DNA of 64,000 bases from a virus: IMG/VR virus record IMGVR_UViG_3300033149_002250, positions 1 to 64,000 of that record. One strand, 5' to 3'. Of the stretch, positions 1-64,000 are shown in pieces. Made by a program: the position numbers and the translations under genes. Below the pieces are notes generated by a model, which saw nothing but the letters and a program-made list of their open reading frames with translations, did no database searches and had not been told where the DNA came from. Numbering within the stretch: the first letter of the stretch is position 1; each line of letters begins with the position of its first letter.

Positions 1-235
1 CGAGTTTTTCCTTGGCCTCCTCGACTTCCAGCCCCAATGTTGCGGCAAACGCCTTTGCGATGCACTGCAAACAAATATCCTCGGTTTTACTGTAAGGGGC
101 ATGCGCGCCGACCTCTAGCTCCACCGTCACCCGTCCCTCGCCAATCCAGTAACCGATCGGGAGAGACAATTGACGCACTGGCTCACATTCCTCGCCACAC
201 AAGTCACATTTATAAGCGGTCGTAATGCGTTTCAT
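1..235 (-). CDS. Small zinc-ribbon protein, 3' end beyond the window
   Basis: Reading leftward from the ATG at 233-235, the frame stays open to base 1, so the C-terminus is missing. Two Cys pairs (CDLC near residue 10, CLQC near residue 60) look like a split zinc ribbon. The start overlaps the end of the methyltransferase gene by 26 bases, as in a tightly packed operon. Function unknown; a nucleic-acid-binding or structural zinc protein is a guess. Confidence 0.55.
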   Translation of the reverse strand, partial: MKRITTAYKCDLCGEECEPVRQLSLPIGYWIGEGRVTVELEVGAHAPYSKTEDICLQCIAKAFAATLGLEVEEAKEKL

Positions 236-1175
236 CTGTTCGTTCCTCCTTTCCCGTCACGCTGCTGGGGCTTGCAGTGCCTGCCTCCTCGCAGATCGCT
301 GCCAAGATCGCTCGGCCCACATAAATCGGGATCGCCTGTGCAACGAGCTTCCACGTCCTGCTCCAAGAGGCGGCAAACACGTAGTCCTCCGGGAACCCCT
401 GTATCGCCGCCGCTTCCTGCCACTCCATCACTCTGGGTGGGCCACAGCCCGTTGGGATCATCGCCCCCCGCGTGTGCCTGCCGCCCCAGTCCAGTATCGT
501 CGGTGACGGTCTTTGGGGATTGAGGACCCGCATGAGGCCGGCGGAAAAATACTGGCGTGAATGTGGCTTGAGCTTGTCCACGTTCTTCACAGTCCGGTAT
601 GGGCCAGGTCGCAGGGTATCAGCCAGGGCCGCCTTCCGCTCGGCGGGAGGGCTCGGCGCGGGGAACTCTCCAATGAAGGCACGCACGCGACTTTGTGGCC
701 CGTACTCTGCGGCGTTGATTATGCGGTACGGAATCTCCCGGCCGTGCCACAGCGGCAGCGGCAGGTGCTTCACCACGGTAGGCACGTCCTCGAAGCACCA
801 CCAGCCAGGGCTCAGCCTTTCCACCAGCGACAAACAGCCGTCCAACAGCGAACGCCAAGCAGCCATCGTATCAGAATCAGCTGGCTTGTTGACGCGGGCG
901 ACGCTGATCTGTTCGCAGGGGATGCCGCCCAGGAGCAGATCGACGTGCTGCTTCCCCACCGCGTCCTGAACGGCCTGCAAGCCGTCCGGCGTCGAAAGGT
1001 CAGCCTCGATGATCCGGCAGCGCGGGTGATCGTTCGCGTGATTGATTCGCCACGTCTCCAAGCAATCCTCGGCGATGTCTGCCACCGCCACAAACTCGAT
1101 CGGCAATCCTCTTGCCGCGGCGGCCCATCCGCCCGCTCCACAGCAGAGGTCGATTGCGACAAGCCGGTTCCGCAT
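210..1175 (-). CDS. DNA (cytosine-5) methyltransferase
   Basis: 321 aa, predicted to transfer a methyl group from S-adenosylmethionine to C5 of cytosine in DNA. Visible motifs: motif I DLCCGAGGWA at residues 9-18 (cofactor site), motif IV Pro-Cys at 86-87 (Cys87 is the expected nucleophile), EDV at 129-131 in place of the usual ENV motif VI, and a C-terminal block with GFPEDY that fits motif IX/X. I chose the ATG at 1175 because AAGGAG lies six bases upstream; a GTG at 1208 overlapping the previous gene is the alternative. No restriction enzyme lies next to it, so an orphan methyltransferase protecting phage DNA from host restriction is the likely role. Confidence 0.9.
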   Translation of the reverse strand: MRNRLVAIDLCCGAGGWAAAARGLPIEFVAVADIAEDCLETWRINHANDHPRCRIIEADLSTPDGLQAVQDAVGKQHVDLLLGGIPCEQISVARVNKPADSDTMAAWRSLLDGCLSLVERLSPGWWCFEDVPTVVKHLPLPLWHGREIPYRIINAAEYGPQSRVRAFIGEFPAPSPPAERKAALADTLRPGPYRTVKNVDKLKPHSRQYFSAGLMRVLNPQRPSPTILDWGGRHTRGAMIPTGCGPPRVMEWQEAAAIQGFPEDYVFAASWSRTWKLVAQAIPIYVGRAILAAICEEAGTASPSSVTGKEERTDETHYDRL

Positions 1176-1204
1176 GATCGCTCCTTCTATCCGCCTCCGT
1201 CCGT

Positions 1205-2128
1205 TCACGCCCCCCGCGACTCATCCAGGATGTCCTCTGATGTGCCCTCGACCGTACCCTTGAGCACGCCGCGATAGTCCAACAAATGTGGCGTGTTCTC
1301 CGTCGGGAGCCGCCAACCCGGAATCTCGTTCCACTCCCGGCCGTTGAACAGCCGGTCGCCCTTCCTGTTCCATTGTTTGAAGAAGAACGGCACGCCAGCC
1401 TCCAGGCATTGATCGCGGATAGCCCTTGCCCATTCAGGCCGCATCGGCCGTGCACCAGGGCCGGTCTCGCCCCCGACGATCACCCAGTCGAGGCCAGGGC
1501 ATCGCTTTCCGTTGGAGGTCAACTTCGGATGAATGCCGTCCAGGGGATTGGCCCACAGGTAGCCATACCCTTCGGCAAGCGGTATTCGCTGCAAATCCAC
1601 CGGTCCCAATAGCGGCTCACAACTCACAAAGTGTATGGCGGCAGGAATCCGCAGCAGCGGCGGGATGCGTTCCTCGGCCGCCTCCTGGTTCTCGGCTGTG
1701 GCCCCCAGCCAAAGGTTCGGAAAATAGTCGCCGCCACCAAGTTCGCGGATCGGCGTTTCTTCCGTTACCTCGTACAGCTTTCGCGCGATATTCTGCGGCC
1801 GCTTGGTGAGGACCATAAATGTGTGCTGCGGACAGGCCGAAACCACGTCAAGGATTTGGTCAATGAACGCAGGTGGCACGTCCTCGTGGAACAGGTCACC
1901 CATTGAGCAAACGAATACTCTTTTGGGTTTCCGCCACCGCAGCGGCTCGTCCAGCCGGTCAGGATGCAGGGTTACGGCAAACGGCTCGTCCTCTGGATAT
2001 CCGCACCGTCCGCGCAGCCGGTAGGCCATACGCCGGGCGTAACAATTCCGACAGCCTTCGCTCACCGGCGTACAGCCAGTGACGGGGTTCCATGCGAAAT
2101 CGCACCATTCGATCTTCGTGGCAGCCAT
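1205..2128 (-). CDS. Phage Gp37/Gp68-type protein (DUF5131)
   Basis: 307 aa with the typical N-terminus KIEWCDFAWNPVTGC and the cysteine pattern C-x6-C-x2-C (CTPVSEGCRNCYA), followed by the PHTFMVLTKRP and GGETGPGARPM blocks of this family. The cysteine cluster resembles a radical-SAM iron-sulfur motif, but the reaction is not established. GGAGCAGGTG precedes the ATG at 2128. Its end meets the methyltransferase and its start overlaps the next gene, so it is translated from one leftward operon. Family members are common in phage and integrated elements. Confidence 0.85.
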   Translation of the reverse strand: MAATKIEWCDFAWNPVTGCTPVSEGCRNCYARRMAYRLRGRCGYPEDEPFAVTLHPDRLDEPLRWRKPKRVFVCSMGDLFHEDVPPAFIDQILDVVSACPQHTFMVLTKRPQNIARKLYEVTEETPIRELGGGDYFPNLWLGATAENQEAAEERIPPLLRIPAAIHFVSCEPLLGPVDLQRIPLAEGYGYLWANPLDGIHPKLTSNGKRCPGLDWVIVGGETGPGARPMRPEWARAIRDQCLEAGVPFFFKQWNRKGDRLFNGREWNEIPGWRLPTENTPHLLDYRGVLKGTVEGTSEDILDESRGA

Positions 2129-2556
2129 CACCTGCTCCACACGTACCGATGCGAATCTTCCCAGATGATTACTTCGCTCAGTTGCCGTTCCTCTGTGTGG
2201 CAGCCCGGCGGAAGCGGCACGCACTCTCTGGCTTCCGGCGAATCCGGGGGCAGTTGCAAGAGCCGCTGATACCGGTCGATCACACAGTAGAGGTTCAGGT
2301 TAAATGGATCGACAGTATCCCAAGCCACTTCTGCGATATGGTAGTACCAGCATTTCGAGCATTGGTGAGCAATCTCCACTCGGCAGTCATCGCAATTGAT
2401 CATAATGTCCACCAGCATCTTGTGCTGCCTGCACGGCGGCTTCGCCGGTATTGAGCTTGCTATTATCGGCGTTTCCGGCGACTGTTCCTGCCGCTTTATC
2501 GCAGCTGTCACCAGTGGCATAGCAATTACGTTGCCTAAAAACTCTCGGCGCTTCAT
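2128..2556 (-). CDS. Hypothetical protein with Tat-like N-terminus
   Basis: 142 aa. The N-terminus MKRREFLGNVIAM resembles a twin-arginine export signal (RRxFLG followed by a short hydrophobic stretch). The middle has a Cys/His-rich part (CRQH, CDDC, CSKCWYYH) that could bind metal. The stop overlaps the start of the DUF5131 gene. I do not recognise the family; the Tat signal may be a coincidence in a cytoplasmic zinc protein. Confidence 0.6.
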   Translation of the reverse strand: MKRREFLGNVIAMPLVTAAIKRQEQSPETPIIASSIPAKPPCRQHKMLVDIMINCDDCRVEIAHQCSKCWYYHIAEVAWDTVDPFNLNLYCVIDRYQRLLQLPPDSPEARECVPLPPGCHTEERQLSEVIIWEDSHRYVWSR

Positions 2557-2921
2557 TGGGTACCCTCCCTATCAGGGTCATGGGCGTCGGAGGATCGGGC
2601 TGCCTTGCGTGCAGCCTTAATCTGACGCGCTCGTTTGTGTAGCCAAGCGGAAAGGGCCAACATCGCCTCCGGGTCCGAGTCCAGGGCCTCAGCCATTTCG
2701 CCGAGCAGGCGGCCCATCTCCGTGGCCGTCGCGGCCAGCAGGACGGCGTGCATATCCCAGTCTGGGGCCGCGTCACCACACAGGCGGGCCTCCAGCCAGA
2801 CTCGCGAGCGGTCGGCGGAGCTATGGCAGCTGAACCTCACCCTCCACGGCGCCGAGTCCACTCGCTCCGCCATCTCCGCAGCCCGCTTTGCCTTCGTAAT
2901 CCACTCTCGTACAAGAATCAT
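2553..2921 (-). CDS. Hypothetical protein
   Basis: 122 aa, overlapping the next gene by 4 bases (ATGA-type coupling). Ala/Arg-rich with a predicted helical middle (MHAVLLAATATEMGRLLGEMAEAL) and a basic C-terminal tail (KRARQIKAARKAAR) that could bind nucleic acid. No recognised family. Confidence 0.6.
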   Translation of the reverse strand: MILVREWITKAKRAAEMAERVDSAPWRVRFSCHSSADRSRVWLEARLCGDAAPDWDMHAVLLAATATEMGRLLGEMAEALDSDPEAMLALSAWLHKRARQIKAARKAARSSDAHDPDREGTQ

Positions 2922-2930
2922 CGCTGCCTC

Positions 2931-3131
2931 CTACCGACTGATACGAACCATCCTGATTTCGACATGTTCATCGGGTTGCCGCAGTCCCACCCTGCGAAGC
3001 ATGTCGCCAACAGTCTCGGCTGGATAGCAGACGAAAGCGCGGCGAACGTCGGCAGAGTGATCGCCCCGAAAGTCGCTCGTAATCAACTCGATGATAAAGT
3101 GTTCGTCTGGATGGGTGGGTTTATCTGCCAT
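2931..3131 (-). CDS. Hypothetical small protein
   Basis: 66 aa, acidic N-terminus and basic C-terminus, no recognised motif. Start overlaps the end of the upstream nuclease-like gene by 11 bases, consistent with operon translation. Confidence 0.55.
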   Translation of the reverse strand: MADKPTHPDEHFIIELITSDFRGDHSADVRRAFVCYPAETVGDMLRRVGLRQPDEHVEIRMVRISR

Positions 3132-3501
3132 CGCAGAAGTCCTCTATCGTGATTTCACGAATGCGCGGCCGCCACACCTTGGCCTTGCCGCCGCGCTTGA
3201 GCTTCACTTTGCGCCAGCCCCAAACCTCGATCCGGCCTCCGCAGCGCAGCCATTCAATGGCGGCTTGCGTGCAATCGGAGTCGAGAATCTTCCGGACGTG
3301 TTGAGAGAAGGATTTCCCGCAGGACTGGATGGCCACGATGCCGCGTTGTGGGTCGAGGGCAATCAAGTCGATGAACCCGAACAGGTCTTGGCGTATGCCG
3401 TGAGGCCCGACGTGAGGGTTCCATCGCTCAACTGTGCCCACGATCCGACCCTCGGCCCGAAGGGCGCGGAGCGTGCGTTGCGTCGGCGTCAGGCGGCTCA
3501 T
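3121..3501 (-). CDS. PD-(D/E)XK nuclease-like protein
   Basis: 126 aa. The centre reads DLFGFIDLIALDPQRGIVAIQ, the spacing of a PD-(D/E)XK core in which Asp is followed about 12 residues later by Ile/Val-x-Q (Q replaces E/D in many phage members), then WLRCGGRIEVWGWRK. Small phage nucleases of this shape act in DNA recombination or resolution. The neighbours (exonuclease and annealing protein 1-3 kb upstream in the same operon) fit that. Catalytic activity is not certain because the acidic third residue is Gln. Confidence 0.65.
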   Translation of the reverse strand: MSRLTPTQRTLRALRAEGRIVGTVERWNPHVGPHGIRQDLFGFIDLIALDPQRGIVAIQSCGKSFSQHVRKILDSDCTQAAIEWLRCGGRIEVWGWRKVKLKRGGKAKVWRPRIREITIEDFCDGR

Positions 3502-3822
3502 TCAACCCACCCCCGGGAAAGTGTAAATCGAAATCAGGAAACCCTCCGCCTCGCCAGCCTGCGGCTGCTTGGCGCGCACGGATGCGTGTATTACGTCGGC
3601 CGGAGCCCTCCAAGTTACGCCTGATAGCATGGTTGCGATCAGGCTCACGAGCAGCTTTGCGTCCCGTTCGCTCGGCGGGCTATGGGTAAGCCACATCACC
3701 CAGAGGCCGCACTTCTCGTGCCCTCCGCACACCAGGGGCTTGAGGAGCGCCGGAAGTCGGTACAGGTCGTTCGCCCCGACAAACAGGTTCTCAACTATCG
3801 GTGCGCGGCGCAGCGCTATCAT
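3502..3822 (-). CDS. Hypothetical protein
   Basis: 106 aa, directly adjoining the nuclease-like gene. No recognised motif; a central CGGHEKCGLWVMW segment has two Cys and one His. Start overlaps the preceding 63-aa gene by about 30 bases. Confidence 0.5.
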   Translation of the reverse strand: MIALRRAPIVENLFVGANDLYRLPALLKPLVCGGHEKCGLWVMWLTHSPPSERDAKLLVSLIATMLSGVTWRAPADVIHASVRAKQPQAGEAEGFLISIYTFPGVG

Positions 3823-3982
3823 CTGACCCTCCCGGTCCTTCGGGTTTCACCCTTCGCCACAACTCCGCTTGCAGCACGCGAAGCCTTTTCAACGCCTCAC
3901 CAAACTCCCGATAAGCGAAAACCATCTCGTCCATCAGGATGGACATTTCCTTGCACCGCTGGTGTGTCTCGTGATCCATCAC
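3791..3982 (-). CDS. Hypothetical small protein
   Basis: 63 aa, mostly helical (MSILMDEMVFAYREFGEALKRLRVLQAELWRR). It could be a small coiled-coil adaptor. First gene after a 104-base gap (3983-4086) in which I see no other signal. Confidence 0.5.
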   Translation of the reverse strand: MMDHETHQRCKEMSILMDEMVFAYREFGEALKRLRVLQAELWRRVKPEGPGGSDDSAAPRTDS

Positions 3983-4086
3983 TCACTCCAGTGTGAAGAT
4001 AATGGCCGCAGGCCCACCGAGTTGAACTGGCGAGCGATGGTATGAGCCTGCGCCGGCCCCCTTGCCTGCGGCGACGCCTGGACGTA

Positions 4087-5259
4087 CTACTCAAACAGCT
4101 GTGAGCCTGCCCGCAGCTTGCGGCGACGGTCCGCGATCGCCCGGTCAAGCAGCAGTTTGTCCTCGACGCTCAACGTGCTGGACTCGTGCACCATGCGGTA
4201 ATACTGCGCGAGAACCTCCTCGTTCTCGGCCGAGTCGATCTCCTGCTTGTATTCCTGGAGCAGCTGCCGCCGCTCGGCATCCTCGGCTGACTCAGGTTCT
4301 TTCTTTGCCTCTGGGGTCGGCTCGGGCTGCGGCTGCGGTTCCGGCTCATCCTTGGCTGCGGCCTTGGCTTTTTCCTCTTTCGTGGCTTTCTTCGCGGCGG
4401 TCTTGCGAGGTCGGCCTCGCCGCTTCTTCATCCGCTGCGCCACGTCCTCGGCCTTGGTGGCCCCCTCGGCGCCCTCTGGCGGCTCCGGCTCAGGGAAAGC
4501 CTCCTCAATGGTTGTGTCGCCCTCCTGGAGCGCGGTAAACACGCCCCTGAGCGCCACGATGTCGTCCAGCCCAATAGCCTCAGCGGACGCCTTGCCCAAA
4601 TGGCGGAGAATCTGCTCCTCGGTCACGCCCAGCTTGGCGAACGCCGCCAACATGTTCGCTCGCCGCTCACTGAGACTCTGTGCGTCCCCGCGGTAGGTCT
4701 TGATGGCCTCTTTCAGCACCGGCTCCCAAAGCGCCTTGGGGATACCCTTGAGCACGGCGTTCCGCAATGCAATGGAGCAGGCGGCGTTGGCCGTCACGCC
4801 AACCATGTCGTCGTTGTACCGCCGGCCCTCCCTGTCGGTAATGCGACGCCTTACCTCGTAGGTGATGGCCACGTTATTCTCCAGGTCCACAAACGCACCT
4901 TGGGCCACCACGAAACGGTCGGTCTCCTCGATTATCCTTGCCCCCGCCCGGCAGTTGCCCCAAGTGGTGGCAAGAATTTCCGCAAACCTGGCGCTCGGCC
5001 CCTGAATCACGTTGCGACCACCGCCCTTGGCCCGACGCTCCAGGCGGTAATAGCACTCGCCCGCCACGTCTTGAGTAACGGTGGCCAAGTCCCTGGCGGC
5101 AGTGAGTGACCGCTTGATGTCGCGCGGGTAGGATTTCGCCGTCCTGATCTGAGTGTCGATCTCACCCTGGACTATGGCCTGCATTGTGCCTACGTCCACG
5201 GACGCCACTTGGTACCCCGCATCCTGGCCTTCGTTCGGGTCAACGAAAAGTTCAGACAT
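4087..5259 (-). CDS. Probable single-strand annealing recombinase
   Basis: 390 aa. The N-terminal 250 residues (ARDLATVTQDVAGECYYRLER, GPSARFAEI, DREGRRYNDDMV, ACSIALRNAVLKGIPKALW) match the pattern of phage proteins found next to YqaJ exonucleases and proposed to anneal or bind single-stranded DNA. The segment LSERRANMLAAFAKLGVTEEQILRHLG resembles the C-terminal helical domain seen with RecT-like proteins. Residues 265-345 are a low-complexity K/A/E/P linker. It lies just downstream of the YqaJ gene, the usual synexo pairing. Family is from memory of context, so the exact class is uncertain. Confidence 0.6.
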   Translation of the reverse strand: MSELFVDPNEGQDAGYQVASVDVGTMQAIVQGEIDTQIRTAKSYPRDIKRSLTAARDLATVTQDVAGECYYRLERRAKGGGRNVIQGPSARFAEILATTWGNCRAGARIIEETDRFVVAQGAFVDLENNVAITYEVRRRITDREGRRYNDDMVGVTANAACSIALRNAVLKGIPKALWEPVLKEAIKTYRGDAQSLSERRANMLAAFAKLGVTEEQILRHLGKASAEAIGLDDIVALRGVFTALQEGDTTIEEAFPEPEPPEGAEGATKAEDVAQRMKKRRGRPRKTAAKKATKEEKAKAAAKDEPEPQPQPEPTPEAKKEPESAEDAERRQLLQEYKQEIDSAENEEVLAQYYRMVHESSTLSVEDKLLLDRAIADRRRKLRAGSQLFE

Positions 5260-5292
5260 TGCTTGCCTCCGTTGGCTCAGGGGATCACTGGG

Positions 5293-6210
5293 TTAACGCA
5301 CCTTGCGGGCGCGCAATGAAACGAAGCTGTATGCCTTGCGGACCGCCTCTTTGACATGAACCTCCCGGCGGACCAATTCGATGGACGCACCGGGGAGCCG
5401 CCCCACAGCGGCGTGCCCCATCGCAGCACGCACCTTGGCCCGTAGCTGCTCTCGCTCCTTCTGTAACTCAGCAATCTGCCGCTTCAATTCCTCGGACCTC
5501 TCCCACCAGCTGAGCACCTCAGCGTCGAGCGTCACGGTCTGCTCGGTCACTCCGTAGAGCTTCTTGACCAACGCTGGGGTGGCCGGGTGCTCCCAGTCAG
5601 GTGGCGGCGGGTCTCGCTCCAGCAGCCTCCGCCGCATATCCTCCGCAGCGTCCAAGATGTGCTCAATCACTTCGTCGCTGCGGCGGATTTCGTACACCAG
5701 AAAAGTGTCTCTGTCCACCAGCACCGCGATGTCGGCTACCTCCTCGCCGGTCACGTACATCTGCTGCTGAACCTGGAGATACCAGTCGTCTGGCACCCAA
5801 TCAGTGCCATGCTCGCCAAGCTCGGCGGCTCGCCTCCAGGTCGTGCTCTTGAGTTCCACGAGCCGGCCATCGCTGATCCGCTTGGCGTCAGGAGTGGCAG
5901 CCACGAACGGCCTCTCACGGCTGATCAGCATGGGAATGGGGGCCTCCATGTCGGAAGCGGCCCGCTCCGAGTAGATGTCGCGGATCACGGGCTCCAGTCG
6001 CTTGCCCATCCGCATACGCTCGGTTTCCTTCACCGTCTCCATGCCCAAGCACCGCCGGTAGATATTCAGCGGCTGCGCGTAGGGCGACAAGCCGCACAGC
6101 GCAGCAGCGTCGGACGCTCCAAAAACGCCCTCGCCGTCCACCCACAGCCTCTTGGCGTACCACTCATCCGTGCCTGGCATCGGGCCGATGATTGGCTCTG
6201 CGTTTGCCAT
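5293..6210 (-). CDS. YqaJ-family viral recombinase exonuclease
   Basis: 305 aa. Typical YqaJ/lambda-exonuclease fold signatures: [14 protein letters not shown] (31-44), Glu73 in GKRLEPV, Asp108 in ATPDAK, the E-x-K pair in VELKS (Glu119, Lys121), and [12 protein letters not shown] after it. Predicted to resect double-stranded DNA ends 5' to 3' and hand the strand to the annealing protein downstream. Residues 230-270 form a coiled coil. The start overlaps the csrA-like gene by 47 bases. Confidence 0.9.
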
Positions 6211-6373
6211 CGCTCTTACTCCTTGCCTCGGCGCGCCGCACTGAGATCTCGCGAGGAGCGTCGATGCCGAGGCTTACCCGGTAGCCCCCATTCATCCAGC
6301 GCACGCGCACCACGGTTACACGGACATCGCCGATCAACAAAGACTGCCCCGGTTTTCTTGTGAGAACAAGCAT
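6164..6373 (-). CDS. csrA: CsrA-family RNA-binding regulator
   Basis: 69 aa. [16 protein letters not shown] at the N-terminus and the [16 protein letters not shown] block match CsrA closely, including the conserved RxxG and the [11 protein letters not shown]-contact strand. The last 15 residues are a basic extension. CsrA dimers bind GGA in hairpin loops near ribosome-binding sites and alter translation or mRNA stability. Placed between the excisionase-like gene and the exonuclease, it could control host mRNAs or the phage's own structured leaders in the rightward arm; the target is inference. Confidence 0.88.
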
Positions 6374-6390
6374 TACGACCTCCGGTAGCG

Positions 6391-6609
6391 TTACCGCCTT
6401 TTGTCGCGGCGGGATGGCGGAACGAATCGCTCCACGTCAGATCGGCGCACGACCAGCTTCCCGGCGATTACTGTAGATGGCAGCAGGCCAGTGGAAACGT
6501 AGTCGTACACCCTTCGTACAGACCGCCCAATAAGGCGGGCTGCCTCCGGGACGGACAGCAACTCTTCCTGCCTGCGACTCTCGTGCGTGTGCGGCGTGCG
6601 ACTACTCAT
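6391..6609 (-). CDS. Excisionase/MerR-like HTH protein
   Basis: 72 aa from the ATG at 6609. Core [47 protein letters not shown] is a helix-turn-helix of the excisionase/HTH_17 type. I chose this start because GGAG lies 8 bases upstream; the same frame is open up to 6927, but there it runs through four DNA repeats and the RNA element, which do not look coding. Likely a DNA-binding regulator at the head of the leftward early operon. Confidence 0.75.
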
Positions 6610-6767
6610 GCTGCGACTCCTGCGACTCGCGTGCGTGTGCGGCACGCGACATGGGCTACTACCATCCCTGCGCCTCGCGTGCGTGTGCGGCGTGCGACGC
6701 TCGGCTTCGGCCAGAGGTTCGGTCGCAATTTCCAGCCTGCGCCTCGCGTGCGTGTGCGGCGTGCGAC
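6571..6767. repeat. Four copies of a 32-bp direct repeat
   Basis: Copies at 6571-6602, 6619-6650, 6667-6698 and 6736-6767; the last two are identical and the others differ at one to four positions. Spacing is 48, 48 and 69 bases. Core GCGTGTGCGGC. On the minus strand they lie between RNA element B and the HTH gene, and the last copy overlaps its coding sequence. Spacing in multiples of three keeps the frame open (translation would give TPHTHARRR units), but differences between copies are mostly non-synonymous, so selection seems to act on DNA or RNA. Confidence 0.85.
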
Positions 6768-6810
6768 TACCCCAACACCTCGCCACGCGACCCGCCAACA
6801 CACCCGAAAC

Positions 6811-6920
6811 CCGGAGGCTCTCCCCGGCGGGACTATCTCCGGCTCTTGGAAGCGTTCCGCGGAGATTCGGACGCGCTCGGCATTTCCGGTTGCTCCGCGC
6901 TTCGGCCCGGCAGTGGCCGT
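6811..6920 (-). ncRNA. Structured RNA element, copy B
   Basis: About 110 nt on the minus strand, homologous to 60288-60395 (gapless over the first 80 aligned bases, one 1-base indel overall). Predicted helices: CGGCC/GGCCG with a 7-nt loop at the 5' end; AGCG/CGCT enclosing 19 nt; and at the 3' end CCGGAG/CTCCGG around an inner TCCC/GGGA hairpin. The outer 3' helix is CCGGGG/CCCCGG in copy A, a compensatory change. It precedes the 32-bp repeats and the leftward early operon. Confidence 0.6.
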
Positions 6921-6944
6921 GCGACATCGTTTAGCCCCCTTAGC

Positions 6945-7013
6945 TCACCCGTATTCTAGCAGCACTTTCGTGCCGCACAAGTGCGAAATCGCAAGAATCT
7001 CGATTTTTTCCAT
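6945..7013 (-). CDS. Possible 22-aa leader peptide
   Basis: A 22-codon frame (begins MEKIEILAISHLCG) behind a strong AAGGAGG six bases before the ATG at 7013. It ends 25 bases before RNA element B. The strong ribosome site suggests it is translated. Position upstream of a structured RNA and an operon would suit a leader peptide, but no homology can be claimed at this length. Confidence 0.4.
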   Translation of the reverse strand: MEKIEILAISHLCGTKVLLEYG

Positions 7014-7040
7014 GGTGCCTCCTTGGCGGGGTGCCTCCAC

Positions 7041-7223
7041 CTACCGGCGGGGCCTGAGCCTCTTTAGGGTGCGGTAGAGGTTACACTGCCGCTGGGTGGT
7101 CGTGTCAAGGCCGGACTGAGAGCAGTACTCGTCGATGGTCATGCCAGCCCGCTTCGCCTTTGCAGTCAGGGCTCCCGGTCGCTTGATAGCCGATTGAATC
7201 CACAGTTTCTTTCCCTTTGCCAT
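7041..7223 (-). CDS. Small basic protein
   Basis: 60 aa, basic (MAKGKKLWIQSAIKRPGALTAKAKRAG..., ending RLRPRR). The N-terminal KLWIQSAIKRPGALTAKAKRAGM pattern recurs in small phage proteins of unknown function. It directly follows the 51-aa gene, probably as the last genes of the late operon. Confidence 0.65.
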   Translation of the reverse strand: MAKGKKLWIQSAIKRPGALTAKAKRAGMTIDEYCSQSGLDTTTQRQCNLYRTLKRLRPRR

Positions 7224-7226
7224 TTC

Positions 7227-7382
7227 TCATCCTCCGTTGCGATCTGCGGACATGCGAATACGGATAGACGCACGAGCAGCGCGCTCGGTCTTGCTGCGGC
7301 CCACCACCTTGCCGTCCTGGTTGCGGACGATCAAGTAAATGGTACGCCCCCCCCGCTTCGACCTTCGGATGTGGTACGGCAT
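7227..7382 (-). CDS. Small basic protein, 51 aa
   Basis: 51 codons from the ATG at 7382 (MPYHIRRSKRGGRTIYLIV...) to TGA at 7227. Strongly basic with a beta-like YHIRRSKRGGRTIYLIVRNQDGKVVGRSKTERAARASIR layout. Its stop lies 3 bases before the next start, with GGAGGATGAGAA acting as the ribosome site of that gene. Unknown function; DNA-binding is possible. Confidence 0.6.
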   Translation of the reverse strand: MPYHIRRSKRGGRTIYLIVRNQDGKVVGRSKTERAARASIRIRMSADRNGG

Positions 7383-7383
7383 C

Positions 7384-10300
7384 TTACCAACTCCGTGTGA
7401 GTGGCTGTAGCGGCTGCCCCTCGGACCTTGCCTTTGCCCGGCGTGCCAGCAGCGTCAGCATCGCCAGCGCTTGCTTGGCCTTCTTCTGCTGCGCCGGCGG
7501 CATGGTGCTCAGGACATCCGACGGAATATAGGTACGGGTGAATGCCTTGGCGACTCCGGTATCGCGCAGGCGCTGTTCTACCGACTCACGTATCAGCGAC
7601 TCCTCAATTGCCGGCGACACGTCGTAGAACCGCAGTCCGGTCAGCACGTTAGCTGCCTTGGCCGTGATGCTCTTTCGTGGATCAGTGAGGGTCCGCAAGG
7701 TGGTAAACGGCCGAGGTATCACGTTCATGACCGCGTGCTCCAGCGGCCCTGGCAGTCTGACCGGCTCGGTAGTGCCCGGCTGGGCGCCAGTGGCCATGTC
7801 GCGGACGTTCGCCAATATCCGGCCAATCGTAGGATCGGCGTCCTCAAGCAAACGCCCGCCGCGCGGGCCAGCCTGAAACAGCGTCACCCCCGAAGCCCAC
7901 TCGAAGGGCGCCTTGATGAGCGGATTCGACCGAGACAGCGCCTCTTGCAAGCCGCCCTTGAGGGTGCCCATCACGCCCGGCGCACCGCCGAGAAATTGCA
8001 GCGGGTCCTCGAACATCAGGCCGGCGCCGGCAAGGTAGCGGCGATTGGGGCTGCCCGGCTCTGGCCCGACAAGTGGAGTCCCGCTGGGGATCGGGATTCC
8101 CACGGTCTGAGCAAGGTAGTCGGGCACGAACGGGATTTCGCCACGGGCGACGTTGGCTGCGCGGATGGTTTGCGCGAAGGGGCCACCGGGATGCTCCATA
8201 AGCTCCTTCGCCAGAAACTTAGCTTGGCCCTTGGCGAACGAATAGAACGGAATGAGGTTGCGCATGTACTTGCGCTCGAAGTTCGTCAGATTGCCGTAGG
8301 CCACGTGGGCCAACCGCGTTCGCGCGGCCGCCTCAATGGGCGAGTAGCCCTTCTCCAGCAGCCCCAGCCAAAGCCCGCCCCGGTTGAGACCTTCCACCAG
8401 CTGGTTGATCTCTCGGCCCGCCACGATCGGGCCGAACGTCTCGATGTCGAACGGATTCCACCGGCCGGGCCGCGGGACCCCAGACAACACAGTGCGACCC
8501 ACGCCTTTGAACGGCCTGGTTCCGGGAATGGTCTCGACCAGGTGCTCCGGCACCAACCCCCAGCCCGTAGCCTTGGTCTCCAGAATGTCCGGGGCAAACG
8601 AGCCGATCAGCTGCTCGCGGGCCATCAGGTCAGCGATAAACTCGGTGGCCTGCTTGGCGTCCTTGATCCCGGCTTGCTTGACAATCGGCAGGTCCAGCAA
8701 TTCCTTGACAGGCTCCCCTCGGAGGATGCGATAGGCCATGCGAGCGCAACGCAGCGCCCGCGTGGGAGACCGGAGCAGAAGGGCATTTTGAATCTGTCCG
8801 CCCGTGAAGTTGCGCGTCAGGTAGGCCGGCCAGTAAACGGTCACGTGCGCTCGCCACCAGTCCAGCCCCTTCTCCATGGCTTTGGCGAGCTTACCGATCT
8901 CTTCTGGCACGGTGAAGCTGCGCATCACGCCGAGCATGTCGTCAGCGATCTCTCTCGGCACGTAGAGCTTTCCGATGAAACTTGCAACGTCCTCTGCGTC
9001 CGTGATGCGCTTGGCCAAGTCTGGCGAGCTAAGCAGGGCCTCGCGTATCATGCGTGCGCGTCCCTGGGGTGTGGCCATGCCCGCCTGCTTGAGCACATCC
9101 GACAGCCGGACCATCCCCATTTCCGCATCGCCGCCAGCGACGGCGTGCTTCGCCAAGGTCGTGTAGAACACGTCGGCGCCGGCGATAGCCCGCTTCGACG
9201 CCTCTGCCCGCTTCGCCAGCAAGCCCGGCAGGTCCTCCACCCAAGCGGAAATGCCGTACTCGGCGTGCTGCGGGTCCAGGTTGGCCGCCCACTGGATCAG
9301 CCTGCGCAGCTTCTTCTCGTCAAACTGGCCAGCGTACTCGGCTTTCAGGAGCGCCAGTCTGGCTTCCATTTCCTGCTTGAAGGCTTCTGTTCCCGCCGGC
9401 GGGAGTGGCTTTCCACTGAAGCGCGGGTCAACAGACAGATCGCTGAGGGACGCACGCCCACCTGGGTGGCCTTTGAAAAGGCTCTCCCGCCGCCTGGCGA
9501 ACGGGTGCGAAAACTCAAGTCGGCGTCGCTTGACGGGCACCAAGCCCTCTGCCGTGCGTTTCATCGGCGTGCGAAACTGCTGGCGTTGGGCCGTCATGTA
9601 CGCCACCACGTCGTCTAATTCCGTGGTGGGGAGGCCCGCCTCTTTTTCGGCCGCGTGGATTCTCTGCATTGCCCCCTTCAGTCTGTCGCCAATCTCACGC
9701 AGAGGACCAGGCGGCAGTTGCTTGACGCCCTCCACGTGGCGCACGATGTCTCGTACCACCGGGTCATGCGGCTCAATGCCGGCCTTCTGCATCATTCGCG
9801 CCAGCGCAATCCCTTCCTCTCTGGCCGCACGCTCCGCCACCTCGATCCTCGGAGCGACGGCCCGCATCACTCGCTGGGCTCCTTCTGTGGTTGCCCCCCG
9901 CAATCGCTTCTCGAATAGCGGCGCAACGTGCCGCACCGGGGCGCTGTAGAGGAGCCTATCGCCCAGCACGTCCATGCCGCGGGCAACCCGTTGGGCCATC
10001 TTGCCTGTACCCAGCACCCATCGCGGCTCGGCCATCGGTATCGGCGAGACGCCAACCAAGCCGCCGAGCGGCTGCTTCATCAGCTTCGCCAGTCTTTCGG
10101 GCCTGATCTTCCTGGCCGCGGCTGCCGTCTCTATTGCCTTTGCTGCCTCCGGGCCGCCAATCCTTATCAGGTCCTCAAGCGTAGTGGTCATCCTGGCCAC
10201 CCGCTTGCCCACTCGACCGCCCCGTTCGGCCAATTTCAGAACGCCGGCCGCCTTGGCCAGCTGACCGCCTTTGCTTAGTGCGGCGCCAGTGCCAAAGCTC

Positions 10301-10728
10301 AGGTAGGTCAGCGGGTCGAGCAGCACCTCGGTGACGAACCCAGCTACGTCCCCCACATCGAGGCCCGGCTGGTTGCGGCCGAGGATGCCGTACCGTTCGA
10401 GCAGTTCCCTGCCGGAAATCCTCTCCGGCTCACCTGGCGGATTTTTGATGAACCTCCGAATGAACGGCAGCAGAGGCAGGCCGAGCATGGTGGTGCTCGC
10501 CACGAGGGTAGCCAGTTCCCTCGGCCGTCCGGCCAAAGCACCCCTGACCACGGCGCCCGGCGTATCCAGCGCCCATCCGACCTTCTGGATTCCCGAAAGA
10601 GTGGTCCTGCCCAAACTGCCGAGCAGCGATTGTTGCTCTTCGGGCGTAAACTGGTCCAGCACCGACCGCCGACGCCGGCGGGGTGGGGCGTAGTTGGGGA
10701 GGTAATCCAGGGCACTCGGTAGCCGCAT
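7384..10728 (-). CDS. Large virion protein, probable ejection/inner-core protein
   Basis: 1114 aa, the longest gene of the window. The N-terminus is basic, followed by a hydrophobic Ala/Gly/Leu region (70-100) and long helical stretches. The segment NFERKYMRNLIPFYSFAKGQAKFLAKELMEHPGG (about 815-850) is the kind of block seen in very large podovirus internal virion proteins. Position at the end of the tail genes, after three Ala/Gln-rich genes, matches where ejection proteins lie. No lysozyme or transglycosylase motif was found, so the function is inferred from size, context and this motif. Confidence 0.6.
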   Translation of the reverse strand: MRLPSALDYLPNYAPPRRRRRSVLDQFTPEEQQSLLGSLGRTTLSGIQKVGWALDTPGAVVRGALAGRPRELATLVASTTMLGLPLLPFIRRFIKNPPGEPERISGRELLERYGILGRNQPGLDVGDVAGFVTEVLLDPLTYLSFGTGAALSKGGQLAKAAGVLKLAERGGRVGKRVARMTTTLEDLIRIGGPEAAKAIETAAAARKIRPERLAKLMKQPLGGLVGVSPIPMAEPRWVLGTGKMAQRVARGMDVLGDRLLYSAPVRHVAPLFEKRLRGATTEGAQRVMRAVAPRIEVAERAAREEGIALARMMQKAGIEPHDPVVRDIVRHVEGVKQLPPGPLREIGDRLKGAMQRIHAAEKEAGLPTTELDDVVAYMTAQRQQFRTPMKRTAEGLVPVKRRRLEFSHPFARRRESLFKGHPGGRASLSDLSVDPRFSGKPLPPAGTEAFKQEMEARLALLKAEYAGQFDEKKLRRLIQWAANLDPQHAEYGISAWVEDLPGLLAKRAEASKRAIAGADVFYTTLAKHAVAGGDAEMGMVRLSDVLKQAGMATPQGRARMIREALLSSPDLAKRITDAEDVASFIGKLYVPREIADDMLGVMRSFTVPEEIGKLAKAMEKGLDWWRAHVTVYWPAYLTRNFTGGQIQNALLLRSPTRALRCARMAYRILRGEPVKELLDLPIVKQAGIKDAKQATEFIADLMAREQLIGSFAPDILETKATGWGLVPEHLVETIPGTRPFKGVGRTVLSGVPRPGRWNPFDIETFGPIVAGREINQLVEGLNRGGLWLGLLEKGYSPIEAAARTRLAHVAYGNLTNFERKYMRNLIPFYSFAKGQAKFLAKELMEHPGGPFAQTIRAANVARGEIPFVPDYLAQTVGIPIPSGTPLVGPEPGSPNRRYLAGAGLMFEDPLQFLGGAPGVMGTLKGGLQEALSRSNPLIKAPFEWASGVTLFQAGPRGGRLLEDADPTIGRILANVRDMATGAQPGTTEPVRLPGPLEHAVMNVIPRPFTTLRTLTDPRKSITAKAANVLTGLRFYDVSPAIEESLIRESVEQRLRDTGVAKAFTRTYIPSDVLSTMPPAQQKKAKQALAMLTLLARRAKARSEGQPLQPLTRSW

Positions 10729-10737
10729 GATGGTAGC

Positions 10738-12738
10738 CTACTTTCGCAGCCTCGGTGGGATAAGCCGGCCGCCGGGACCGACGCTCGGCGGCGTCCAGCG
10801 ACGGAGTTTGCGCATCTTGTCCGGCCAGTAGCTCCCGATATTGTACCAAGCGGCACCAGCCGGATAATCCAGGGTTACGTCGGGCTCAGGGTTGATGCGC
10901 TGGAGGTACTCCTCGGCCTGCGCCTCAAAGTATTTTCGCCAGTTCCGTTCGTCCTTGGGGTCTATGAGACCTCGCGCTTTCATGTTCGCTATACGGGTTT
11001 CGATTTCCTGACGCAATATGGAGGCTGCGCCTTGCCAGTCCTGCTTGCCGATGCTTTGGTTGAGTGCCGTGCGCGTACTGAATCCCATGCCGCCGAGTAG
11101 ATCGGTGGTGCGGCCAGTCGGCACCCCACCGCCCGCCTTCTGGGCGTCGATGTCTTGCAGCATTTCGAGCCCTTGGGCTGCCTGGCCCACGTCGCCAGTA
11201 GCTTGCAGGACGCCCAAGGCGACCCCCTGGGGCGACATGGCCTGAGCGACCTTCTGCTTCTCCAATTCGAGCTTCTGGCTCTCGATGCCCCGCAGCCCTG
11301 TTTGGTGCTCGATCTCGCCCTCGACCCGTCTGCGTTGGACATCGAGTTCGCCCTCGCGCAGTTGCCTGTCCACGTCCAGCTTGCGCATCTCCAAGGCAAG
11401 CTGGTCGGCAGCCTGGCGTCGATTCTCTGCGATCTTCGCCTCTTCGAGTCGGCCCTCTTGCATCAGCCTGTCGCGTTCAAGGGCGTACTCCTTGGCCTTC
11501 TGCTCAGCCTGCTGCTCAAGCTGCCGATAGGCCAACTCCGTCCCGGCGGAAAATCGTTCTCGCTCCAAGCCGAGGGCCTCTCGTTGCAGACCAAGGGCTT
11601 CCCGTCGGCCCTGCTGCTCGATTTCGGCGGCGATCACCCGCGCCGCATCAGGGTGGCCCATCATTGCCATCATCTGGCCCGGAGTAACGCGCGTAGGGCC
11701 AACGCCCAATCTCGCCCGCCTGGCTGCGGCGCGCTGTTGTGCGGCCTCCACAACACGGCGTCTGCGGGCTTCCAGTTCCGCCCGCCGCGCAGCCAAGTAA
11801 CGCACTCGCTCTTCGGGGTCGTACTTCGGAAGCGGCAGTTCCTCTTGGGCCACGGCTCGCGGCGGAGCAATCCTCGCCTTCCGTTCGCGCAGTGCTGCCA
11901 ATTGTCTCTGCCGTTCGGCCTCGGCGGCGGCCTGAGCCGTTTGTCTCTTCGCTGCCATCCTCTCGGTCAGGCGCCGCTCCATTTCTGCCCGGAGAGCCGG
12001 GCTGCGTTCGATTGCACGCAGCTTGGTCGTACTGTCAAGCGGGCGCGACACCAAGTAGTCGAACAACTCCTGTGTGCTGTACGCCGGCTCGCCAGGCTCC
12101 CTGTACTTCCAGCCCTCGCCCTGTAACCTCGGCACCATCAGTCCGGCACGCTTCATCAACGCCTCGTGGCGGCGCTGGTACATGTCGCTGAGCCTGTCAC
12201 GCGCGGCGGACTGCTGCGCGGTACGGGCGTTCAACTGATCGACGGTCGCTTTCAGGTCTGCGACGGCAGATCGCACCCGGGGCATCATCTGCGAGGAATA
12301 CGTCCGGCGTGCCGCAGCCAAGCTGGGCAGGTACGGGGCGGGGCTTTGGCGAGCCAATCTTTCGCTGGCCAACTGGAGGGCCATAGTCCGCACCTGCGGA
12401 ACGCTGGATTCCAAGGCCACCCGCCGAAGCGCAGGCACCGAGAGTCTGGCCAAGTCCTCGCGCGTGGCGGCCAGTCGCGCCGCGTCCAGCTGAGGCGGGC
12501 GCGTGGGCACAGCGGGAGCGACGGGTGGCGGCGAGACGGGGGCGGGAGCACCGGCCCTCGGCACGGCACGCGGGCCTACCGGAACCGGCGTTACAACGGT
12601 CCTGATTTCAGGCTCCGTCAAGCTGGGGTAGTCGGCGCCGTACACGAAGGGCAGCCTGCCCCTGGGCATCCTGGGCGTGGGCCGGGGCACACCGCCAGCC
12701 AGCCCGAAGTAGATCGGGTTGAGCACAGTCTGAGGCAT
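10738..12738 (-). CDS. Coiled-coil virion protein
   Basis: 666 aa. Pro-rich N-terminus (20-80), then a long Arg/Glu/Gln/Ala helical region (about 95-490) with heptad-like repeats (ERERFSAGTELAYRQLEQQAEQKAKEYALERDRLMQEGRLEEAKIAE), then a globular C-terminus. It lies 10 bases upstream of the large virion protein. Composition and position suggest an inner virion or ejection protein; no enzyme motif. Confidence 0.55.
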   Translation of the reverse strand: MPQTVLNPIYFGLAGGVPRPTPRMPRGRLPFVYGADYPSLTEPEIRTVVTPVPVGPRAVPRAGAPAPVSPPPVAPAVPTRPPQLDAARLAATREDLARLSVPALRRVALESSVPQVRTMALQLASERLARQSPAPYLPSLAAARRTYSSQMMPRVRSAVADLKATVDQLNARTAQQSAARDRLSDMYQRRHEALMKRAGLMVPRLQGEGWKYREPGEPAYSTQELFDYLVSRPLDSTTKLRAIERSPALRAEMERRLTERMAAKRQTAQAAAEAERQRQLAALRERKARIAPPRAVAQEELPLPKYDPEERVRYLAARRAELEARRRRVVEAAQQRAAARRARLGVGPTRVTPGQMMAMMGHPDAARVIAAEIEQQGRREALGLQREALGLERERFSAGTELAYRQLEQQAEQKAKEYALERDRLMQEGRLEEAKIAENRRQAADQLALEMRKLDVDRQLREGELDVQRRRVEGEIEHQTGLRGIESQKLELEKQKVAQAMSPQGVALGVLQATGDVGQAAQGLEMLQDIDAQKAGGGVPTGRTTDLLGGMGFSTRTALNQSIGKQDWQGAASILRQEIETRIANMKARGLIDPKDERNWRKYFEAQAEEYLQRINPEPDVTLDYPAGAAWYNIGSYWPDKMRKLRRWTPPSVGPGGRLIPPRLRK

Positions 12739-12750
12739 TTGAGTTTCCCC

Positions 12751-13401
12751 TCACCAAAGCCTGGCGGTCGCCGGCCCCGCGGCCTGGAGCGCCAGACGCA
12801 GGTTCTCCAATCTGTAGCGGTTCGCTAAATCAGCCAGTTCCGCTTGAGTCTGGGCGGTAGCAAGCTGGCGGTTCATCCCCAGCTGGCTGGCGGCGAGTCG
12901 CATCTGGGCGTTGGCCATCCGGCCGGCAAGCAACTGCTGTGCGGCGGCCTGTTCGCCTTGAGCCAAGGCTTGTGCGGCAAGGGGGGTGGCTGCCGCTATG
13001 GTGGCAGCTGACTGGGAGACGCCGGGGCGGGTAAACCGTTTCATCAGATACGGCATGTTGGCCGCTTGGGCGGCTGTGGCACGCATTTGGTTGACCGCCT
13101 CGCCGAGTACCTCGCGGGGATAGGCAGGCGGCAGGTTTATCGGGGGGGCGGAGGGAAGGTTCAGCTGAGGCGCCGTAATGCTGGAACGGAACGCCTGCGC
13201 ACGCTGTGCCGCAGCACGAGCGGCGGCCTGCTGTGCTGCTATCATCGCGTGTCGCCGCCAGTGCTCATCTAACGCCTGCTTGCCCGGAGTGACGTAGCGC
13301 TGGATCGGCGCAATCCGGCCGAAGCTGCGGCTGTTCGGACTCGGCGCGTTGATGTTCCCGAAACTGGTGCGGGTTGGGCTTCTCCAGTAATTCCAGGCCA
13401 T
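12751..13401 (-). CDS. Ala-rich virion-associated protein
   Basis: 216 aa, alanine- and glutamine-rich helices (QQAAARAAAQRAQAF, AQGEQAAAQQLLAGRMANAQMRLAASQLGMNRQL). It lies 12 bases from each neighbour in the putative ejection-protein block. Small helical ejection proteins of podoviruses have this composition, but no homology can be shown here. Confidence 0.5.
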   Translation of the reverse strand: MAWNYWRSPTRTSFGNINAPSPNSRSFGRIAPIQRYVTPGKQALDEHWRRHAMIAAQQAAARAAAQRAQAFRSSITAPQLNLPSAPPINLPPAYPREVLGEAVNQMRATAAQAANMPYLMKRFTRPGVSQSAATIAAATPLAAQALAQGEQAAAQQLLAGRMANAQMRLAASQLGMNRQLATAQTQAELADLANRYRLENLRLALQAAGPATARLW

Positions 13402-13413
13402 GGCATCCCTCCG

Positions 13414-14235
13414 TCACCCAAGGGCACTGACCGCCAAGGCTCGTTGCCTCAGCACGTCGTTGAGGTTCGAGCCGTAAATCTGGGCAGCCAGACGCATCAA
13501 CGCCTGCCGGTACTTCTCCTGCTGTTGCGCCGCGGCCAGTTGTGCGGCAGCCTCCGCCGGTGCGCCGGCCAAATTGAGCGCCACCCTGTTGGCGGCAGCG
13601 GCGGACTGTGCCTGCTCCTGGGCCTGTTGCTGCGCTGCGGCCGGAGCGGCAACGCCACCGATGGTTGGCAATTGCGGCTGCCGTACCACGGCCGCAGGCC
13701 CATTCCAGACATCTCCCGGCTGGACCGCTGGCGAAGGGGCCGTCGGCAAGGCTGGCATCGGGGCAGGTGCCGTCTGCGTGAAAATGCTGCGCAGTGCGTT
13801 CAGTCTGTCACGCTCCATGGCCCTGGCCGCATCCAGTTCCCGCAGCCGAAGCGAAGCCGCCTGGTTGGCCATGTTTATCGCCGCCATGCGGCGCATGGCC
13901 CCCTGCATTTGCGCGGGGAAGGACATATACGCGCCCATCTGATTGGCGATCAGCGGTACGTGAAACGGCAGTCGTGGTGCCGAGGGGCGCCAGGGAAAGG
14001 ACGCCACCGGGGCTGGCGAGGGGGCCGGCTGTGGGGCTGGCGAGGGGGCCGGTGTGCTTCTCGGCGACATGAATCGCGATCGCGGGTTGAGGTACTCAGG
14101 CCCCATCGCGCTCTTGTCGGGAGCACGGGACAGTGCCGTGCTGGAAAGCGAGGTCTTCTTTAGGCCCGGCGTGGCGGCCCGCATCGAGACGGCGGCGATC
14201 GGGCTGTAGAGCATCTGGAGGGGCAAAAAAGCCAT
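13414..14235 (-). CDS. Pro/Ala-rich virion-associated protein
   Basis: 273 aa. Residues 55-85 form a Pro-Ala-Ser linker (SPRSTPAPSPAPQPAPSPAP), and helical Ala/Gln segments follow (AAQQQAQEQAQSAAAANRVALNLAG). Same block and probable role as the two genes downstream. No recognised domain. Confidence 0.5.
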   Translation of the reverse strand: MAFLPLQMLYSPIAAVSMRAATPGLKKTSLSSTALSRAPDKSAMGPEYLNPRSRFMSPRSTPAPSPAPQPAPSPAPVASFPWRPSAPRLPFHVPLIANQMGAYMSFPAQMQGAMRRMAAINMANQAASLRLRELDAARAMERDRLNALRSIFTQTAPAPMPALPTAPSPAVQPGDVWNGPAAVVRQPQLPTIGGVAAPAAAQQQAQEQAQSAAAANRVALNLAGAPAEAAAQLAAAQQQEKYRQALMRLAAQIYGSNLNDVLRQRALAVSALG

Positions 14236-14247
14236 GGCCTTCTCCTT

Positions 14248-15426
14248 TCAGCCAACGCGGATGATGTACGCCAGCACGTAGTACGGCGGCCGGTTGTCCG
14301 TGTCGTTGCTGGACTCGCCTGGATGATCCCACGACGTTGTGTTCTCCGAACGGCGCCACGTGCCGCCGTCCGCGTTCGACGTGTAGCTCTGGTCGGTGTC
14401 CACGTAGTCGGCGCCGACCGACGTGACCGTGTGCGTGGTGTTGTACGCCGTGACGCTGCTGGCGTCGATCTCAACGGTATCGCCGACCGACAGGTTGTGA
14501 CCCGATCCCACCTTTACCCGACACTTCCCGCTGCCGTTGTTGACAATTGACCCGCTCGCCGGCAGGTCGCCATCTGCGGCTGGCGCTGCGCCCGAGGTCC
14601 AGGGCGCCACCCCACCGGCCATCATCTGCATCACGTCCGCAACGCCGGTCCCTGACTGGACCTCGACCTCCTTGTAGGTGAACCCGTCTAGTTCGTGGCG
14701 GTGATTAGGGTGGTCCGGGTGTCCGTTTTCTGTGTCGCCATGGAGCTTGAAGCCGCCTGTGTTGCCGATCGCGTTGTAGTCCGCGTCGCCGTTGTCATAG
14801 CCGACGACGAAGCGGCCCTTGAGGTCGGGGCGATTGCCAGCAACCTTGTCGCCCGCCCCGGCTGCGCCACCGTCGCAGAGCTTCCAGCCGGGTAGATCGT
14901 TCGCCAGGTTTGCGGGGTTGCCCGACCACAGCTTGATTGTACCCAATTTGTCGCTGCCGTACCAAGGCGCGTAGGCTACACCGGAGTTGTCAACCAGGTA
15001 GCACACGTCGTCACCGGAATACACCGCCGGGTCCTGGTGGGCGGGACAGGGCAGATAGACCCAGAACGGCAGAGGTGAACGGTCCGGGTCGAGTACGCTC
15101 ACCCGTGGGTCTCCCCCGTTTTCTTCCCAGTCGGCCTGTGCCGTGCCCGCCCGCACAGAACCACTGACCACGCCCGTGATGCGGGTGTCCCCCACGACTG
15201 TCAGCGCCGTTCCGCCGGCGCCGGCAGTTGATGTGAGGTTCCCCTCGGGGTCCAGCAGGGCCGCTGGCGTTTCGTAGTTGATCGTCACGGGGCCGCGATG
15301 CTCAAGGTGTGCTGCGCAGTTACCCAGCAGTTCCCGCAGGACCTCAACAACCTGGGGATCAACTAGGCCCGCGAGGCGATCAAGCATCGCTACTTGCTTG
15401 GTGAACATTACCGCGGCTCCTGCCAT
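14248..15426 (-). CDS. Tail fibre protein with collar-type domain
   Basis: 392 aa. Residues 165-245 (GTIKLWSGNPANLANDLPGWKLCDGG, PDLKGRFVVGYDN, GHPDHPNHRHELDG) match the phage tail-collar pattern of short fibres, with the His-rich strip that binds metal in such proteins. Residues about 297-360 carry a beta module shared with the neighbouring nozzle-like protein. The start overlaps that gene by 19 bases. Likely at the tail tip, contacting the host surface. Confidence 0.75.
   Translation of the reverse strand: MAGAAVMFTKQVAMLDRLAGLVDPQVVEVLRELLGNCAAHLEHRGPVTINYETPAALLDPEGNLTSTAGAGGTALTVVGDTRITGVVSGSVRAGTAQADWEENGGDPRVSVLDPDRSPLPFWVYLPCPAHQDPAVYSGDDVCYLVDNSGVAYAPWYGSDKLGTIKLWSGNPANLANDLPGWKLCDGGAAGAGDKVAGNRPDLKGRFVVGYDNGDADYNAIGNTGGFKLHGDTENGHPDHPNHRHELDGFTYKEVEVQSGTGVADVMQMMAGGVAPWTSGAAPAADGDLPASGSIVNNGSGKCRVKVGSGHNLSVGDTVEIDASSVTAYNTTHTVTSVGADYVDTDQSYTSNADGGTWRRSENTTSWDHPGESSNDTDNRPPYYVLAYIIRVG
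14344..14540. repeat. Shared beta-module, copy 1 (in collar protein)
   Basis: Encodes about 65 residues with the pattern NGSG, GHNL.VG..IE/VEI, AYNTTH.VT.V, VDTD..YTS, GGTW. The same pattern is encoded at 17031-17227 in the next gene. It resembles the small beta modules shared among phage tail proteins that databases sometimes label FCCH-like. Confidence 0.8.
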
Positions 15427-17930
15427 TCCAAGCCGTAGATCGCCAGCCGTTCATCGGTCTGGTAACAACTCAGGCTGAGACTGAAATAGCGGCGGCTCTC
15501 ACCCTTGCGGCGGGCCTTGAGTCGCCACGGCAACCTGGCATAACCGGGGGCGTCCCCGAGGCTGCCTGGCTGCAATTTCAGTGGCACCTTGGCTGCGCTC
15601 TCACCGTCGGTGACAACCACCCTGTCTATGCTGCCGCCGCCGCGCATCACTTCCGGGCTCGTCTGGTCGTCGAGATAGGCTTCGGCGAGCAGGTGATGAT
15701 TGCCGGATGTGGGCGGATACAGCACCGCCAATACCCGCTGGCCGGAGTCCTCTCTGCGTTCCACTTCCGGGATGATCGCCGGCCCCGAGTGATATGTGGC
15801 CGGGATGGCCCCGATGGCGTATTGGCTGGTCGTATCCGGCGTAATGTCCCAATCCTCCGAGACCTGGATTTGGGTGGTGCTGGGTCTGGCGGAAATGACC
15901 CGTACTTGCCCCCGCCCGGTGCCCCACACGATGCACACCGGGGCGCCCACTACGTCCGTCCCGAAGTTGGCGTTGCTGTCGGTCAAAGTGTTCGCGGTGG
16001 CGGAAGTGGCGGTGCCGGTAACGGCGTCCACCCAGTCGCTCGCGCCCTCGTTGAGCAGCAGCATCTTGCCGCTCGGGCCACCCACCAGCGTGCGGATGGC
16101 ATCGCCAGCAACAATCCGACACTTGCCGGCCAGGCCGATCTGGTAGCTCTCGGTCCACCATGCCTTGGTGGCCGGGCAGTAACAAAGGGCTCTGGTGGGG
16201 TACGTCCCGCCGTCTCCGGTCAAGGCAAGATGAAACCGCACCACGCCCTCGTTGACCTCGGCGGACGTGAAGAACCACTTTTTCTTGGACCAGTCGATCT
16301 CGCCATCCCGGAAATAGTCCTGCACGGGGCCGCTGAGGGCCTCCATACCCCGAGGGCTGATGGCCCAGGCACCCAGTTGGTCCCAGAGGTAAACCGTGTC
16401 GCCAAGGAAGTCCCAGCACTGCTGGTTGAGCAGCCCCCGATAGAAAGCCAAGGTGGGAATCATGTCGATGGCCGGTTGCCTCACGAAGCTGGCCCGGTAG
16501 GTGTGGCGCTCTTTGCACAGGTAGAGCGTGCTGCCCGCCGGGATGGCCCCCACCAGAGCATCGTTGTCGTCCGTGTTCTCCTGAATCACCACTTGGTTCT
16601 GTGCCGCTGGCACGGCCTCTGGCAAATCCTGCTCCGAGTACACCAGCAAGTTCCGCTCGCTGGGATCGCCGTACACCTGTGCCCCGGCGGACACCAGTGT
16701 GCTGACTGCCACATCGCCGCTCTCGGAAAGGCTGAGGGTGGGGGTGCCACCGGGCTCCGAGTAGGCCGTCACCTGCTCGGGCCGGTAGCCGTCGCGGTAG
16801 ATGTACCGTCCCACGATCTCCGTTGTCCAGTCGCTCACGTTGTTCTGATAGTCGTCGAGACTTAACATCAACGGCACCAGGTAGAACATCCGGTCCTGGA
16901 AAGGCACGGCCACCTGGAAGTGCGCGCTGGGTACGTCGTAGCGGCGTGCGTTGACGGTGCCATCGGGGTTGTAGATCGGAAGGGCGGTACTGTCCTGTAG
17001 CGTTGAGTCGTCTGCATCGTCGGCGACGTAGCCGCTGATAGTCCACGTGCCGCCGGTTCCGCTAGACGTGTAGGCGATGTCGGTGTCCACCGTCGTGTCC
17101 GTGACGGCCGTAACCTCATGCGTGGTGTTGTAGGCGGCGACACTGTGGCCCGTCACTTCGATCTTTGCGCCCACGACCAGATTGTGTCCGCTGGGCAGGG
17201 TGAATTGCACGTTGCCGGAGCCATTGTCTGCGCTGCTGGTGATCAAGCCCCTGTTGCCGATGGTGGCAACCAAGTACACCGTGGTGCTCTGCCCTGCGGT
17301 GCTGCGGAACAATTCCACCACGCTCACGCGGTAGGTGCTCCCGGCCGCGTCGGTCTCGGTGCTAGCTGCGATAGCCCACTCGAAGTGGTCGCTGCTGCTG
17401 GCGCTGACGCTGCTGAGCGCAGAGAGACTGCTGTAGTTCCCCTGGGCGTCCTTGTAGCGGTAGCCGCAGGAGTAGGAGCCCGTGATGCTTCCCGAGCCGG
17501 ACGCCGAGATGGTCGGCGCGCTGCTCGGTGCGGTGATGCCCAGCTTCCAGACGTTCTTGCCGTCGTAGATGGTGCCCCGCTGCAACCCGTTCACGCGAAT
17601 CAGCTTCCCAAAACGGTCCTGCGCGAAGCTGCTGGGGTGGTAGGCAGAAACACCCGTCTCCAAGGGCTGGTTCGCCGCCGGCAGGTTGCCGAGGTAAACC
17701 TTGCCGTCCGAGGTCTGGAAGGCTGCATAATGGCGGGTGGGCGGCCGGAAGCCGTAGGCGGCTATCACCTGCGCAGTTGCCCCAGTGTCCTCCTCGAAGG
17801 TGGCGGGGCGCAGACCCTTGCGTACTTGCAGCACCCCTGGCTTGACGCACTGGAAGTTGTCCTGAATCTGCGCACCGCCCGGCGGGAGGTCGTGCGGGTT
17901 GACATCGGACATAAGCCCAGGCCATTGCAT
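15408..17930 (-). CDS. Tail nozzle-like / tail tubular protein
   Basis: 840 aa. The start MQWPGLMSDVNPHDLPPGGAQIQDNFQCVKPGVLQVRKG is the form seen in podovirus tail hub proteins ('no more than N.P..L..G...N......G.L..R.G'). The body is beta-rich with repeated strands, suiting a propeller-like nozzle (P22 gp10 / T7 gp12 type). Residues about 230-300 hold the beta module shared with the collar protein. It adjoins the tail adaptor gene with no gap, the usual adaptor-nozzle order. Confidence 0.7.
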   Translation of the reverse strand: MQWPGLMSDVNPHDLPPGGAQIQDNFQCVKPGVLQVRKGLRPATFEEDTGATAQVIAAYGFRPPTRHYAAFQTSDGKVYLGNLPAANQPLETGVSAYHPSSFAQDRFGKLIRVNGLQRGTIYDGKNVWKLGITAPSSAPTISASGSGSITGSYSCGYRYKDAQGNYSSLSALSSVSASSSDHFEWAIAASTETDAAGSTYRVSVVELFRSTAGQSTTVYLVATIGNRGLITSSADNGSGNVQFTLPSGHNLVVGAKIEVTGHSVAAYNTTHEVTAVTDTTVDTDIAYTSSGTGGTWTISGYVADDADDSTLQDSTALPIYNPDGTVNARRYDVPSAHFQVAVPFQDRMFYLVPLMLSLDDYQNNVSDWTTEIVGRYIYRDGYRPEQVTAYSEPGGTPTLSLSESGDVAVSTLVSAGAQVYGDPSERNLLVYSEQDLPEAVPAAQNQVVIQENTDDNDALVGAIPAGSTLYLCKERHTYRASFVRQPAIDMIPTLAFYRGLLNQQCWDFLGDTVYLWDQLGAWAISPRGMEALSGPVQDYFRDGEIDWSKKKWFFTSAEVNEGVVRFHLALTGDGGTYPTRALCYCPATKAWWTESYQIGLAGKCRIVAGDAIRTLVGGPSGKMLLLNEGASDWVDAVTGTATSATANTLTDSNANFGTDVVGAPVCIVWGTGRGQVRVISARPSTTQIQVSEDWDITPDTTSQYAIGAIPATYHSGPAIIPEVERREDSGQRVLAVLYPPTSGNHHLLAEAYLDDQTSPEVMRGGGSIDRVVVTDGESAAKVPLKLQPGSLGDAPGYARLPWRLKARRKGESRRYFSLSLSCYQTDERLAIYGLEWQEPR
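17031..17227. repeat. Shared beta-module, copy 2 (in nozzle-like protein)
   Basis: Encodes the partner of the module at 14344-14540, including the identical peptide AYNTTH and the paired motifs SGHNL and GGTW. DNA similarity is visible along the whole block (for example the shared GTGGTGTTGTA). Domain duplication or exchange between neighbouring tail genes is the likely origin. Confidence 0.8.
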
Positions 17931-19124
17931 CTACGCGCTCCTTCCGCCGATGTAGATTACGCCATAGGCGAGCTTCCACGCCTCGTCTTGGAATCCGCCC
18001 GCCGACAGCGGTTGCGGCCCCCTGCCGTCAACCGCCCTGGCCCGCCTCTTGGCCTGGCGGAACCGGGAGTACGCCTCGGCCACCCGCTCAGGCATGGACA
18101 TCGCGGCCAAGTAATACTCTGCGCCCCGGTACAAGGCGTCCAGCATGTAGCGAGGCAGGTCCAGCGGGTCCGAAATCGTGAAGTGGTCCCCCAGCTTGCC
18201 GGTGGTCCACGTCGAGTCCACCAGCAGTTGCGCCGGGTCTTGTTGGGTAACTGACGTGATGACTCTCTGCTCGGTGTAACGATTGACGCCCAACCTGGTC
18301 GGCGGCTCGCTGGCGCCGCTCCGGGAGAGGCGCAGTACAGCCCCAACCACATCGTCGGTCACGGCCAAGCCGGTGAAGGTGGCGGTAGTAGAGCCCGCCG
18401 CCGCCGTACTCAACCTTGCCGACCCCTGGCTGCTGTAGCGGCTGAATCCGTCATGCACCAGCTCGCGCGGAGCCCGGTTGTAAACGATGTCCAGCGTGCT
18501 GGCCGCGGTGGGGTAGCCAGCGAGAAAGACGGCCTGCTGCCCGTACAGATCGGGATGACCGGCAATGGTCCAGTAGAAGGGCCGTCCCGAGAACGTCAGC
18601 TGCCGTTCGCGGTAGAGCCATTCCTGGAGGCTGGGCATGTAGGCCGTGCGCCACTGGCCTTTTTCGTCCTCAATGCCCTCGATGCCCAGCATGTCTGCTG
18701 GCAGCGGGTACACGGATCGAAACATGACGTAGCTGGTGCCCTCCGCCACGTCCTCGGCGGGGCAGAAATCAGGTTCCAGCGTAAACTGGGTGTCACTGAC
18801 GCGCTCCGAAACCTTATACACATTGCTGTCGTCTCCGAACAGCACATGGGCGTAGCGTGCCCAAGTCGGCACAGTGGCTCCGCTGAGTGTCGCCGTGCGG
18901 GTCGAGGCCGTGACACTCACCGTGCCCTCGGACTGGGGCTCGGTGAGTGTAATCCGGTAATGCGACGTGAAGAACCGCCACCGGCAGGTGGACACCAAAT
19001 CCTCGTAGGCGTCAAGCACTGCGCGGTGCAGCCGATTGTCCTCGGCGGCCAGAGGCAGGGCATGCGCCCATTCACGCAGGTGGTCGATGGCGTCCCGGTA
19101 GGTGTGCAGCATTACGCTTGCCAT
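17931..19124 (-). CDS. Tail adaptor-like (head-tail connector) protein
   Basis: 397 aa. N-terminal helical part (TYRDAIDHLREWAHALPLAAEDNRLHRAVLDAYEDLVSTCRWRFF) then beta segments, and a C-terminal helix with RYMLDALYRGAEYYLAAMSMPERVAEAYSRFRQAKRRARAVDGR. This layout fits adaptors of the P22 gp4 / T7 gp11 type that sit under the portal and bind the nozzle. Residues 69-120 and 245-300 look like two related beta inserts (TATLSGATVPTWARYAHVLF, TATFTGLAVTDDVVGAVLRL). Confidence 0.65.
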   Translation of the reverse strand: MASVMLHTYRDAIDHLREWAHALPLAAEDNRLHRAVLDAYEDLVSTCRWRFFTSHYRITLTEPQSEGTVSVTASTRTATLSGATVPTWARYAHVLFGDDSNVYKVSERVSDTQFTLEPDFCPAEDVAEGTSYVMFRSVYPLPADMLGIEGIEDEKGQWRTAYMPSLQEWLYRERQLTFSGRPFYWTIAGHPDLYGQQAVFLAGYPTAASTLDIVYNRAPRELVHDGFSRYSSQGSARLSTAAAGSTTATFTGLAVTDDVVGAVLRLSRSGASEPPTRLGVNRYTEQRVITSVTQQDPAQLLVDSTWTTGKLGDHFTISDPLDLPRYMLDALYRGAEYYLAAMSMPERVAEAYSRFRQAKRRARAVDGRGPQPLSAGGFQDEAWKLAYGVIYIGGRSA

Positions 19125-19140
19125 GGTCTCCCTCGCCTTG

Positions 19141-20226
19141 TCAGTCCCTTCGCTGGTATGAAGCCGCCGTTGGCCGCAGGGCCGCCGCCCACTCGGACAA
19201 GTCGGGGTATTCTACGCTCGCCGCCGGTTCGGAGGGGAAGTAGGTGGCGTCCAATTGGGCCATCATGTCGTTGAGGTCATCATGCAGGGCGTACAGTGGC
19301 ACGCCACCGCCTTCTCCGCCGACTGATTGCACCATCAGCAGCAGTGGCTCACCATCGTAGATGGCGAAGCAGGGGAAGCCGCTGTCGCCGCCGATGATCT
19401 GCTCGTAAAATGCTTGCCGCGTGGCGTCGGTGGGCTCGTAGGTGAACGCAAAAGGGTATTGGCTGTTGTGCGTGGTCAACCTGGGGCGCCAATCGAACAC
19501 CAGCGCGTTGCCCTGCTGGTCAAACCAAGTTACGGCGACCCTCTCGGTGCCCACCAGCAAATCCGCCCAGTAGGGCGGCAACAGTCTGGCGCAGGCGATT
19601 TCCTCCGGCAGCGGCTCATCGAGCACCCCCACGGCCACGTCGTAGCTCAGGTATGAGTCTGGCGGGTCGTATGGCGTGTAGTCGGGGTGTACGAGCACTC
19701 CCCGCGGCCTGCGGTCGATGGTCTGGCTCCCGTCCGATGTAATCCAGCGAAGGGTGGGGCTGCCGGCCACCCAATTGTCCGCGTCGTCCTGGTTCTCCCA
19801 GAAGTGTGCCGCGATGACGAAGTGCCGCCGGCTTATCAGGGTCGGGTGCCAAGTGATGTACCAGCCGGTGCTCTCGTGCCGCGCGACGGCCAAGGCGCTG
19901 AAGTCCACGTCAGCCGCCCAGCAATCGGCATTGATCGCCACTTCGCCAGTAAGGGCGTTTAACGTATGGTGGTTCTTGGCCGTGCTTGGGTCAAGGCCAG
20001 CTATCCGCTTGTCAATCGCCTCGCTCAGTGCCGCGCCTAGCCAGCTTGACGAGCGGCCGTACAGCGTGTAGGCGACCGGGCGCTGACCGAGGGGGGCCGC
20101 GCTCCCCGCGATGCGCAGGCACGGAGTGGCAACGTCAGGGTAGCGATGCCGACCATGCGTTGCATCTGCTGGGTCGCCCGGTTCAAATGGCGGCCAAGCG
20201 TTCAGGATGTCCAGGATGCTGACCAT
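19141..20226 (-). CDS. Trypsin-fold serine protease in the tail gene cluster
   Basis: 361 aa. A complete chymotrypsin-like triad can be read in order: His141 in SRRHFVIAAHFW (compare TAAHC), Asp196 in SYDVAVGVL, and Ser282 in IGGDSGFPCF (compare GDSG). Spacing is normal for the fold. It follows the tail adaptor and overlaps the next virion gene by one base. It could cleave virion proteins during maturation or act on the host surface; which is unknown. The family assignment rests on motifs seen here. Confidence 0.75.
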   Translation of the reverse strand: MVSILDILNAWPPFEPGDPADATHGRHRYPDVATPCLRIAGSAAPLGQRPVAYTLYGRSSSWLGAALSEAIDKRIAGLDPSTAKNHHTLNALTGEVAINADCWAADVDFSALAVARHESTGWYITWHPTLISRRHFVIAAHFWENQDDADNWVAGSPTLRWITSDGSQTIDRRPRGVLVHPDYTPYDPPDSYLSYDVAVGVLDEPLPEEIACARLLPPYWADLLVGTERVAVTWFDQQGNALVFDWRPRLTTHNSQYPFAFTYEPTDATRQAFYEQIIGGDSGFPCFAIYDGEPLLLMVQSVGGEGGGVPLYALHDDLNDMMAQLDATYFPSEPAASVEYPDLSEWAAALRPTAASYQRRD

Positions 20227-21677
20227 CAGGAGGGTTCCGTAGGCGGCCCCAACGTCTGCTGGTAGCCGCTAGTCGAAATGCTCTGCTCCGTAACCACTGT
20301 ACCGTCCTCCTTCTTGACCTTGATCTTGTTATCAAGGGTTCGCTCGGCGGAACGGAATCGCTGGATCAGCCACATGACCCATCCGGTGAAGGTGGTGGGT
20401 TTGCCGGTTGGCTCGGCTGCGCTGATCTGATCCAAGCCGTCGGACGCCAGCTTGTAGCCGGTCTTGTCCTCGTTGGTGGACACAGTGACCTTCTCGCCAT
20501 CCAGCGTGGCCTTAACATCCGTGTCAGAGAAGTTGAGCTTGTCGGTCTGGCTTTTTACGTCCGAGACAGCAGCATCCAAGTAGCCGATATTCGCCTTCAC
20601 GTTATCGGCAGCAGTATCACTACCACTGATCTTGACCGCATCCGCCAGAGCGTAGCCATCGGAATCGGTCTGCAGCTTGTAGTCGGTATTCGCCAGAATC
20701 GCCCCGGCAATTCCGGTGTAGGACAGCATGGATGTATGTGTCACGTACACTTGGTCGATGTATAAGGTCGTGCCTGTGTCGAGCCCCGTGCCGTAGAATC
20801 GAACGCGAACCTTGTTCTTGTCGGCACCCTCTGCGGTATTCTTGTGCCGCGAGAATAGCGGTACGACTCGCACTTCGTCATCATCTTCGTTGCTTCCGGT
20901 TTTACCTACGAATCCGCCCAGCGGAGGCACAACCGGCTCCCAGTCGCCAGCATCCCAGTCACGGACCTCAATGCTAACGCTGTCCTGCCCGCTAGGGGGA
21001 CTGCCTTCGTGTAGTCGGCCCTTCACATGCAGGTCCACAGGAATGGAATCATCATCCAGTGTGAACTCATAGTACACGTCAATCGTGGTGTCGTTTTCTG
21101 GGCCATCCGACGTGATGACATGGTACTTCCTGTCGAGCCCGTGTGTATTTTCGTAAGAAGTCTCGCCTTCATCTCCAGTTTGAATGTGGTATCCGTCCGC
21201 CACCACCCCCACGCTCGCCGCTGCCACGCCGATGTTGTAAACGGCGGTGAGCACCTCAGAGACAGCGGTATCCAGGTTGGCGATGTTGGCTTCCACGTTG
21301 TCCGCTGCCGTGCTACTGCTGCTGATCTCTACTGCATCGACTTTGAGGTAATCACTGCCACCGACCAGCGAATCATAGACGTTGGCAGGCAGCACGATAA
21401 AGTCCCGCCACACGGGTAGCGCGCCGGAGACACTTATCGCTACGCGCAGTCGCCCGAGGGTGTTGGTGTCGGTTTCGTCCAGGGGCACATCGTAGTAGCC
21501 GTTTTCATCATGTGTGGCGCCAGCGGAATTGTGGGTCTGTGCAAAGTTCCCGCCGTTCTTGGAGATACGAATGTCGGCCTGCCCGATGCTGAGCCCGGTT
21601 TCAGGCGTCTTGCCGTCCGTATCATCCACGAACGGACCCATCTTTACCGTTGCCGCAGTTGACTGCTTAAGCCACAT
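20226..21677 (-). CDS. Tail/receptor-binding structural protein
   Basis: 483 aa. The N-terminus (WLKQSTAATVKMGPFVDDTDGKTPETGLSI, then DENGYYDVPLDETDTNTLGRLRVAI) is a small beta domain common at the start of phage tail or capsid-surface proteins. It contains an internal repeat: VDAVEISSSSTAADNVEANIANLDTAVSEV near residue 113 and ADAVKISGSDTAADNVKANIGYLDAAVSDV near 345. Residues 185-305 form a jelly-roll-like beta region. Likely trimeric surface or tail protein. Confidence 0.6.
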   Translation of the reverse strand: MWLKQSTAATVKMGPFVDDTDGKTPETGLSIGQADIRISKNGGNFAQTHNSAGATHDENGYYDVPLDETDTNTLGRLRVAISVSGALPVWRDFIVLPANVYDSLVGGSDYLKVDAVEISSSSTAADNVEANIANLDTAVSEVLTAVYNIGVAAASVGVVADGYHIQTGDEGETSYENTHGLDRKYHVITSDGPENDTTIDVYYEFTLDDDSIPVDLHVKGRLHEGSPPSGQDSVSIEVRDWDAGDWEPVVPPLGGFVGKTGSNEDDDEVRVVPLFSRHKNTAEGADKNKVRVRFYGTGLDTGTTLYIDQVYVTHTSMLSYTGIAGAILANTDYKLQTDSDGYALADAVKISGSDTAADNVKANIGYLDAAVSDVKSQTDKLNFSDTDVKATLDGEKVTVSTNEDKTGYKLASDGLDQISAAEPTGKPTTFTGWVMWLIQRFRSAERTLDNKIKVKKEDGTVVTEQSISTSGYQQTLGPPTEPS

Positions 21678-22461
21678 TGCTACTCATTCTCTGGTAGTCC
21701 GGGAAGATTCGCCTGCGTGGCGGCAGAATCAGCGGCACGCCGCCAACCCGTAAATCGACGTTGCCGGGATCGGCCAAGGCGGCGATTTCGGAAGGAGTGA
21801 GCGAACGAGAGAACAGGACCGGCTCAGCTATGTCGCCTACAAATTCGTGCTTTATAAGATAATCGCACCCAACGTAAAGAGGGCGGGTACCAGTAATTGA
21901 GCCCGCACAACTGGCTGTGTCCGTTTGCTGTTGGCCATCGACATATATGCGCATTTGGCCGCTGTGCCGCACACCGACGATATGTTGCCAATCGCCGGTT
22001 GGAGGTGCATCGCTATCAATTGTCTGTATGGTATCTGCAAAGATCGCAAATGTCCATTGCCCGCTATCAGTATCGTTTTGGGTTAAATAGTAGCCCCTCT
22101 CACGGTTGGTATAACGATAAACCAGTCGCCTGTTGGCCACCGTAGAAGAAGGATGCGCCCAGGCTGCGCAGGTAAAATCAGAGGTAAAATTGTAGTGCGT
22201 ACTGTTCGGGGCCATGACGTGCTCATCGATTCCTTCAAAGGTCATTGCCCACCGCCTCAATTCCGGCACCCACACCCAATCCGTCTGTGGGTCCATATTG
22301 ATCAGCGTACCATGATTCCCGTAAACCGACCCGTCATACATTCGGCTCCCGCCCGGCACTAATCCGCCGCCGAAGAATACCAGCCCCTGCGCCAGCGGAC
22401 TGGCAGGGTTGAGCCGGAAATTCGGCGGGCGTTCTGTCATGCGGGGGTAGAGGAGGCTCAT
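21667..22461 (-). CDS. LamG / concanavalin A-like domain protein
   Basis: 264 aa. Contains a LamG-type lectin domain (about residues 75-235): FTSDFTCAAWAHPSS, GYYLTQNDTDSGQWTFAI, GDWQHIVGVRHSGQMRIYVDGQ, and LYVGCDYLIKHEFVGDIAEPVLFSRSLTPSEIAAL. Such domains bind glycans and are frequent in phage receptor-binding proteins and in planctomycete genomes. Overlaps the upstream gene by 4 bases. Confidence 0.85.
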   Translation of the reverse strand: MSLLYPRMTERPPNFRLNPASPLAQGLVFFGGGLVPGGSRMYDGSVYGNHGTLINMDPQTDWVWVPELRRWAMTFEGIDEHVMAPNSTHYNFTSDFTCAAWAHPSSTVANRRLVYRYTNRERGYYLTQNDTDSGQWTFAIFADTIQTIDSDAPPTGDWQHIVGVRHSGQMRIYVDGQQQTDTASCAGSITGTRPLYVGCDYLIKHEFVGDIAEPVLFSRSLTPSEIAALADPGNVDLRVGGVPLILPPRRRIFPDYQRMSSNVA

Positions 22462-22886
22462 TCGGTACTCTCCAAGTAGGCCAGGCCCAACTCCGCCGTT
22501 ACTTTCAAATCGTCACTGGAGTTGTTGTTGCGGTACAAGAACCGGCAGTAGCGTTGCGGCACGGCGAATTCGCAGTGACGTGAAAGCGTCAAGCTGGAGC
22601 CCGTATCGCTGTCCACGTGGGCAAAAATCGGATGGCCCTGTCCGTCATCGGGCCAGTTGGTGTTGTCGTCGCTGAATTGCACCAGCACCTCCAGGTCGAT
22701 ACCTTCCGTCGGACTTCCCTCGTTGTTTTCAATCTTGAACGTAGCTACCGCATACAGAGGTGCATACCCAGAGGTGGTGTCTCGACAATCTGTGCTGTTC
22801 CCGGCGCTCCACGTCCCCCCAGCCGACACCACCTTCTGGTTGTCAACCGTACCCATTCCTGGGAATGTTACCCCGTAGTAGGCCAT
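22458..22886 (-). CDS. Hypothetical virion protein
   Basis: 142 aa, beta-rich (VVSAGGTWSAGNSTDCRDTTSGYAPLYAVATFKIENNEGSPTEGIDLEVLVQFSDDNTNW). Looks like a small jelly-roll surface or decoration protein seen near tail fibres. Overlaps the LamG gene (ATGA coupling). Confidence 0.6.
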   Translation of the reverse strand: MAYYGVTFPGMGTVDNQKVVSAGGTWSAGNSTDCRDTTSGYAPLYAVATFKIENNEGSPTEGIDLEVLVQFSDDNTNWPDDGQGHPIFAHVDSDTGSSLTLSRHCEFAVPQRYCRFLYRNNNSSDDLKVTAELGLAYLESTE

Positions 22887-22899
22887 CTCTTACCTCCGT

Positions 22900-23286
22900 C
22901 TATTGCTTGTTCATCGCGTAGCCCCAGAATCGTAGCTTCGCAGCCAGACGATGTGGTGCCGTGCGACTGATCGCGTTGTACCGGGCAATCGCCTTGTTCC
23001 GAAGCGCGGCGGGCGTCTCAAACTCGGAAGGCAATACGTGCATGGTTTCGACCACTTCCATGATCTCGCCCGATTGCAGCTTGGCCTTCTCCGCGGCGCC
23101 GATCTCCCAATCTTTCGGATTGTCGGGATCGGCCGCATCCGGCAACACTGAACTGCCACCTTCGCCACTCTTTACGAGTGCTTCGCGGTAGCTCACCCCC
23201 ACCTGATTCACCTCATCGGCAACTGGAATGTGGAATACCAGCCGCACCATGTTGCGTGTTCGTTCGAGCACGTGAATGTCAGCCAT
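22900..23286 (-). CDS. Hypothetical phage protein
   Basis: 128 aa. Pattern VRLVFHIPVADEVNQVGVSYREALV, WEIGAAEKAKLQSGEIMEVVETM, and RYNAISRTAPHRLAAKLRFWGY resembles small phage proteins found between tail-fibre and holin genes. Function unknown. Confidence 0.65.
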   Translation of the reverse strand: MADIHVLERTRNMVRLVFHIPVADEVNQVGVSYREALVKSGEGGSSVLPDAADPDNPKDWEIGAAEKAKLQSGEIMEVVETMHVLPSEFETPAALRNKAIARYNAISRTAPHRLAAKLRFWGYAMNKQ

Positions 23287-23464
23287 CGGTCTGTTCCTTC
23301 TCGGCCTGGCGCACGCGAATATGGACCACCGTTTCCCCCAGGTCCATGCCGAAAACCTGCTTCACCCGGATTTCCAGCCCGTACTGCGCGAAGCGGGACA
23401 AAACTCTGGCGGCTACTGTCGCCAAGACTCCCAGTTGGCCCAGTTGTGGTTTCGTGTCATTCAT
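23279..23464 (-). CDS. Hypothetical small protein
   Basis: 61 aa, overlapping both neighbours by 8 bases, which suggests coupled translation. Sequence GQLGVLATVAARVLSRFAQYGLEIRVKQVFGMDLGETVVHIRVR has an amphipathic helix and two strands. No family recognised. Confidence 0.5.
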   Translation of the reverse strand: MNDTKPQLGQLGVLATVAARVLSRFAQYGLEIRVKQVFGMDLGETVVHIRVRQAEKEQTDG

Positions 23465-23741
23465 GCTGTTGCAACCTCTCTTGAAGCTCTTTCTCCGTCA
23501 GCATGCACGGACGGGAAAGAAGTTGATCTCGAATCTGGCTCATCAATTCGCGCGACTGTCCGGCCGTACTGGACACGGCGTCCAACGCAAGCGTGTTACC
23601 CCGAATGATCTCGCCGGTCTCCTTGAGAACCTTGAGCAGTTGCCTTATCAGCCACACGACTACCCCCAGCAACAAGAGCGCAAACCCCGCGAAACCGTAC
23701 TGAATGACCGGGCTCCATGTTTGCAGCAGTGTTTCATTCAT
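23457..23741 (-). CDS. Holin-like membrane protein
   Basis: 94 aa from the ATG at 23741. One membrane segment (YGFAGFALLLLGVVVWLIRQLL, about 15-36) is followed by a charged amphipathic helical tail. This suits a holin or a phage 'LysB-like' inner-membrane protein. The start overlaps the stop of the preceding tiny gene as TGATG, which decides the start. It sits next to a papain-like peptidase, a plausible lysis cassette. Confidence 0.6.
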   Translation of the reverse strand: MNETLLQTWSPVIQYGFAGFALLLLGVVVWLIRQLLKVLKETGEIIRGNTLALDAVSSTAGQSRELMSQIRDQLLSRPCMLTEKELQERLQQHE

Positions 23742-23830
23742 CACATGTACCATATCTTCCAGAATAGCCAGGCAAGCACAAACCGAATGAACTCCCGCCA
23801 AGTGACTGGCGGGCGTTCACAAATCTTCAT
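23741..23830 (-). CDS. Possible 29-aa membrane peptide
   Basis: 29 codons ending in TGA that overlaps the next ATG (TGATG). The C-terminal half FIRFVLAWLFWKIWYM is strongly hydrophobic and aromatic, as in tiny phage membrane peptides. The exact stop-start overlap with the holin-like gene and its place in the only gap of this cassette support it. A lysis accessory role is a guess. Confidence 0.45.
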   Translation of the reverse strand: MKICERPPVTWREFIRFVLAWLFWKIWYM

Positions 23831-23855
23831 CAGGCGCACCAGCCTCCGAGTGCGC

Positions 23856-24707
23856 CTACTCAACCGCGTCTGTGGCGAGCCGGAAAGCATAGGCACTATA
23901 CTCCCAAGCGATGCGATTGTGCGAGAGACTACCGAACCCATTGTCGCCCCAATCTGCTCCCCAACTGTTCTCGTAGAGTAGCCTGTCCTTCGCCAGGAGC
24001 TTCACCGCCAGAATGGCATGTCCGGGATAGCCGAAGTACACTGGCATTCCGTACAGCAAAGCAGAAGCGAACTCATCCCAGTTGGTTACTTCCCAGAACT
24101 CCAACAGGCGGTGAGCCTTGGCGGCATCGTAGGCTTCGGCGCTGGGCCTGGTTCGCCAGCCCTTGCTTCGCGGCCAGACCTCTTCCGGGCAACACCCGTA
24201 TTCCTGGATGAACCGCAGGTTGTCTTGGAGACTCGAACCCCGGTCCACTCCACCCGACGTGGTGTGATAACCGAACCACGGATTGAACTTGGTGGGTTTC
24301 TGCCCCGCCCAGATTTCGCAGACCTCGACCCCGTTGTTGGCACTTTCGGTGGCGCAGGAACCAACCCCGTCCTGATCCATGCGATAGCCGGAGTAGAGGG
24401 CCAAATCTACCGCGTCGCGGTCGGCGATCAGCTTGTCCCACTGGTCGCGGGGAACGGTGGGGAATCCTTCCCGGAAAGCCCTTACCCTCGGGGCAGGAAG
24501 AATGCGATCTCGGATCAAGCCCTTCCTTCGTTGTCGCCACTGGCCGTCTGGCGTGCGGTACAGTGGCGGATTGTCGAGGATCAGCCGTTCCAGCCGATCC
24601 AGGTCGTCCGGCTGCCCGGTGCGGCGCGAACAGGGCTTCTCCTTCAGCGCCGAAAACAGGTCCCGCCAGTCGGACAGGTATCGTTCGACTTGCTTTTGGT
24701 ACTGCAT
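23856..24707 (-). CDS. Papain-like (C1) cysteine peptidase
   Basis: 283 aa. The C1 catalytic set is visible: Gln112 and Cys118 in DQDGVGSCAT, His230 in YPGHAILAV, and Asn247 in YENSWGADWGDNGFG (the NSWG motif). Residues 1-100 form a helical N-terminal part that could be a propeptide. It may cut host or virion proteins, or help lysis, since it lies between a secreted protein and a holin-like gene and no other endolysin is seen here. Overlaps the upstream gene by 64 bases. Confidence 0.82.
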   Translation of the reverse strand: MQYQKQVERYLSDWRDLFSALKEKPCSRRTGQPDDLDRLERLILDNPPLYRTPDGQWRQRRKGLIRDRILPAPRVRAFREGFPTVPRDQWDKLIADRDAVDLALYSGYRMDQDGVGSCATESANNGVEVCEIWAGQKPTKFNPWFGYHTTSGGVDRGSSLQDNLRFIQEYGCCPEEVWPRSKGWRTRPSAEAYDAAKAHRLLEFWEVTNWDEFASALLYGMPVYFGYPGHAILAVKLLAKDRLLYENSWGADWGDNGFGSLSHNRIAWEYSAYAFRLATDAVE

Positions 24708-25615
24708 GACTTGCCTCGCAATTCGATCAGTCGGAGCACTTCGTCAACGTCCAAGGGAAGTGGCCCCTCGTATCGCACCTTTCCTGTCTCGTCAACCAGA
24801 AACAGGTATGGCAGAGACTTGGCTTTCTCGATCCAGGGTTTCAGGTCAGCCGGAATCTTTCCATACTGATCCAGCACGTCCTTGTCGGCGATCTTCCAGC
24901 GGCCTTCCAGCGCCTCCCGGATTCGCTTCGAGGAGAGAACGATGGCCTTCTCCGGTGAAGGCTCGCTTGATTCGTGAATCACGATTCCCCAAAGGGCCTT
25001 TGGTGGGGGGCCCTCACCTTCATCGTCGATCACCCTCGACTTCGCAAATACAGAAGTCGTGCCCAATTTTGCCAGAATCTGTACGTCCGCGTCCCCGTCT
25101 TCGGCTTCGTTGTCGGGTGCAAGCAGCGGAAACTCCATGCTGCTGGCCCCCTCTGGGATGGTAACGGTGGCGGGAACCGCCAGCCGGGCGGGAGTGTCGG
25201 ACTGTAATTCGATCTCGGCCGGTCCAGGCGCGGAAACCATCCCGATGGCCGTTTCGCCTTCTCCGATGGTCTCCGGGAGAGCCAATTTCAACTCAGGCTG
25301 CTGGCCGACCGTAAGGATATGAGTTTTAAGGTCCACCGTGTCCCCGGAAGCCACCGCGAGAATCACGGTCCACTTGCCGGGAGTCACCGGGGTGGCGAAA
25401 TACAAGACCTTCCCCGATGTGTCCACGGCAACATTTTCGGGCATCTCCGGTACGATCGCCCAGGCGAAACCTGAACCAGTGCTGTCCGACGCATCCAGCA
25501 CCACCAGCGTGCCGGACCGGGCTTGGTTCGGGCCTTCGATGACAGCTTGGGCGTCGCCTTGTGCCCAGGCCGTTGCGCAGAGCAACAGCCACACCAAACA
25601 GGACCGAACCTTCAT
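24644..25615 (-). CDS. Secreted protein with Ig-like and thioredoxin-like parts
   Basis: 323 aa. Residues 1-19 are a clear signal peptide (MKVRSCLVWLLLCATAWAQ). Then a PKD/Ig-like domain (AVIEGPNQARSGTLVVLDASDS..., 20-105), a second beta domain (110-195), and a C-terminal part (205-305: WGIVIHESSEP, KIADKDVLDQYGKIPADLKPWIEKAKSLPYLFLVD) that resembles a thioredoxin fold without CxxC. Periplasmic location is expected. Its role in infection is unknown; position suggests lysis or envelope interaction. Confidence 0.65.
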   Translation of the reverse strand: MKVRSCLVWLLLCATAWAQGDAQAVIEGPNQARSGTLVVLDASDSTGSGFAWAIVPEMPENVAVDTSGKVLYFATPVTPGKWTVILAVASGDTVDLKTHILTVGQQPELKLALPETIGEGETAIGMVSAPGPAEIELQSDTPARLAVPATVTIPEGASSMEFPLLAPDNEAEDGDADVQILAKLGTTSVFAKSRVIDDEGEGPPPKALWGIVIHESSEPSPEKAIVLSSKRIREALEGRWKIADKDVLDQYGKIPADLKPWIEKAKSLPYLFLVDETGKVRYEGPLPLDVDEVLRLIELRGKSCSTKSKSNDTCPTGGTCFRR

Positions 25616-25625
25616 GACAGACTCC

Positions 25626-25886
25626 CTAGAACAAGAGGATGATCTTGACGGCGAGCAGCACGATCTGAAACACCAGTTCCATCAGCGCTTCCCAGTTGAC
25701 CTCCGGGTTTGCCGCTGCTCGCGCCCACAGATCGGAATTGCGACTCGCCAATTCAGACACCACCATGTCAGCCGCTAGGTCCCGATCATCGGGAAGCAGC
25801 CGAGCACGTTTCAACTCGCGGGCCACGTGAAACGCAGTCCGAAACGTGACGCCCATGCTGCGGGCTTGTTTGCGGAGTCGGGACAT
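25626..25886 (-). CDS. Small protein with C-terminal membrane segment
   Basis: 86 aa. Basic N-terminus, acidic middle, and a hydrophobic end (VFQIVLLAVKIILLF) that should anchor it in the membrane. Adjacent to the secreted protein and the peptidase. Function unknown. Confidence 0.55.
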   Translation of the reverse strand: MSRLRKQARSMGVTFRTAFHVARELKRARLLPDDRDLAADMVVSELASRNSDLWARAAANPEVNWEALMELVFQIVLLAVKIILLF

Positions 25887-25890
25887 GATT

Positions 25891-26157
25891 TCACCTTTCG
25901 TTGAGCAGGTTCAAGACAATCTCGATCAGCCGATCCAACAGCGGACTTCCGGCCAACTGCTTCAAGAACGCCACCACCGCATCGTCTTTGGTGGTCTCCG
26001 TGAATCCCGCAATCACCTCGGCCACAGACAGAGCCGAGTCGATGATCGTGCGGACCTCATCCGGGCTGATCCCGGGCTGGCCCTGCGACAGCCGAGCTTG
26101 GTGCATCGGCTTGAGCTTAACTGCCATGACTTCCGCGATTCGCTGGACATCCATCAC
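25891..26157 (-). CDS. Hypothetical small protein
   Basis: 88 aa, helical (ISPDEVRTIIDSALSVAEVIAGFTETTKDDAVVAFLKQLAGSPLLDRLIEIVLNLL). The C-terminal LLDRLIEIVLNLL is amphipathic. Four bases upstream of the membrane-segment gene, so probably cotranslated with it. Confidence 0.5.
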   Translation of the reverse strand: MMDVQRIAEVMAVKLKPMHQARLSQGQPGISPDEVRTIIDSALSVAEVIAGFTETTKDDAVVAFLKQLAGSPLLDRLIEIVLNLLNER

Positions 26158-26185
26158 TCTCTCCTTTCGGGAAACTACGGACTGG

Positions 26186-26506
26186 TCACTGCTCTACGTA
26201 GAGAACGTGACCGCCTACATTCACGGTTCCGGTAACGGCCAGACGGAGGGCGTCGCCGGCGGCCGTCTTGAACCAACCGTGCCCGTTCACGGGCGCCACG
26301 ATCACGCTGCCGGCGGCCACCTTCATCGGTCCACTCAGGTCAGTCGGGCCGGTTGAGGTCTGCCACTGTACGGTGGCGGCCCCATCGAGGGTAAGCACGT
26401 ATCCCAGCACCACGATCCTCTTGCCGCTGACGGCGGCCACCACATTGCCGCTGGCCGAAAGCTCGACCGCGGCACACTTCACGTCTCGCACTTCGGCAAC
26501 GTCCAT
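26186..26506 (-). CDS. Small beta-rich virion protein
   Basis: 106 aa from MDVAEV at 26506; an ATG 24 bases upstream is possible but overlaps the FmdB-like gene and lacks a good ribosome site. Beta-rich (SASGNVVAAVSGKRIVVLGYVLTLDGAATVQWQTSTG...SVIVAPVNGHGWFKTAAGDALRLAVTGTVNVGGHVLYVE), like small phage decoration or fibre-associated proteins. Confidence 0.6.
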   Translation of the reverse strand: MDVAEVRDVKCAAVELSASGNVVAAVSGKRIVVLGYVLTLDGAATVQWQTSTGPTDLSGPMKVAAGSVIVAPVNGHGWFKTAAGDALRLAVTGTVNVGGHVLYVEQ

Positions 26507-26516
26507 CACATTCTCC

Positions 26517-27071
26517 TCAATCCGGGGCACCGTGTTTTTCGATCACCTGTTGCCGCAGATCGTCTCGATCCTTCAGCGCCAGGGAAGGGTTCTCCTCGAT
26601 CATGGCATCTACGGCGTCTTCCACCAGGTCCGGCGCCAGCTTGGGCGGCTCCTCGCCGCGTGTGCCTCGCGGGGCCTTGTAGTTGACGATGCCCTCGCAG
26701 TCCTCGCCTCGGGAAGCCACCACCTTCTTGATGTGGCCGCGGCCATCAGTTGGCGACACGAAGGCGGCCGGGTCGCCAGGGAAATCCGCCAAGGCCGGCA
26801 TGTAAACGTCGTTGATGCCTGGGTTGTAGCCGTGCCGTCGTGCTTGGCTGACGACGTAGTGCAGCTGGTCCTCGACTCCCTCGAATTGGTCCGCCAGTGT
26901 GCCGCGGTTGCGAAATAGCTCCCGGTCGGTCACTGTGGCGATGCGTCTGGGCATCAGCCGCTCGACAGGCCCACCTTCGCAGCAGGGGCAATGCGGGAGC
27001 GGCGCGTCCACGCTCGCTAAGTCCTCCCACTGGCTGCCGCAGGCTCGACACTTGTACTCATAGATTGGCAT
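26517..27071 (-). CDS. FmdB-type zinc-ribbon protein
   Basis: 184 aa from MPIYEYKC at 27071. The N-terminal 35 residues are an FmdB zinc ribbon (Cys8, Cys11, Cys28, Cys31). The rest (LHYVVSQARRHGYNPGINDVYMPALADFPGDPAAFV) is a phage-type region, and residues 155-180 end in a helix. Frames upstream of 27071 overlap the sulfotransferase out of frame, so this start is preferred. Role in the virion gene block is unknown. Confidence 0.7.
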   Translation of the reverse strand: MPIYEYKCRACGSQWEDLASVDAPLPHCPCCEGGPVERLMPRRIATVTDRELFRNRGTLADQFEGVEDQLHYVVSQARRHGYNPGINDVYMPALADFPGDPAAFVSPTDGRGHIKKVVASRGEDCEGIVNYKAPRGTRGEEPPKLAPDLVEDAVDAMIEENPSLALKDRDDLRQQVIEKHGAPD

Positions 27072-27085
27072 TTGCCTCGACCTCC

Positions 27086-27961
27086 TCAACATCGCAACTC
27101 GTAGCCCCACTTCCGCATCACCGGCCCGAACGCCTCTTCCAGCCGGGCCACCTGTTCGGCCGTAAGCACGTCGCGCCACTGGCCAGCCTTGCCGACCCGA
27201 AAGAATCTCTCGCCACCCCGCTTCTCCACGAACCCCTCTGCCTCCTCCTGCGCCCGCAGTTTTGCAAACGACGCCTCGCGCACGGCGCGGTCCAGCCTCT
27301 CTTGGTCCACCGCGATACCGAACGTCTCCAGGACGCCGCTCAACATCTCGTGCGGCCTCTGGTGCAAATCCTCGTATCGGACCACATGCACCGGGTACGA
27401 CGCCGGCCCGGTGGTCCAGCCCTCCACGTGCGTGCCCCAAGGGCCGACGTAGTGGAACAACGACGAGTCGTCCATTATGTAGAAAGACTCGTCGAGAAAC
27501 TGGTCTATTGCCCCCTCAATGTCGCCATTCAGGGCACGGTTGTGGTGTGCCCAGGAAATCACCGCGTCTCGCGGGTCGCGGATCACGTAGATCGCGCCCT
27601 TGGTCAGTTCTGGCGGAATCAACCGCACGAAGTTCAATGCTCCGCGGGCGTGGTGCGTTTTCAGGCATACGTCGGCGCCGCCGGCTTGGCCAATCACGTG
27701 CAACAGCGCAGCGGGCCGCAGCAAGTTGATTGCCTCTGTGCCGAGCCGTTCCAGCGGCAGGTTGCATACGGCCCGGTAATCCGCCGGACGCAAATCACCG
27801 TACACAAACTGGCCGTAGAAGTTGTTGATCTCGACCCGTCCAGTGATGTACGCCTCCAGCAGAAAGCGAACCCACGTGTTGCCGCTTTTCGGATAGGAAG
27901 CCAGCCACCAAATACGCTTGGTATCGACCTTCTCTGGGGCGATCCGGTTCCCGCTGCTCAT
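27086..27961 (-). CDS. Sulfotransferase
   Basis: 291 aa. It has the PAPS 5'-phosphosulfate loop YPKSGNTW (23-30), the 3'-phosphate motif IYVIRDPRDAVISW (about 125-140), and the C-terminal GKAGQWRD. Such enzymes move sulfate from PAPS to sugars, steroids or proteins in the cytoplasm. It lies between an FmdB-like gene and a glycine-rich fibre gene, overlapping the latter by 4 bases, so it may sulfate a phage fibre or alter host surface glycans. The acceptor is unknown. Planctomycetes are rich in sulfated-polymer metabolism. Confidence 0.85.
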   Translation of the reverse strand: MSSGNRIAPEKVDTKRIWWLASYPKSGNTWVRFLLEAYITGRVEINNFYGQFVYGDLRPADYRAVCNLPLERLGTEAINLLRPAALLHVIGQAGGADVCLKTHHARGALNFVRLIPPELTKGAIYVIRDPRDAVISWAHHNRALNGDIEGAIDQFLDESFYIMDDSSLFHYVGPWGTHVEGWTTGPASYPVHVVRYEDLHQRPHEMLSGVLETFGIAVDQERLDRAVREASFAKLRAQEEAEGFVEKRGGERFFRVGKAGQWRDVLTAEQVARLEEAFGPVMRKWGYELRC

Positions 27962-28905
27962 GCCTGGTTCATGCCTTTCCAGTCGGTTCCATCGCAGAAG
28001 AACATGCCAAACTGGCCCTCTTGCAGTGTGTCAATGGTCGCGCCGGCGTCGTTCTTCACCGTCAAGTCATCACCAGTGCCCGTGGCGGCGTTGTTGACCA
28101 AGAGGAACAGGCCGGCCGCTTCGTTTTCCGGCGGCAGCTTGAGCGAGGCGCCGCCGGTCATTGTGGACCGGATGATGTTGCTTCTAAGTGTCGTCTTGCC
28201 GGAGGCAGGTGTGATGACCAAGGTTGCTGTGCCAGTCCCGGTCAAGCTCTGGCTGGCCGCAAGGTGAAACCGGCTGTTGTTGATCCTCACAGCACCCGGC
28301 TTGCCGGGCAGCCCGGTGGCTGTTCCGGTCCCGGCGTTGCCGCCATTACCGCCTGCGAGCATCACGTCGCCGCCGTCGCCGCCGTCGCCACCCGCCCCGG
28401 CGGTTCCAGCGTCACCGCCCGCCCCGCCGCTTCCGGCAACCAGGAGCAGCGCCCCGCCGTTACCGCCGTCGGAGGTGCCAGCACCCTTGCCGCCATTGCC
28501 GCAGATGAACGTCAAGCCACCGCCGTTGCCGCCCGTGGCGGTGGCCGTGCCGCCCACCCCGCCGGTGCCGGTGGTAAGAAAGACGCTCGCGGCGTTGGCG
28601 CCTTCCTCCTCCTGGTGTGTATTGGCTGCGTCATCAATATGCACGAGCGTCGAGCCGCCGATGGTTACGTGCAGGCCAGAAGGGCAAGCCAATTGGCCAC
28701 TCAGGCCGAGATTGCGTATTTTGCTGGTGCCGTTGAGGTCTTTGTTGGCGTCCACAACCAACACGCTGTTGGCGACCACTTCACCGGGCGTGGCGCGGCC
28801 AGCCTGCACAGCGTCCAAGATTGCTCGCAACTCCTCTCTGGCAGCGGGGTCATTAAGCGCCTGCATCAGGGTGACTTTCAGGTTTTCGGAAACGCTGCTT
28901 GCCAT
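27958..28905 (-). CDS. Glycine-rich fibre-type protein
   Basis: 315 aa. Residues 105-215 are Gly/Ala-rich repeats (GTGGVGGTATATGGNGGG, GNGGALLLVAGSGGAGGDAG). The N-terminus has a helical stretch and the C-terminus a beta end (GAVRINNSRF..., QEGQFGMFFCDGTDWKGM) typical of phage tail-fibre or head-fibre proteins. Lies directly after the portal gene (3-base gap). Confidence 0.6.
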   Translation of the reverse strand: MASSVSENLKVTLMQALNDPAAREELRAILDAVQAGRATPGEVVANSVLVVDANKDLNGTSKIRNLGLSGQLACPSGLHVTIGGSTLVHIDDAANTHQEEEGANAASVFLTTGTGGVGGTATATGGNGGGLTFICGNGGKGAGTSDGGNGGALLLVAGSGGAGGDAGTAGAGGDGGDGGDVMLAGGNGGNAGTGTATGLPGKPGAVRINNSRFHLAASQSLTGTGTATLVITPASGKTTLRSNIIRSTMTGGASLKLPPENEAAGLFLLVNNAATGTGDDLTVKNDAGATIDTLQEGQFGMFFCDGTDWKGMNQA

Positions 28906-28907
28906 CG

Positions 28908-31019
28908 TTAGCCTCTCCCATTACTCGATTTGGCCAACCTGCGCGCCGCCAATTCGGCCCGACGCAGCTGTAGCCGCTGTTGGTGCTCTTGAGCACGTTG
29001 CATCATTCGCAGTTGGTGTTCCTGCTGCTGCTGCCATAGTCGCTGGACGTGCTGCTCCTGCTCCATCTGCATCTTGTTTTGCTCGGCTGCCAGCTTTTGC
29101 TGCTCTTCTGGGCTGGGGCCTGTCTGCTCGGGAGGCGGCTGGGGTGGGGGAAAATGCAGGCCGCTGTTGTCCAGGTCCATCTTCTTGAACCACATCCGCA
29201 GCAGCCACTCCACCGGGGCAAAATTGCCGGTGACAGAAGCGTACCCCTGAGCCACCGGCAGGGCAATTGGCATCATCTGCGACATCACGGCGATGTCCTG
29301 CTGGCGGTTGGGTAAGCGTGCCGTGCCGGCCTCCAGCCGGAAGTCGATGTCGTGGATAATCCGCTCCACGTCAGCGGCGTCGATCAGCTGTCGCCATAGG
29401 AAGGCGCCGGTCGCACCAAGGGGTCTCCGCACATCGTTGGCGGTCAGGTTCCACTTGATCTCTAGGGCCTCGCGCTTGACTACTTCGGTCATCCATCGCT
29501 CCACCTTCTTGGCCATGTCGTCCGGCCGGATGGTGGTCTGCTGGTAGCGGATCTGCGAGTCGGTGGCGGACCTGCTCTGTTTCTGCTGGATACCGTACAC
29601 CGCCTCCGACAATCCGGTACGCCGCTCGAACAGATCGAAGAACCACTCCACGATCTTAAAGGCGTCCATGTTGGTGGGCGGGTGCTGCAAGAACTTCACC
29701 ACCTGCTCGATGCTGTCGTGGACATCACTCACGAAGATCATCGACAGGTCCTCGCCCTTGCGCAGCTCCTTCTCCACTTCGGCTCGGGCGCTCTCCAGCA
29801 CCACCAGGAAGTCGCGGCTGGACATCCAGATGCGGTTACAGAGGTGGGCCAGGAACACGTTGATGACCTTTAGCTCACCCAAGGCCGGCGCCAGGGGGGC
29901 GATGGGCCACGGGCTGCCGGGGTTGGGGTAGAAGTCCAGGGGAACCACGGGCCATTTGCCGTCCCGGTAGTGTGGGGTGGGCCACTGGAAGGCCCTGGCC
30001 ACTTCCTCGTTGGTGGCCTCGGTGAACTTCCAGGAGGGCATGTTCAGCGGGAATGGGGTATTCTCCGCGATCTCCAGGTAGCAGTAGTCGCCCGCCACCT
30101 GGTTCAGCTTCTCAGCCCACTCAACCTTGATGTCCGAGAGCCGACCGCCGGCCCCACAGCGGGACCAGATACGCCAATACTGGATGTAGTCCTGCGTCTT
30201 GCCCTGGCGCCGCTTGTCCTTGGCCTCGGGGTCGCCGTAAAGCTCACCTTGGGTATTGGCGGACTCGAACTGAGCACTGGGTTTCAGCTGGCCGGGCTTG
30301 TAGCCGAGGCGCCGCTCCACGGTCCAGACCGGCTCGACCATTCGCACGGCGATCCACCAGGCATCCTCGAATCGCGTGGCGTCCGGGTCCACCAGCAGAT
30401 CGTCCACGGGCACCCACCACGAGCCCACCATAGTGCTGTCCGACTGAGGCGGCCGGTAGGGCTGCGACATCAGGCAACCACGACCCTTGATGAGCGCTTC
30501 AGTGATGGCCAGCATCGCCTCGCGTGGCAGGTTCAATTCGTAGGGCGTCCAATTGAGGTAGGGCTCGATCAAGCCCGCCCGCAGCTTGCGAAGCTGCATT
30601 TCCCTTCTACTCTGCATGGCCAGCATTTGGTACTGCTGGAGCAGCATCGGATCGCCAGACTGCTGCAACTCAGCCAGCATTTCCTCCGGGAGCATAAACG
30701 GCTCGCGGGGGACAGCCTGCCTGACGGGGTTTTGCCAGTAGAGCGTCGGCCCGAACAGGGCGACCAACTCGAAAGCCTTGTTGATCGTCACCTGGAACTT
30801 GGGCTTTACCGCACCATCCTCTGTCCTCCAGAACTTGAACTTGTACTTGTCGTCCCAAAGGAATCCGCAGCTGCCGGCAAAAAACTGCATACACTCATCG
30901 GCGATGTCCTGCCAGGGCTGCTTCATTTCGCGGGCGCGTTGCAGCTTCCCCAGCCACGACGCCACGAGTGGCGACATGGGGTGATCGCCGGCGTATTGGT
31001 GCTTGAGTACCTCGGTCAT
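28908..31019 (-). CDS. Portal protein
   Basis: 703 aa, the size and position (between terminase and fibre genes) of a podovirus portal. N-terminal wing with KFWRTEDGAVKPKFQVTINKAFELVALFGPTLYWQNP, a central stem region with NRIWMSSRDFLVVLESARAEVEKEL and FERRTGLSEAVYGIQ, and a C-terminal Gln-rich coiled coil (625-700) like the barrel of P22-type portals. Forms the dodecameric DNA gate at one capsid vertex. Confidence 0.8.
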   Translation of the reverse strand: MTEVLKHQYAGDHPMSPLVASWLGKLQRAREMKQPWQDIADECMQFFAGSCGFLWDDKYKFKFWRTEDGAVKPKFQVTINKAFELVALFGPTLYWQNPVRQAVPREPFMLPEEMLAELQQSGDPMLLQQYQMLAMQSRREMQLRKLRAGLIEPYLNWTPYELNLPREAMLAITEALIKGRGCLMSQPYRPPQSDSTMVGSWWVPVDDLLVDPDATRFEDAWWIAVRMVEPVWTVERRLGYKPGQLKPSAQFESANTQGELYGDPEAKDKRRQGKTQDYIQYWRIWSRCGAGGRLSDIKVEWAEKLNQVAGDYCYLEIAENTPFPLNMPSWKFTEATNEEVARAFQWPTPHYRDGKWPVVPLDFYPNPGSPWPIAPLAPALGELKVINVFLAHLCNRIWMSSRDFLVVLESARAEVEKELRKGEDLSMIFVSDVHDSIEQVVKFLQHPPTNMDAFKIVEWFFDLFERRTGLSEAVYGIQQKQSRSATDSQIRYQQTTIRPDDMAKKVERWMTEVVKREALEIKWNLTANDVRRPLGATGAFLWRQLIDAADVERIIHDIDFRLEAGTARLPNRQQDIAVMSQMMPIALPVAQGYASVTGNFAPVEWLLRMWFKKMDLDNSGLHFPPPQPPPEQTGPSPEEQQKLAAEQNKMQMEQEQHVQRLWQQQQEHQLRMMQRAQEHQQRLQLRRAELAARRLAKSSNGRG

Positions 31020-31432
31020 TTTCTCAATAGCTCGTTGACTTGTTCGACGCTCCAGCCTTCACCGAGGGCGGCAGCGATTTCCTTGGTGGGGACGCCCTTC
31101 TTGGACATCACAGTGGCCAACCTCTTGGCGGCTCGCTTCGCCACGCCGGCCGGATCAGGGTGACCCTTGCCGTATTCGTGGCCTGGGATGTAGGACCACG
31201 CGCCGGTGCGCACGCGGGCCTCTTCGCTCAGGTCGGACAATTTCGGGTCGCCGATGTGACGCACTCCATCCCTGACAATAACCCTGCCAACCGGGTTGAA
31301 CACTGCCAGCTTCAGCGCGTTGCCATACCCTTCGGACACCACTATCGCGGCGTGTGGCGTCTCGTTTTCCAAGGCGTGCGGGTAAAACCATACGCACCAA
31401 CCGACCGGCGGAGTCTGCAATTTCTCACTCAC
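31016..31432 (-). CDS. Hypothetical protein next to portal
   Basis: 138 aa, overlapping the portal gene by 4 bases. The C-terminal half ends in a small helical domain (VAKRAAKRLATVMSKKGVPTKEIAAALGEGWSVEQVNELLRK) that looks like a helix-turn-helix. Function unknown; the position hints at packaging or head assembly. Confidence 0.55.
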   Translation of the reverse strand: MSEKLQTPPVGWCVWFYPHALENETPHAAIVVSEGYGNALKLAVFNPVGRVIVRDGVRHIGDPKLSDLSEEARVRTGAWSYIPGHEYGKGHPDPAGVAKRAAKRLATVMSKKGVPTKEIAAALGEGWSVEQVNELLRK

Positions 31433-31456
31433 AATCTTCTCCTTCGGGGAAAGGGG

Positions 31457-33148
31457 TCATGCGCGCGCCGGAGCCGGGGCCGGCCCCGGGCCGAGGTGGA
31501 TGGACTTTGGGGCGTTCTTGTTTTCGCGTGCCATCCACTCACGGAACTCTTGGACCACCAACGGCACATGCTGTCGTTTTTGCTGTGGTCGATGGTAGCG
31601 GGGATCATATGCACACAGGTACTCGATGCAATCCAGCGCATGATGTGCGCGATCCACGCGCTCATCACGGGCCTCGTTGTGGACCACCCTGCGGCGACAG
31701 GTGCGGAACTCGCGGATTGTATGCGGGCAAGCATCACGCAGGATACAAAACTTCGGGCGAGCGTCCGCGCGGGGGCTGAGCCAACGCCTCAGTGCCGTAG
31801 TGCGGCCAGCCACGTCATCGGAGCCTTTAAGGAAGTCGCTGCCGGTCAGATACGACCGCACGTTGCGGAGGGCCAACTCCTCGCGGTAGTGATGCCGTAC
31901 AGACTTGCCTGTGGCAGCGCTCCTCTGTCGGCTGCCGTGATCGTCGATGATGAACGCATAGAACTGCTGGTCAGCCACCTTTTTGGCCACGGCGTCTGCG
32001 AACTTGGCTGGGGTGCATTTCGTCAGGTAGGCTTCATCGTACAGCAGCACGTAATCTCCGTAGCTGGGTGGAGGCACCGCAAAGAACAGGGCGGCGGTCA
32101 CCGAGAACCCCGGATCGACCACCATGTAGCGGGTCCAGTCAGCCGGCACTTGGCCTGCTGCGACCGCCCGTTCCATGGCGTCCAACTCGCCCTCCAGCCG
32201 GGGAACCACGTGGACGTTCAGATCGAACTCCGGGTACAGCAGCACGAGGTCCGTAGCGAACTCCCCGTAATCATGCACCAGTCTCTCCGCCTCCGTCCAG
32301 TTGCGGAGTCGCTTTTGTTTTTCCTCGTCGTCGATATACGGGTTCTCGCTGTACACCAAGCGGAATAATTCGGCGTCCGGCTGGTCCATGGTCCGCTGGT
32401 CTTCGCACCGCCGGGCGAGGGAGATCATGGCATCGTTCTTGGTCTTGGGCTTCGCGCTCCAGATGATCCGGCCTTTGCGGTCGGACAGGCGGGCCTGCAA
32501 CTCCGGGTAGTGGTCCGCATACTGGATGTCCTCGTCGATCATAATCAGATCAACTGGGTCGCCCATGGGCACTTCGGATGCGGAGGAGAACACGTACAAC
32601 TCCGTGCCCTCCATCGGGTGCCCTTCCGGGAACACCGGCTCGAAGCGACGGAAGATGCGGGCGCGTTTCTTGATCCAGTGGAAGGCGGTACTGGGTGCGT
32701 ACCGCCGGGGGATAATGGGGCCGGCGAGCTTGGTTTTGTCCGAGTTTTGGCGGTCCCACTCCTCCCAAGGACGCCAGTTGCGCCATTTTCCGGTCTGGGG
32801 GTCTCTGATGATGTGAAACGCCCCCGGCTTAAAGAGCAGGCGAAAGGCAGTACGCCCGATGTTCCCCTCCTCGTAGCAGATCAGCCAAGCGGTGATCGGC
32901 CGGTCGGTAGGGTACTTCTTGTACGGGTCCAGGCCCAGCAGCGCTCTGGCCAACTCGATGTAGCAGCACAGGGATTTCCCAGCCCGAGAGCCGCCGATCA
33001 CCAAGCGTTCGGCGGCCTTGCTGGAGTGAAACTTGGTTTGAATCGGGGTAGGCTCGTAGAGGCGCAGGGCTTCACGCTCGCGGCGCATCTTCTCGGCTAA
33101 GTGCGCGCGCAACAGCGCCTTTTCGCGCTCATTCAGCCCTATCGCCAT
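31457..33148 (-). CDS. Terminase large subunit
   Basis: 563 aa from MAIGLNEREK at 33148. ATPase: Walker A GGSRAGKS at 52-59 and Walker B LIMIDED with catalytic Glu. The C-terminal RNase-H-like nuclease has its acidic residues in YMVVDPGFSVTAALFF, FIIDDHGS and RAHHALDCIEYL. Cuts concatemeric DNA and drives it into the prohead through the portal. It overlaps the putative small subunit by 20 bases. Confidence 0.9.
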   Translation of the reverse strand: MAIGLNEREKALLRAHLAEKMRREREALRLYEPTPIQTKFHSSKAAERLVIGGSRAGKSLCCYIELARALLGLDPYKKYPTDRPITAWLICYEEGNIGRTAFRLLFKPGAFHIIRDPQTGKWRNWRPWEEWDRQNSDKTKLAGPIIPRRYAPSTAFHWIKKRARIFRRFEPVFPEGHPMEGTELYVFSSASEVPMGDPVDLIMIDEDIQYADHYPELQARLSDRKGRIIWSAKPKTKNDAMISLARRCEDQRTMDQPDAELFRLVYSENPYIDDEEKQKRLRNWTEAERLVHDYGEFATDLVLLYPEFDLNVHVVPRLEGELDAMERAVAAGQVPADWTRYMVVDPGFSVTAALFFAVPPPSYGDYVLLYDEAYLTKCTPAKFADAVAKKVADQQFYAFIIDDHGSRQRSAATGKSVRHHYREELALRNVRSYLTGSDFLKGSDDVAGRTTALRRWLSPRADARPKFCILRDACPHTIREFRTCRRRVVHNEARDERVDRAHHALDCIEYLCAYDPRYHRPQQKRQHVPLVVQEFREWMARENKNAPKSIHLGPGPAPAPARA

Positions 33149-33683
33149 AGGGTTCACCCTCCGGGGCGCACTCCACCGTAATGACGTTCTGCCGTTGCTG
33201 GGCCAGAGCCAGCAGCCGGTCCAATTCAGCCTCAAGCTGCTTGTCTGTCATACGATGGATTTGCTGTTCGGATTGGTCGAAGTGAGTGCTGGCCGAGGCC
33301 AACTTCACCAACAACTCGCAGTAGCGCAGCTGATCCCTGGGGGTCTCTTGGTTGCGCTGCTGGTAGATGTACTCTGCGATGCCAGCGCAGCCTTGAAATC
33401 TGCTCAGCAACTCCGCCCAGAGGTCCTGCACGGTGGCGTTGCTGCGGCTCGCCGCACGGGAGACGTTCCGCAGCGTCATTTCCCGCACCTGCCGTTGCAG
33501 GCGGTGCATCCTCTCTGCCATCTCGGCGTCAACCATGTGAAAACGGCATTTGGCACAGAAGGGGCTCACATAGCCTTTGCCGTTTCCGGCTGTGACGACG
33601 AACTCCTCCGGCGGGTACACGTGCCCGCAGTCGGGGCACCTGCGCCGGCCGTTCACCTTGATGTCGTCTGGGTTGATCACCAT
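33129..33683 (-). CDS. Zinc-ribbon protein, candidate terminase small subunit
   Basis: 184 aa from the ATG at 33683. N-terminal zinc ribbon (Cys16, Cys19, Cys43, Cys46), a long central helix (AEMAERMHRLQRQVREMTLRNVSRAASRSNATVQDLWAELL) and a helical C-terminus (IHRMTDKQLEAELDRLLALAQQRQ). Position just upstream of the large terminase subunit suggests it recognises DNA for packaging, but the sequence does not match a known small-subunit fold. Confidence 0.55.
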   Translation of the reverse strand: MVINPDDIKVNGRRRCPDCGHVYPPEEFVVTAGNGKGYVSPFCAKCRFHMVDAEMAERMHRLQRQVREMTLRNVSRAASRSNATVQDLWAELLSRFQGCAGIAEYIYQQRNQETPRDQLRYCELLVKLASASTHFDQSEQQIHRMTDKQLEAELDRLLALAQQRQNVITVECAPEGEPYGDRAE

Positions 33684-33694
33684 TGCTACGCCGT

Positions 33695-34573
33695 CTATTT
33701 CGCGCCAGCAGCCTTGGTTCCCGGCTGCGGCTTGTGGTCGCCTTTCTCTTGCTGCTCTTTCAGGTATTGTCTGATGACCGCCTCTCGGTACGGCCCGCAG
33801 ACAGTATCCGGGTCGAGAACGCGCGGCTTGCTGGACTCGTACTGCTTGACGTGTCCGGCCCAGCAATCCCACAGGACGTACACCGGGATACCCTGCATTG
33901 AACAGTTGCGGGTGAAGTACACGTCCTCTGTGGACGCTTTCTCTGTGTTGTAGGGCGGGTCCTTCCACTCGTAGTCGAACCAGGGCGGCGGCAACTCCTC
34001 GAACAGGCGCATGTCGAGCATCATCAGCCCGGTGCCGATGGCGGCCACCTCCTCAATGCCGGTCCGCTGGGCTACCTCGCTGCGCTCGAACATCCGCAGG
34101 GAGGCCCAACGCTCATCGGGATGGTTGCTGCGCGCCTCCCAGGTGAAGATGTACGGGCACTCAGAGCCACCACGGCGTGGATGCGGCGGCGGCCCGCAAT
34201 ACGGGGCGGCCAGGACGCAGGGGCCTCGGTCGTACCAGCGGCAGAAGAAGTTGAACGCCACTTCCCAGAAGGGCTTGGCTGTGCTGTCCAAACCAAGCAG
34301 ATTGTCCGGGTGCATGTCGCTGTCGTACATCACCAGACAATCCACGCCGGCCTGGTGGGCGGCCTTGATGGCGAAATTGCGGCACATGGTAATCGGGGTA
34401 TCTGCCTTGTCGAGGCACCAGACGCCGTTGGACAGGTCGATCCGATCATCCTTCTCGATGGCCAGTCGCGTCTTGGTGAACCAGTGTTTCAACTCTGGGC
34501 TCTCCGAGGAAACACCACCGTTGCCGCCGTAGGGGAAAGTAGCAAAGCCGACTCGAAACTTTCTGGGGATCAC
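33695..34573 (-). CDS. Glycosyltransferase-like (GT-A) protein
   Basis: 292 aa, with GTG as start at 34573, chosen because AAGGAGG lies 8 bases upstream. RNFAIKAAHQAGVDCLVMYDSDMHPDN (65-91) is the GT-A pattern with a DSD metal motif at 84-86, and IGTGLMMLDMRLFEELPPPWF plus STEDVYFTRNC fit the acceptor half. It may glycosylate a virion protein. Location between the decoration-like protein and terminase genes is unusual for a sugar transferase. Confidence 0.7.
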   Translation of the reverse strand: MIPRKFRVGFATFPYGGNGGVSSESPELKHWFTKTRLAIEKDDRIDLSNGVWCLDKADTPITMCRNFAIKAAHQAGVDCLVMYDSDMHPDNLLGLDSTAKPFWEVAFNFFCRWYDRGPCVLAAPYCGPPPHPRRGGSECPYIFTWEARSNHPDERWASLRMFERSEVAQRTGIEEVAAIGTGLMMLDMRLFEELPPPWFDYEWKDPPYNTEKASTEDVYFTRNCSMQGIPVYVLWDCWAGHVKQYESSKPRVLDPDTVCGPYREAVIRQYLKEQQEKGDHKPQPGTKAAGAK

Positions 34574-34696
34574 TGGGAAACCTCCTTTTTCCTGGGGATA
34601 GCGACAGTATAAAAACTGGAGCCGGGGCGGCCAACCCCGACTCCAGCCCCAGTAGCGGCAGCCGCTCATCCCCGAGCCGCACGTGTAGAGGACGGC

Positions 34697-35344
34697 TCAG
34701 TAGATTTGCACGTCAACAAGCAACTGGCGGTTGGTCTGGTTCGTGGTGTTGGAGCTCAGCGCCACCGCGGCCACGTTGCGTTCGTACTTCATTACGTCGT
34801 TGAGATGGGCATTCAACGCCGTGGTCTGGTTGGTCGTCGCCGCCACGCTGGGCAGCTTGGTCCAGCGGCCGGCGGTGGTAGCCTGACTGGTAGCGGCCGT
34901 CAGCGACACCAGCCGGTCGCCCTCGGAGACGTTGTTGCCGGCAGCGTTGGCCAAATTGCTCAGCCACAACGACGGGCCGCGCTGGACCAGCCAGAACAGG
35001 TCGCCGTCGTCCACACCGCTGCTGGGCAGGTACTCGTCCACGATACCGGCCACTTCCTCGCCGGTCTCGCACACGTAGCCGTCCACGCGCCGGTTGCGAT
35101 AGCCGGCGGCCCACTTGACGGCCCTGCCGGGCAGCAGGGAGATGCCGGACACGTTGCGTACCACCCGCGCGACTACTGGAGCGTGCGTGCGCTGCACGCC
35201 GGTGGTGGGATTGCGGTCTGCAAACTGGGCCAGCTGTCCCTCGTATTGCGTCGATTCAGTCCAGTTGTTGCTGTTGGCAGCAAGCGTGGAATCGTTGAAC
35301 CACCCCTTCCCGCGGGGGAAGGGAGGCTTGCCGAAGTTGGTCAT
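34697..35344 (-). CDS. Head decoration-like protein
   Basis: 215 aa from MTNFGKPPFPRGKG at 35344. Beta-rich body with a central segment (VVARVVRNVSGISLLPGRAVKWAAGYRNRRVDGYVCETGEEVAGIVDEYLP) like phage head-stabilising proteins. It directly follows the major capsid gene. Assignment is by position and composition. Confidence 0.55.
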   Translation of the reverse strand: MTNFGKPPFPRGKGWFNDSTLAANSNNWTESTQYEGQLAQFADRNPTTGVQRTHAPVVARVVRNVSGISLLPGRAVKWAAGYRNRRVDGYVCETGEEVAGIVDEYLPSSGVDDGDLFWLVQRGPSLWLSNLANAAGNNVSEGDRLVSLTAATSQATTAGRWTKLPSVAATTNQTTALNAHLNDVMKYERNVAAVALSSNTTNQTNRQLLVDVQIY

Positions 35345-35385
35345 TGTCGAATCTCCTCGTAGCCTTGTCGGAACGGATCGGAAGG

Positions 35386-36477
35386 TCAGGCGTAGTTGTA
35401 GAGCTTCGCGACAGACTTCGGCTCGAAGTAAAGCTGGCCAAAAAAGCCGGCCGCGAACAGCCAAGCGTGCTGGTGAATGTCCCACTCTGGGCCGCGAACC
35501 GCGAACAACTGCTTGTACATGCAGTGCAGTTCCATGCGGTTGTAGTTGATGAGGTAGCCCGTGTTGGCGGGCACACCGTACTCGGTCACGATGGACACAC
35601 CATCCTGCTTGGCCCCCTCGAAGCCAAGGTCTTGAAGCTCCTTGTGGGGCACGATGATCTGCTGCTTGGCAGCCTGCTTGTTGAGGTAGTCAGCATACAG
35701 TCCGCCGGACAGGACGCAGACCTGCGGGCGCCCGGCCTTGCCGCCGGTGATGCTGCCCCAAATCACGCCCTGGCGGATCACCCGCTCGCAGGTTTCCAGC
35801 CAAGTAGTCGATCCCGAGCCGACCCAAGCCGTGCTACTCCAGTTGAGCAGCTTCGGGCTGATGTAGTCGAATACGGTGGAGCCGGTGCCGTCCGGCCAAT
35901 CCACCTGGAGGCTGTCGTTGGGGTAGGTGGAAAGGTCCTTCGACCAGGTTCCACCTTCGGCGCCAGGCACGGTTGACTTGCCGCAGTAGCTTCCGTTCGG
36001 GGCCGCGATCTTGTCTCCGGCCTCGCAGTCGCCGGCCGTCATCGGAGTCTCCAGGCCCCACAGCCTGGTCGGGTAGGTGGTGCCGTTGTTGTAGATTTCA
36101 GTGCCGAAGTTGTCCTCAAGGCTCTGCCGCATGTCACGCGCAACGGTATCGTAGCGATTGATGATCGCTTCGGTGCTGCGGTTCTTGAGGGTCTCCAGCT
36201 CGTCCATCGTGTCCGTCACCTTGTACCCGATCCAATCCAGGGTCAAGGTGCGGTACTTGTCGCTGGGTTGAAAATCCAGCACGCCGCCGGTATAGACGTT
36301 GGTTTCCGGCAGATCGAACTTCACGCGGCGGACCAGGTTCAGGCCGCTGGCGTTGTAAAAAATCCGCGCCCGCCGCCTGAGCATGGCGAAGTGGACCCGT
36401 TCGCGGAGCGTCAGGTCCGAGGCGCCCTTCATGTACTTGCTTATGGTCGTGTTGACCATAGCGGACCAGTCGGACAT
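35386..36477 (-). CDS. Major capsid protein
   Basis: 363 aa. N-terminal helix (MSDWSAMVNTTISKYMKGASDLTLRERVHFAMLRRRARIFYNASGLNL), then the beta-rich P-domain and a C-terminal block (GYLINYNRMELHCMYKQLFAVRGPEWDIHQHAWLFAAGFFGQLYFEPKSVAKLYNY) characteristic of one group of phage coat proteins. It lies between scaffold-like and decoration-like genes. HK97 fold expected. Confidence 0.82.
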   Translation of the reverse strand: MSDWSAMVNTTISKYMKGASDLTLRERVHFAMLRRRARIFYNASGLNLVRRVKFDLPETNVYTGGVLDFQPSDKYRTLTLDWIGYKVTDTMDELETLKNRSTEAIINRYDTVARDMRQSLEDNFGTEIYNNGTTYPTRLWGLETPMTAGDCEAGDKIAAPNGSYCGKSTVPGAEGGTWSKDLSTYPNDSLQVDWPDGTGSTVFDYISPKLLNWSSTAWVGSGSTTWLETCERVIRQGVIWGSITGGKAGRPQVCVLSGGLYADYLNKQAAKQQIIVPHKELQDLGFEGAKQDGVSIVTEYGVPANTGYLINYNRMELHCMYKQLFAVRGPEWDIHQHAWLFAAGFFGQLYFEPKSVAKLYNYA

Positions 36478-36499
36478 GTCTCTTTCTCCCTTCTCTCAT

Positions 36500-37792
36500 T
36501 CAGGGAACACCAGGTAGTGCCGGCGCACCGTGTCGGGCAATAAACTGCTTCATCATCTCCGCCGGCGAAATATCCTCCGGGAATTGTTCGCCTTGGTCAG
36601 CGTTCTGGAACGACCCGCTGCGGTCTGCCGGAGGATTGAGGAATCGCTGCTTGGCGGCCTCGGCCGGGTTGGGTCCGCTCTGCCCGACCCCTCCGGGAAC
36701 GCCTTGAGTGGCTGGCGTCTGCGGCGTGTCTGTTCCCGGAGGGGCAGGGGGCGGAAGCATTTCCATGGCGGTCTTGTAGGCGTAGGCCAGGTCCTTCACG
36801 CCCATCTGGCGCAGCTCGTCCACCTTGCTCAGCAGCCGGCGTCCGTAGTCGCTGTAGATAGGCTGGTTTGTCCTGGGGTCGATAATGGGTCGCCCCTGGG
36901 CGTCGGTCTCGTAGATATAGGGCTCGTAAGCCTGCTGGAAGCTGGCCTCAAAAAGCTGGTCCTGCTCAGTGGATCGCTGCTGCTGAAACCAATCCTCGAT
37001 TTGCTTGCGGAAATCACCCAAGGCCCTGTTGATGGCGTGCTCGACGTAAGGCTTGATTACCTCGCCTGGCTTCTCCAACAACATCTGCGCGGCCTTGCGC
37101 TCCCACTGTCGGCGGGCCATCCATCTCGGCAGCAAGTAGCCGTTGAGCGACCCAAAGTTAGGCTCGCCGGTCTGGGGATCGGTGGTCGCCAGCTCGTTCC
37201 ACTTATGGTCCCACTCAGGCGGCTTGCCCCATGGCGGTTCTATCTCGCCGTCCTCTTGGTCCTGTTGGGCCGGAGGCTGGCCCTGTGCGCCGGCGGGTTG
37301 CTGCTGGTCGGAGGCCAGCTGCTGGCCGGCGGTCGGCTGCTGCTGGGTGAGGAGCTTGATTGCCTCCTCGGGATTCTGGGCGGCAAACTGGCCTATCTGC
37401 GCCCACTGCTCAAGCTCCGGCAGCCGGTGCCACGTATCGACAAGCACACCCAGCAGTGCCTCGTCATCGAGGTCGGCGTACTGATCCACGGGAAGGCCGC
37501 GTGCCTTGAGCGCCTCCCGGAAGGCCATGGACTCGGCTTGGTCTCCCTGTCCCCCGCCCACCCCCGGAGGCGCCTGGGCGCCTTCCGGGGGGGCCGTCGA
37601 GGCAGCAGGAGTAGTGGGCTGCTGCTGTGGTGGTTCCTGCGGCTGCTGCGGCTGAGGGGGTTGCTGGGGAGGCTGCTGGGAGTTGTCCGTGAACCCAGGG
37701 AACTCGGGACCTGCGCCAACCGCGCCACTGGCCAAGGCGCCTTGGTCTGGCATCTGGGGAGCAGCTTGCTGCGTGTTGCCTGCGATGGACAT
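36500..37792 (-). CDS. Scaffold-like capsid assembly protein
   Basis: 430 aa. Residues 35-80 are Gln/Pro-rich, residues 145-175 again Gln/Ala/Pro-rich; the middle and C-terminus are helical and charged (WQRKAAQMLLEKPGEVIKPYVEHAINRALGDFRKQIEDWFQQQRSTEQD). Position directly upstream of the major capsid gene and the composition fit a scaffold. It is the first gene of the leftward late operon. Confidence 0.65.
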   Translation of the reverse strand: MSIAGNTQQAAPQMPDQGALASGAVGAGPEFPGFTDNSQQPPQQPPQPQQPQEPPQQQPTTPAASTAPPEGAQAPPGVGGGQGDQAESMAFREALKARGLPVDQYADLDDEALLGVLVDTWHRLPELEQWAQIGQFAAQNPEEAIKLLTQQQPTAGQQLASDQQQPAGAQGQPPAQQDQEDGEIEPPWGKPPEWDHKWNELATTDPQTGEPNFGSLNGYLLPRWMARRQWERKAAQMLLEKPGEVIKPYVEHAINRALGDFRKQIEDWFQQQRSTEQDQLFEASFQQAYEPYIYETDAQGRPIIDPRTNQPIYSDYGRRLLSKVDELRQMGVKDLAYAYKTAMEMLPPPAPPGTDTPQTPATQGVPGGVGQSGPNPAEAAKQRFLNPPADRSGSFQNADQGEQFPEDISPAEMMKQFIARHGAPALPGVP

Positions 37793-37887
37793 GACAAAAT
37801 CCTTTGGCTTCGGGGAACGGGGGGTCTGCTACCACAGTTGGGGTGTATCCGCTGTTGGGCTGCGGTGTCCACACCGAAGTACCAGGT

Positions 37888-37920
37888 TTGACCCAGATCA
37901 AATAAAAACGGTATGATCTG
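37888..37920 (+). promoter_or_regulatory. Sigma70-like promoter with operator-like inverted repeat
   Basis: TTGACC (37888-37893), 18-base spacer, TATGAT (37912-37917), 30 bases before the ATG at 37948. A perfect inverted repeat CAGATCA (37894-37900) / TGATCTG (37914-37920), centre-to-centre 20 bases, spans the spacer and covers the -10. A repressor bound there would block the promoter; the DUF1580-like protein made from it is an obvious candidate. Confidence 0.7.
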
Positions 37921-37947
37921 GCAATAATCCCGAATGGAGGGCGACAG

Positions 37948-38196
37948 ATGGCTGACGAGGATAGGCTCTGGGGTGAGTCGCTGCTGCCGTTGCGGCAGGC
38001 CAGTGCCGTTCTTCCCACGCATCCAAGCCAATCGCGGCTGTACGCTTGGGCTCGGTATGGGGTGCTGGCCAGGGATGGTGAGCGGGTGTATTTGGAGACG
38101 CTAAAGGTTGGCGGCGTGCTCTACACCAGCGAAGAGGCATTCCGCAGGTTTGTTGAGAGGGTGACTGATGACGAAATCAGAGAAGAAGCGGGGTAA
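37948..38196 (+). CDS. DUF1580-like regulator
   Basis: 82 aa. The pattern SQSRLYAWARYGVL...RVYLETLKVGGVLYTSEEAFRRFVERVTDDE matches the DUF1580 proteins that are abundant in Planctomycetes and look like MerR/excisionase-type winged HTH proteins. GGAGG lies 11 bases before the ATG. First gene of the short rightward unit, transcribed away from the late operon; with its operator-like site it may govern the lysogenic or early-late switch (inference). Confidence 0.72.
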   Translation: MADEDRLWGESLLPLRQASAVLPTHPSQSRLYAWARYGVLARDGERVYLETLKVGGVLYTSEEAFRRFVERVTDDEIREEAG

Positions 38197-38380
38197 TCGC
38201 TGGTGGGTGGCCGGCACGCCGGACGGCCGGCAGGCAGTGGCGGTGCGACTCGATCAGATCGCAGCCCTCCAGTGCGACGGCGGCGCCGCCAAGCTGATCC
38301 TGGTCAACGGCCAAGCAATAACCATTCGGGAAGATGTGCTCCGGGCAAGGGACCTGATCTCAAAGCTCTCGGAAGGTTAA
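38168..38380 (+). CDS. Hypothetical small protein
   Basis: 70 aa, overlapping the DUF1580-like gene by 29 bases. Beta-rich with VAVRLDQIAALQCDGGAAKLILVNGQAITIREDVLRARDLISKL, a small sheet-helix unit. Unknown function. Confidence 0.55.
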   Translation: MTKSEKKRGNRWWVAGTPDGRQAVAVRLDQIAALQCDGGAAKLILVNGQAITIREDVLRARDLISKLSEG

Positions 38381-38400
38381 CCTTGCGACTTTTTCTTTTT
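38373..38400 (+). terminator. Weak terminator-like signal after the DUF1580 operon
   Basis: Palindrome AAGGTTAACCTT (38373-38384), followed five bases later by an interrupted T tract. The stem is short, so termination would be weak. The GGTTAACC core recurs inside both promoter-like blocks downstream, so it may instead be a protein site. Confidence 0.35.
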
Positions 38401-38598
38401 TCGCGCGGCCGTTTTTCATAACAGCGCTGATCTACCATTCAAGGTAAAATACACCCTCTTACTCTAACAAGAAAAACTACTCCAATCATTAAAAGGGGCG
38501 CACCCCCCACAAGGGCAGGCATGGAAACAGCCCTCTTCTTGGTTGCGCTTCGGCCGTAAACGGCTTGGTGGCAAACCTTTAGGTGCGCACCCCCCGGA

Positions 38599-38621
38599 GG
38601 GTGTCGAAAAAATCGACACCC
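38599..38621. other. Perfect 9-bp hairpin
   Basis: GGGTGTCGA and TCGACACCC separated by five A residues. No T tract follows on either strand, so it is not a standard terminator. It sits between repeats of GCGCACCCCCC (from 38503 and 38585). Confidence 0.6.
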
Positions 38622-38799
38622 CTGAAAACCACCCCGGATTTCTCATTTTTTTGGGGGGTGTGCAACGGACGCAAAAAAGCCCACGCAACACCGACGAAAA
38701 CCCCACTTCCCCCATACTTCGCCCCAATCCTGTACCTTGAAAAAAATACACTGTCAACCCCCTCGTTCTTACACGTTGACACGGATACCAATGTGAGGA

Positions 38800-38830
38800 T
38801 GGACGGTTAACCATTTCCGAAGTTACACTG
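38800..38830 (+). promoter_or_regulatory. Promoter-like block 1 with GGTTAACC
   Basis: TGGACG (38800-38805), 18-base spacer, TACACT (38824-38829). The spacer begins with the palindrome GGTTAACC. The block is a near copy of 39041-39071, differing at four positions over about 29 bases. No gene follows closely, so it may serve a non-coding transcript or be a binding site. Confidence 0.4.
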
Positions 38831-39040
38831 GAGGCCCAAAAATTACCTCTTGTGGCAGGGTGAGGTCGCAAAACAAGCGTTTTGCTGCACAAAAGTGAAA
38901 TTGCCGGGCGCCCCTCTCGGCGGCCCACCACCAACACGCCGCAATCGACGCAACCACCTACCGCTAAAGCGCTTGCCCCAAACCCCAAACCATCACGCCC
39001 CCCTCTTCTCTACGGGTAGGGTTTAATAGCAACCGAGCTA

Positions 39041-39071
39041 TTGATGGTTAACCATTTCCGCCGTTATACTG
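39041..39071 (+). promoter_or_regulatory. Promoter-like block 2 with GGTTAACC
   Basis: TTGATG (39041-39046), 18-base spacer, TATACT (39065-39070); the better of the two blocks. GGTTAACC at 39046-39053 overlaps the end of the -35 and would let a dimeric regulator block it. Followed by the inverted repeat CTGTC/GACAG. Confidence 0.5.
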
Positions 39072-39396
39072 TCGCAGCTTTTTGACAGCCTAAAATGGCA
39101 TAATTCACCAAGCCAAACAGATGGCAGCCGACCAGCCACAGCCAACCAACGCCACCCCGGGCACAAAATCACCCCCACAGACGCCACCACGGGCCGCAGA
39201 GCCAAAGCAGACGCCCCCCGACCCCTCTCCATCCACCAAACACCAGGATTGCGACACGGGGCACGCTAGGCCCCTTCTCGACCTCGCGCCACAACCAGCG
39301 GGGGAAACCAACCAAACTCGCCACCCACCATAGAGAAATAAACTCTTCCTCATATACGGTACTGAACTACCATCTAAGTATGGGTACTATACCCCC

Positions 39397-39539
39397 CACA
39401 CCAAGGTTGGATTTCACCGAAAAAACTCGTGGGTGAAGGTGATAAGTGCGGGCGGGCCGCGGGGGGGCGCCCCCCTCGCTTCGTAAATCCTTTCACAGCA
39501 AGCATTTACGACCGAGACTGCCGAACGGCAGCCTTTTTT
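39397..39539 (+). ncRNA. Candidate small RNA with terminator
   Basis: A -10-like TACTAT (39385-39390) is followed by a stretch with consecutive stems: TTCACC/GGTGAA (39413-39437), a G-run/C-run stem, CGTAAAT/ATTTACG (39482-39510) and a terminator. No frame or ribosome site is present. The -35 is poor, so transcription might come from the block at 39041 instead. Confidence 0.35.
39518..39539 (+). terminator. Rho-independent terminator
   Basis: CTGCC-GAAC-GGCAG hairpin followed by CC and six T residues. It would end rightward transcripts from the non-coding region before the gene at 39934. Confidence 0.65.
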
Positions 39540-39933
39540 ACCCCCCCCTAGGGGGCACCACATGCATCCCCACCCCTACACAATTTAAGCTATTGCGGCC
39601 CATGCTTGCGTGTGATGAACAGACATAAGTATTGTGGGGGCAAGCATTTATGGCGACAATCGCGAAACCCCGCGCGCGGGTGGCGTTCGCGCAAATATAA
39701 TAATGACAACGGGTTGTGGCGATTGTCGCAAAATACCAATTGTCCGACGTGCTTTGCTCCGGCTGGTGTTTGGGCCGCAAAGCATGATATGATAATGGTT
39801 TGCGGCAACGGGGGACAAACTGAACACCATGTTGAGGGGTTGACGATTTTGGAAAATAGGGGCGGCGGATCGCGGCGCCGGTGCTGCGATCCAGGCTTTC
39901 CCCCTAGGGGGTACACGAACAACGGAGCACGCT

Positions 39934-40215
39934 ATGCACGATTATCTGTTGCGTATCCCGCAATCGGCCGACGAGTTTCGGCGATTGCAGGATTGGTGCG
40001 CCGAGCGCGGGTTGCAAGCCCCCGCCCGGAGCCAACCAGCATATCGGTCTGAGTTTGCGCAGTATGTGGCGGATGTCGCTGGTGGCCGCGCGCTGCCTGG
40101 GCCGGTCCGAGCTAGCTTTATCCTGCGCTTGGACGCCCACTCGGCTGATATCGACGAGCTAATTGAATGGGCACCGCTACCCCTAGAACCCCTAGAACAA
40201 CGGAGCACGCCATGA
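39934..40215 (+). CDS. Hypothetical protein
   Basis: 93 aa, no recognised domain; helical N-terminal part (LRIPQSADEFRRLQDWCAERGLQ). The leader GAACAACGGAGCACGC directly before the ATG is repeated before the next gene. Its stop overlaps that gene's start (ATGA). Confidence 0.6.
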   Translation: MHDYLLRIPQSADEFRRLQDWCAERGLQAPARSQPAYRSEFAQYVADVAGGRALPGPVRASFILRLDAHSADIDELIEWAPLPLEPLEQRSTP

Positions 40216-40394
40216 CGTGGGAGGAACGACAAGACCTACTGCCCCCCCTCATTGACCTAGCGGAAACCGACTATTGGCAGGCGATTGAAGCGCTTGAGTC
40301 GCTTCCGCTATCTGGCCGAGATAAAGCCATCCTCAATGCCGAATTGCACCAAGCATTGGCGGCCAGGCAAACCGAAAACCCGATTTATCTGTAG
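40212..40394 (+). CDS. Hypothetical small protein
   Basis: 60 aa from MTWEERQ at 40212, supported by the shared 16-base leader and the ATGA overlap with the gene before. Acidic helices (DLAETDYWQAIEALESLPLSGRDKAILNAELHQAL). Unknown function. Confidence 0.6.
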   Translation: MTWEERQDLLPPLIDLAETDYWQAIEALESLPLSGRDKAILNAELHQALAARQTENPIYL

Positions 40395-40439
40395 AGCGCA
40401 GTATCTAGGGGCACAACACTAGCTTCAAAGGATGATACC

Positions 40440-40805
40440 ATGGCACAAGCTACAATCAGCAAAACCTTCGACCTTGACGCGACGATTGCCAAGATCGAAT
40501 CGGGTGAATTGTCGCGCGACGTAGCGATTGACACTGCCAAAGCGCTGTTCAGCGCCGGCCAGATCACGGCCGATGCTTTCGCAAGCGCACTCCAGGCAAT
40601 CGCACTAGCGCGCGCAGGCAGGCAATACCCGTTTGCGCGGCGCACAGCTAGGGGGCAGATTTTCGTATCTGTGTGTCCTGCGAAGAAAGGATGCTGTCAT
40701 ACTTTCCGCATCACCCCCGAAGATTGGGATAGGTATAGGGGCGCGCTTGCGGAATTGTGCAAACTGCCTGCCGACAAGCTGCCCCTATCCGCAAACGCTA
40801 AGTAG
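40440..40805 (+). CDS. Hypothetical protein
   Basis: 121 aa. N-terminal helical half (TFDLDATIAKIESGELSRDVAIDTAKALFSAGQITADAFASAL), C-terminal half with a Cys-Cys-His patch (VCPAKKGCCHTFRI). Last gene before a terminator. Codon choice here (for example CTAGGG-rich DNA) looks different from the rest of the arm. Confidence 0.6.
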   Translation: MAQATISKTFDLDATIAKIESGELSRDVAIDTAKALFSAGQITADAFASALQAIALARAGRQYPFARRTARGQIFVSVCPAKKGCCHTFRITPEDWDRYRGALAELCKLPADKLPLSANAK

Positions 40806-40833
40806 CGGCGCAGCACCCGCAATCTAGCTTCCC

Positions 40834-40869
40834 TGCCCCCCGCGCGCTTTTGTGGGGGGCAATCTTTTT
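40834..40869 (+). terminator. Rho-independent terminator
   Basis: TGCCCCCC (40834-40841) pairs with GGGGGGCA (40854-40861), 12-nt loop, followed by ATC and five T residues. It lies 29 bases after the stop of the 121-aa gene and closes the small 39.9-40.8 kb unit. Confidence 0.7.
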
Positions 40870-40965
40870 GCGCCCCCCCCTATTCTCCGAGCGCTCAAAC
40901 CCACGCCCCCTATTGCGCTTGCCGTAGGGGGTGGCGGTTTGCGCGCTAGCTCGGTGCGTGGCCGA

Positions 40966-41095
40966 GGTGCCCGGTGCTCGGTGCGTGGTGCCTGGCGCCC
41001 GGTGCCCGGTGCTCGGTGCGTGGTGCCTGGCGCCCGGTGCCCGGTGCTCGGTGCGTGGTGCCTGGTGCGTGGTGCGTGGTGCGTGGTGCGTGCCC
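40966..41095. repeat. Tandem GGTGCNN heptamer array
   Basis: A 35-bp unit is repeated exactly at 40966-41000 and 41001-41035 and begins again at 41036. Each unit is five degenerate heptamers (GGTGCCC, GGTGCTC, GGTGCGT, GGTGCCT, GGCGCCC). The array ends in about four GGTGCGT heptamers. It lies in a gap with no gene. Confidence 0.85.
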
Positions 41096-41201
41096 TACCG
41101 ATAGGTTGTTTGGGTTATTGGGCTGCCCCCCCGTTGAACTAGTACCCCATAGCTAGCACTCAATCCGCCGATATGGTGGTGGTGCTGGCCGAGGGGGATT
41201 G

Positions 41202-41421
41202 TGCGCCCTGACGGCGGCCGTTTCGATGCCGCCAGCGCTCAGGGTGCGCAGAGAGGAAAGCCGGATTCGGCCGGTTGCGCTCGGTGTACGCGCCGAGATA
41301 TGCCGGCGGTCCAGGTGTGAGGGGACCGTCTGTACAAACCGCCCGGTCCGGTGTGGCGAGGGGTGGAGTGGGCAATCCGGGCGGCGTAGGACATGCCGCC
41401 AGCAGATTGGAGGAGCACGAT
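41202..41421 (+). promoter_or_regulatory. Structured leader before the rightward operon
   Basis: Gene-free leader with successive predicted stems: TGCGC-CCTGA against TCAGG-GTGCGCA (41202-41250, about 11 bp with a bulge) containing GGCGG/CCGCC; CTCGG/CCGAG (about 41280-41297); GGACCG/CGGTCC (41323-41349); and GGCGG/CCGCC near 41375. The ribosome site GGAGGAGCAC follows. No riboswitch class recognised. Confidence 0.45.
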
Positions 41422-41652
41422 ATGGCGGTAGTGACTGATACCGAAACCAGGACGTTCACCGACTTGGAGGCTGCGGAGGACGCGGCCCGAGTGGCTGCGT
41501 ACCAATACCGCAAGGACGTGATTGTGGCCATGTGGCCCGGGCGGCTGGAGTTCACACTGTTTGTGGGGCCGGAAGACCCCACGCTTTCGACGTTGACCTG
41601 GTTCCCGCTGTTGACGGTGAAGTGGGAACCCCAAGTGGAGGAGCACAAATGA
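41422..41652 (+). CDS. Hypothetical small protein
   Basis: 76 aa from MAVVTDTETRTF, with GGAGGAGCAC before the ATG. Alternating strands (VIVAMWPGRLEFTLFVGPEDP, TWFPLLTVKWEP). ATGA overlap with the next gene. Unknown function. Confidence 0.65.
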   Translation: MAVVTDTETRTFTDLEAAEDAARVAAYQYRKDVIVAMWPGRLEFTLFVGPEDPTLSTLTWFPLLTVKWEPQVEEHK

Positions 41653-41918
41653 GCTTGAGTGAAGCCTTCTTCCGGGCGGCCCATGTGGTCGCCCACCACA
41701 AGCGGCACCGAGCCCTGTACGTGGGGCTTGTGATTGCCGGCGAAGCGGTAGCTTCCAACCCGGAGCGCTACCGCAATGCAGAGGTGGCTCTGCTGGGCGC
41801 AGAGCCCGGAGAGACCATCAAGGACGTGATGGAGTACGTCCAGGAAGTCGTGCGTGTGCTGGGCGATGGCCCCGTCCGGTGGGGCCTGCGGATGGCGTTA
41901 CGGGAGACGCAGCCATGA
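41649..41918 (+). CDS. Hypothetical protein
   Basis: 89 aa, helical (SEAFFRAAHVVAHHKRHRALYVGLVIAGEAVASN). Preceded by GGAGGAGCACAA and coupled to both neighbours by ATGA overlaps. Unknown function. Confidence 0.65.
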   Translation: MSLSEAFFRAAHVVAHHKRHRALYVGLVIAGEAVASNPERYRNAEVALLGAEPGETIKDVMEYVQEVVRVLGDGPVRWGLRMALRETQP

Positions 41919-42604
41919 GACGATTGGTGATTAGCGTGGACGAAACCGCGGAATCGCCTCTTGAATGGCGTGAAAGGCTGGGTGAGCTTGCCTGCTGGCA
42001 CTCCCGGCACGTGTTGGGCGACCTACAGCCCATCCGTGAGCCACAGGAGTGGCTCGTGGACCTCGCCGGGGACGTGTGCCCCGGCTGGTGGAGGATTCTC
42101 GGCCCGGAAGACGAGCTTGACGATGGGCCGGAGTTCCGCGAATTGACGGCGGCAGAGGAGCAAATGGTGGAGTACGTGCTCCAGCGATTTGCTCTGGTTC
42201 TACCGCTCTGGTTCCAGGACTACGGCGCGGGCGTGAGGCTGCACGTCGCCCGGTCGGAGGATTGGGAGAGGCGCCAGATTGGCTACGCCTGGTGTTCACT
42301 AAAGAAGGCGAGAGACTGGTGGTGCCTCGGGCAGGAGGCCGACTGGGGCACGAAGCTCCAGGACGGTCGCACACTCCGCCAAGCGGCGAAGGACGTGATC
42401 GCGGCGGAGGTGGAAATGTACGAGCACTGGCTAAACGGCCAAGTCTATGGGTACGTGCTGGAAGAACGGTCCGCCGATGGGACATGGCGGACCGTTGATA
42501 GCTGCTGGGGGTTCTATGGAGACGACCCACGGACCAACGGCATGGCCGATGCCTTGGGAGAGGACGCCCACTTACTTGAGGAGGCGATCTATGAGTTTGC
42601 TTGA
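41915..42604 (+). CDS. Hypothetical protein, Trp-rich
   Basis: 229 aa from MRRLVISVDE. Notable for 12 or more Trp residues (WLVDLAGDVCPGWWRIL, ARDWWCLGQEADW, TWRTVDSCWGF). Overlaps the ATPase gene by 14 bases. No family recognised. Confidence 0.6.
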   Translation: MRRLVISVDETAESPLEWRERLGELACWHSRHVLGDLQPIREPQEWLVDLAGDVCPGWWRILGPEDELDDGPEFRELTAAEEQMVEYVLQRFALVLPLWFQDYGAGVRLHVARSEDWERRQIGYAWCSLKKARDWWCLGQEADWGTKLQDGRTLRQAAKDVIAAEVEMYEHWLNGQVYGYVLEERSADGTWRTVDSCWGFYGDDPRTNGMADALGEDAHLLEEAIYEFA

Positions 42605-43325
42605 GAAGTACCGCCCACGGCGCCTGGCCGACATCATCGGCCAAGACCACGCCATAGAGCCTCTACAGCGCTTTGTGGCTGATCCGCACCCCGCCTGCAT
42701 CCTGCTGGAGGGCGCTGGTGGGACAGGGAAAAGCGCCACGGCTCAAGCTCTTGCAAACGAGCTTGGAGTGAAGCGTGAGCCCGAAGTGTGGGCCTCTGGC
42801 CTGCACGTCGTATCGGGCAATGACCTGTCCGTGGGATGGGTCAATGAGTTTCTGCTGGGGCCGAAAAGCCCGCTGCGGTTCTACCCGCAGGGCGACAAAG
42901 TGGGGGGCAGATTGTGGCACGTGGTCATCATCGAAGAGTTTGACTGGGCTTCTCAGCAAGCCCAGAGGGCCATGAAAGTGTCCCTTGACGTGGACAGCCC
43001 CAAGAGCCCACTGAGCCGCCACAGCGTTGTGGTGGTGGCGACCAGTAACGGCGCCGGGAAATTGGACCCGGCCCTCCTGCAACGGTTCCAGCCGCACGTC
43101 TATCCCTTCGGGGCTGGACCGTCCTTCAAGGCCGCTTGCCTCCGCCGCTTGGCGGAGATATGGGCGGCCGAGGCTGGCCCGGACGTGGACCTGCCGTATG
43201 GGTTCGAGGACTGGGGCGATGTGCCGTCCCAAGACCTGTTCACCGGCGGGCAGGGGTATTCGTTCCGGGTGGCGCTGCGGCGGTTGGAGCAAGAGCTGCG
43301 GCGGGTTGCCGCGGCCACGGTCTGA
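42591..43325 (+). CDS. AAA+ clamp-loader/RuvB-like ATPase
   Basis: 244 aa. MSLLEKYRPRRLADIIGQDHAI is the N-terminus typical of clamp-loader and RFC-like ATPases. Walker A EGAGGTGKS (40-48), Walker B VVIIEEFD, sensor 1 VVVATSNG, and DPALLQRFQPHVYPF. The first two thirds match; the C-terminal lid is short and no clamp gene is near. It may load a polymerase clamp or remodel DNA during phage replication. Confidence 0.75.
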   Translation: MSLLEKYRPRRLADIIGQDHAIEPLQRFVADPHPACILLEGAGGTGKSATAQALANELGVKREPEVWASGLHVVSGNDLSVGWVNEFLLGPKSPLRFYPQGDKVGGRLWHVVIIEEFDWASQQAQRAMKVSLDVDSPKSPLSRHSVVVVATSNGAGKLDPALLQRFQPHVYPFGAGPSFKAACLRRLAEIWAAEAGPDVDLPYGFEDWGDVPSQDLFTGGQGYSFRVALRRLEQELRRVAAATV

Positions 43326-43342
43326 GAATGGGAGAGAAGACG

Positions 43343-43564
43343 ATGAAAGGCAAAACCGTTGAAATCATCATTGGGGGGCACCGATCCAGAATCGAGGAAA
43401 ATGATCGGGGGCAGTGGCGGCTCCTCGATTTGGAGGAATATCCAGAGCTGGAGGAGCTGCTGGAGGGCATTCCCATCCCGGATGAGGAACTTCGCTGGCG
43501 CGATCCCGAGGAAATCCTCCAAGAGATCGCCCTGCACATCAGACAGGCCCTTCGACGGCAGTAA
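43343..43564 (+). CDS. Hypothetical acidic protein
   Basis: 73 aa from MKGKTVEII (GGAGAGAAG upstream; an ATG at 43328 is possible). Strongly acidic (LLDLEEYPELEELLEGIPIPDEELRWRDPEEILQEIA), a possible DNA mimic or adaptor. Unknown. Confidence 0.55.
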   Translation: MKGKTVEIIIGGHRSRIEENDRGQWRLLDLEEYPELEELLEGIPIPDEELRWRDPEEILQEIALHIRQALRRQ

Positions 43565-43570
43565 GGGCCT

Positions 43571-43624
43571 GCCGCCCGGGGGACGGCCCCAGAAACGTGG
43601 CCGGTTCGACTCCGGCCGGGCGGC
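43571..43624 (+). ncRNA. tRNA-like fold in a leader
   Basis: GCCGCCC (43571-43577) pairs with GGGCGGC (43618-43624), like an acceptor stem. It encloses a small hairpin GGGG-ACGG-CCCC (43579-43590) and a T-arm-like hairpin with stem GGCCGG/CCGGCC and loop TTCGACT (43605-43611), which fits the tRNA T-loop consensus TTCRANY. There is no D-arm, anticodon arm or CCA end, so it is not a tRNA gene. Could be a tRNA mimic or the tRNA-derived part of an attachment site. Confidence 0.5.
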
Positions 43625-43634
43625 CTTGTTACAA

Positions 43635-43682
43635 TGGTGGCCGGGCACCACGTCCTGCTCTCCGCCGCCCCGGCAGCGGCGG
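43635..43682 (+). promoter_or_regulatory. Two hairpins with complementary loops
   Basis: Hairpin 1: TGGTG/CACCA with loop GCCGGG (43640-43645). Hairpin 2: CCGCCGC/GCGGCGG with loop CCCGGCA (43669-43675). The loops are complementary over six bases, which allows a kissing interaction. It lies 21 bases before the ATG at 43704, just ahead of GAGGAGGAGCAC. Confidence 0.5.
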
Positions 43683-43703
43683 GACTCTATCGAGGAGGAG
43701 CAC

Positions 43704-44507
43704 ATGAGAGTCAGAATCGACGGAGTACACACGTTTTGGTCGGCCGGGCCGGCCAAACGTGGGCGCTTGTTGGAGGCCCTGCGGGGCATCGGGATGGAGC
43801 ATCTTCTGCCGCCAGAGACTACGGACCAAGCGGCTCTCCGTGAGGCCCTGCGGTCCATCAAGGGCCGCAATGAGCGAATAGAGCCTCTCAAGAAGCCCAA
43901 CAAAAACGGGTATCAGGTCACCGTGGTCCTCCGCGGCGAGGACCAAAACGACCATGTGTGCAGCTTCACGGCCAGGGTGGTTAACTGCACACTGGAGGTC
44001 AAGCACGGCTACGTGGACACCCGGCGTCTCCAGAATGCCTTCATGGAGGCCAAGGCTACCACGCTTGGGCCGGCGGTGAGTGCCACATTGCGGGCTGTGG
44101 CAACGGCTTTAGGCGGCGAGTGCCTGCATCCAGGGCACTACTGGATACCGCAAGACCAAGCGGCCACCTGGGAGGCGTTCGCGTCTCAGGTTGAGGAAGT
44201 TACCGGAGGCAAGGTTTACCGCCTCCAGTACGTCATGGACGAGGAGGGCGTCCGGGCGTTGCGTGACGCCCTGATTGAGAACATGGCCAAGGAGGCCGCA
44301 GACCTGACGGAGCGGGTCTGCAAGGAGCCTGCTGGAGAGCACAACATGCAGGGCCGAAAAGAAGCCGTTGAGCGGCTGGCATCCCGTGTCGAGAGACACC
44401 GGGAGATTCTCGGCGAGTGGGCCGAGCAGATGGACGGCTTGGTTCGCGTTATGCGGGCCAAGCTGGTCGAGACCGTCATGCAGGACATGGCCGACCTGAC
44501 CATCTGA
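43704..44507 (+). CDS. Hypothetical protein next to MoxR/VWA genes
   Basis: 267 aa, mixed alpha/beta with a C-terminal helical half (residues 175-265: NMAKEAADLTERVCKEPAG..., VERLASRVERHREILGEWAEQMDGLVRVMRAKL). Possibly the DUF6744-type proteins seen in phages, but I am not sure. The structured leader and its place before the MoxR gene suggest it works with that pair. Confidence 0.55.
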   Translation: MRVRIDGVHTFWSAGPAKRGRLLEALRGIGMEHLLPPETTDQAALREALRSIKGRNERIEPLKKPNKNGYQVTVVLRGEDQNDHVCSFTARVVNCTLEVKHGYVDTRRLQNAFMEAKATTLGPAVSATLRAVATALGGECLHPGHYWIPQDQAATWEAFASQVEEVTGGKVYRLQYVMDEEGVRALRDALIENMAKEAADLTERVCKEPAGEHNMQGRKEAVERLASRVERHREILGEWAEQMDGLVRVMRAKLVETVMQDMADLTI

Positions 44508-44518
44508 ATCGCTTTGTG

Positions 44519-44542
44519 GGGCGGTGGACGGAGCCGCCGCCC
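44519..44542 (+). promoter_or_regulatory. Leader hairpin with ACGGAG loop
   Basis: Nine-bp stem GGGCGGTGG/CCGCCGCCC (one G-U) with loop ACGGAG, 30 bases before the MoxR start. ANGGA in a hairpin loop is the CsrA recognition form, and this phage encodes a CsrA. A GGA in AAAAGGAGCAC just before the ATG could be the second site of a dimer. Confidence 0.5.
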
Positions 44543-44572
44543 TGCTTCCCCGATCCCGAAGAAAAGGAGCAC

Positions 44573-45715
44573 ATGATGGTTTGTAACGCTGGCTACTGGC
44601 TGACCGCCCAGACCGGGCGGATTGTGCCACTCGCCGTCGGTCTTCCAGGGTGCGCCAAGACCAAATCAGTCGAGGCGTTCGCTCGGGCGCTTGGCAGGCC
44701 GATCTATACGCTGATCGGTTCGATCAGGGAGCCCGCGGACATTGGCGGCTACCCGTATTTGACACGGGATGAGCGCACCGGCGCCTACATGGCGCTGGTT
44801 CCGCCGAAGTGGGCCGCCAATACCCTGGAGGGCGGCCCGTGGGTGATCTTTCTGGATGAGCTTACGACATGCCCGCCTGCCGTACAGGCGGCCATGTTGG
44901 CGGTGATCGCCGAAAAACGTGTCGGTGATCTGGTGCTGCCGGAGGGCACGCTCATCCTCGCAGCTGCCAATCCGCCAGAGGTGGCGGCGAACGGGTTTGA
45001 TCTCACTCCGCCAATGGCCAACCGACTCGCCCATTTCCAATGGGAGTTGGACCGCAAAGGCTGGCTTGCCGGGATGGCCGCGGGCATGCGGTGGGAAGCG
45101 CCGAGCTTCCCGATTCTCCCGGAGGACTGGGAAAAGTACGCCCCAATGAACGGGGCGAGAGTGGCCGCCTTCCTGGATAGGCGACCGGAGTTGATGGAGA
45201 AGTTCCCAGAGGACCGGGCCGCACAAAGCGGGCCGTGGCCGTCCTGGCGAAGCTGGACGGCAGCGGCTTGGGGCATGTCGGCGGCCGATGCGGTCGGCGC
45301 TGAGCCCGCCTTGCGATTCCAGATCGTCAAGGCGTGTGTCGGCGAAAGCGCCGGCCACGAGTACCAAACTTGGGAGACTAACCTTGATCTCCCGGACCCC
45401 GAAGTGTTGCTGAACAACGCCCGGGATGCCCGGCAACGTGGCGCAGAGCCCGACTGGACGCCCCCAGAGCGTGCCGACAAGCTGATTGTTACGCTCTCTG
45501 CCGTGGCGGACCGTGTTATCAACCACGGCAACACCAAAGAGCGGTGGGAAGCCGCTGCGCTGCTCCACAAGGTCGCCGCCAAAACCAGCATTGAATTGGC
45601 CGCCGCCAGGATGGCGACCTTGTTCAAGAATCAGCCCCAAGGGGTTGAGCACGACCCCGAGTTTATCGACCAGCTTGCCGACCTGTTGCGGCGGGCTGGC
45701 GTGGTAGGAGGGTGA
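44573..45715 (+). CDS. MoxR-type AAA+ ATPase
   Basis: 380 aa (first ATG; a second follows immediately). Walker A GLPGCAKT (GxPGxAKT form), Walker B WVIFLDELTTCPPAVQAAML, sensor segment GTLILAAANPPE, and PPMANRLAHF. MoxR ATPases act with VWA-domain proteins to load metals or remodel complexes; the next gene, 3 bases away, is such a protein. AAAAGGAGCAC precedes the start. Confidence 0.85.
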   Translation: MMVCNAGYWLTAQTGRIVPLAVGLPGCAKTKSVEAFARALGRPIYTLIGSIREPADIGGYPYLTRDERTGAYMALVPPKWAANTLEGGPWVIFLDELTTCPPAVQAAMLAVIAEKRVGDLVLPEGTLILAAANPPEVAANGFDLTPPMANRLAHFQWELDRKGWLAGMAAGMRWEAPSFPILPEDWEKYAPMNGARVAAFLDRRPELMEKFPEDRAAQSGPWPSWRSWTAAAWGMSAADAVGAEPALRFQIVKACVGESAGHEYQTWETNLDLPDPEVLLNNARDARQRGAEPDWTPPERADKLIVTLSAVADRVINHGNTKERWEAAALLHKVAAKTSIELAAARMATLFKNQPQGVEHDPEFIDQLADLLRRAGVVGG

Positions 45716-45718
45716 GCG

Positions 45719-47332
45719 ATGGCAGACAAACCGATCGAGTTCGCCGAGGCCCGGATCAAGGCGTCGTTTACGATGCCTTACCTGACGACCGGACTGATGG
45801 CGTTGCAGCCTGTCCGCCGGCCAGGTCTGGGCACAATGGCCGTTGACAAGTACGGCCGTTGCTATTACGACCCCGAATGGCTGGGCCGCCAGCCGGTTGA
45901 GGACGCGGCCTTTGTGGTGCTGCACGAAACGCTCCATGTAGTGCTGCGGCACGCCAGACGGGCGAGGGACATCATCGGCGAGCGGCCTGCTGAGTCGGAT
46001 CGTCGGCTCTGGAACATCGCCTGCGATATGGTGGTAAACCAGAGCTTGCTGTCCACGCTTCAACCCAGCAAGCAGCTCAGCGAAGGGATCATCACCCACC
46101 GAAGGTATGGTCTCCCGCCGAACCTGACGGCTGCCGAATACTACGCCCTCCTGCGGCAGCAGAAGGAGGGCGAGGATGGTGGCCAAGGGGAGGAGGATGG
46201 GCAAGCTGGCGCCCAAGGGAACCAGCAGTCCCAATCCGCCGAGGCCGATGACGACAGCCAGCGGGGGGACGGCCAAGCCGGCGGCCAATCCCCAGCCGGC
46301 TCCACTGGCCAGTCCGAAAACAAGCAAGCCGACGAGTCTGCCGGGCAGCCCAGCGACCAAGGCGAGCCAGAGAGCGGCGGCAACGGTGGCGACGCTAGCG
46401 AGGCTGGCGGCGAAGCTGGCGGCACGAGCGGCAGCGGAGCCAGAGATGAGAGCACGGAGGGCGGGGCCGCCGCTGGCGGCCCCCAGCCAGACACGAGCGA
46501 CGGGGCGCCCTACAGCGGCCCAAGCCCGTCTGAAACGCCCGGAGAGGCCGGCTCCGCCTCGGACGGCGTGCCCAAGCCCTGGGAGGCACCCGCCCCCAAG
46601 AACGGCACAGGAGGCGATCCTGGAGGCTCTAGGCCCGGCCAGCAGGGGCCAAGCGAAGTGCCCGGAATGGAGGAATACGAACTCGACGGCTTGGCTCACC
46701 ACGTCGCCAAGCAGATCGAGGAGTGGCACTCGTCTGGACGCGGGACGGTGCCGGGCAACCTGCTCCGGGAGGCCCGGAGGATCGTCCGCCCCAAGGTGGA
46801 CCCGATCCGGGAGTTTGCGGCAAAGTGCCGGTTTGCCCTGTCGCAAACTACGGGCTTCGGCGAGTACACTTACCGGCGGCCCAACCGCCGCACTCCGCCT
46901 GGTGTGGGCGTGGTGATGCCCGCCCACCGACAGCCGGTTCCCAACGCCACTCTCATCGTGGACACGTCCGCCTCAATGGAGGACCGCGACGTGGGCTTGG
47001 CGATGGGCGTGGTGGCCCAAGCAGTGAAGGCGCTGCCCAACCAAGCTGGGGTCCACGTGATCGCTGGCGACACCTACGCGGCGGCTGCCAAGCGCGTTTT
47101 TCGGCCGGAGCAAGTGGAATTGGCTGGCGGGGGCGGCACCGACATGGGGAACATCATCGAATATGCCGCCACCCAAAAGCCCCGCCCGGACGTGATCTTC
47201 GTCATCACGGACGGAGAGACCCCATGGGGTACGGAGCCCCCCGGAATCCGTGTTGTTGCGTGCCTTACCAGGCGAACGCATTTTGACCAAGTGCCAGCTT
47301 GGATCGACGCAGTGTGCTTGGAGGAGCCATGA
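45719..47332 (+). CDS. Metallopeptidase-like/VWA protein (DUF2201 type)
   Basis: 537 aa. N-terminal zinc-peptidase motif HETLH (69-73) with WNIACDMVVN downstream, as in DUF2201 proteins. Residues about 145-300 are a Gly/Ser/Glu/Gln low-complexity linker. The C-terminal VWA domain has the MIDAS sequence DTSAS (415-419), and GGGGTDMG and VIFVITDGE. The HExxH end plus VWA end in one protein beside MoxR is the standard partner layout. Target unknown. Confidence 0.85.
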   Translation: MADKPIEFAEARIKASFTMPYLTTGLMALQPVRRPGLGTMAVDKYGRCYYDPEWLGRQPVEDAAFVVLHETLHVVLRHARRARDIIGERPAESDRRLWNIACDMVVNQSLLSTLQPSKQLSEGIITHRRYGLPPNLTAAEYYALLRQQKEGEDGGQGEEDGQAGAQGNQQSQSAEADDDSQRGDGQAGGQSPAGSTGQSENKQADESAGQPSDQGEPESGGNGGDASEAGGEAGGTSGSGARDESTEGGAAAGGPQPDTSDGAPYSGPSPSETPGEAGSASDGVPKPWEAPAPKNGTGGDPGGSRPGQQGPSEVPGMEEYELDGLAHHVAKQIEEWHSSGRGTVPGNLLREARRIVRPKVDPIREFAAKCRFALSQTTGFGEYTYRRPNRRTPPGVGVVMPAHRQPVPNATLIVDTSASMEDRDVGLAMGVVAQAVKALPNQAGVHVIAGDTYAAAAKRVFRPEQVELAGGGGTDMGNIIEYAATQKPRPDVIFVITDGETPWGTEPPGIRVVACLTRRTHFDQVPAWIDAVCLEEP

Positions 47333-47949
47333 TCCTGTCACTCCTTCAGCCGCGAGCCACCATAGCCACTGGACTCATGGTGGAGTTTCCACCGGAAACG
47401 GTGAAGCGTATAGCACTGCGCGCCATTGCGAGCCCAGACGGGGTTGCCTTCGACATCGCACCTGGGGAAAAGCCACGTCCCGTGGCTGTGGCGTGGCGGC
47501 AGCGCCAGAGGGAAGGCTGGTCGTGGGCTGTTTTGGTGGCGGACTACCATTCCGGCCACGAGCATCTGCACTGGCCCGTCCACAAGGCGCGACAGAGGGC
47601 GGAGTTTTATGGTCAGCTGTACCACTCCAAGCAACTGGAGAGACAGCGCCGCCGGTTTATGCTGCCCTCCCCGGACCTGGAGAGACGATTCGTGGTTCAT
47701 TGCTTGCGCAAGGTGGGTATCCAGTGCCCGTCGGCCAAGCGATCCGGCCAGTGGATCGTCGGCCCCATGGGGGAGCACCTACTCTACATTCCCCGCGGGA
47801 CACCAGAGGACTACTACGCGGCGAAGAGTCTATGGCGGCCTGAAAACGGGGACATGCTAGCGGCCATGCAGCGCGGCCTCAAGCTGCGCGGCAGCCGCTA
47901 CTTGAAAGCCGCATTGGTGGCCTACATGGTGGGCCGACTAGAGCAGTAA
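47329..47949 (+). CDS. Hypothetical protein
   Basis: 206 aa, ATGA overlap with the VWA gene and GGAGGAGCC before it. Contains a beta N-terminal half (WSWAVLVADYHSGHEHLHW) and a basic middle. It is probably part of the MoxR/VWA operon. No family recognised. Confidence 0.6.
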   Translation: MILSLLQPRATIATGLMVEFPPETVKRIALRAIASPDGVAFDIAPGEKPRPVAVAWRQRQREGWSWAVLVADYHSGHEHLHWPVHKARQRAEFYGQLYHSKQLERQRRRFMLPSPDLERRFVVHCLRKVGIQCPSAKRSGQWIVGPMGEHLLYIPRGTPEDYYAAKSLWRPENGDMLAAMQRGLKLRGSRYLKAALVAYMVGRLEQ

Positions 47950-47965
47950 CGAAAGGAGCACAGAC

Positions 47966-49081
47966 ATGGAAGACATACCGCAAGGTGCGAAAGTGATCCG
48001 CGACGGTCGCACGGGCAGACTCCGTGCGCGCACAGTGGATCTAGGGTGCTTGGCAACCAAGGTCATGCGCAAGGCTGCTGACGGAAAAGAGTGGTGGGCG
48101 GCCGACGTTGACTACGGCGGCGTTTATTGCAGCAGCTACGGCTACCCTGCCTACACAGAGATCGGGTTGGCGGTAGCTTGGCGGCTGAAAAGCGGCAAGG
48201 TTCACTGCGCACTCTATGGGGGCGAAATGAACGCCCACGCAGCCACCGACGGGGGGGCTGCTAGTACACTGATGCCTTGCGCCAGGCCCCTGTTCGACGA
48301 GCGCTACGGCGCCAAGAAGCGCAGGCAAGCGGCCCGGGAGATGGTCCGCCAAGCAAAAGCCGACTACTACAGGCTCGGGGCGGAGATAGTCGTGTGGTCG
48401 GACGGACCCAGCAGCGAAAGGAAGGTGCTGCGCCGCTATGGGGCGATGCTGATAAGGCACGCCCCGGTAGTGCGGCTTCTCTTGAATCCGGCGAAGGACC
48501 GCGCGCTGCTCGCCCTAGCCTGGAACGAAGGCGAAGTATGCGGGGCCTATGTCCGCAAGGTCCGCGCGAGCACCCTCGGAGCCATGGCGAGCCAGCGAGC
48601 TACAGCCGAAAGGCTTCTACATGGCGCCGGCGAGTATTTCGACCGGCGGATCAATGCGCAGCGCAGGCAGGCAGCGATGAAGGCAGCGTTGGCGGCTGCC
48701 AAGCGCTTGGTGCATGCGAAAATCTCCGTGACAGCCAACAAGCAGGCTCACGCGAGGCACGATGTGAGCCTGCAAACCAGGCTCGTGCGATTCGCATGCA
48801 AACGACAGGGCATCAAGCCCCCCGCGGCCCGGAAGATCGAGTCCGGGGAGTTTGGCAAGGTGGGGCCGTGGATTGGCCGCATGTCACGCGGCCTCGTACA
48901 GCAATGGGGGCTAGTAGCTTACGTGCCCTACGGGGACTACCGAGATTTGGAGGAGTGGGAGTCTCGGCGTTACCGCGATGAGGGCCAACGCCTGATGATT
49001 CACGCGGCCCTCCACCATCCGCGAGGCCACGTCTTGCGGGTGGTGGCGGTGCCGGAACTGACCAAGAAGCTGGGGGTGTGA
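47966..49081 (+). CDS. Hypothetical basic protein
   Basis: 371 aa. N-terminal KOW-like beta segment (AKVIRDGRTGRLRARTVD), central helix rich in Lys/Arg/Ala (GAKKRRQAAREMVRQAKADYYRL and QRRQAAMKAALAAAKRLVHAKISV). Basic overall, so RNA or DNA binding is likely. AAAGGAGCACAGAC before the ATG. Confidence 0.6.
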   Translation: MEDIPQGAKVIRDGRTGRLRARTVDLGCLATKVMRKAADGKEWWAADVDYGGVYCSSYGYPAYTEIGLAVAWRLKSGKVHCALYGGEMNAHAATDGGAASTLMPCARPLFDERYGAKKRRQAAREMVRQAKADYYRLGAEIVVWSDGPSSERKVLRRYGAMLIRHAPVVRLLLNPAKDRALLALAWNEGEVCGAYVRKVRASTLGAMASQRATAERLLHGAGEYFDRRINAQRRQAAMKAALAAAKRLVHAKISVTANKQAHARHDVSLQTRLVRFACKRQGIKPPAARKIESGEFGKVGPWIGRMSRGLVQQWGLVAYVPYGDYRDLEEWESRRYRDEGQRLMIHAALHHPRGHVLRVVAVPELTKKLGV

Positions 49082-49082
49082 T

Positions 49083-49289
49083 ATGAACCACGGCAAGCTA
49101 CCAAAGTGGATTCACATGACGGAGCCCCGCCGGTGCGATATGTGTGGCCGCCAGATCGAATGGATGGAGCGTTGCCTTTGGTGGCCACCGCGGCAGCAAA
49201 TCTACTGCCGGACGTGCGGCGGGCCGGTCTGGGAGGACTACTGCCTGGTGGTGGACATACACGCCCCCGGCTACAGCGATGGCGACTGA
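49083..49289 (+). CDS. Small zinc-finger protein
   Basis: 68 aa. Two Cys pairs, CDMC and CRTC, separated by 22 residues, form a zinc ribbon; the rest is Trp-rich (RQIEWMERCLWWPPRQQIYC). Overlaps nothing but starts 2 bases after the previous stop. Confidence 0.6.
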   Translation: MNHGKLPKWIHMTEPRRCDMCGRQIEWMERCLWWPPRQQIYCRTCGGPVWEDYCLVVDIHAPGYSDGD

Positions 49290-49300
49290 CTGTTTTTCCG

Positions 49301-49347
49301 CCCGCACCGGAGCTTTTCCAGTACCGAGTCTGTGCGGGAGACTCGGC
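49301..49347 (+). ncRNA. Loop-pairing RNA element 1
   Basis: CCCGCAC (49301-49307) is complementary to GTGCGGG (49332-49338). The latter is the loop of a hairpin CCGAGTCT/AGACTCGG (49324-49331 with 49339-49346). The two pairings interlock, so they form a pseudoknot or alternate. It ends 19 bases before the ATG at 49367, right before AGGAGAGGAG. Confidence 0.72.
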
Positions 49348-49366
49348 AGCAGGAGAGGAGCACAGC

Positions 49367-49831
49367 ATGAGTGCATACGTGTGCGAAAAGGCCCACATCA
49401 GGTATCTGGTGACGGCTGCCACGATGGCGAACGATGGGTTTGGCCCACTGACCTACCACCACAGAGGCCGCATCTACACCGTGGACCCGTCGGACGTGGA
49501 CGGGCTATCGCGTCTCGGCCAGATGCTGTGGGATGCAAACGTGAAAAGCGTTCGCTGCCGCTACCCCGATGCCCCCGATGATGAGTTGCCTGGTGCGCGA
49601 CAGTGGCCGTTCAAGTATGGGAAACATCGGGGCTTCCGGGGTGATGTCGAGCCCGTCCAGGTGCTCAAATCTATTGCGTGCTACGAGTACCAAAGCTGTG
49701 AGGCACCAGATTGGGAGGCAAGCGAGGCATATGCGTTCTGCCAAGCTCTGCGAACTGCCATGATCGACATGCTGCCGGGGTACGAGGCGGCCGTGTGGGG
49801 CGTCCCGCCAGAAATCGGCAACGAGGAGTGA
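49367..49831 (+). CDS. Hypothetical protein
   Basis: 154 aa from MSAYVCEKAHIRYLV. The pattern KAHIRYLVTAATMANDGFGPLTYHHRGRIYTVDPSDVDGLSRLGQMLWDANVKSVRCRYPD resembles a small phage protein family (domain of unknown function) also seen in plasmids and prophages. Preceded by loop-pairing element 1. Confidence 0.65.
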   Translation: MSAYVCEKAHIRYLVTAATMANDGFGPLTYHHRGRIYTVDPSDVDGLSRLGQMLWDANVKSVRCRYPDAPDDELPGARQWPFKYGKHRGFRGDVEPVQVLKSIACYEYQSCEAPDWEASEAYAFCQALRTAMIDMLPGYEAAVWGVPPEIGNEE

Positions 49832-49848
49832 ACGCACCATAACTCCCG

Positions 49849-49896
49849 CCCGCACCGGAAACATTTCCTGGCCGAGCCTGTGCGGGAGGCTCGGCC
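49849..49896 (+). ncRNA. Loop-pairing RNA element 2
   Basis: CCCGCAC (49849-49855) complements the loop GTGCGGG (49880-49886) of hairpin GCCGAGCCT/AGGCTCGGC (49871-49879 with 49887-49895). Compared with element 1, one pair in the hairpin changes from T-A to C-G on both sides. The linker can form a GGAA/TTCC mini-hairpin. Ends 18 bases before the ATG at 49915. Confidence 0.72.
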
Positions 49897-49914
49897 CAGA
49901 GATTGGACATTGCA

Positions 49915-50208
49915 ATGAATCAGTCCGACTTGAACTACGTCTCAATGCTGCGGCTGGCCGAGGCTTACGGCCACTTGCTTGCAGCCAGGGACTGGCTGTC
50001 TGGAACGAAGGATTGGGCACAGCCCAATGGGGTATCATCCCATTCGTTGGACCTGAATGCCCAAGCGAAACGGCAACTTCGCGTGCACTTGAATCGGGCA
50101 ATTCTACTGATGCAGTATTTGTTCGCTCCGCCGGCGGAGCTGCGCGACGGAGTGGTAACATCTGACACTCTTTCCAAAGGAGGCCATGACTCAACCCAAC
50201 ATACTTGA
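49915..50208 (+). CDS. Hypothetical protein, paralogue of 53856 gene
   Basis: 97 aa. LRLAEAYGHLLAARDWL...AQAKRQLRVHLNRAILLMQYLFAPPAELRDG is closely related to the protein at 53856-54098 (LNLAHAYAHVLLSRDWL...ARKQVKAHLEKAAHLMEAVFTPPPELQG). No clear ribosome site precedes the ATG; RNA element 2 lies there instead, so initiation may depend on it. Function unknown. Confidence 0.65.
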   Translation: MNQSDLNYVSMLRLAEAYGHLLAARDWLSGTKDWAQPNGVSSHSLDLNAQAKRQLRVHLNRAILLMQYLFAPPAELRDGVVTSDTLSKGGHDSTQHT

Positions 50209-50376
50209 CGGCTGTCTGTGTGGCCCGCCACAGCTTCGCCCGACTATTCGGCAGGGGAGGCACGGCGGCTGCGTGCGGAATACGCGGCGGCCGAGAAAGC
50301 CTGCCGGGAGGCCCGCGAGGCGCTTAAACCGTTCGGCCAGTACGACTTTTGGCTATTGGGAGGCAAGCATGAGTAA
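50186..50376 (+). pseudogene. Small gene with probable -1 frameshift
   Basis: AAAGGAGG precedes ATG at 50186 (MTQPNILDGCLCGPP). After about 50225 the protein-like frame is the -1 frame: ATASPDYSAGEARRLRAEYAAAEKACREAREALKPF, ending at 50376 and overlapping the next start by 8 bases. The zero frame stays open but gives Arg/Pro-rich nonsense before joining the next gene. Either a real slip site around TGTGGCCCG, or a damaged gene or sequence error. Confidence 0.5.
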
Positions 50377-50761
50377 CTGCGAGGCACACATGAGCGTAAA
50401 GCAAGCCGCCGAGTGGCTGGACCATATCGTGACAGAGACTTTGGAGCGACTCGGCGATCTGCCGGAAGGGTACGGGTCTGTGAACGAGGCAAGCCTGCAA
50501 GTGATTCGGGCAGCCGAACGGGAGTGGCCCGAATGCTGGCTCCTCAGCATCAACGGGCCGCCAGACGATCCAGACAGGATTTACTGGCGGCATAGGGGCG
50601 AGCCCGTCTATACGTGCGGGGCCGACTGGGTACTACCCCGCCAACCCATCGGGATTGCGGAGGCCGTCCTGCGTTTCCGTCACAACCCAACTTTGGCAGC
50701 AGCCGAGGAGAATTGGCGGCGGCTCGAAGAGATGGGCGGAATCCGCCTGTTCTGGAGCTAG
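50369..50761 (+). CDS. Hypothetical protein
   Basis: 130 aa from MSNCEAHMSVKQAAEWLDHIVTETLERL; start coupled to the stop of the frame-shifted gene. Contains WLLSINGPPDDPDRIYWRHRGEPVYTCGADWVLPR. Unknown function. Confidence 0.6.
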   Translation: MSNCEAHMSVKQAAEWLDHIVTETLERLGDLPEGYGSVNEASLQVIRAAEREWPECWLLSINGPPDDPDRIYWRHRGEPVYTCGADWVLPRQPIGIAEAVLRFRHNPTLAAAEENWRRLEEMGGIRLFWS

Positions 50762-50775
50762 CGAACCCAATGCCG

Positions 50776-50820
50776 CCCGCGCCGGCTATCATCACGTCGG
50801 CGGCGCGCGGGGCCGCCGGC
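50776..50820 (+). ncRNA. Loop-pairing RNA element 3
   Basis: CCCGCGC (50776-50782) complements the loop GCGCGGG (50805-50811) of hairpin CGGCGGC/GCCGCCG (50798-50804 with 50812-50818; two more pairs possible). Versus element 5 the first pairing changes G to A on one side and C to T on the other. Ends 19 bases before the ATG at 50840. Confidence 0.75.
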
Positions 50821-50839
50821 CATAGTGGAGGGACGAGCA

Positions 50840-51064
50840 ATGACGAAACGGGCTATAAGGGCCAGGATGGTGGTGTTTGCCCCGGAACTTCTTGCGGCGT
50901 GCAAGGCTCTGCTGGAAGAACACCGCCTGTTTCCGGTCAACGGCGGATGGCGGTGTCCATTCTGTGCGGTCGAAGCGCCGGGCGTAGTGGGGTTTCCCCA
51001 CGCGGAGCAATGCCCGGTAGTGCGGGCAAGGGAGGTAATCCGTAAGGTCGAAGGTCGGCAGTAA
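50840..51064 (+). CDS. Small zinc-finger-like protein
   Basis: 74 aa from MTKRAIRARMVV (GGAGGGACGAGCA upstream; the GTG at 50825 lies inside the ribosome site). N-terminal helix (FAPELLAACKALLEEHRLF) and a Cys-Cys-His-Cys centre (CPFCAVEAPGVVGFPHAEQCP). Related layouts occur in phage proteins of unknown function. Confidence 0.65.
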   Translation: MTKRAIRARMVVFAPELLAACKALLEEHRLFPVNGGWRCPFCAVEAPGVVGFPHAEQCPVVRAREVIRKVEGRQ

Positions 51065-51085
51065 CCTACCGCGGAGGGCGAGCAA

Positions 51086-51379
51086 ATGCTTTACCGAATC
51101 AAAAACAGCCGTTTGGTGCGCTTTGTTGCCGACGGCACACTTTGTGGCCACGAGTTGCAGGCCGTCTGGGCGCAGCTCAAGCCCGGCGACTTGGTGGCTG
51201 TCGGCGAATACCTGGACGAGAACCTGTTTACGCTGCCGCGTCCGGGTTGTATTTTCAGGACGCGCCATCGCCTACCAGAGGGGCCTTGGCGGCTGGAACG
51301 GACCAAAGCCCACCGCGTGGAATCCGTGGGACGGGTCTATCGTGTAGAGGAGCGTTTTTATCGGTTCCTCCCCATCTGA
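51086..51379 (+). CDS. Hypothetical protein
   Basis: 97 aa, beta-rich (RLVRFVADGTLCGHELQAVWAQLKPGDLVAVGEYLDENLFTL). GGAGGGCGAGCAA precedes the start. No recognised family. Confidence 0.6.
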   Translation: MLYRIKNSRLVRFVADGTLCGHELQAVWAQLKPGDLVAVGEYLDENLFTLPRPGCIFRTRHRLPEGPWRLERTKAHRVESVGRVYRVEERFYRFLPI

Positions 51380-51389
51380 GTACCCCCCG

Positions 51390-51432
51390 CCCAGGCGGAC
51401 TAAACCTGTCGGCGTGGCCTGGGACGCGCCGA
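51390..51432 (+). ncRNA. Loop-pairing RNA element 4 (divergent)
   Basis: CCCAGGC (51390-51396) complements GCCTGGG (51417-51423), which lies in the loop of CGGCGTG/CGCGCCG (51410-51416 with 51425-51431, one G-U). Sequence differs almost everywhere from the other copies while the interlocked pairing is kept. Ends 24 bases before the ATG at 51457. Confidence 0.65.
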
Positions 51433-51456
51433 CACGCCACGAAAAAGGAGTCGCAA

Positions 51457-51687
51457 ATGAACAGAGTTGTAACTACGGCGCGTGCAATCCTGGGCAACGG
51501 CAGATGCGCGATCATGGGGTACGATGCTCGCGGCAATATGCTGGTAGGCGTAGTCTGCAAGCCAAAAAGGATAAGCGCTTGGCTTAATTCCCGCGACCCG
51601 CAGGGCGACCTGCGACGTTGCCAGCAAAAATTAGGCCAAACAGAACGCGATTGCTCGATCGGAGAAAGAAATGGCCACGCAGGTTGA
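51457..51687 (+). CDS. Hypothetical small protein
   Basis: 76 aa (MNRVVTTARAILGNGRCAIMGYDARGNMLVGVV...). AAAAAGGAGTCGCAA before the start. Overlaps the next gene by 17 bases. Unknown function. Confidence 0.6.
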   Translation: MNRVVTTARAILGNGRCAIMGYDARGNMLVGVVCKPKRISAWLNSRDPQGDLRRCQQKLGQTERDCSIGERNGHAG

Positions 51688-51979
51688 GCACTTAGCCCAG
51701 TCCATTGCCGACGCAGTAATTCGGCTGGTGCGTGCAAAACAAGCACAGGAGGCCGCCACCGAGGATTTGCGCCGCGCGGTTTGGGGATGGTATCAGCGGC
51801 GCTGTCGCCGAAGAGAGCCGGTTGGCATTTGCTGCACAATCGAGCTGGACATTGACGACCTGAACGGCCGGTATGCCGTTGCCTGCGAGTGGAACGCTGG
51901 CTACAACGGATTCCGCCGCGTCAGAGTAAGCAAGGTTGAGAGCTACGATCCTAGTGAAATCGGCATCGGCGTTGACTGA
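51671..51979 (+). CDS. Hypothetical protein
   Basis: 102 aa; helical N-terminus (VEHLAQSIADAVIRLVRAKQAQEAATEDLRRAV), then Cys/Arg-rich turn and beta C-terminus. Unknown function. Confidence 0.6.
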   Translation: MATQVEHLAQSIADAVIRLVRAKQAQEAATEDLRRAVWGWYQRRCRRREPVGICCTIELDIDDLNGRYAVACEWNAGYNGFRRVRVSKVESYDPSEIGIGVD

Positions 51980-52012
51980 AACACGGGAGTTATGCTAAGC
52001 GGCCCATGGACG

Positions 52013-52053
52013 CCGCGCCCCCGCTCGGTGCGGGGCCGAGTTAGGGGGCGCGG
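52013..52053 (+). promoter_or_regulatory. Nested GC-stem leader 1
   Basis: Outer 10-bp stem CCGCGCCCCC/GGGGGCGCGG (52013-52022 with 52044-52053) around inner CTCGG/CCGAG with 7-nt loop TGCGGGG. Part of the outer 5' strand (CCCCGC) can alternatively pair with the loop. Related to leader 2 at 52290. Lies 33 bases before the ATG at 52087. Confidence 0.6.
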
Positions 52054-52086
52054 TGGCCTTTTGCCGCCCACGAAAGGGAGCACGAC

Positions 52087-52275
52087 ATGGCATACCGCCA
52101 ACGACACTGCGGCCACTGCCACACCTGTGGCACCAAGCTAAAGCCTTGCCTTGACGGGGAAGAGTGGTGCCCGAAATGTCAAGCTTACAGGCGCTACCCT
52201 TCGCACGGCTGGTCGTGGCGTGCTTGTAGCTCTCAAGACGAGGTATGTCCGCCGCTTCACAGCGGCAAACGGTAG
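52087..52275 (+). CDS. Small zinc-ribbon protein
   Basis: 62 aa. CxxC-HTC and CPKC pairs (HCGHCHTCGTKLKPCLDGEEWCPKC) make a zinc ribbon. GGGAGCACGAC before the ATG. Probably nucleic-acid binding. Confidence 0.65.
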   Translation: MAYRQRHCGHCHTCGTKLKPCLDGEEWCPKCQAYRRYPSHGWSWRACSSQDEVCPPLHSGKR

Positions 52276-52289
52276 CCGACTCACACCGT

Positions 52290-52326
52290 CGCGCCCCGCC
52301 CGGTGTGGGGCTGGGCCTGGGGCGCG
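52290..52326 (+). promoter_or_regulatory. Nested GC-stem leader 2
   Basis: Outer 8-bp stem CGCGCCCC/GGGGCGCG (52290-52297 with 52319-52326) around inner GCCCGG/CTGGGC with 7-nt loop TGTGGGG. Same plan as leader 1, with inner-stem sequences changed on both sides. Ends 23 bases before the ATG at 52350. Confidence 0.6.
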
Positions 52327-52349
52327 GCGGGCTTTCAGAAGGTGCTATC

Positions 52350-52583
52350 ATGCAGCTTCGAGTCTGGAGCGTAACGGCCCCATGGCCGATTGTCTGCGCA
52401 AGTTGCCACAAGGGAATCGTGTGCTTGCCATACGATTCTCAGCTGCCCGAAACGGTGAATCATCAGCGGGCAATCGAAGCACTCTGCAAGGCATTCGGCC
52501 TGTGGCACGAGTGCTTTCAACCTCCCGCCACCCCATTCAGTCGGGTTACTTCCGATTCGGAGGGCACAGACAATGACCGATGA
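52350..52583 (+). CDS. Hypothetical small protein
   Basis: 77 aa from MQLRVWSVTAPW. One CxxC (CASC) and an acidic C-terminus. The start follows leader 2 (AGAAGGTGCTATC), a weak ribosome site. Unknown function. Confidence 0.5.
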   Translation: MQLRVWSVTAPWPIVCASCHKGIVCLPYDSQLPETVNHQRAIEALCKAFGLWHECFQPPATPFSRVTSDSEGTDNDR

Positions 52584-52668
52584 TCCGGGAATAGTCGTTC
52601 GCTGGAAAAGCGTTGGTTGGGCAGATGCGATTCTGGCCGCGATAGTCCGAGAAAGCGCGGGCGGGTAG
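52573..52668 (+). CDS. Possible 31-aa peptide
   Basis: 31 codons (MTDDPGIVVRWKSVGWADA...) overlapping the previous gene by 11 bases. No strong ribosome site apart from AGGGCACAGACA. Included because it fills the gap in the operon pattern; it may be untranslated. Confidence 0.3.
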   Translation: MTDDPGIVVRWKSVGWADAILAAIVRESAGG

Positions 52669-52731
52669 CGGCCGGCAACTCTAGCTCGCATCAAACCTTG
52701 ACTCCCGCCTGCACCTAGAAAGGAGCGTATG

Positions 52732-52920
52732 ATGATGTCACTCGGGACTCTACAAATTCGGGAGCGCAGCGATGGCCGATTCAGCTGGTCCTTCGAGGCG
52801 TTCGTGAACGATGAACGTCAATTGGTCTTTGGCATTGCGCCCAGTTGGCACGCGGCGCTGGAGGAAGGCACAGCCAGGCAAGCCGCCATTAAAGGAGAAA
52901 CCCATGAAAACCAATCCTAA
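52732..52920 (+). CDS. Hypothetical small protein
   Basis: About 62 aa; three consecutive ATGs (52729, 52732, 52735) follow AAAGGAGC, of which the second or third has better spacing. Beta-rich (SLGTLQIRERSDGRFSWSFEAFVNDERQLVFGIAPSW). Overlaps the next gene by 17 bases. Confidence 0.55.
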   Translation: MMSLGTLQIRERSDGRFSWSFEAFVNDERQLVFGIAPSWHAALEEGTARQAAIKGETHENQS

Positions 52921-53218
52921 CAAGTGGGAGCAGCAGGCAATCGACACAGCCCCACAGGGGACGTGGGGTTTGGTGGTGACACCTTGGGCCGCCCCCCGAG
53001 TGTGCGGCGTGGCGGCCGATTGGGGCCAAGCGAGCCGGTACGTGTGGCACTACACGGCCGGGGGCTGGCGGCTCACCGACAAACAGGTAGCGGACTTCCG
53101 CCACTCCAAGCGGGCAGCCCTGGCCGCAGAGGTGCGAGAAGCGATCCGCCGAGCCGGAGGCGACCAGCAGGCGGAATCCATCGACGAGATCGTGGATCGA
53201 GCTTGGGAGTTTCAGTGA
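52904..53218 (+). CDS. Hypothetical protein
   Basis: 104 aa from MKTNPNKWEQQAIDTAPQGTWGL, with AAAGGAGAAACC before it. Trp-rich beta half (WHYTAGGWRLT) then a helical C-terminus (KRAALAAEVREAIRRAGG). Unknown function. Confidence 0.6.
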   Translation: MKTNPNKWEQQAIDTAPQGTWGLVVTPWAAPRVCGVAADWGQASRYVWHYTAGGWRLTDKQVADFRHSKRAALAAEVREAIRRAGGDQQAESIDEIVDRAWEFQ

Positions 53219-53237
53219 CCTACGCAAGGAGTTTGTT

Positions 53238-53555
53238 GTGACCGGACTTACTTTCGAGTGCTCTGTGCGAAGTTGCGATGCCAAGGCTACGTGCGACTTC
53301 CATGGCACGCCTTTGTGTGCCCACCACCGCAAACGGGCGCAATTGGTCCGATGCGGAGCCGTCCGAATTAACAGGGCCGGCAGGAAGGTCGGGCTTATTC
53401 TTGGTGATTTTGTGGCGGTTCGCCCTACTGCCGTGCAATGGCGCAGTGCACCCGCAAAGATCAGACAACTCGAAGGGCAACCCCACCCCGTCACAGGCGA
53501 GACGCTGCGCCATGCCCTCACACTGGACGGAGTGTGGGCGCGATGGTGGGAGTGA
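53238..53555 (+). CDS. Zinc-finger-like protein, GTG start
   Basis: 105 aa from GTG at 53238 behind AAGGAG. Cys/His pattern C-x4-C-x5-C-x2-H (CSVRSCDAKATCDFHGTPLCAHH) like a B-box or RAG-type finger. The rest is beta-rich. Unknown function. Confidence 0.6.
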   Translation: MTGLTFECSVRSCDAKATCDFHGTPLCAHHRKRAQLVRCGAVRINRAGRKVGLILGDFVAVRPTAVQWRSAPAKIRQLEGQPHPVTGETLRHALTLDGVWARWWE

Positions 53556-53572
53556 GAAGAAAGGAGAATCGC

Positions 53573-53761
53573 ATGAGGAGATGGCGAGTAAAGCTGGTGC
53601 TATACCAGCCAGAGCGAGAGCCCTGGACGGAGGTAAGAACGATTGATGCCGCCACCAAACATGGCGCCCGGCGGCTGGCCTTCGAGGATGCCCGGATGGC
53701 GAACCTCTGGGTGAAACGCATCGTGTACGTCGAGCCCGCGAGCCGGCGGAGGCTTAAGTGA
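53573..53761 (+). CDS. Hypothetical small protein
   Basis: 62 aa; AAAGGAGAATCGC before the ATG. The layout WRVKLVLYQPEREPWTEVRTIDAATKHGARRLAFEDA...VKRIVYVEPA is that of a small beta-alpha-beta unit common in phage genomes. Unknown function. Confidence 0.6.
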   Translation: MRRWRVKLVLYQPEREPWTEVRTIDAATKHGARRLAFEDARMANLWVKRIVYVEPASRRRLK

Positions 53762-53792
53762 AGGCTTGCGCACACTGTAGATGTTTCGTCCG

Positions 53793-53837
53793 CCCGCACC
53801 GGCTACAATCACGTCGGCGGTGTGCGGGACCGCCGGC
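53793..53837 (+). ncRNA. Loop-pairing RNA element 5
   Basis: CCCGCAC (53793-53799) complements the loop GTGCGGG (53822-53828) of hairpin CGGCGGT/ACCGCCG (53815-53821 with 53829-53835). Differs from element 3 by compensatory changes in both pairings (C-G to T-A, G-C to A-T). Ends 18 bases before the GTG at 53856. Confidence 0.75.
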
Positions 53838-53855
53838 AAAGCGGAGGATACTACC

Positions 53856-54098
53856 GTGGATGAAAGACGCTTACTCAATCTGGCGCATGCTTACGCGCAC
53901 GTGTTGCTCAGCCGGGATTGGCTGACAGAGCAGGACCGTTTGACCGAAACCGCCAGGAAGCAGGTCAAGGCGCACTTGGAGAAAGCCGCTCACCTGATGG
54001 AAGCGGTATTCACGCCACCGCCGGAATTGCAGGGTACGGTTGAAATAATCCCTTGCGAGTCCAGCGAGGCAGCCACCAGCCAGTTGGGGAATGAGTAA
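53856..54098 (+). CDS. Hypothetical protein, paralogue of 49915 gene
   Basis: 80 aa from GTG at 53856 (GCGGAGGA upstream). Closely related to the protein at 49915-50208, and like it preceded by a loop-pairing RNA element. Helical, with TPPPELQ near the end. The stop overlaps the next start (TAATG). Confidence 0.65.
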   Translation: MDERRLLNLAHAYAHVLLSRDWLTEQDRLTETARKQVKAHLEKAAHLMEAVFTPPPELQGTVEIIPCESSEAATSQLGNE

Positions 54099-54376
54099 TG
54101 AAATTGCGAGAAAAACTCAGTCGCGTGGTAGAGCATGGGGAGACACTGCGGTTTCGCGGTGTGGAGTTATTCCGCTTGACCGAAAGACGGGAATGGTTCG
54201 ACCACCGGGGAAATCGGCATACCGCCGAGCATGGCGCCGTTTTCTGGCGGTGGGTTGGAGAGTCGGGCGACCAAGGCTCGCTGATTCCAAGTTGGCACCC
54301 AGAGCGATTTGACGCAACGGCACTCGTTCGGGTGCTGTTTCGCAATCGGCGATACTTTCTGGGGGGAAGCAAATGA
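54098..54376 (+). CDS. Hypothetical protein
   Basis: 92 aa, beta-rich and basic (EHGETLRFRGVELFRLTERREWFDHRGNRHTAEHGAVFWRWVG). Coupled to the gene before. Unknown function. Confidence 0.6.
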   Translation: MKLREKLSRVVEHGETLRFRGVELFRLTERREWFDHRGNRHTAEHGAVFWRWVGESGDQGSLIPSWHPERFDATALVRVLFRNRRYFLGGSK

Positions 54377-54391
54377 GCAATCAGCCAGCCG

Positions 54392-54436
54392 CCCGCGCCG
54401 GCTATCATCACGTCGGCGGTGTGCGGGACCGCCGGC
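54392..54436 (+). ncRNA. Loop-pairing RNA element 6
   Basis: CCCGCGC (54392-54398) pairs with the loop GTGCGGG (54421-54427; one G-U) of hairpin CGGCGGT/ACCGCCG (54414-54420 with 54428-54434). Almost identical to elements 3 and 5. Ends 17 bases before the GTG at 54454. Confidence 0.75.
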
Positions 54437-54453
54437 CAGTGGAGGATAACCAA

Positions 54454-54906
54454 GTGCAAGAAGCTCTCGACCAGCTGATGTATGGGCTACAGGAAGCCAA
54501 GGCCCAACTGTACTGCCACGTAGAGGCTTTCAAGGCAGCGAGCAATCCCGTGGAGGCCGTGCAGGAACACTCGGCGAAAGCCCTGCACGCCCATCACCTT
54601 CTCCAGGAGCTTTCGGCAGTCGAGGAGTCTTTAGCTCACCTGGGGCTTGACGGCAAGTACGACCTCATCGGCGAAATGCTGGTTCGCACGGCGCAAACTG
54701 CGTCGTATCGGCTTGAAGTTTCCAGCGCCTATATGCCGATACACCCCGAACCTCAGAGCGCGTGCTGCGCTTTAGCCAGATTCCAGGCGCAGCAATCGTT
54801 CACCAGGATCATGCGGAAGCTGGCCGAGACGTGGGAACGGGTGGCCCGTGGAGAGCTTGAGGAAGAAAAGCTCCGCGAGGACGCCAGGGATGCCCTGCGA
54901 TACTGA
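54454..54906 (+). CDS. Hypothetical helical protein
   Basis: 150 aa from GTG at 54454 with GGAGGATAACCAA upstream. The frame is open back to an ATG at 54373, but that would translate the RNA element, so GTG is preferred. Long helices (QEALDQLMYGLQEAKAQLYCHVEAFKAASN, FTRIMRKLAETWERVARGELEEEKLREDARDAL). Unknown function. Confidence 0.6.
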   Translation: MQEALDQLMYGLQEAKAQLYCHVEAFKAASNPVEAVQEHSAKALHAHHLLQELSAVEESLAHLGLDGKYDLIGEMLVRTAQTASYRLEVSSAYMPIHPEPQSACCALARFQAQQSFTRIMRKLAETWERVARGELEEEKLREDARDALRY

Positions 54907-54923
54907 GGGAGCCATCAGAGGCG

Positions 54924-54958
54924 TTGACCTCGTTACACGACTGTGCTACCATGTAGCA
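54924..54958 (+). promoter_or_regulatory. Promoter with operator-like palindrome
   Basis: TTGACC (54924-54929), 17-base spacer, TACCAT (54947-54952). The -10 lies inside the perfect inverted repeat TGCTAC-CAT-GTAGCA (54944-54958). It would drive the recombinase unit (55094-56623) under repressor control. Confidence 0.6.
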
Positions 54959-55011
54959 ACCAGTCGCTAGGGGCCATCGCCAACGCCCTGCTGACCTGCC
55001 CCGGCAGGGCC

Positions 55012-55079
55012 AGCCAGCGGCGGCGGAGCGGATTCTGCGGTTTTGTGCTCCGGCCGCCCCCGCCCGCCGTCCGCTGGCT
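55012..55079 (+). promoter_or_regulatory. Long leader stem-loop
   Basis: Outer stem AGCCAGCGG/CCGCTGGCT (55012-55020 with 55071-55079), inner stem with GGAGC/GCTCC and flanking pairs (about 55021-55056). Preceded by a CCTGC/GCAGG hairpin. It ends 14 bases before the ATG at 55094, and no purine-rich ribosome site is visible between them, so the fold may govern initiation. Confidence 0.5.
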
Positions 55080-55093
55080 CGATTCTCGGTGCC

Positions 55094-55402
55094 ATGCTAT
55101 ACGAAAAGCACTCCCGGATACTGGGTTTCCGAGCAGTCGAGGACTGGTGGCAGGTGGTGATCTACATTGCCCGGCCAGACGAGGACGGAGTGCTGCGCTG
55201 GCAGGTGTATGAGGTAGTGGGGCCGAATCACTCTAGAGAGCCAAGCTACCCTGACACAAAACAGGGGCGGGAGTGGCTGGAAGATACCGCCAGGCGATTC
55301 GGTATTCCAGCAGACACGCACGTGCGCGAAGGTGACACCATGGTGGAGGCAGACCGCCGGCGCACCATCAGCATCATTGCAAACTGGGGAGTCCAACCAT
55401 GA
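55094..55402 (+). CDS. Hypothetical protein
   Basis: 102 aa (MLYEKHSRILGFRAVEDWWQVVIYIARPDEDGVLRWQVYEVVG). Mixed beta/alpha. ATGA overlap with the next gene. Unknown function. Confidence 0.6.
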   Translation: MLYEKHSRILGFRAVEDWWQVVIYIARPDEDGVLRWQVYEVVGPNHSREPSYPDTKQGREWLEDTARRFGIPADTHVREGDTMVEADRRRTISIIANWGVQP

Positions 55403-55782
55403 CCGATAGAGGGCGAGCGAAGGCGTGCAGGCTGGTGTTCAGCATGGCGCACAGACGGGGCATGAAGGCTGGCCAAGCCTGCCGGCCCAGGCCCGTGAAA
55501 ATGCAAGCCACCGCCGACCCTTGGGACCCACAAGCAGCAGTAATTGACGAGTGGGACGAGCCGGAGGGGGCCTGCGGTTTTGCGTGGGTGGTGCTGCCGC
55601 CAGGGTGGCTGACCGATTGGCTTCTTGAGACCGGGTTGGGCACGGAAACCAACCAAGGGGTCGTGCTGCCGGTGCCCTTCTTTGGGCAGTCGTATGAGCG
55701 CAAATTGGCATACGCGCGGACGGTGGCACGCTACCTGACTAAGTTGAGGATTCCGGCAAGGGTAATCGCCTGCCGGGATTGA
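55399..55782 (+). CDS. Hypothetical protein
   Basis: 127 aa. Basic N-terminal helix and a C-terminal part with WLTDWLLETGLGTETNQGVVLPVPFFGQSYERKLAYARTVARYLTKLRIPARVI. Between a coupled gene and the serine recombinase. Unknown function. Confidence 0.6.
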   Translation: MTDRGRAKACRLVFSMAHRRGMKAGQACRPRPVKMQATADPWDPQAAVIDEWDEPEGACGFAWVVLPPGWLTDWLLETGLGTETNQGVVLPVPFFGQSYERKLAYARTVARYLTKLRIPARVIACRD

Positions 55783-55810
55783 TACCGCTTGCGGCGAGGA
55801 GGAGCACTCA

Positions 55811-56623
55811 ATGACTGTTCGCAACGGCACTCCGCTGTGCTACATTTACGTGCGGGTTTCCCACGCCAAGGGCTTTGAGTCCGTAGAGACGCAGGCCAAG
55901 GAGGACAAGAGCTTGCAAGCCCAGGCCGCTCGCTGTCTGGCCTATTACGAGAGCCGGGTAAAACACAAGGAGGTCGAGCTATACCCGGAGGTAATCGTTG
56001 AGCCACGTGTCTCCGCCAGAGAGACTCCGCTACGGAAGCGTCCAAAGGGCAAATGGCTCAACTCCGTTCTGCGCCACGGCGACCACGTGATCTTCGCTTA
56101 CTTCGACAGGTCTGTTCGGCAGCTACGAGATTGGGCTAACCTGCTACCAGAGTGGCAGGCCAGGGGAATCAACATCCACTTTGTTGATCTCGACATCGAC
56201 CTCTCCACCCCCCAGGGGCAGATGATCGCCAACATCATGGCCTCCGTCGCCCAATGGGAAAGCGACCAGCGCAGCGAACGATGCAAAGCCGTGGCTGCCT
56301 GGCTCAAAGCAAACGGCCGATGCTACGGCCCGACGCGACGGCCAGGCTACAAGGTGATCGGGCCGAAGGGGAATCGCCGGGTGGTTCACGACCACTCGCA
56401 GTTCCCGATCCTGCGGAAGATTGAGAGACTTCGCCATCAGGGTCTCAGCTGGGAGAAGATCAGCCAGATCGTGGAGAGCCAAGAGTGCAAAAAGCGAGGC
56501 GCGCAGTTCAGCCCCAGTGCCTTCTTTAAGCGCACTTGGACTCCGTGGCGGTGTCAAGCCGCGTACCGCAACTGGCAGGAGATCAAACGGGAGTTGGGCA
56601 TCGAGGAGGATGCCGCCAGCTAA
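55811..56623 (+). CDS. Serine recombinase (resolvase/invertase type)
   Basis: 270 aa. Catalytic N-terminal domain: YVRVS with Ser17, FDRSVRQLRD (98-107, equivalent of the DRxxR active-site arginines) and TPQGQMIANIMASVAQWESDQRSER, the long E-helix start. A DNA-binding HTH follows (about 190-255). It is shorter than large serine integrases, so inversion, resolution or a small integrase are all possible. GAGGAGGAGCACTCA before the ATG. It converges with, and overlaps by 4 bases, the HTH gene on the other strand. Confidence 0.85.
   Translation: MTVRNGTPLCYIYVRVSHAKGFESVETQAKEDKSLQAQAARCLAYYESRVKHKEVELYPEVIVEPRVSARETPLRKRPKGKWLNSVLRHGDHVIFAYFDRSVRQLRDWANLLPEWQARGINIHFVDLDIDLSTPQGQMIANIMASVAQWESDQRSERCKAVAAWLKANGRCYGPTRRPGYKVIGPKGNRRVVHDHSQFPILRKIERLRHQGLSWEKISQIVESQECKKRGAQFSPSAFFKRTWTPWRCQAAYRNWQEIKRELGIEEDAAS

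Positions 56624-64000: not shown

What the first reader, a model, noticed from the sequence alone, without database searches (positions are those of the whole stretch)
49301..54436. Six copies of a loop-pairing RNA element, each at a fixed distance before a start codon
Seen: elements at 49301, 49849, 50776, 51390, 53793 and 54392. In each, a 7-nt strand is complementary to the loop of a hairpin 15-22 nt downstream, and the element ends 17-24 bases before ATG or GTG. Pairs covary: CCCGCAC/GTGCGGG versus CCCGCGC/GCGCGGG; CGGCGGC/GCCGCCG versus CGGCGGT/ACCGCCG; CCGAGTC/GACTCGG versus CCGAGCC/GGCTCGG; copy 4 differs widely but keeps both pairings. Inference: a pseudoknot or a two-state switch controlling translation, perhaps a new RNA class used by one phage to coordinate small genes.
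Basis: partly seen in the sequence, partly recalled or inferred. Interest (0 to 1): 0.92.

Follow-up and report, generated by a model that had tools for sequence, protein, structure and literature searches.

The report
Repeated pseudoknot leaders before phage genes
A bacterial virus, probably of planctomycetes, carries six copies of a small folded RNA in which a hairpin's loop pairs with a strand just upstream, each copy sitting 17-22 bases before a gene; the fold looks real and is kept by matching mutations, but what it does is untested.

Summary
With one strict rule (7-nt strand, 8-18-nt linker, 7-bp hairpin with a 7-8-nt loop complementary to the strand), the 64-kb window has exactly six hits: the six copies. 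There are none elsewhere on either strand, against 0.96 per 100 kb in 12 related phage sequences. Copies 1 and 2 differ at 11 of 50 positions: nine lie in the 13-nt linker, and the other two are one compensatory pair (T-A to C-G). One loop-strand pair runs A-U, G-U, G-C across copies, which fits + strand RNA. Every copy lies between a stop and a start codon, ends 17-22 nt before the start, and leaves the Shine-Dalgarno region outside.

The linker pairs strongly with the Shine-Dalgarno only in some copies, so a conserved sequestration switch is not supported. No Rfam match, and no copy in the collections scanned; related phages (capsid about 40-45% identical, one a planctomycete prophage) lack it.

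Best reading: a lineage-specific cis-acting mRNA pseudoknot (possibly an intramolecular kissing loop) heading small translation units, most likely a shared translational operator. The structure is well supported; the function is inferred. It works like the T4 gene 32 operator but is not shown to be related.

The parts
49298..49347 (+). Copy 1 (A1): strand CCCGCAC 49301-49307, linker, 8-bp hairpin, loop GTGCGGG; before ATG 49367
49846..49895 (+). Copy 2 (A2): strand CCCGCAC, 10-bp hairpin, loop GTGCGGG; before ATG 49915
   Evidence: differs from copy 1 in the linker and in one compensatory pair only
50773..50820 (+). Copy 3 (B1): CCCGCGC/GCGCGGG, 9-bp hairpin closed by C-G; before ATG 50840
51387..51434 (+). 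Copy 4 (C): divergent, CCCAGGC/GCCTGGG, 10-bp hairpin with 8-nt loop; before ATG 51457
   Evidence: weak match to a model built without it (12.9 bits)
53790..53837 (+). Copy 5 (B2): CCCGCAC/GTGCGGG; before GTG 53856
54389..54436 (+). Copy 6 (B3): CCCGCGC/GTGCGGG with one G-U; before GTG 54454
52701..52720 (+). Decayed half-copy resembling the 5' half of copy 2 (actcccgcctgcacctagaa), hairpin lost; before ATG 52729
   Evidence: by eye against copy 2
52008..52058 (+). Second type of leader hairpin (D1), long GC-rich stem, pentaloop GCGGG; before ATG 52087
   Evidence: fold z -3.3
52286..52330 (+). Second type of leader hairpin (D2), homologous to D1 by eye with one compensatory pair and several G-U exchanges; before ATG 52350
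   Evidence: fold z -2.1
49367..49831 (+). Gene behind copy 1, unknown function
49915..50208 (+). Gene behind copy 2, paralogue of 53856-54098 (36% identity, E 2e-12)
50840..51064 (+). Gene behind copy 3, unknown function
51457..51687 (+). Gene behind copy 4, unknown function
53856..54098 (+). Gene behind copy 5, paralogue of 49915-50208
54454..54906 (+). Gene behind copy 6, unknown function

Best explanation
Each element is a cis-acting structure in the 5' leader of a small translation unit of one phage mRNA. A GC-rich hairpin of 8-10 bp presents a 7-nt loop that pairs completely with a 7-nt strand (itself able to sit in a small CCG...CGG hairpin) upstream across an 11-16-nt linker, giving a pseudoknot or intramolecular kissing loop. 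It stops 17-22 nt short of the start codon, at the upstream edge of the ribosome footprint, with the Shine-Dalgarno region left outside. Most likely it is a common recognition site, read by a phage or host RNA-binding protein or by the ribosome, that sets or coordinates translation initiation of the genes behind it, in the manner of the T4 gene 32 operator but in six copies. Shown: the pairing potential, its conservation by compensatory change, and its placement. Inferred: the RNA strand, formation in the cell, any binding partner, and the direction of the effect.
For: Six strict hits in the window are exactly the six copies; background 0.96 per 100 kb. 98.9% of pair cells paired, six pairs with double-sided changes, covariation score 0.389 vs 0.170 in shuffles (0/500), slid controls 35-43% paired. 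Copies 1 and 2: 9/13 linker positions differ, 2/37 elsewhere, and these two are one compensatory pair. Loop-strand pair 6 runs A-U, G-U, G-C, the intermediate being a pair only on the + strand. Copy 4 changes three loop-strand pairs together and keeps pairing. Copies 5 and 6 lie in different reading frames. Constant 17-22-nt spacing to the start codon while the distance from the upstream stop varies 7-28 nt. A clear Shine-Dalgarno lies in the spacer in five of six.
Against: Only one genome, five related copies plus one divergent: no independent homologues, so covariation could not be tested across species. The A/B loop-strand helix varies at one pair only. Nested folding energies are not unusual (z -1.7 to +0.2). 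No expression data, no known binder. Two collinear relatives manage without the element.
Confidence: 0.5

Rival explanations
1. The elements are mRNA processing, stabilising or insulating structures between gene units (block nucleases, or block ribosomes and translational coupling from the gene upstream) and carry no regulatory signal.
For: They occupy most of the larger gaps between the small genes, while genes 17-21 nt apart or overlapping have none; two gaps hold a different strong hairpin instead, as if any strong structure served.
Against: A plain hairpin would do for that; here the loop and an upstream strand are conserved as well, with compensation. The distance to the downstream start is tighter than to the upstream stop.
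Confidence: 0.25
2. A ligand- or temperature-driven two-state switch: the linker or other parts pair with the Shine-Dalgarno when the pseudoknot opens.
For: In copy 1 the linker GCUUUUCC can pair with GGAGAGGAGC around the Shine-Dalgarno (7.0 expected pairs) and copy 6 has 7.4 expected pairs.
Against: No such pairs in copies 4 and 5, and shuffled linkers do as well in 10-96% of trials. No conserved unpaired core that could form a ligand pocket: the linker diverges.
Confidence: 0.1
3. DNA-level sites: recombination, replication or protein-binding repeats (a serine recombinase gene lies about 1 kb downstream).
For: Imperfect palindromes of about 50 bp in several copies near a recombinase gene (55811-56623).
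Against: The arms change sequence between copies while keeping complementarity, unlike a sequence-specific duplex site. All copies have one orientation and a fixed distance to start codons. The G-U intermediate is a pair on the + strand only. Relatives with a similar recombinase lack the repeats.
Confidence: 0.08
4. Only the hairpin matters; the loop-strand complementarity is coincidence or sequence conservation without pairing.
For: Loop-strand pairing anywhere upstream has P about 0.02-0.09 per copy, and five copies share one sequence there, with one varying pair.
Against: 20 of 20 positions of strand, loop and flanking CCG/CGG are unchanged between copies 1 and 2 while 9 of 13 linker positions changed; copy 4 changed both sides together; the varying pair stays paired in every copy.
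Confidence: 0.07

Closest known systems
T4-type phage gene 32 translational operator (mRNA pseudoknot; PMC535899, PMC3014915)
   Same: A leader pseudoknot upstream of the Shine-Dalgarno of a phage gene, within about 70 nt of the start codon, with the ribosome-binding site itself outside the fold.
   Different: One copy before one gene, followed by an unstructured A+U-rich stretch with UUAAA repeats, and a known binder (gp32). Here six copies before different genes, a short 17-22-nt spacer, no such repeats, no known binder, and an unusual topology with a fully paired 7-nt loop.
Start-associated sequences (SAS/ESAS) of Cluster K mycobacteriophages (PMC3203893)
   Same: Many copies in one phage, confined to the non-structural arm, placed just upstream of start codons; about half have imperfect inverted repeats with a spacer; function unknown, a role in translation initiation suggested.
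   Different: The SAS core GGGATAGGAGCCC is a conserved 13-bp sequence; here the sequence of the stems changes with compensation and the loop pairs upstream.
ColE1 RNAI/RNAII kissing loops (from general knowledge)
   Same: Two hairpins with 7-nt loops that pair over the whole loop.
   Different: Between two RNAs in ColE1; here within one leader, with an upstream hairpin of only 3-5 bp that may not persist.

Membership tests
T4 gene 32-type operator | Pseudoknot in the leader, upstream of the Shine-Dalgarno | tested here: met
   (pairing potential and covariation, not a solved structure)
T4 gene 32-type operator | Unstructured A+U-rich stretch with UUAAA/UAAA repeats between pseudoknot and start codon | tested here: not met
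   17-22-nt spacers without such repeats
T4 gene 32-type operator | Precedes and is bound by the phage's own single-strand-binding protein | tested here: not met
   none of the genes behind the elements that were scanned matches a PHROG; binding itself cannot be tested with these tools
Cluster K SAS/ESAS | 13-bp core GGGATAGGAGCCC next to the start codon | tested here: not met
   leaders read do not contain it
Any Rfam 15 family | Score above the family's gathering threshold | tested here: not met
   none in the window; nothing above chance at relaxed threshold over 49-55 kb
Frameshift or readthrough pseudoknot | Fixed short spacer after a slippery site or stop, with the two genes in a consistent frame | tested here: not met
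   stop-to-strand spacing varies from 10 to 31 nt; no shared slippery heptamer by eye and stop-to-start distances not consistently multiples of 3
Intrinsic terminator | Hairpin followed by a run of T | tested here: not met
   none of the six copies listed

The most novel reading that the evidence does not exclude
A new class of phage RNA in which one pseudoknot design, repeated before many unrelated small genes and maintained by compensatory evolution, forms an RNA regulon: one phage-encoded regulator, or mutual loop-strand pairing between copies on the same mRNA, sets the translation of the whole accessory cassette at once.
Probability: 0.3. Interest if true: 0.8.

Novelty: new variant of a known kind. 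Interest (0 to 1): 0.6.

Why it matters
Few phage leader pseudoknots with a role in translation are known; [quoted passage not shown] A six-copy set in one genome is a ready-made natural mutagenesis series: stems, linkers and downstream genes differ while the loop-strand helix is kept. If it binds a phage protein it would give a portable, tunable translation control for planctomycetes, where genetic tools are scarce.

Tried and rejected
Homologue searches without success: blastn of the region in 50,697 phage records; pattern scans of IMG/VR and of 84,980 species genomes, hits judged chance after reading them; covariance model R1 on 294 and 297 planctomycete genomes, best hits 30-34 bits and without the full loop-strand pairing, the top one inside a coding frame; R1 on the planctomycete prophage, on 14 related IMG/VR records and on the last 1.35 kb of the phage record. 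The paralogous pair of small genes has no match in 392 planctomycete genomes. Single-protein searches with terminase, capsid, MoxR and 47966-49081 failed in IMG/VR; the way in was the planctomycete prophage found by terminase and a capsid alignment with it. Rejected: Shine-Dalgarno switch as a shared feature, terminators, stop-codon readthrough or frameshifting (frames and spacing differ), protein-coding repeat (different frames).
Full report
WHAT THE WINDOW IS. The window is bases 1-64000 of a 65,354-base virus record. Head and tail genes lie on the - strand: portal 28908-31019, major capsid 35386-36477, terminase 31457-33235. The + strand carries a MoxR-like ATPase and a DUF2201/VWA gene at 44417-47332, then a cassette of small unknown genes (49-55 kb), then a serine recombinase (55811-56623). 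No close relative is in the phage collection. A planctomycete genome (G371, drawn from the phylum of a 'Planctomycetia' record) carries a related prophage: terminase 42%, capsid 43-45%, portal 38% identity. Fourteen IMG/VR records have a relative of its capsid protein. The host is therefore most likely a planctomycete (inference).

THE OBSERVATION. All six elements exist as described. With a 7-nt strand, an 8-18-nt linker and a hairpin of at least 7 bp whose 7-8-nt loop contains the complement, the + strand of the window has exactly six hits, the six copies, and the - strand none. Eleven related phage records and the prophage give 11 hits in 1.15 million strand-bases, 0.96 per 100 kb. Six in about 5 kb is far outside that background. 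Looser criteria are not discriminating.

ANATOMY. Each copy reads CCG-strand(7)-CGG-linker-stem-loop(7)-stem. In five copies the strand is CCCGCAC or CCCGCGC and the loop GTGCGGG or GCGCGGG. Because the strand is flanked by CCG and CGG, it can itself be the loop of a small hairpin of 3-5 bp; the nested fold of copy 1 shows it. The pairing would then be loop-to-loop, a kissing interaction using all seven bases of the downstream loop. Whether the small hairpin persists when the helix forms is not known: its three core pairs never vary. Copy 4 has CCCAGGC pairing with GCCTGGG in an 8-nt loop on a 10-bp stem. In classical H-type geometry a third linker of 0-1 nt would be too short to cross a 7-bp helix, so a stacking arrangement like that of kissing loops, with the long first linker spanning both helices, is the more plausible one (inference from general knowledge of pseudoknot geometry, not modelled here).

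EVIDENCE FOR SELECTION ON THE FOLD. On the five A/B copies, 98.9% of pair cells are standard pairs (shuffled 88.4%; slid by 1-3 columns 35-43%), six pairs have changes on both sides, and the covariation score is 0.389 against 0.170 (0 of 500 shuffles). The tool warns that relatedness alone can exceed shuffles, so I lean more on two comparisons. Copies 1 and 2 differ at 11 of 50 positions: nine in the 13-nt linker, the other two being the partners of one stem pair, T-A against C-G (Fisher p 1.3e-5 for linker versus rest). And the sixth loop-strand pair is A-U in copies 1, 2 and 5, G-U in copy 6 and G-C in copy 3: the intermediate is a pair on the + strand and a mismatch on the - strand. The opposite case, an A-C mismatch on the + strand, occurs once, at the outermost stem pair of copy 1. 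Copy 4 changes loop-strand pairs 4-6 together and keeps all of them. A covariance model built without copy 4 finds it only weakly (12.9 bits, E 0.24), so its kinship rests on position, the CCGCCC start and the shared stem base. The genes behind copies 2 and 5 are paralogues of about 36% identity, yet their elements keep the same strand and loop, which suggests long-term constraint or homogenisation between copies.

NOT PROTEIN CODING. Copies 5 and 6 are nearly identical but fall in different frames of the open frames that run through them (ORFs 53781-54098 and 54373-54906).

POSITION. The elements lie between a stop codon (7-28 nt upstream) and a start codon 19, 19, 19, 22, 18 and 17 nt downstream. 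The Shine-Dalgarno, clear in five of six (copy 2 has none obvious), lies in that interval. Gene pairs that overlap or lie 17-21 nt apart have no element. Of the other larger gaps, two hold strong hairpins of a second type (52008-52058, 52286-52330), one holds a decayed half-copy (about 52701-52720), and one, 50208-50369, has none unless an overlapping short frame there is a gene. The elements thus head small translation units. No sigma-70-like promoter or terminator pattern is associated with them.

MECHANISM. The hairpin stops at the upstream edge of a ribosome footprint and does not include the Shine-Dalgarno. Linker pairing with the Shine-Dalgarno region is strong in nested folds of copies 1 and 6, partial in 2 and 3, absent in 4 and 5, and not clearly better than with shuffled linkers; a sequestering switch is therefore not the shared principle. 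The best-supported reading is a common recognition structure in the translation initiation region. A regulator that binds it could block or promote 30S binding at several genes at once, as gp32 does at one (PMC535899; PMC3014915). A passive role in mRNA stability or insulation is the strongest rival.

DISTRIBUTION. No Rfam family matches. Exact-pattern scans of IMG/VR and of one genome per species for 84,980 species gave only unrelated hits. Model R1 found nothing convincing in two draws of 294 and 297 planctomycete genomes, which may overlap, in the related prophage or in 14 related viral records, two of which (G405, G406) share the MoxR/DUF2201 region as well. The element is therefore lineage-specific within what could be searched.

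NOVELTY. It works like known phage leader operators but meets the definition of none: the T4 gene 32 features other than the leader pseudoknot are absent, and the SAS core of Cluster K mycobacteriophages (PMC3203893) is absent. I rate it a new variant of a known kind, with confidence of about 0.85 in the structure and about 0.5 in the function.

Noticed in passing
L109:11181-14156 (G405, IMGVR_UViG_3300009285_000883) and L114:15100-19290 (G406, IMGVR_UViG_3300025073_000048): Arrays of period 37 nt with two constant blocks (about TGrTTCArTC and TTGGCTGCGmTC) separated by variable 7-9-nt stretches, more than 20 units in each of two related phages; 37 is not a multiple of 3, so probably not coding. 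Absent from the window and nearly absent from the other relatives.
   Followed up: partly
window 62923-62963: Two parS-like palindromes (TGTTCCACGTGAAACA and TGTTTCACGTGAAAC) next to a ParB_N-like gene at 60396-61076(-): a possible phage partition system.
   Followed up: partly
window 61024-62277 (-): Protein with a weak match to TnpB/OrfB (NCBIfam E 5.7e-6 but 25.9 bits against a cut-off of 100; Pfam OrfB_IS605 E 0.046): possibly a divergent or domesticated relative.
   Followed up: no
window 40931-41105: Tandem GGTGC-based repeat (GGTGCCCGGTGCTCGGTGCGTGGTGCCTGGC...) in a gap before the + strand genes.
   Followed up: no
window 60110-60147 and 60175-60212: Perfect 38-bp direct repeat 65 bp apart.
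   Followed up: no
window 38799-38830 and 39040-39071: Repeated ATGGACGGTTAACCATTTCCG...TTACACTG with a GTTAAC palindrome in the long divergent intergenic region 38.3-39.9 kb: possible operator/promoter pair between the two gene arms.
   Followed up: no
window 52008-52058 and 52286-52330: Second family of strong leader hairpins with a 2-nt bulge and loop GYGGG, complementary to an adjacent upstream CCCGC, in front of two cysteine-rich small genes.
   Followed up: partly
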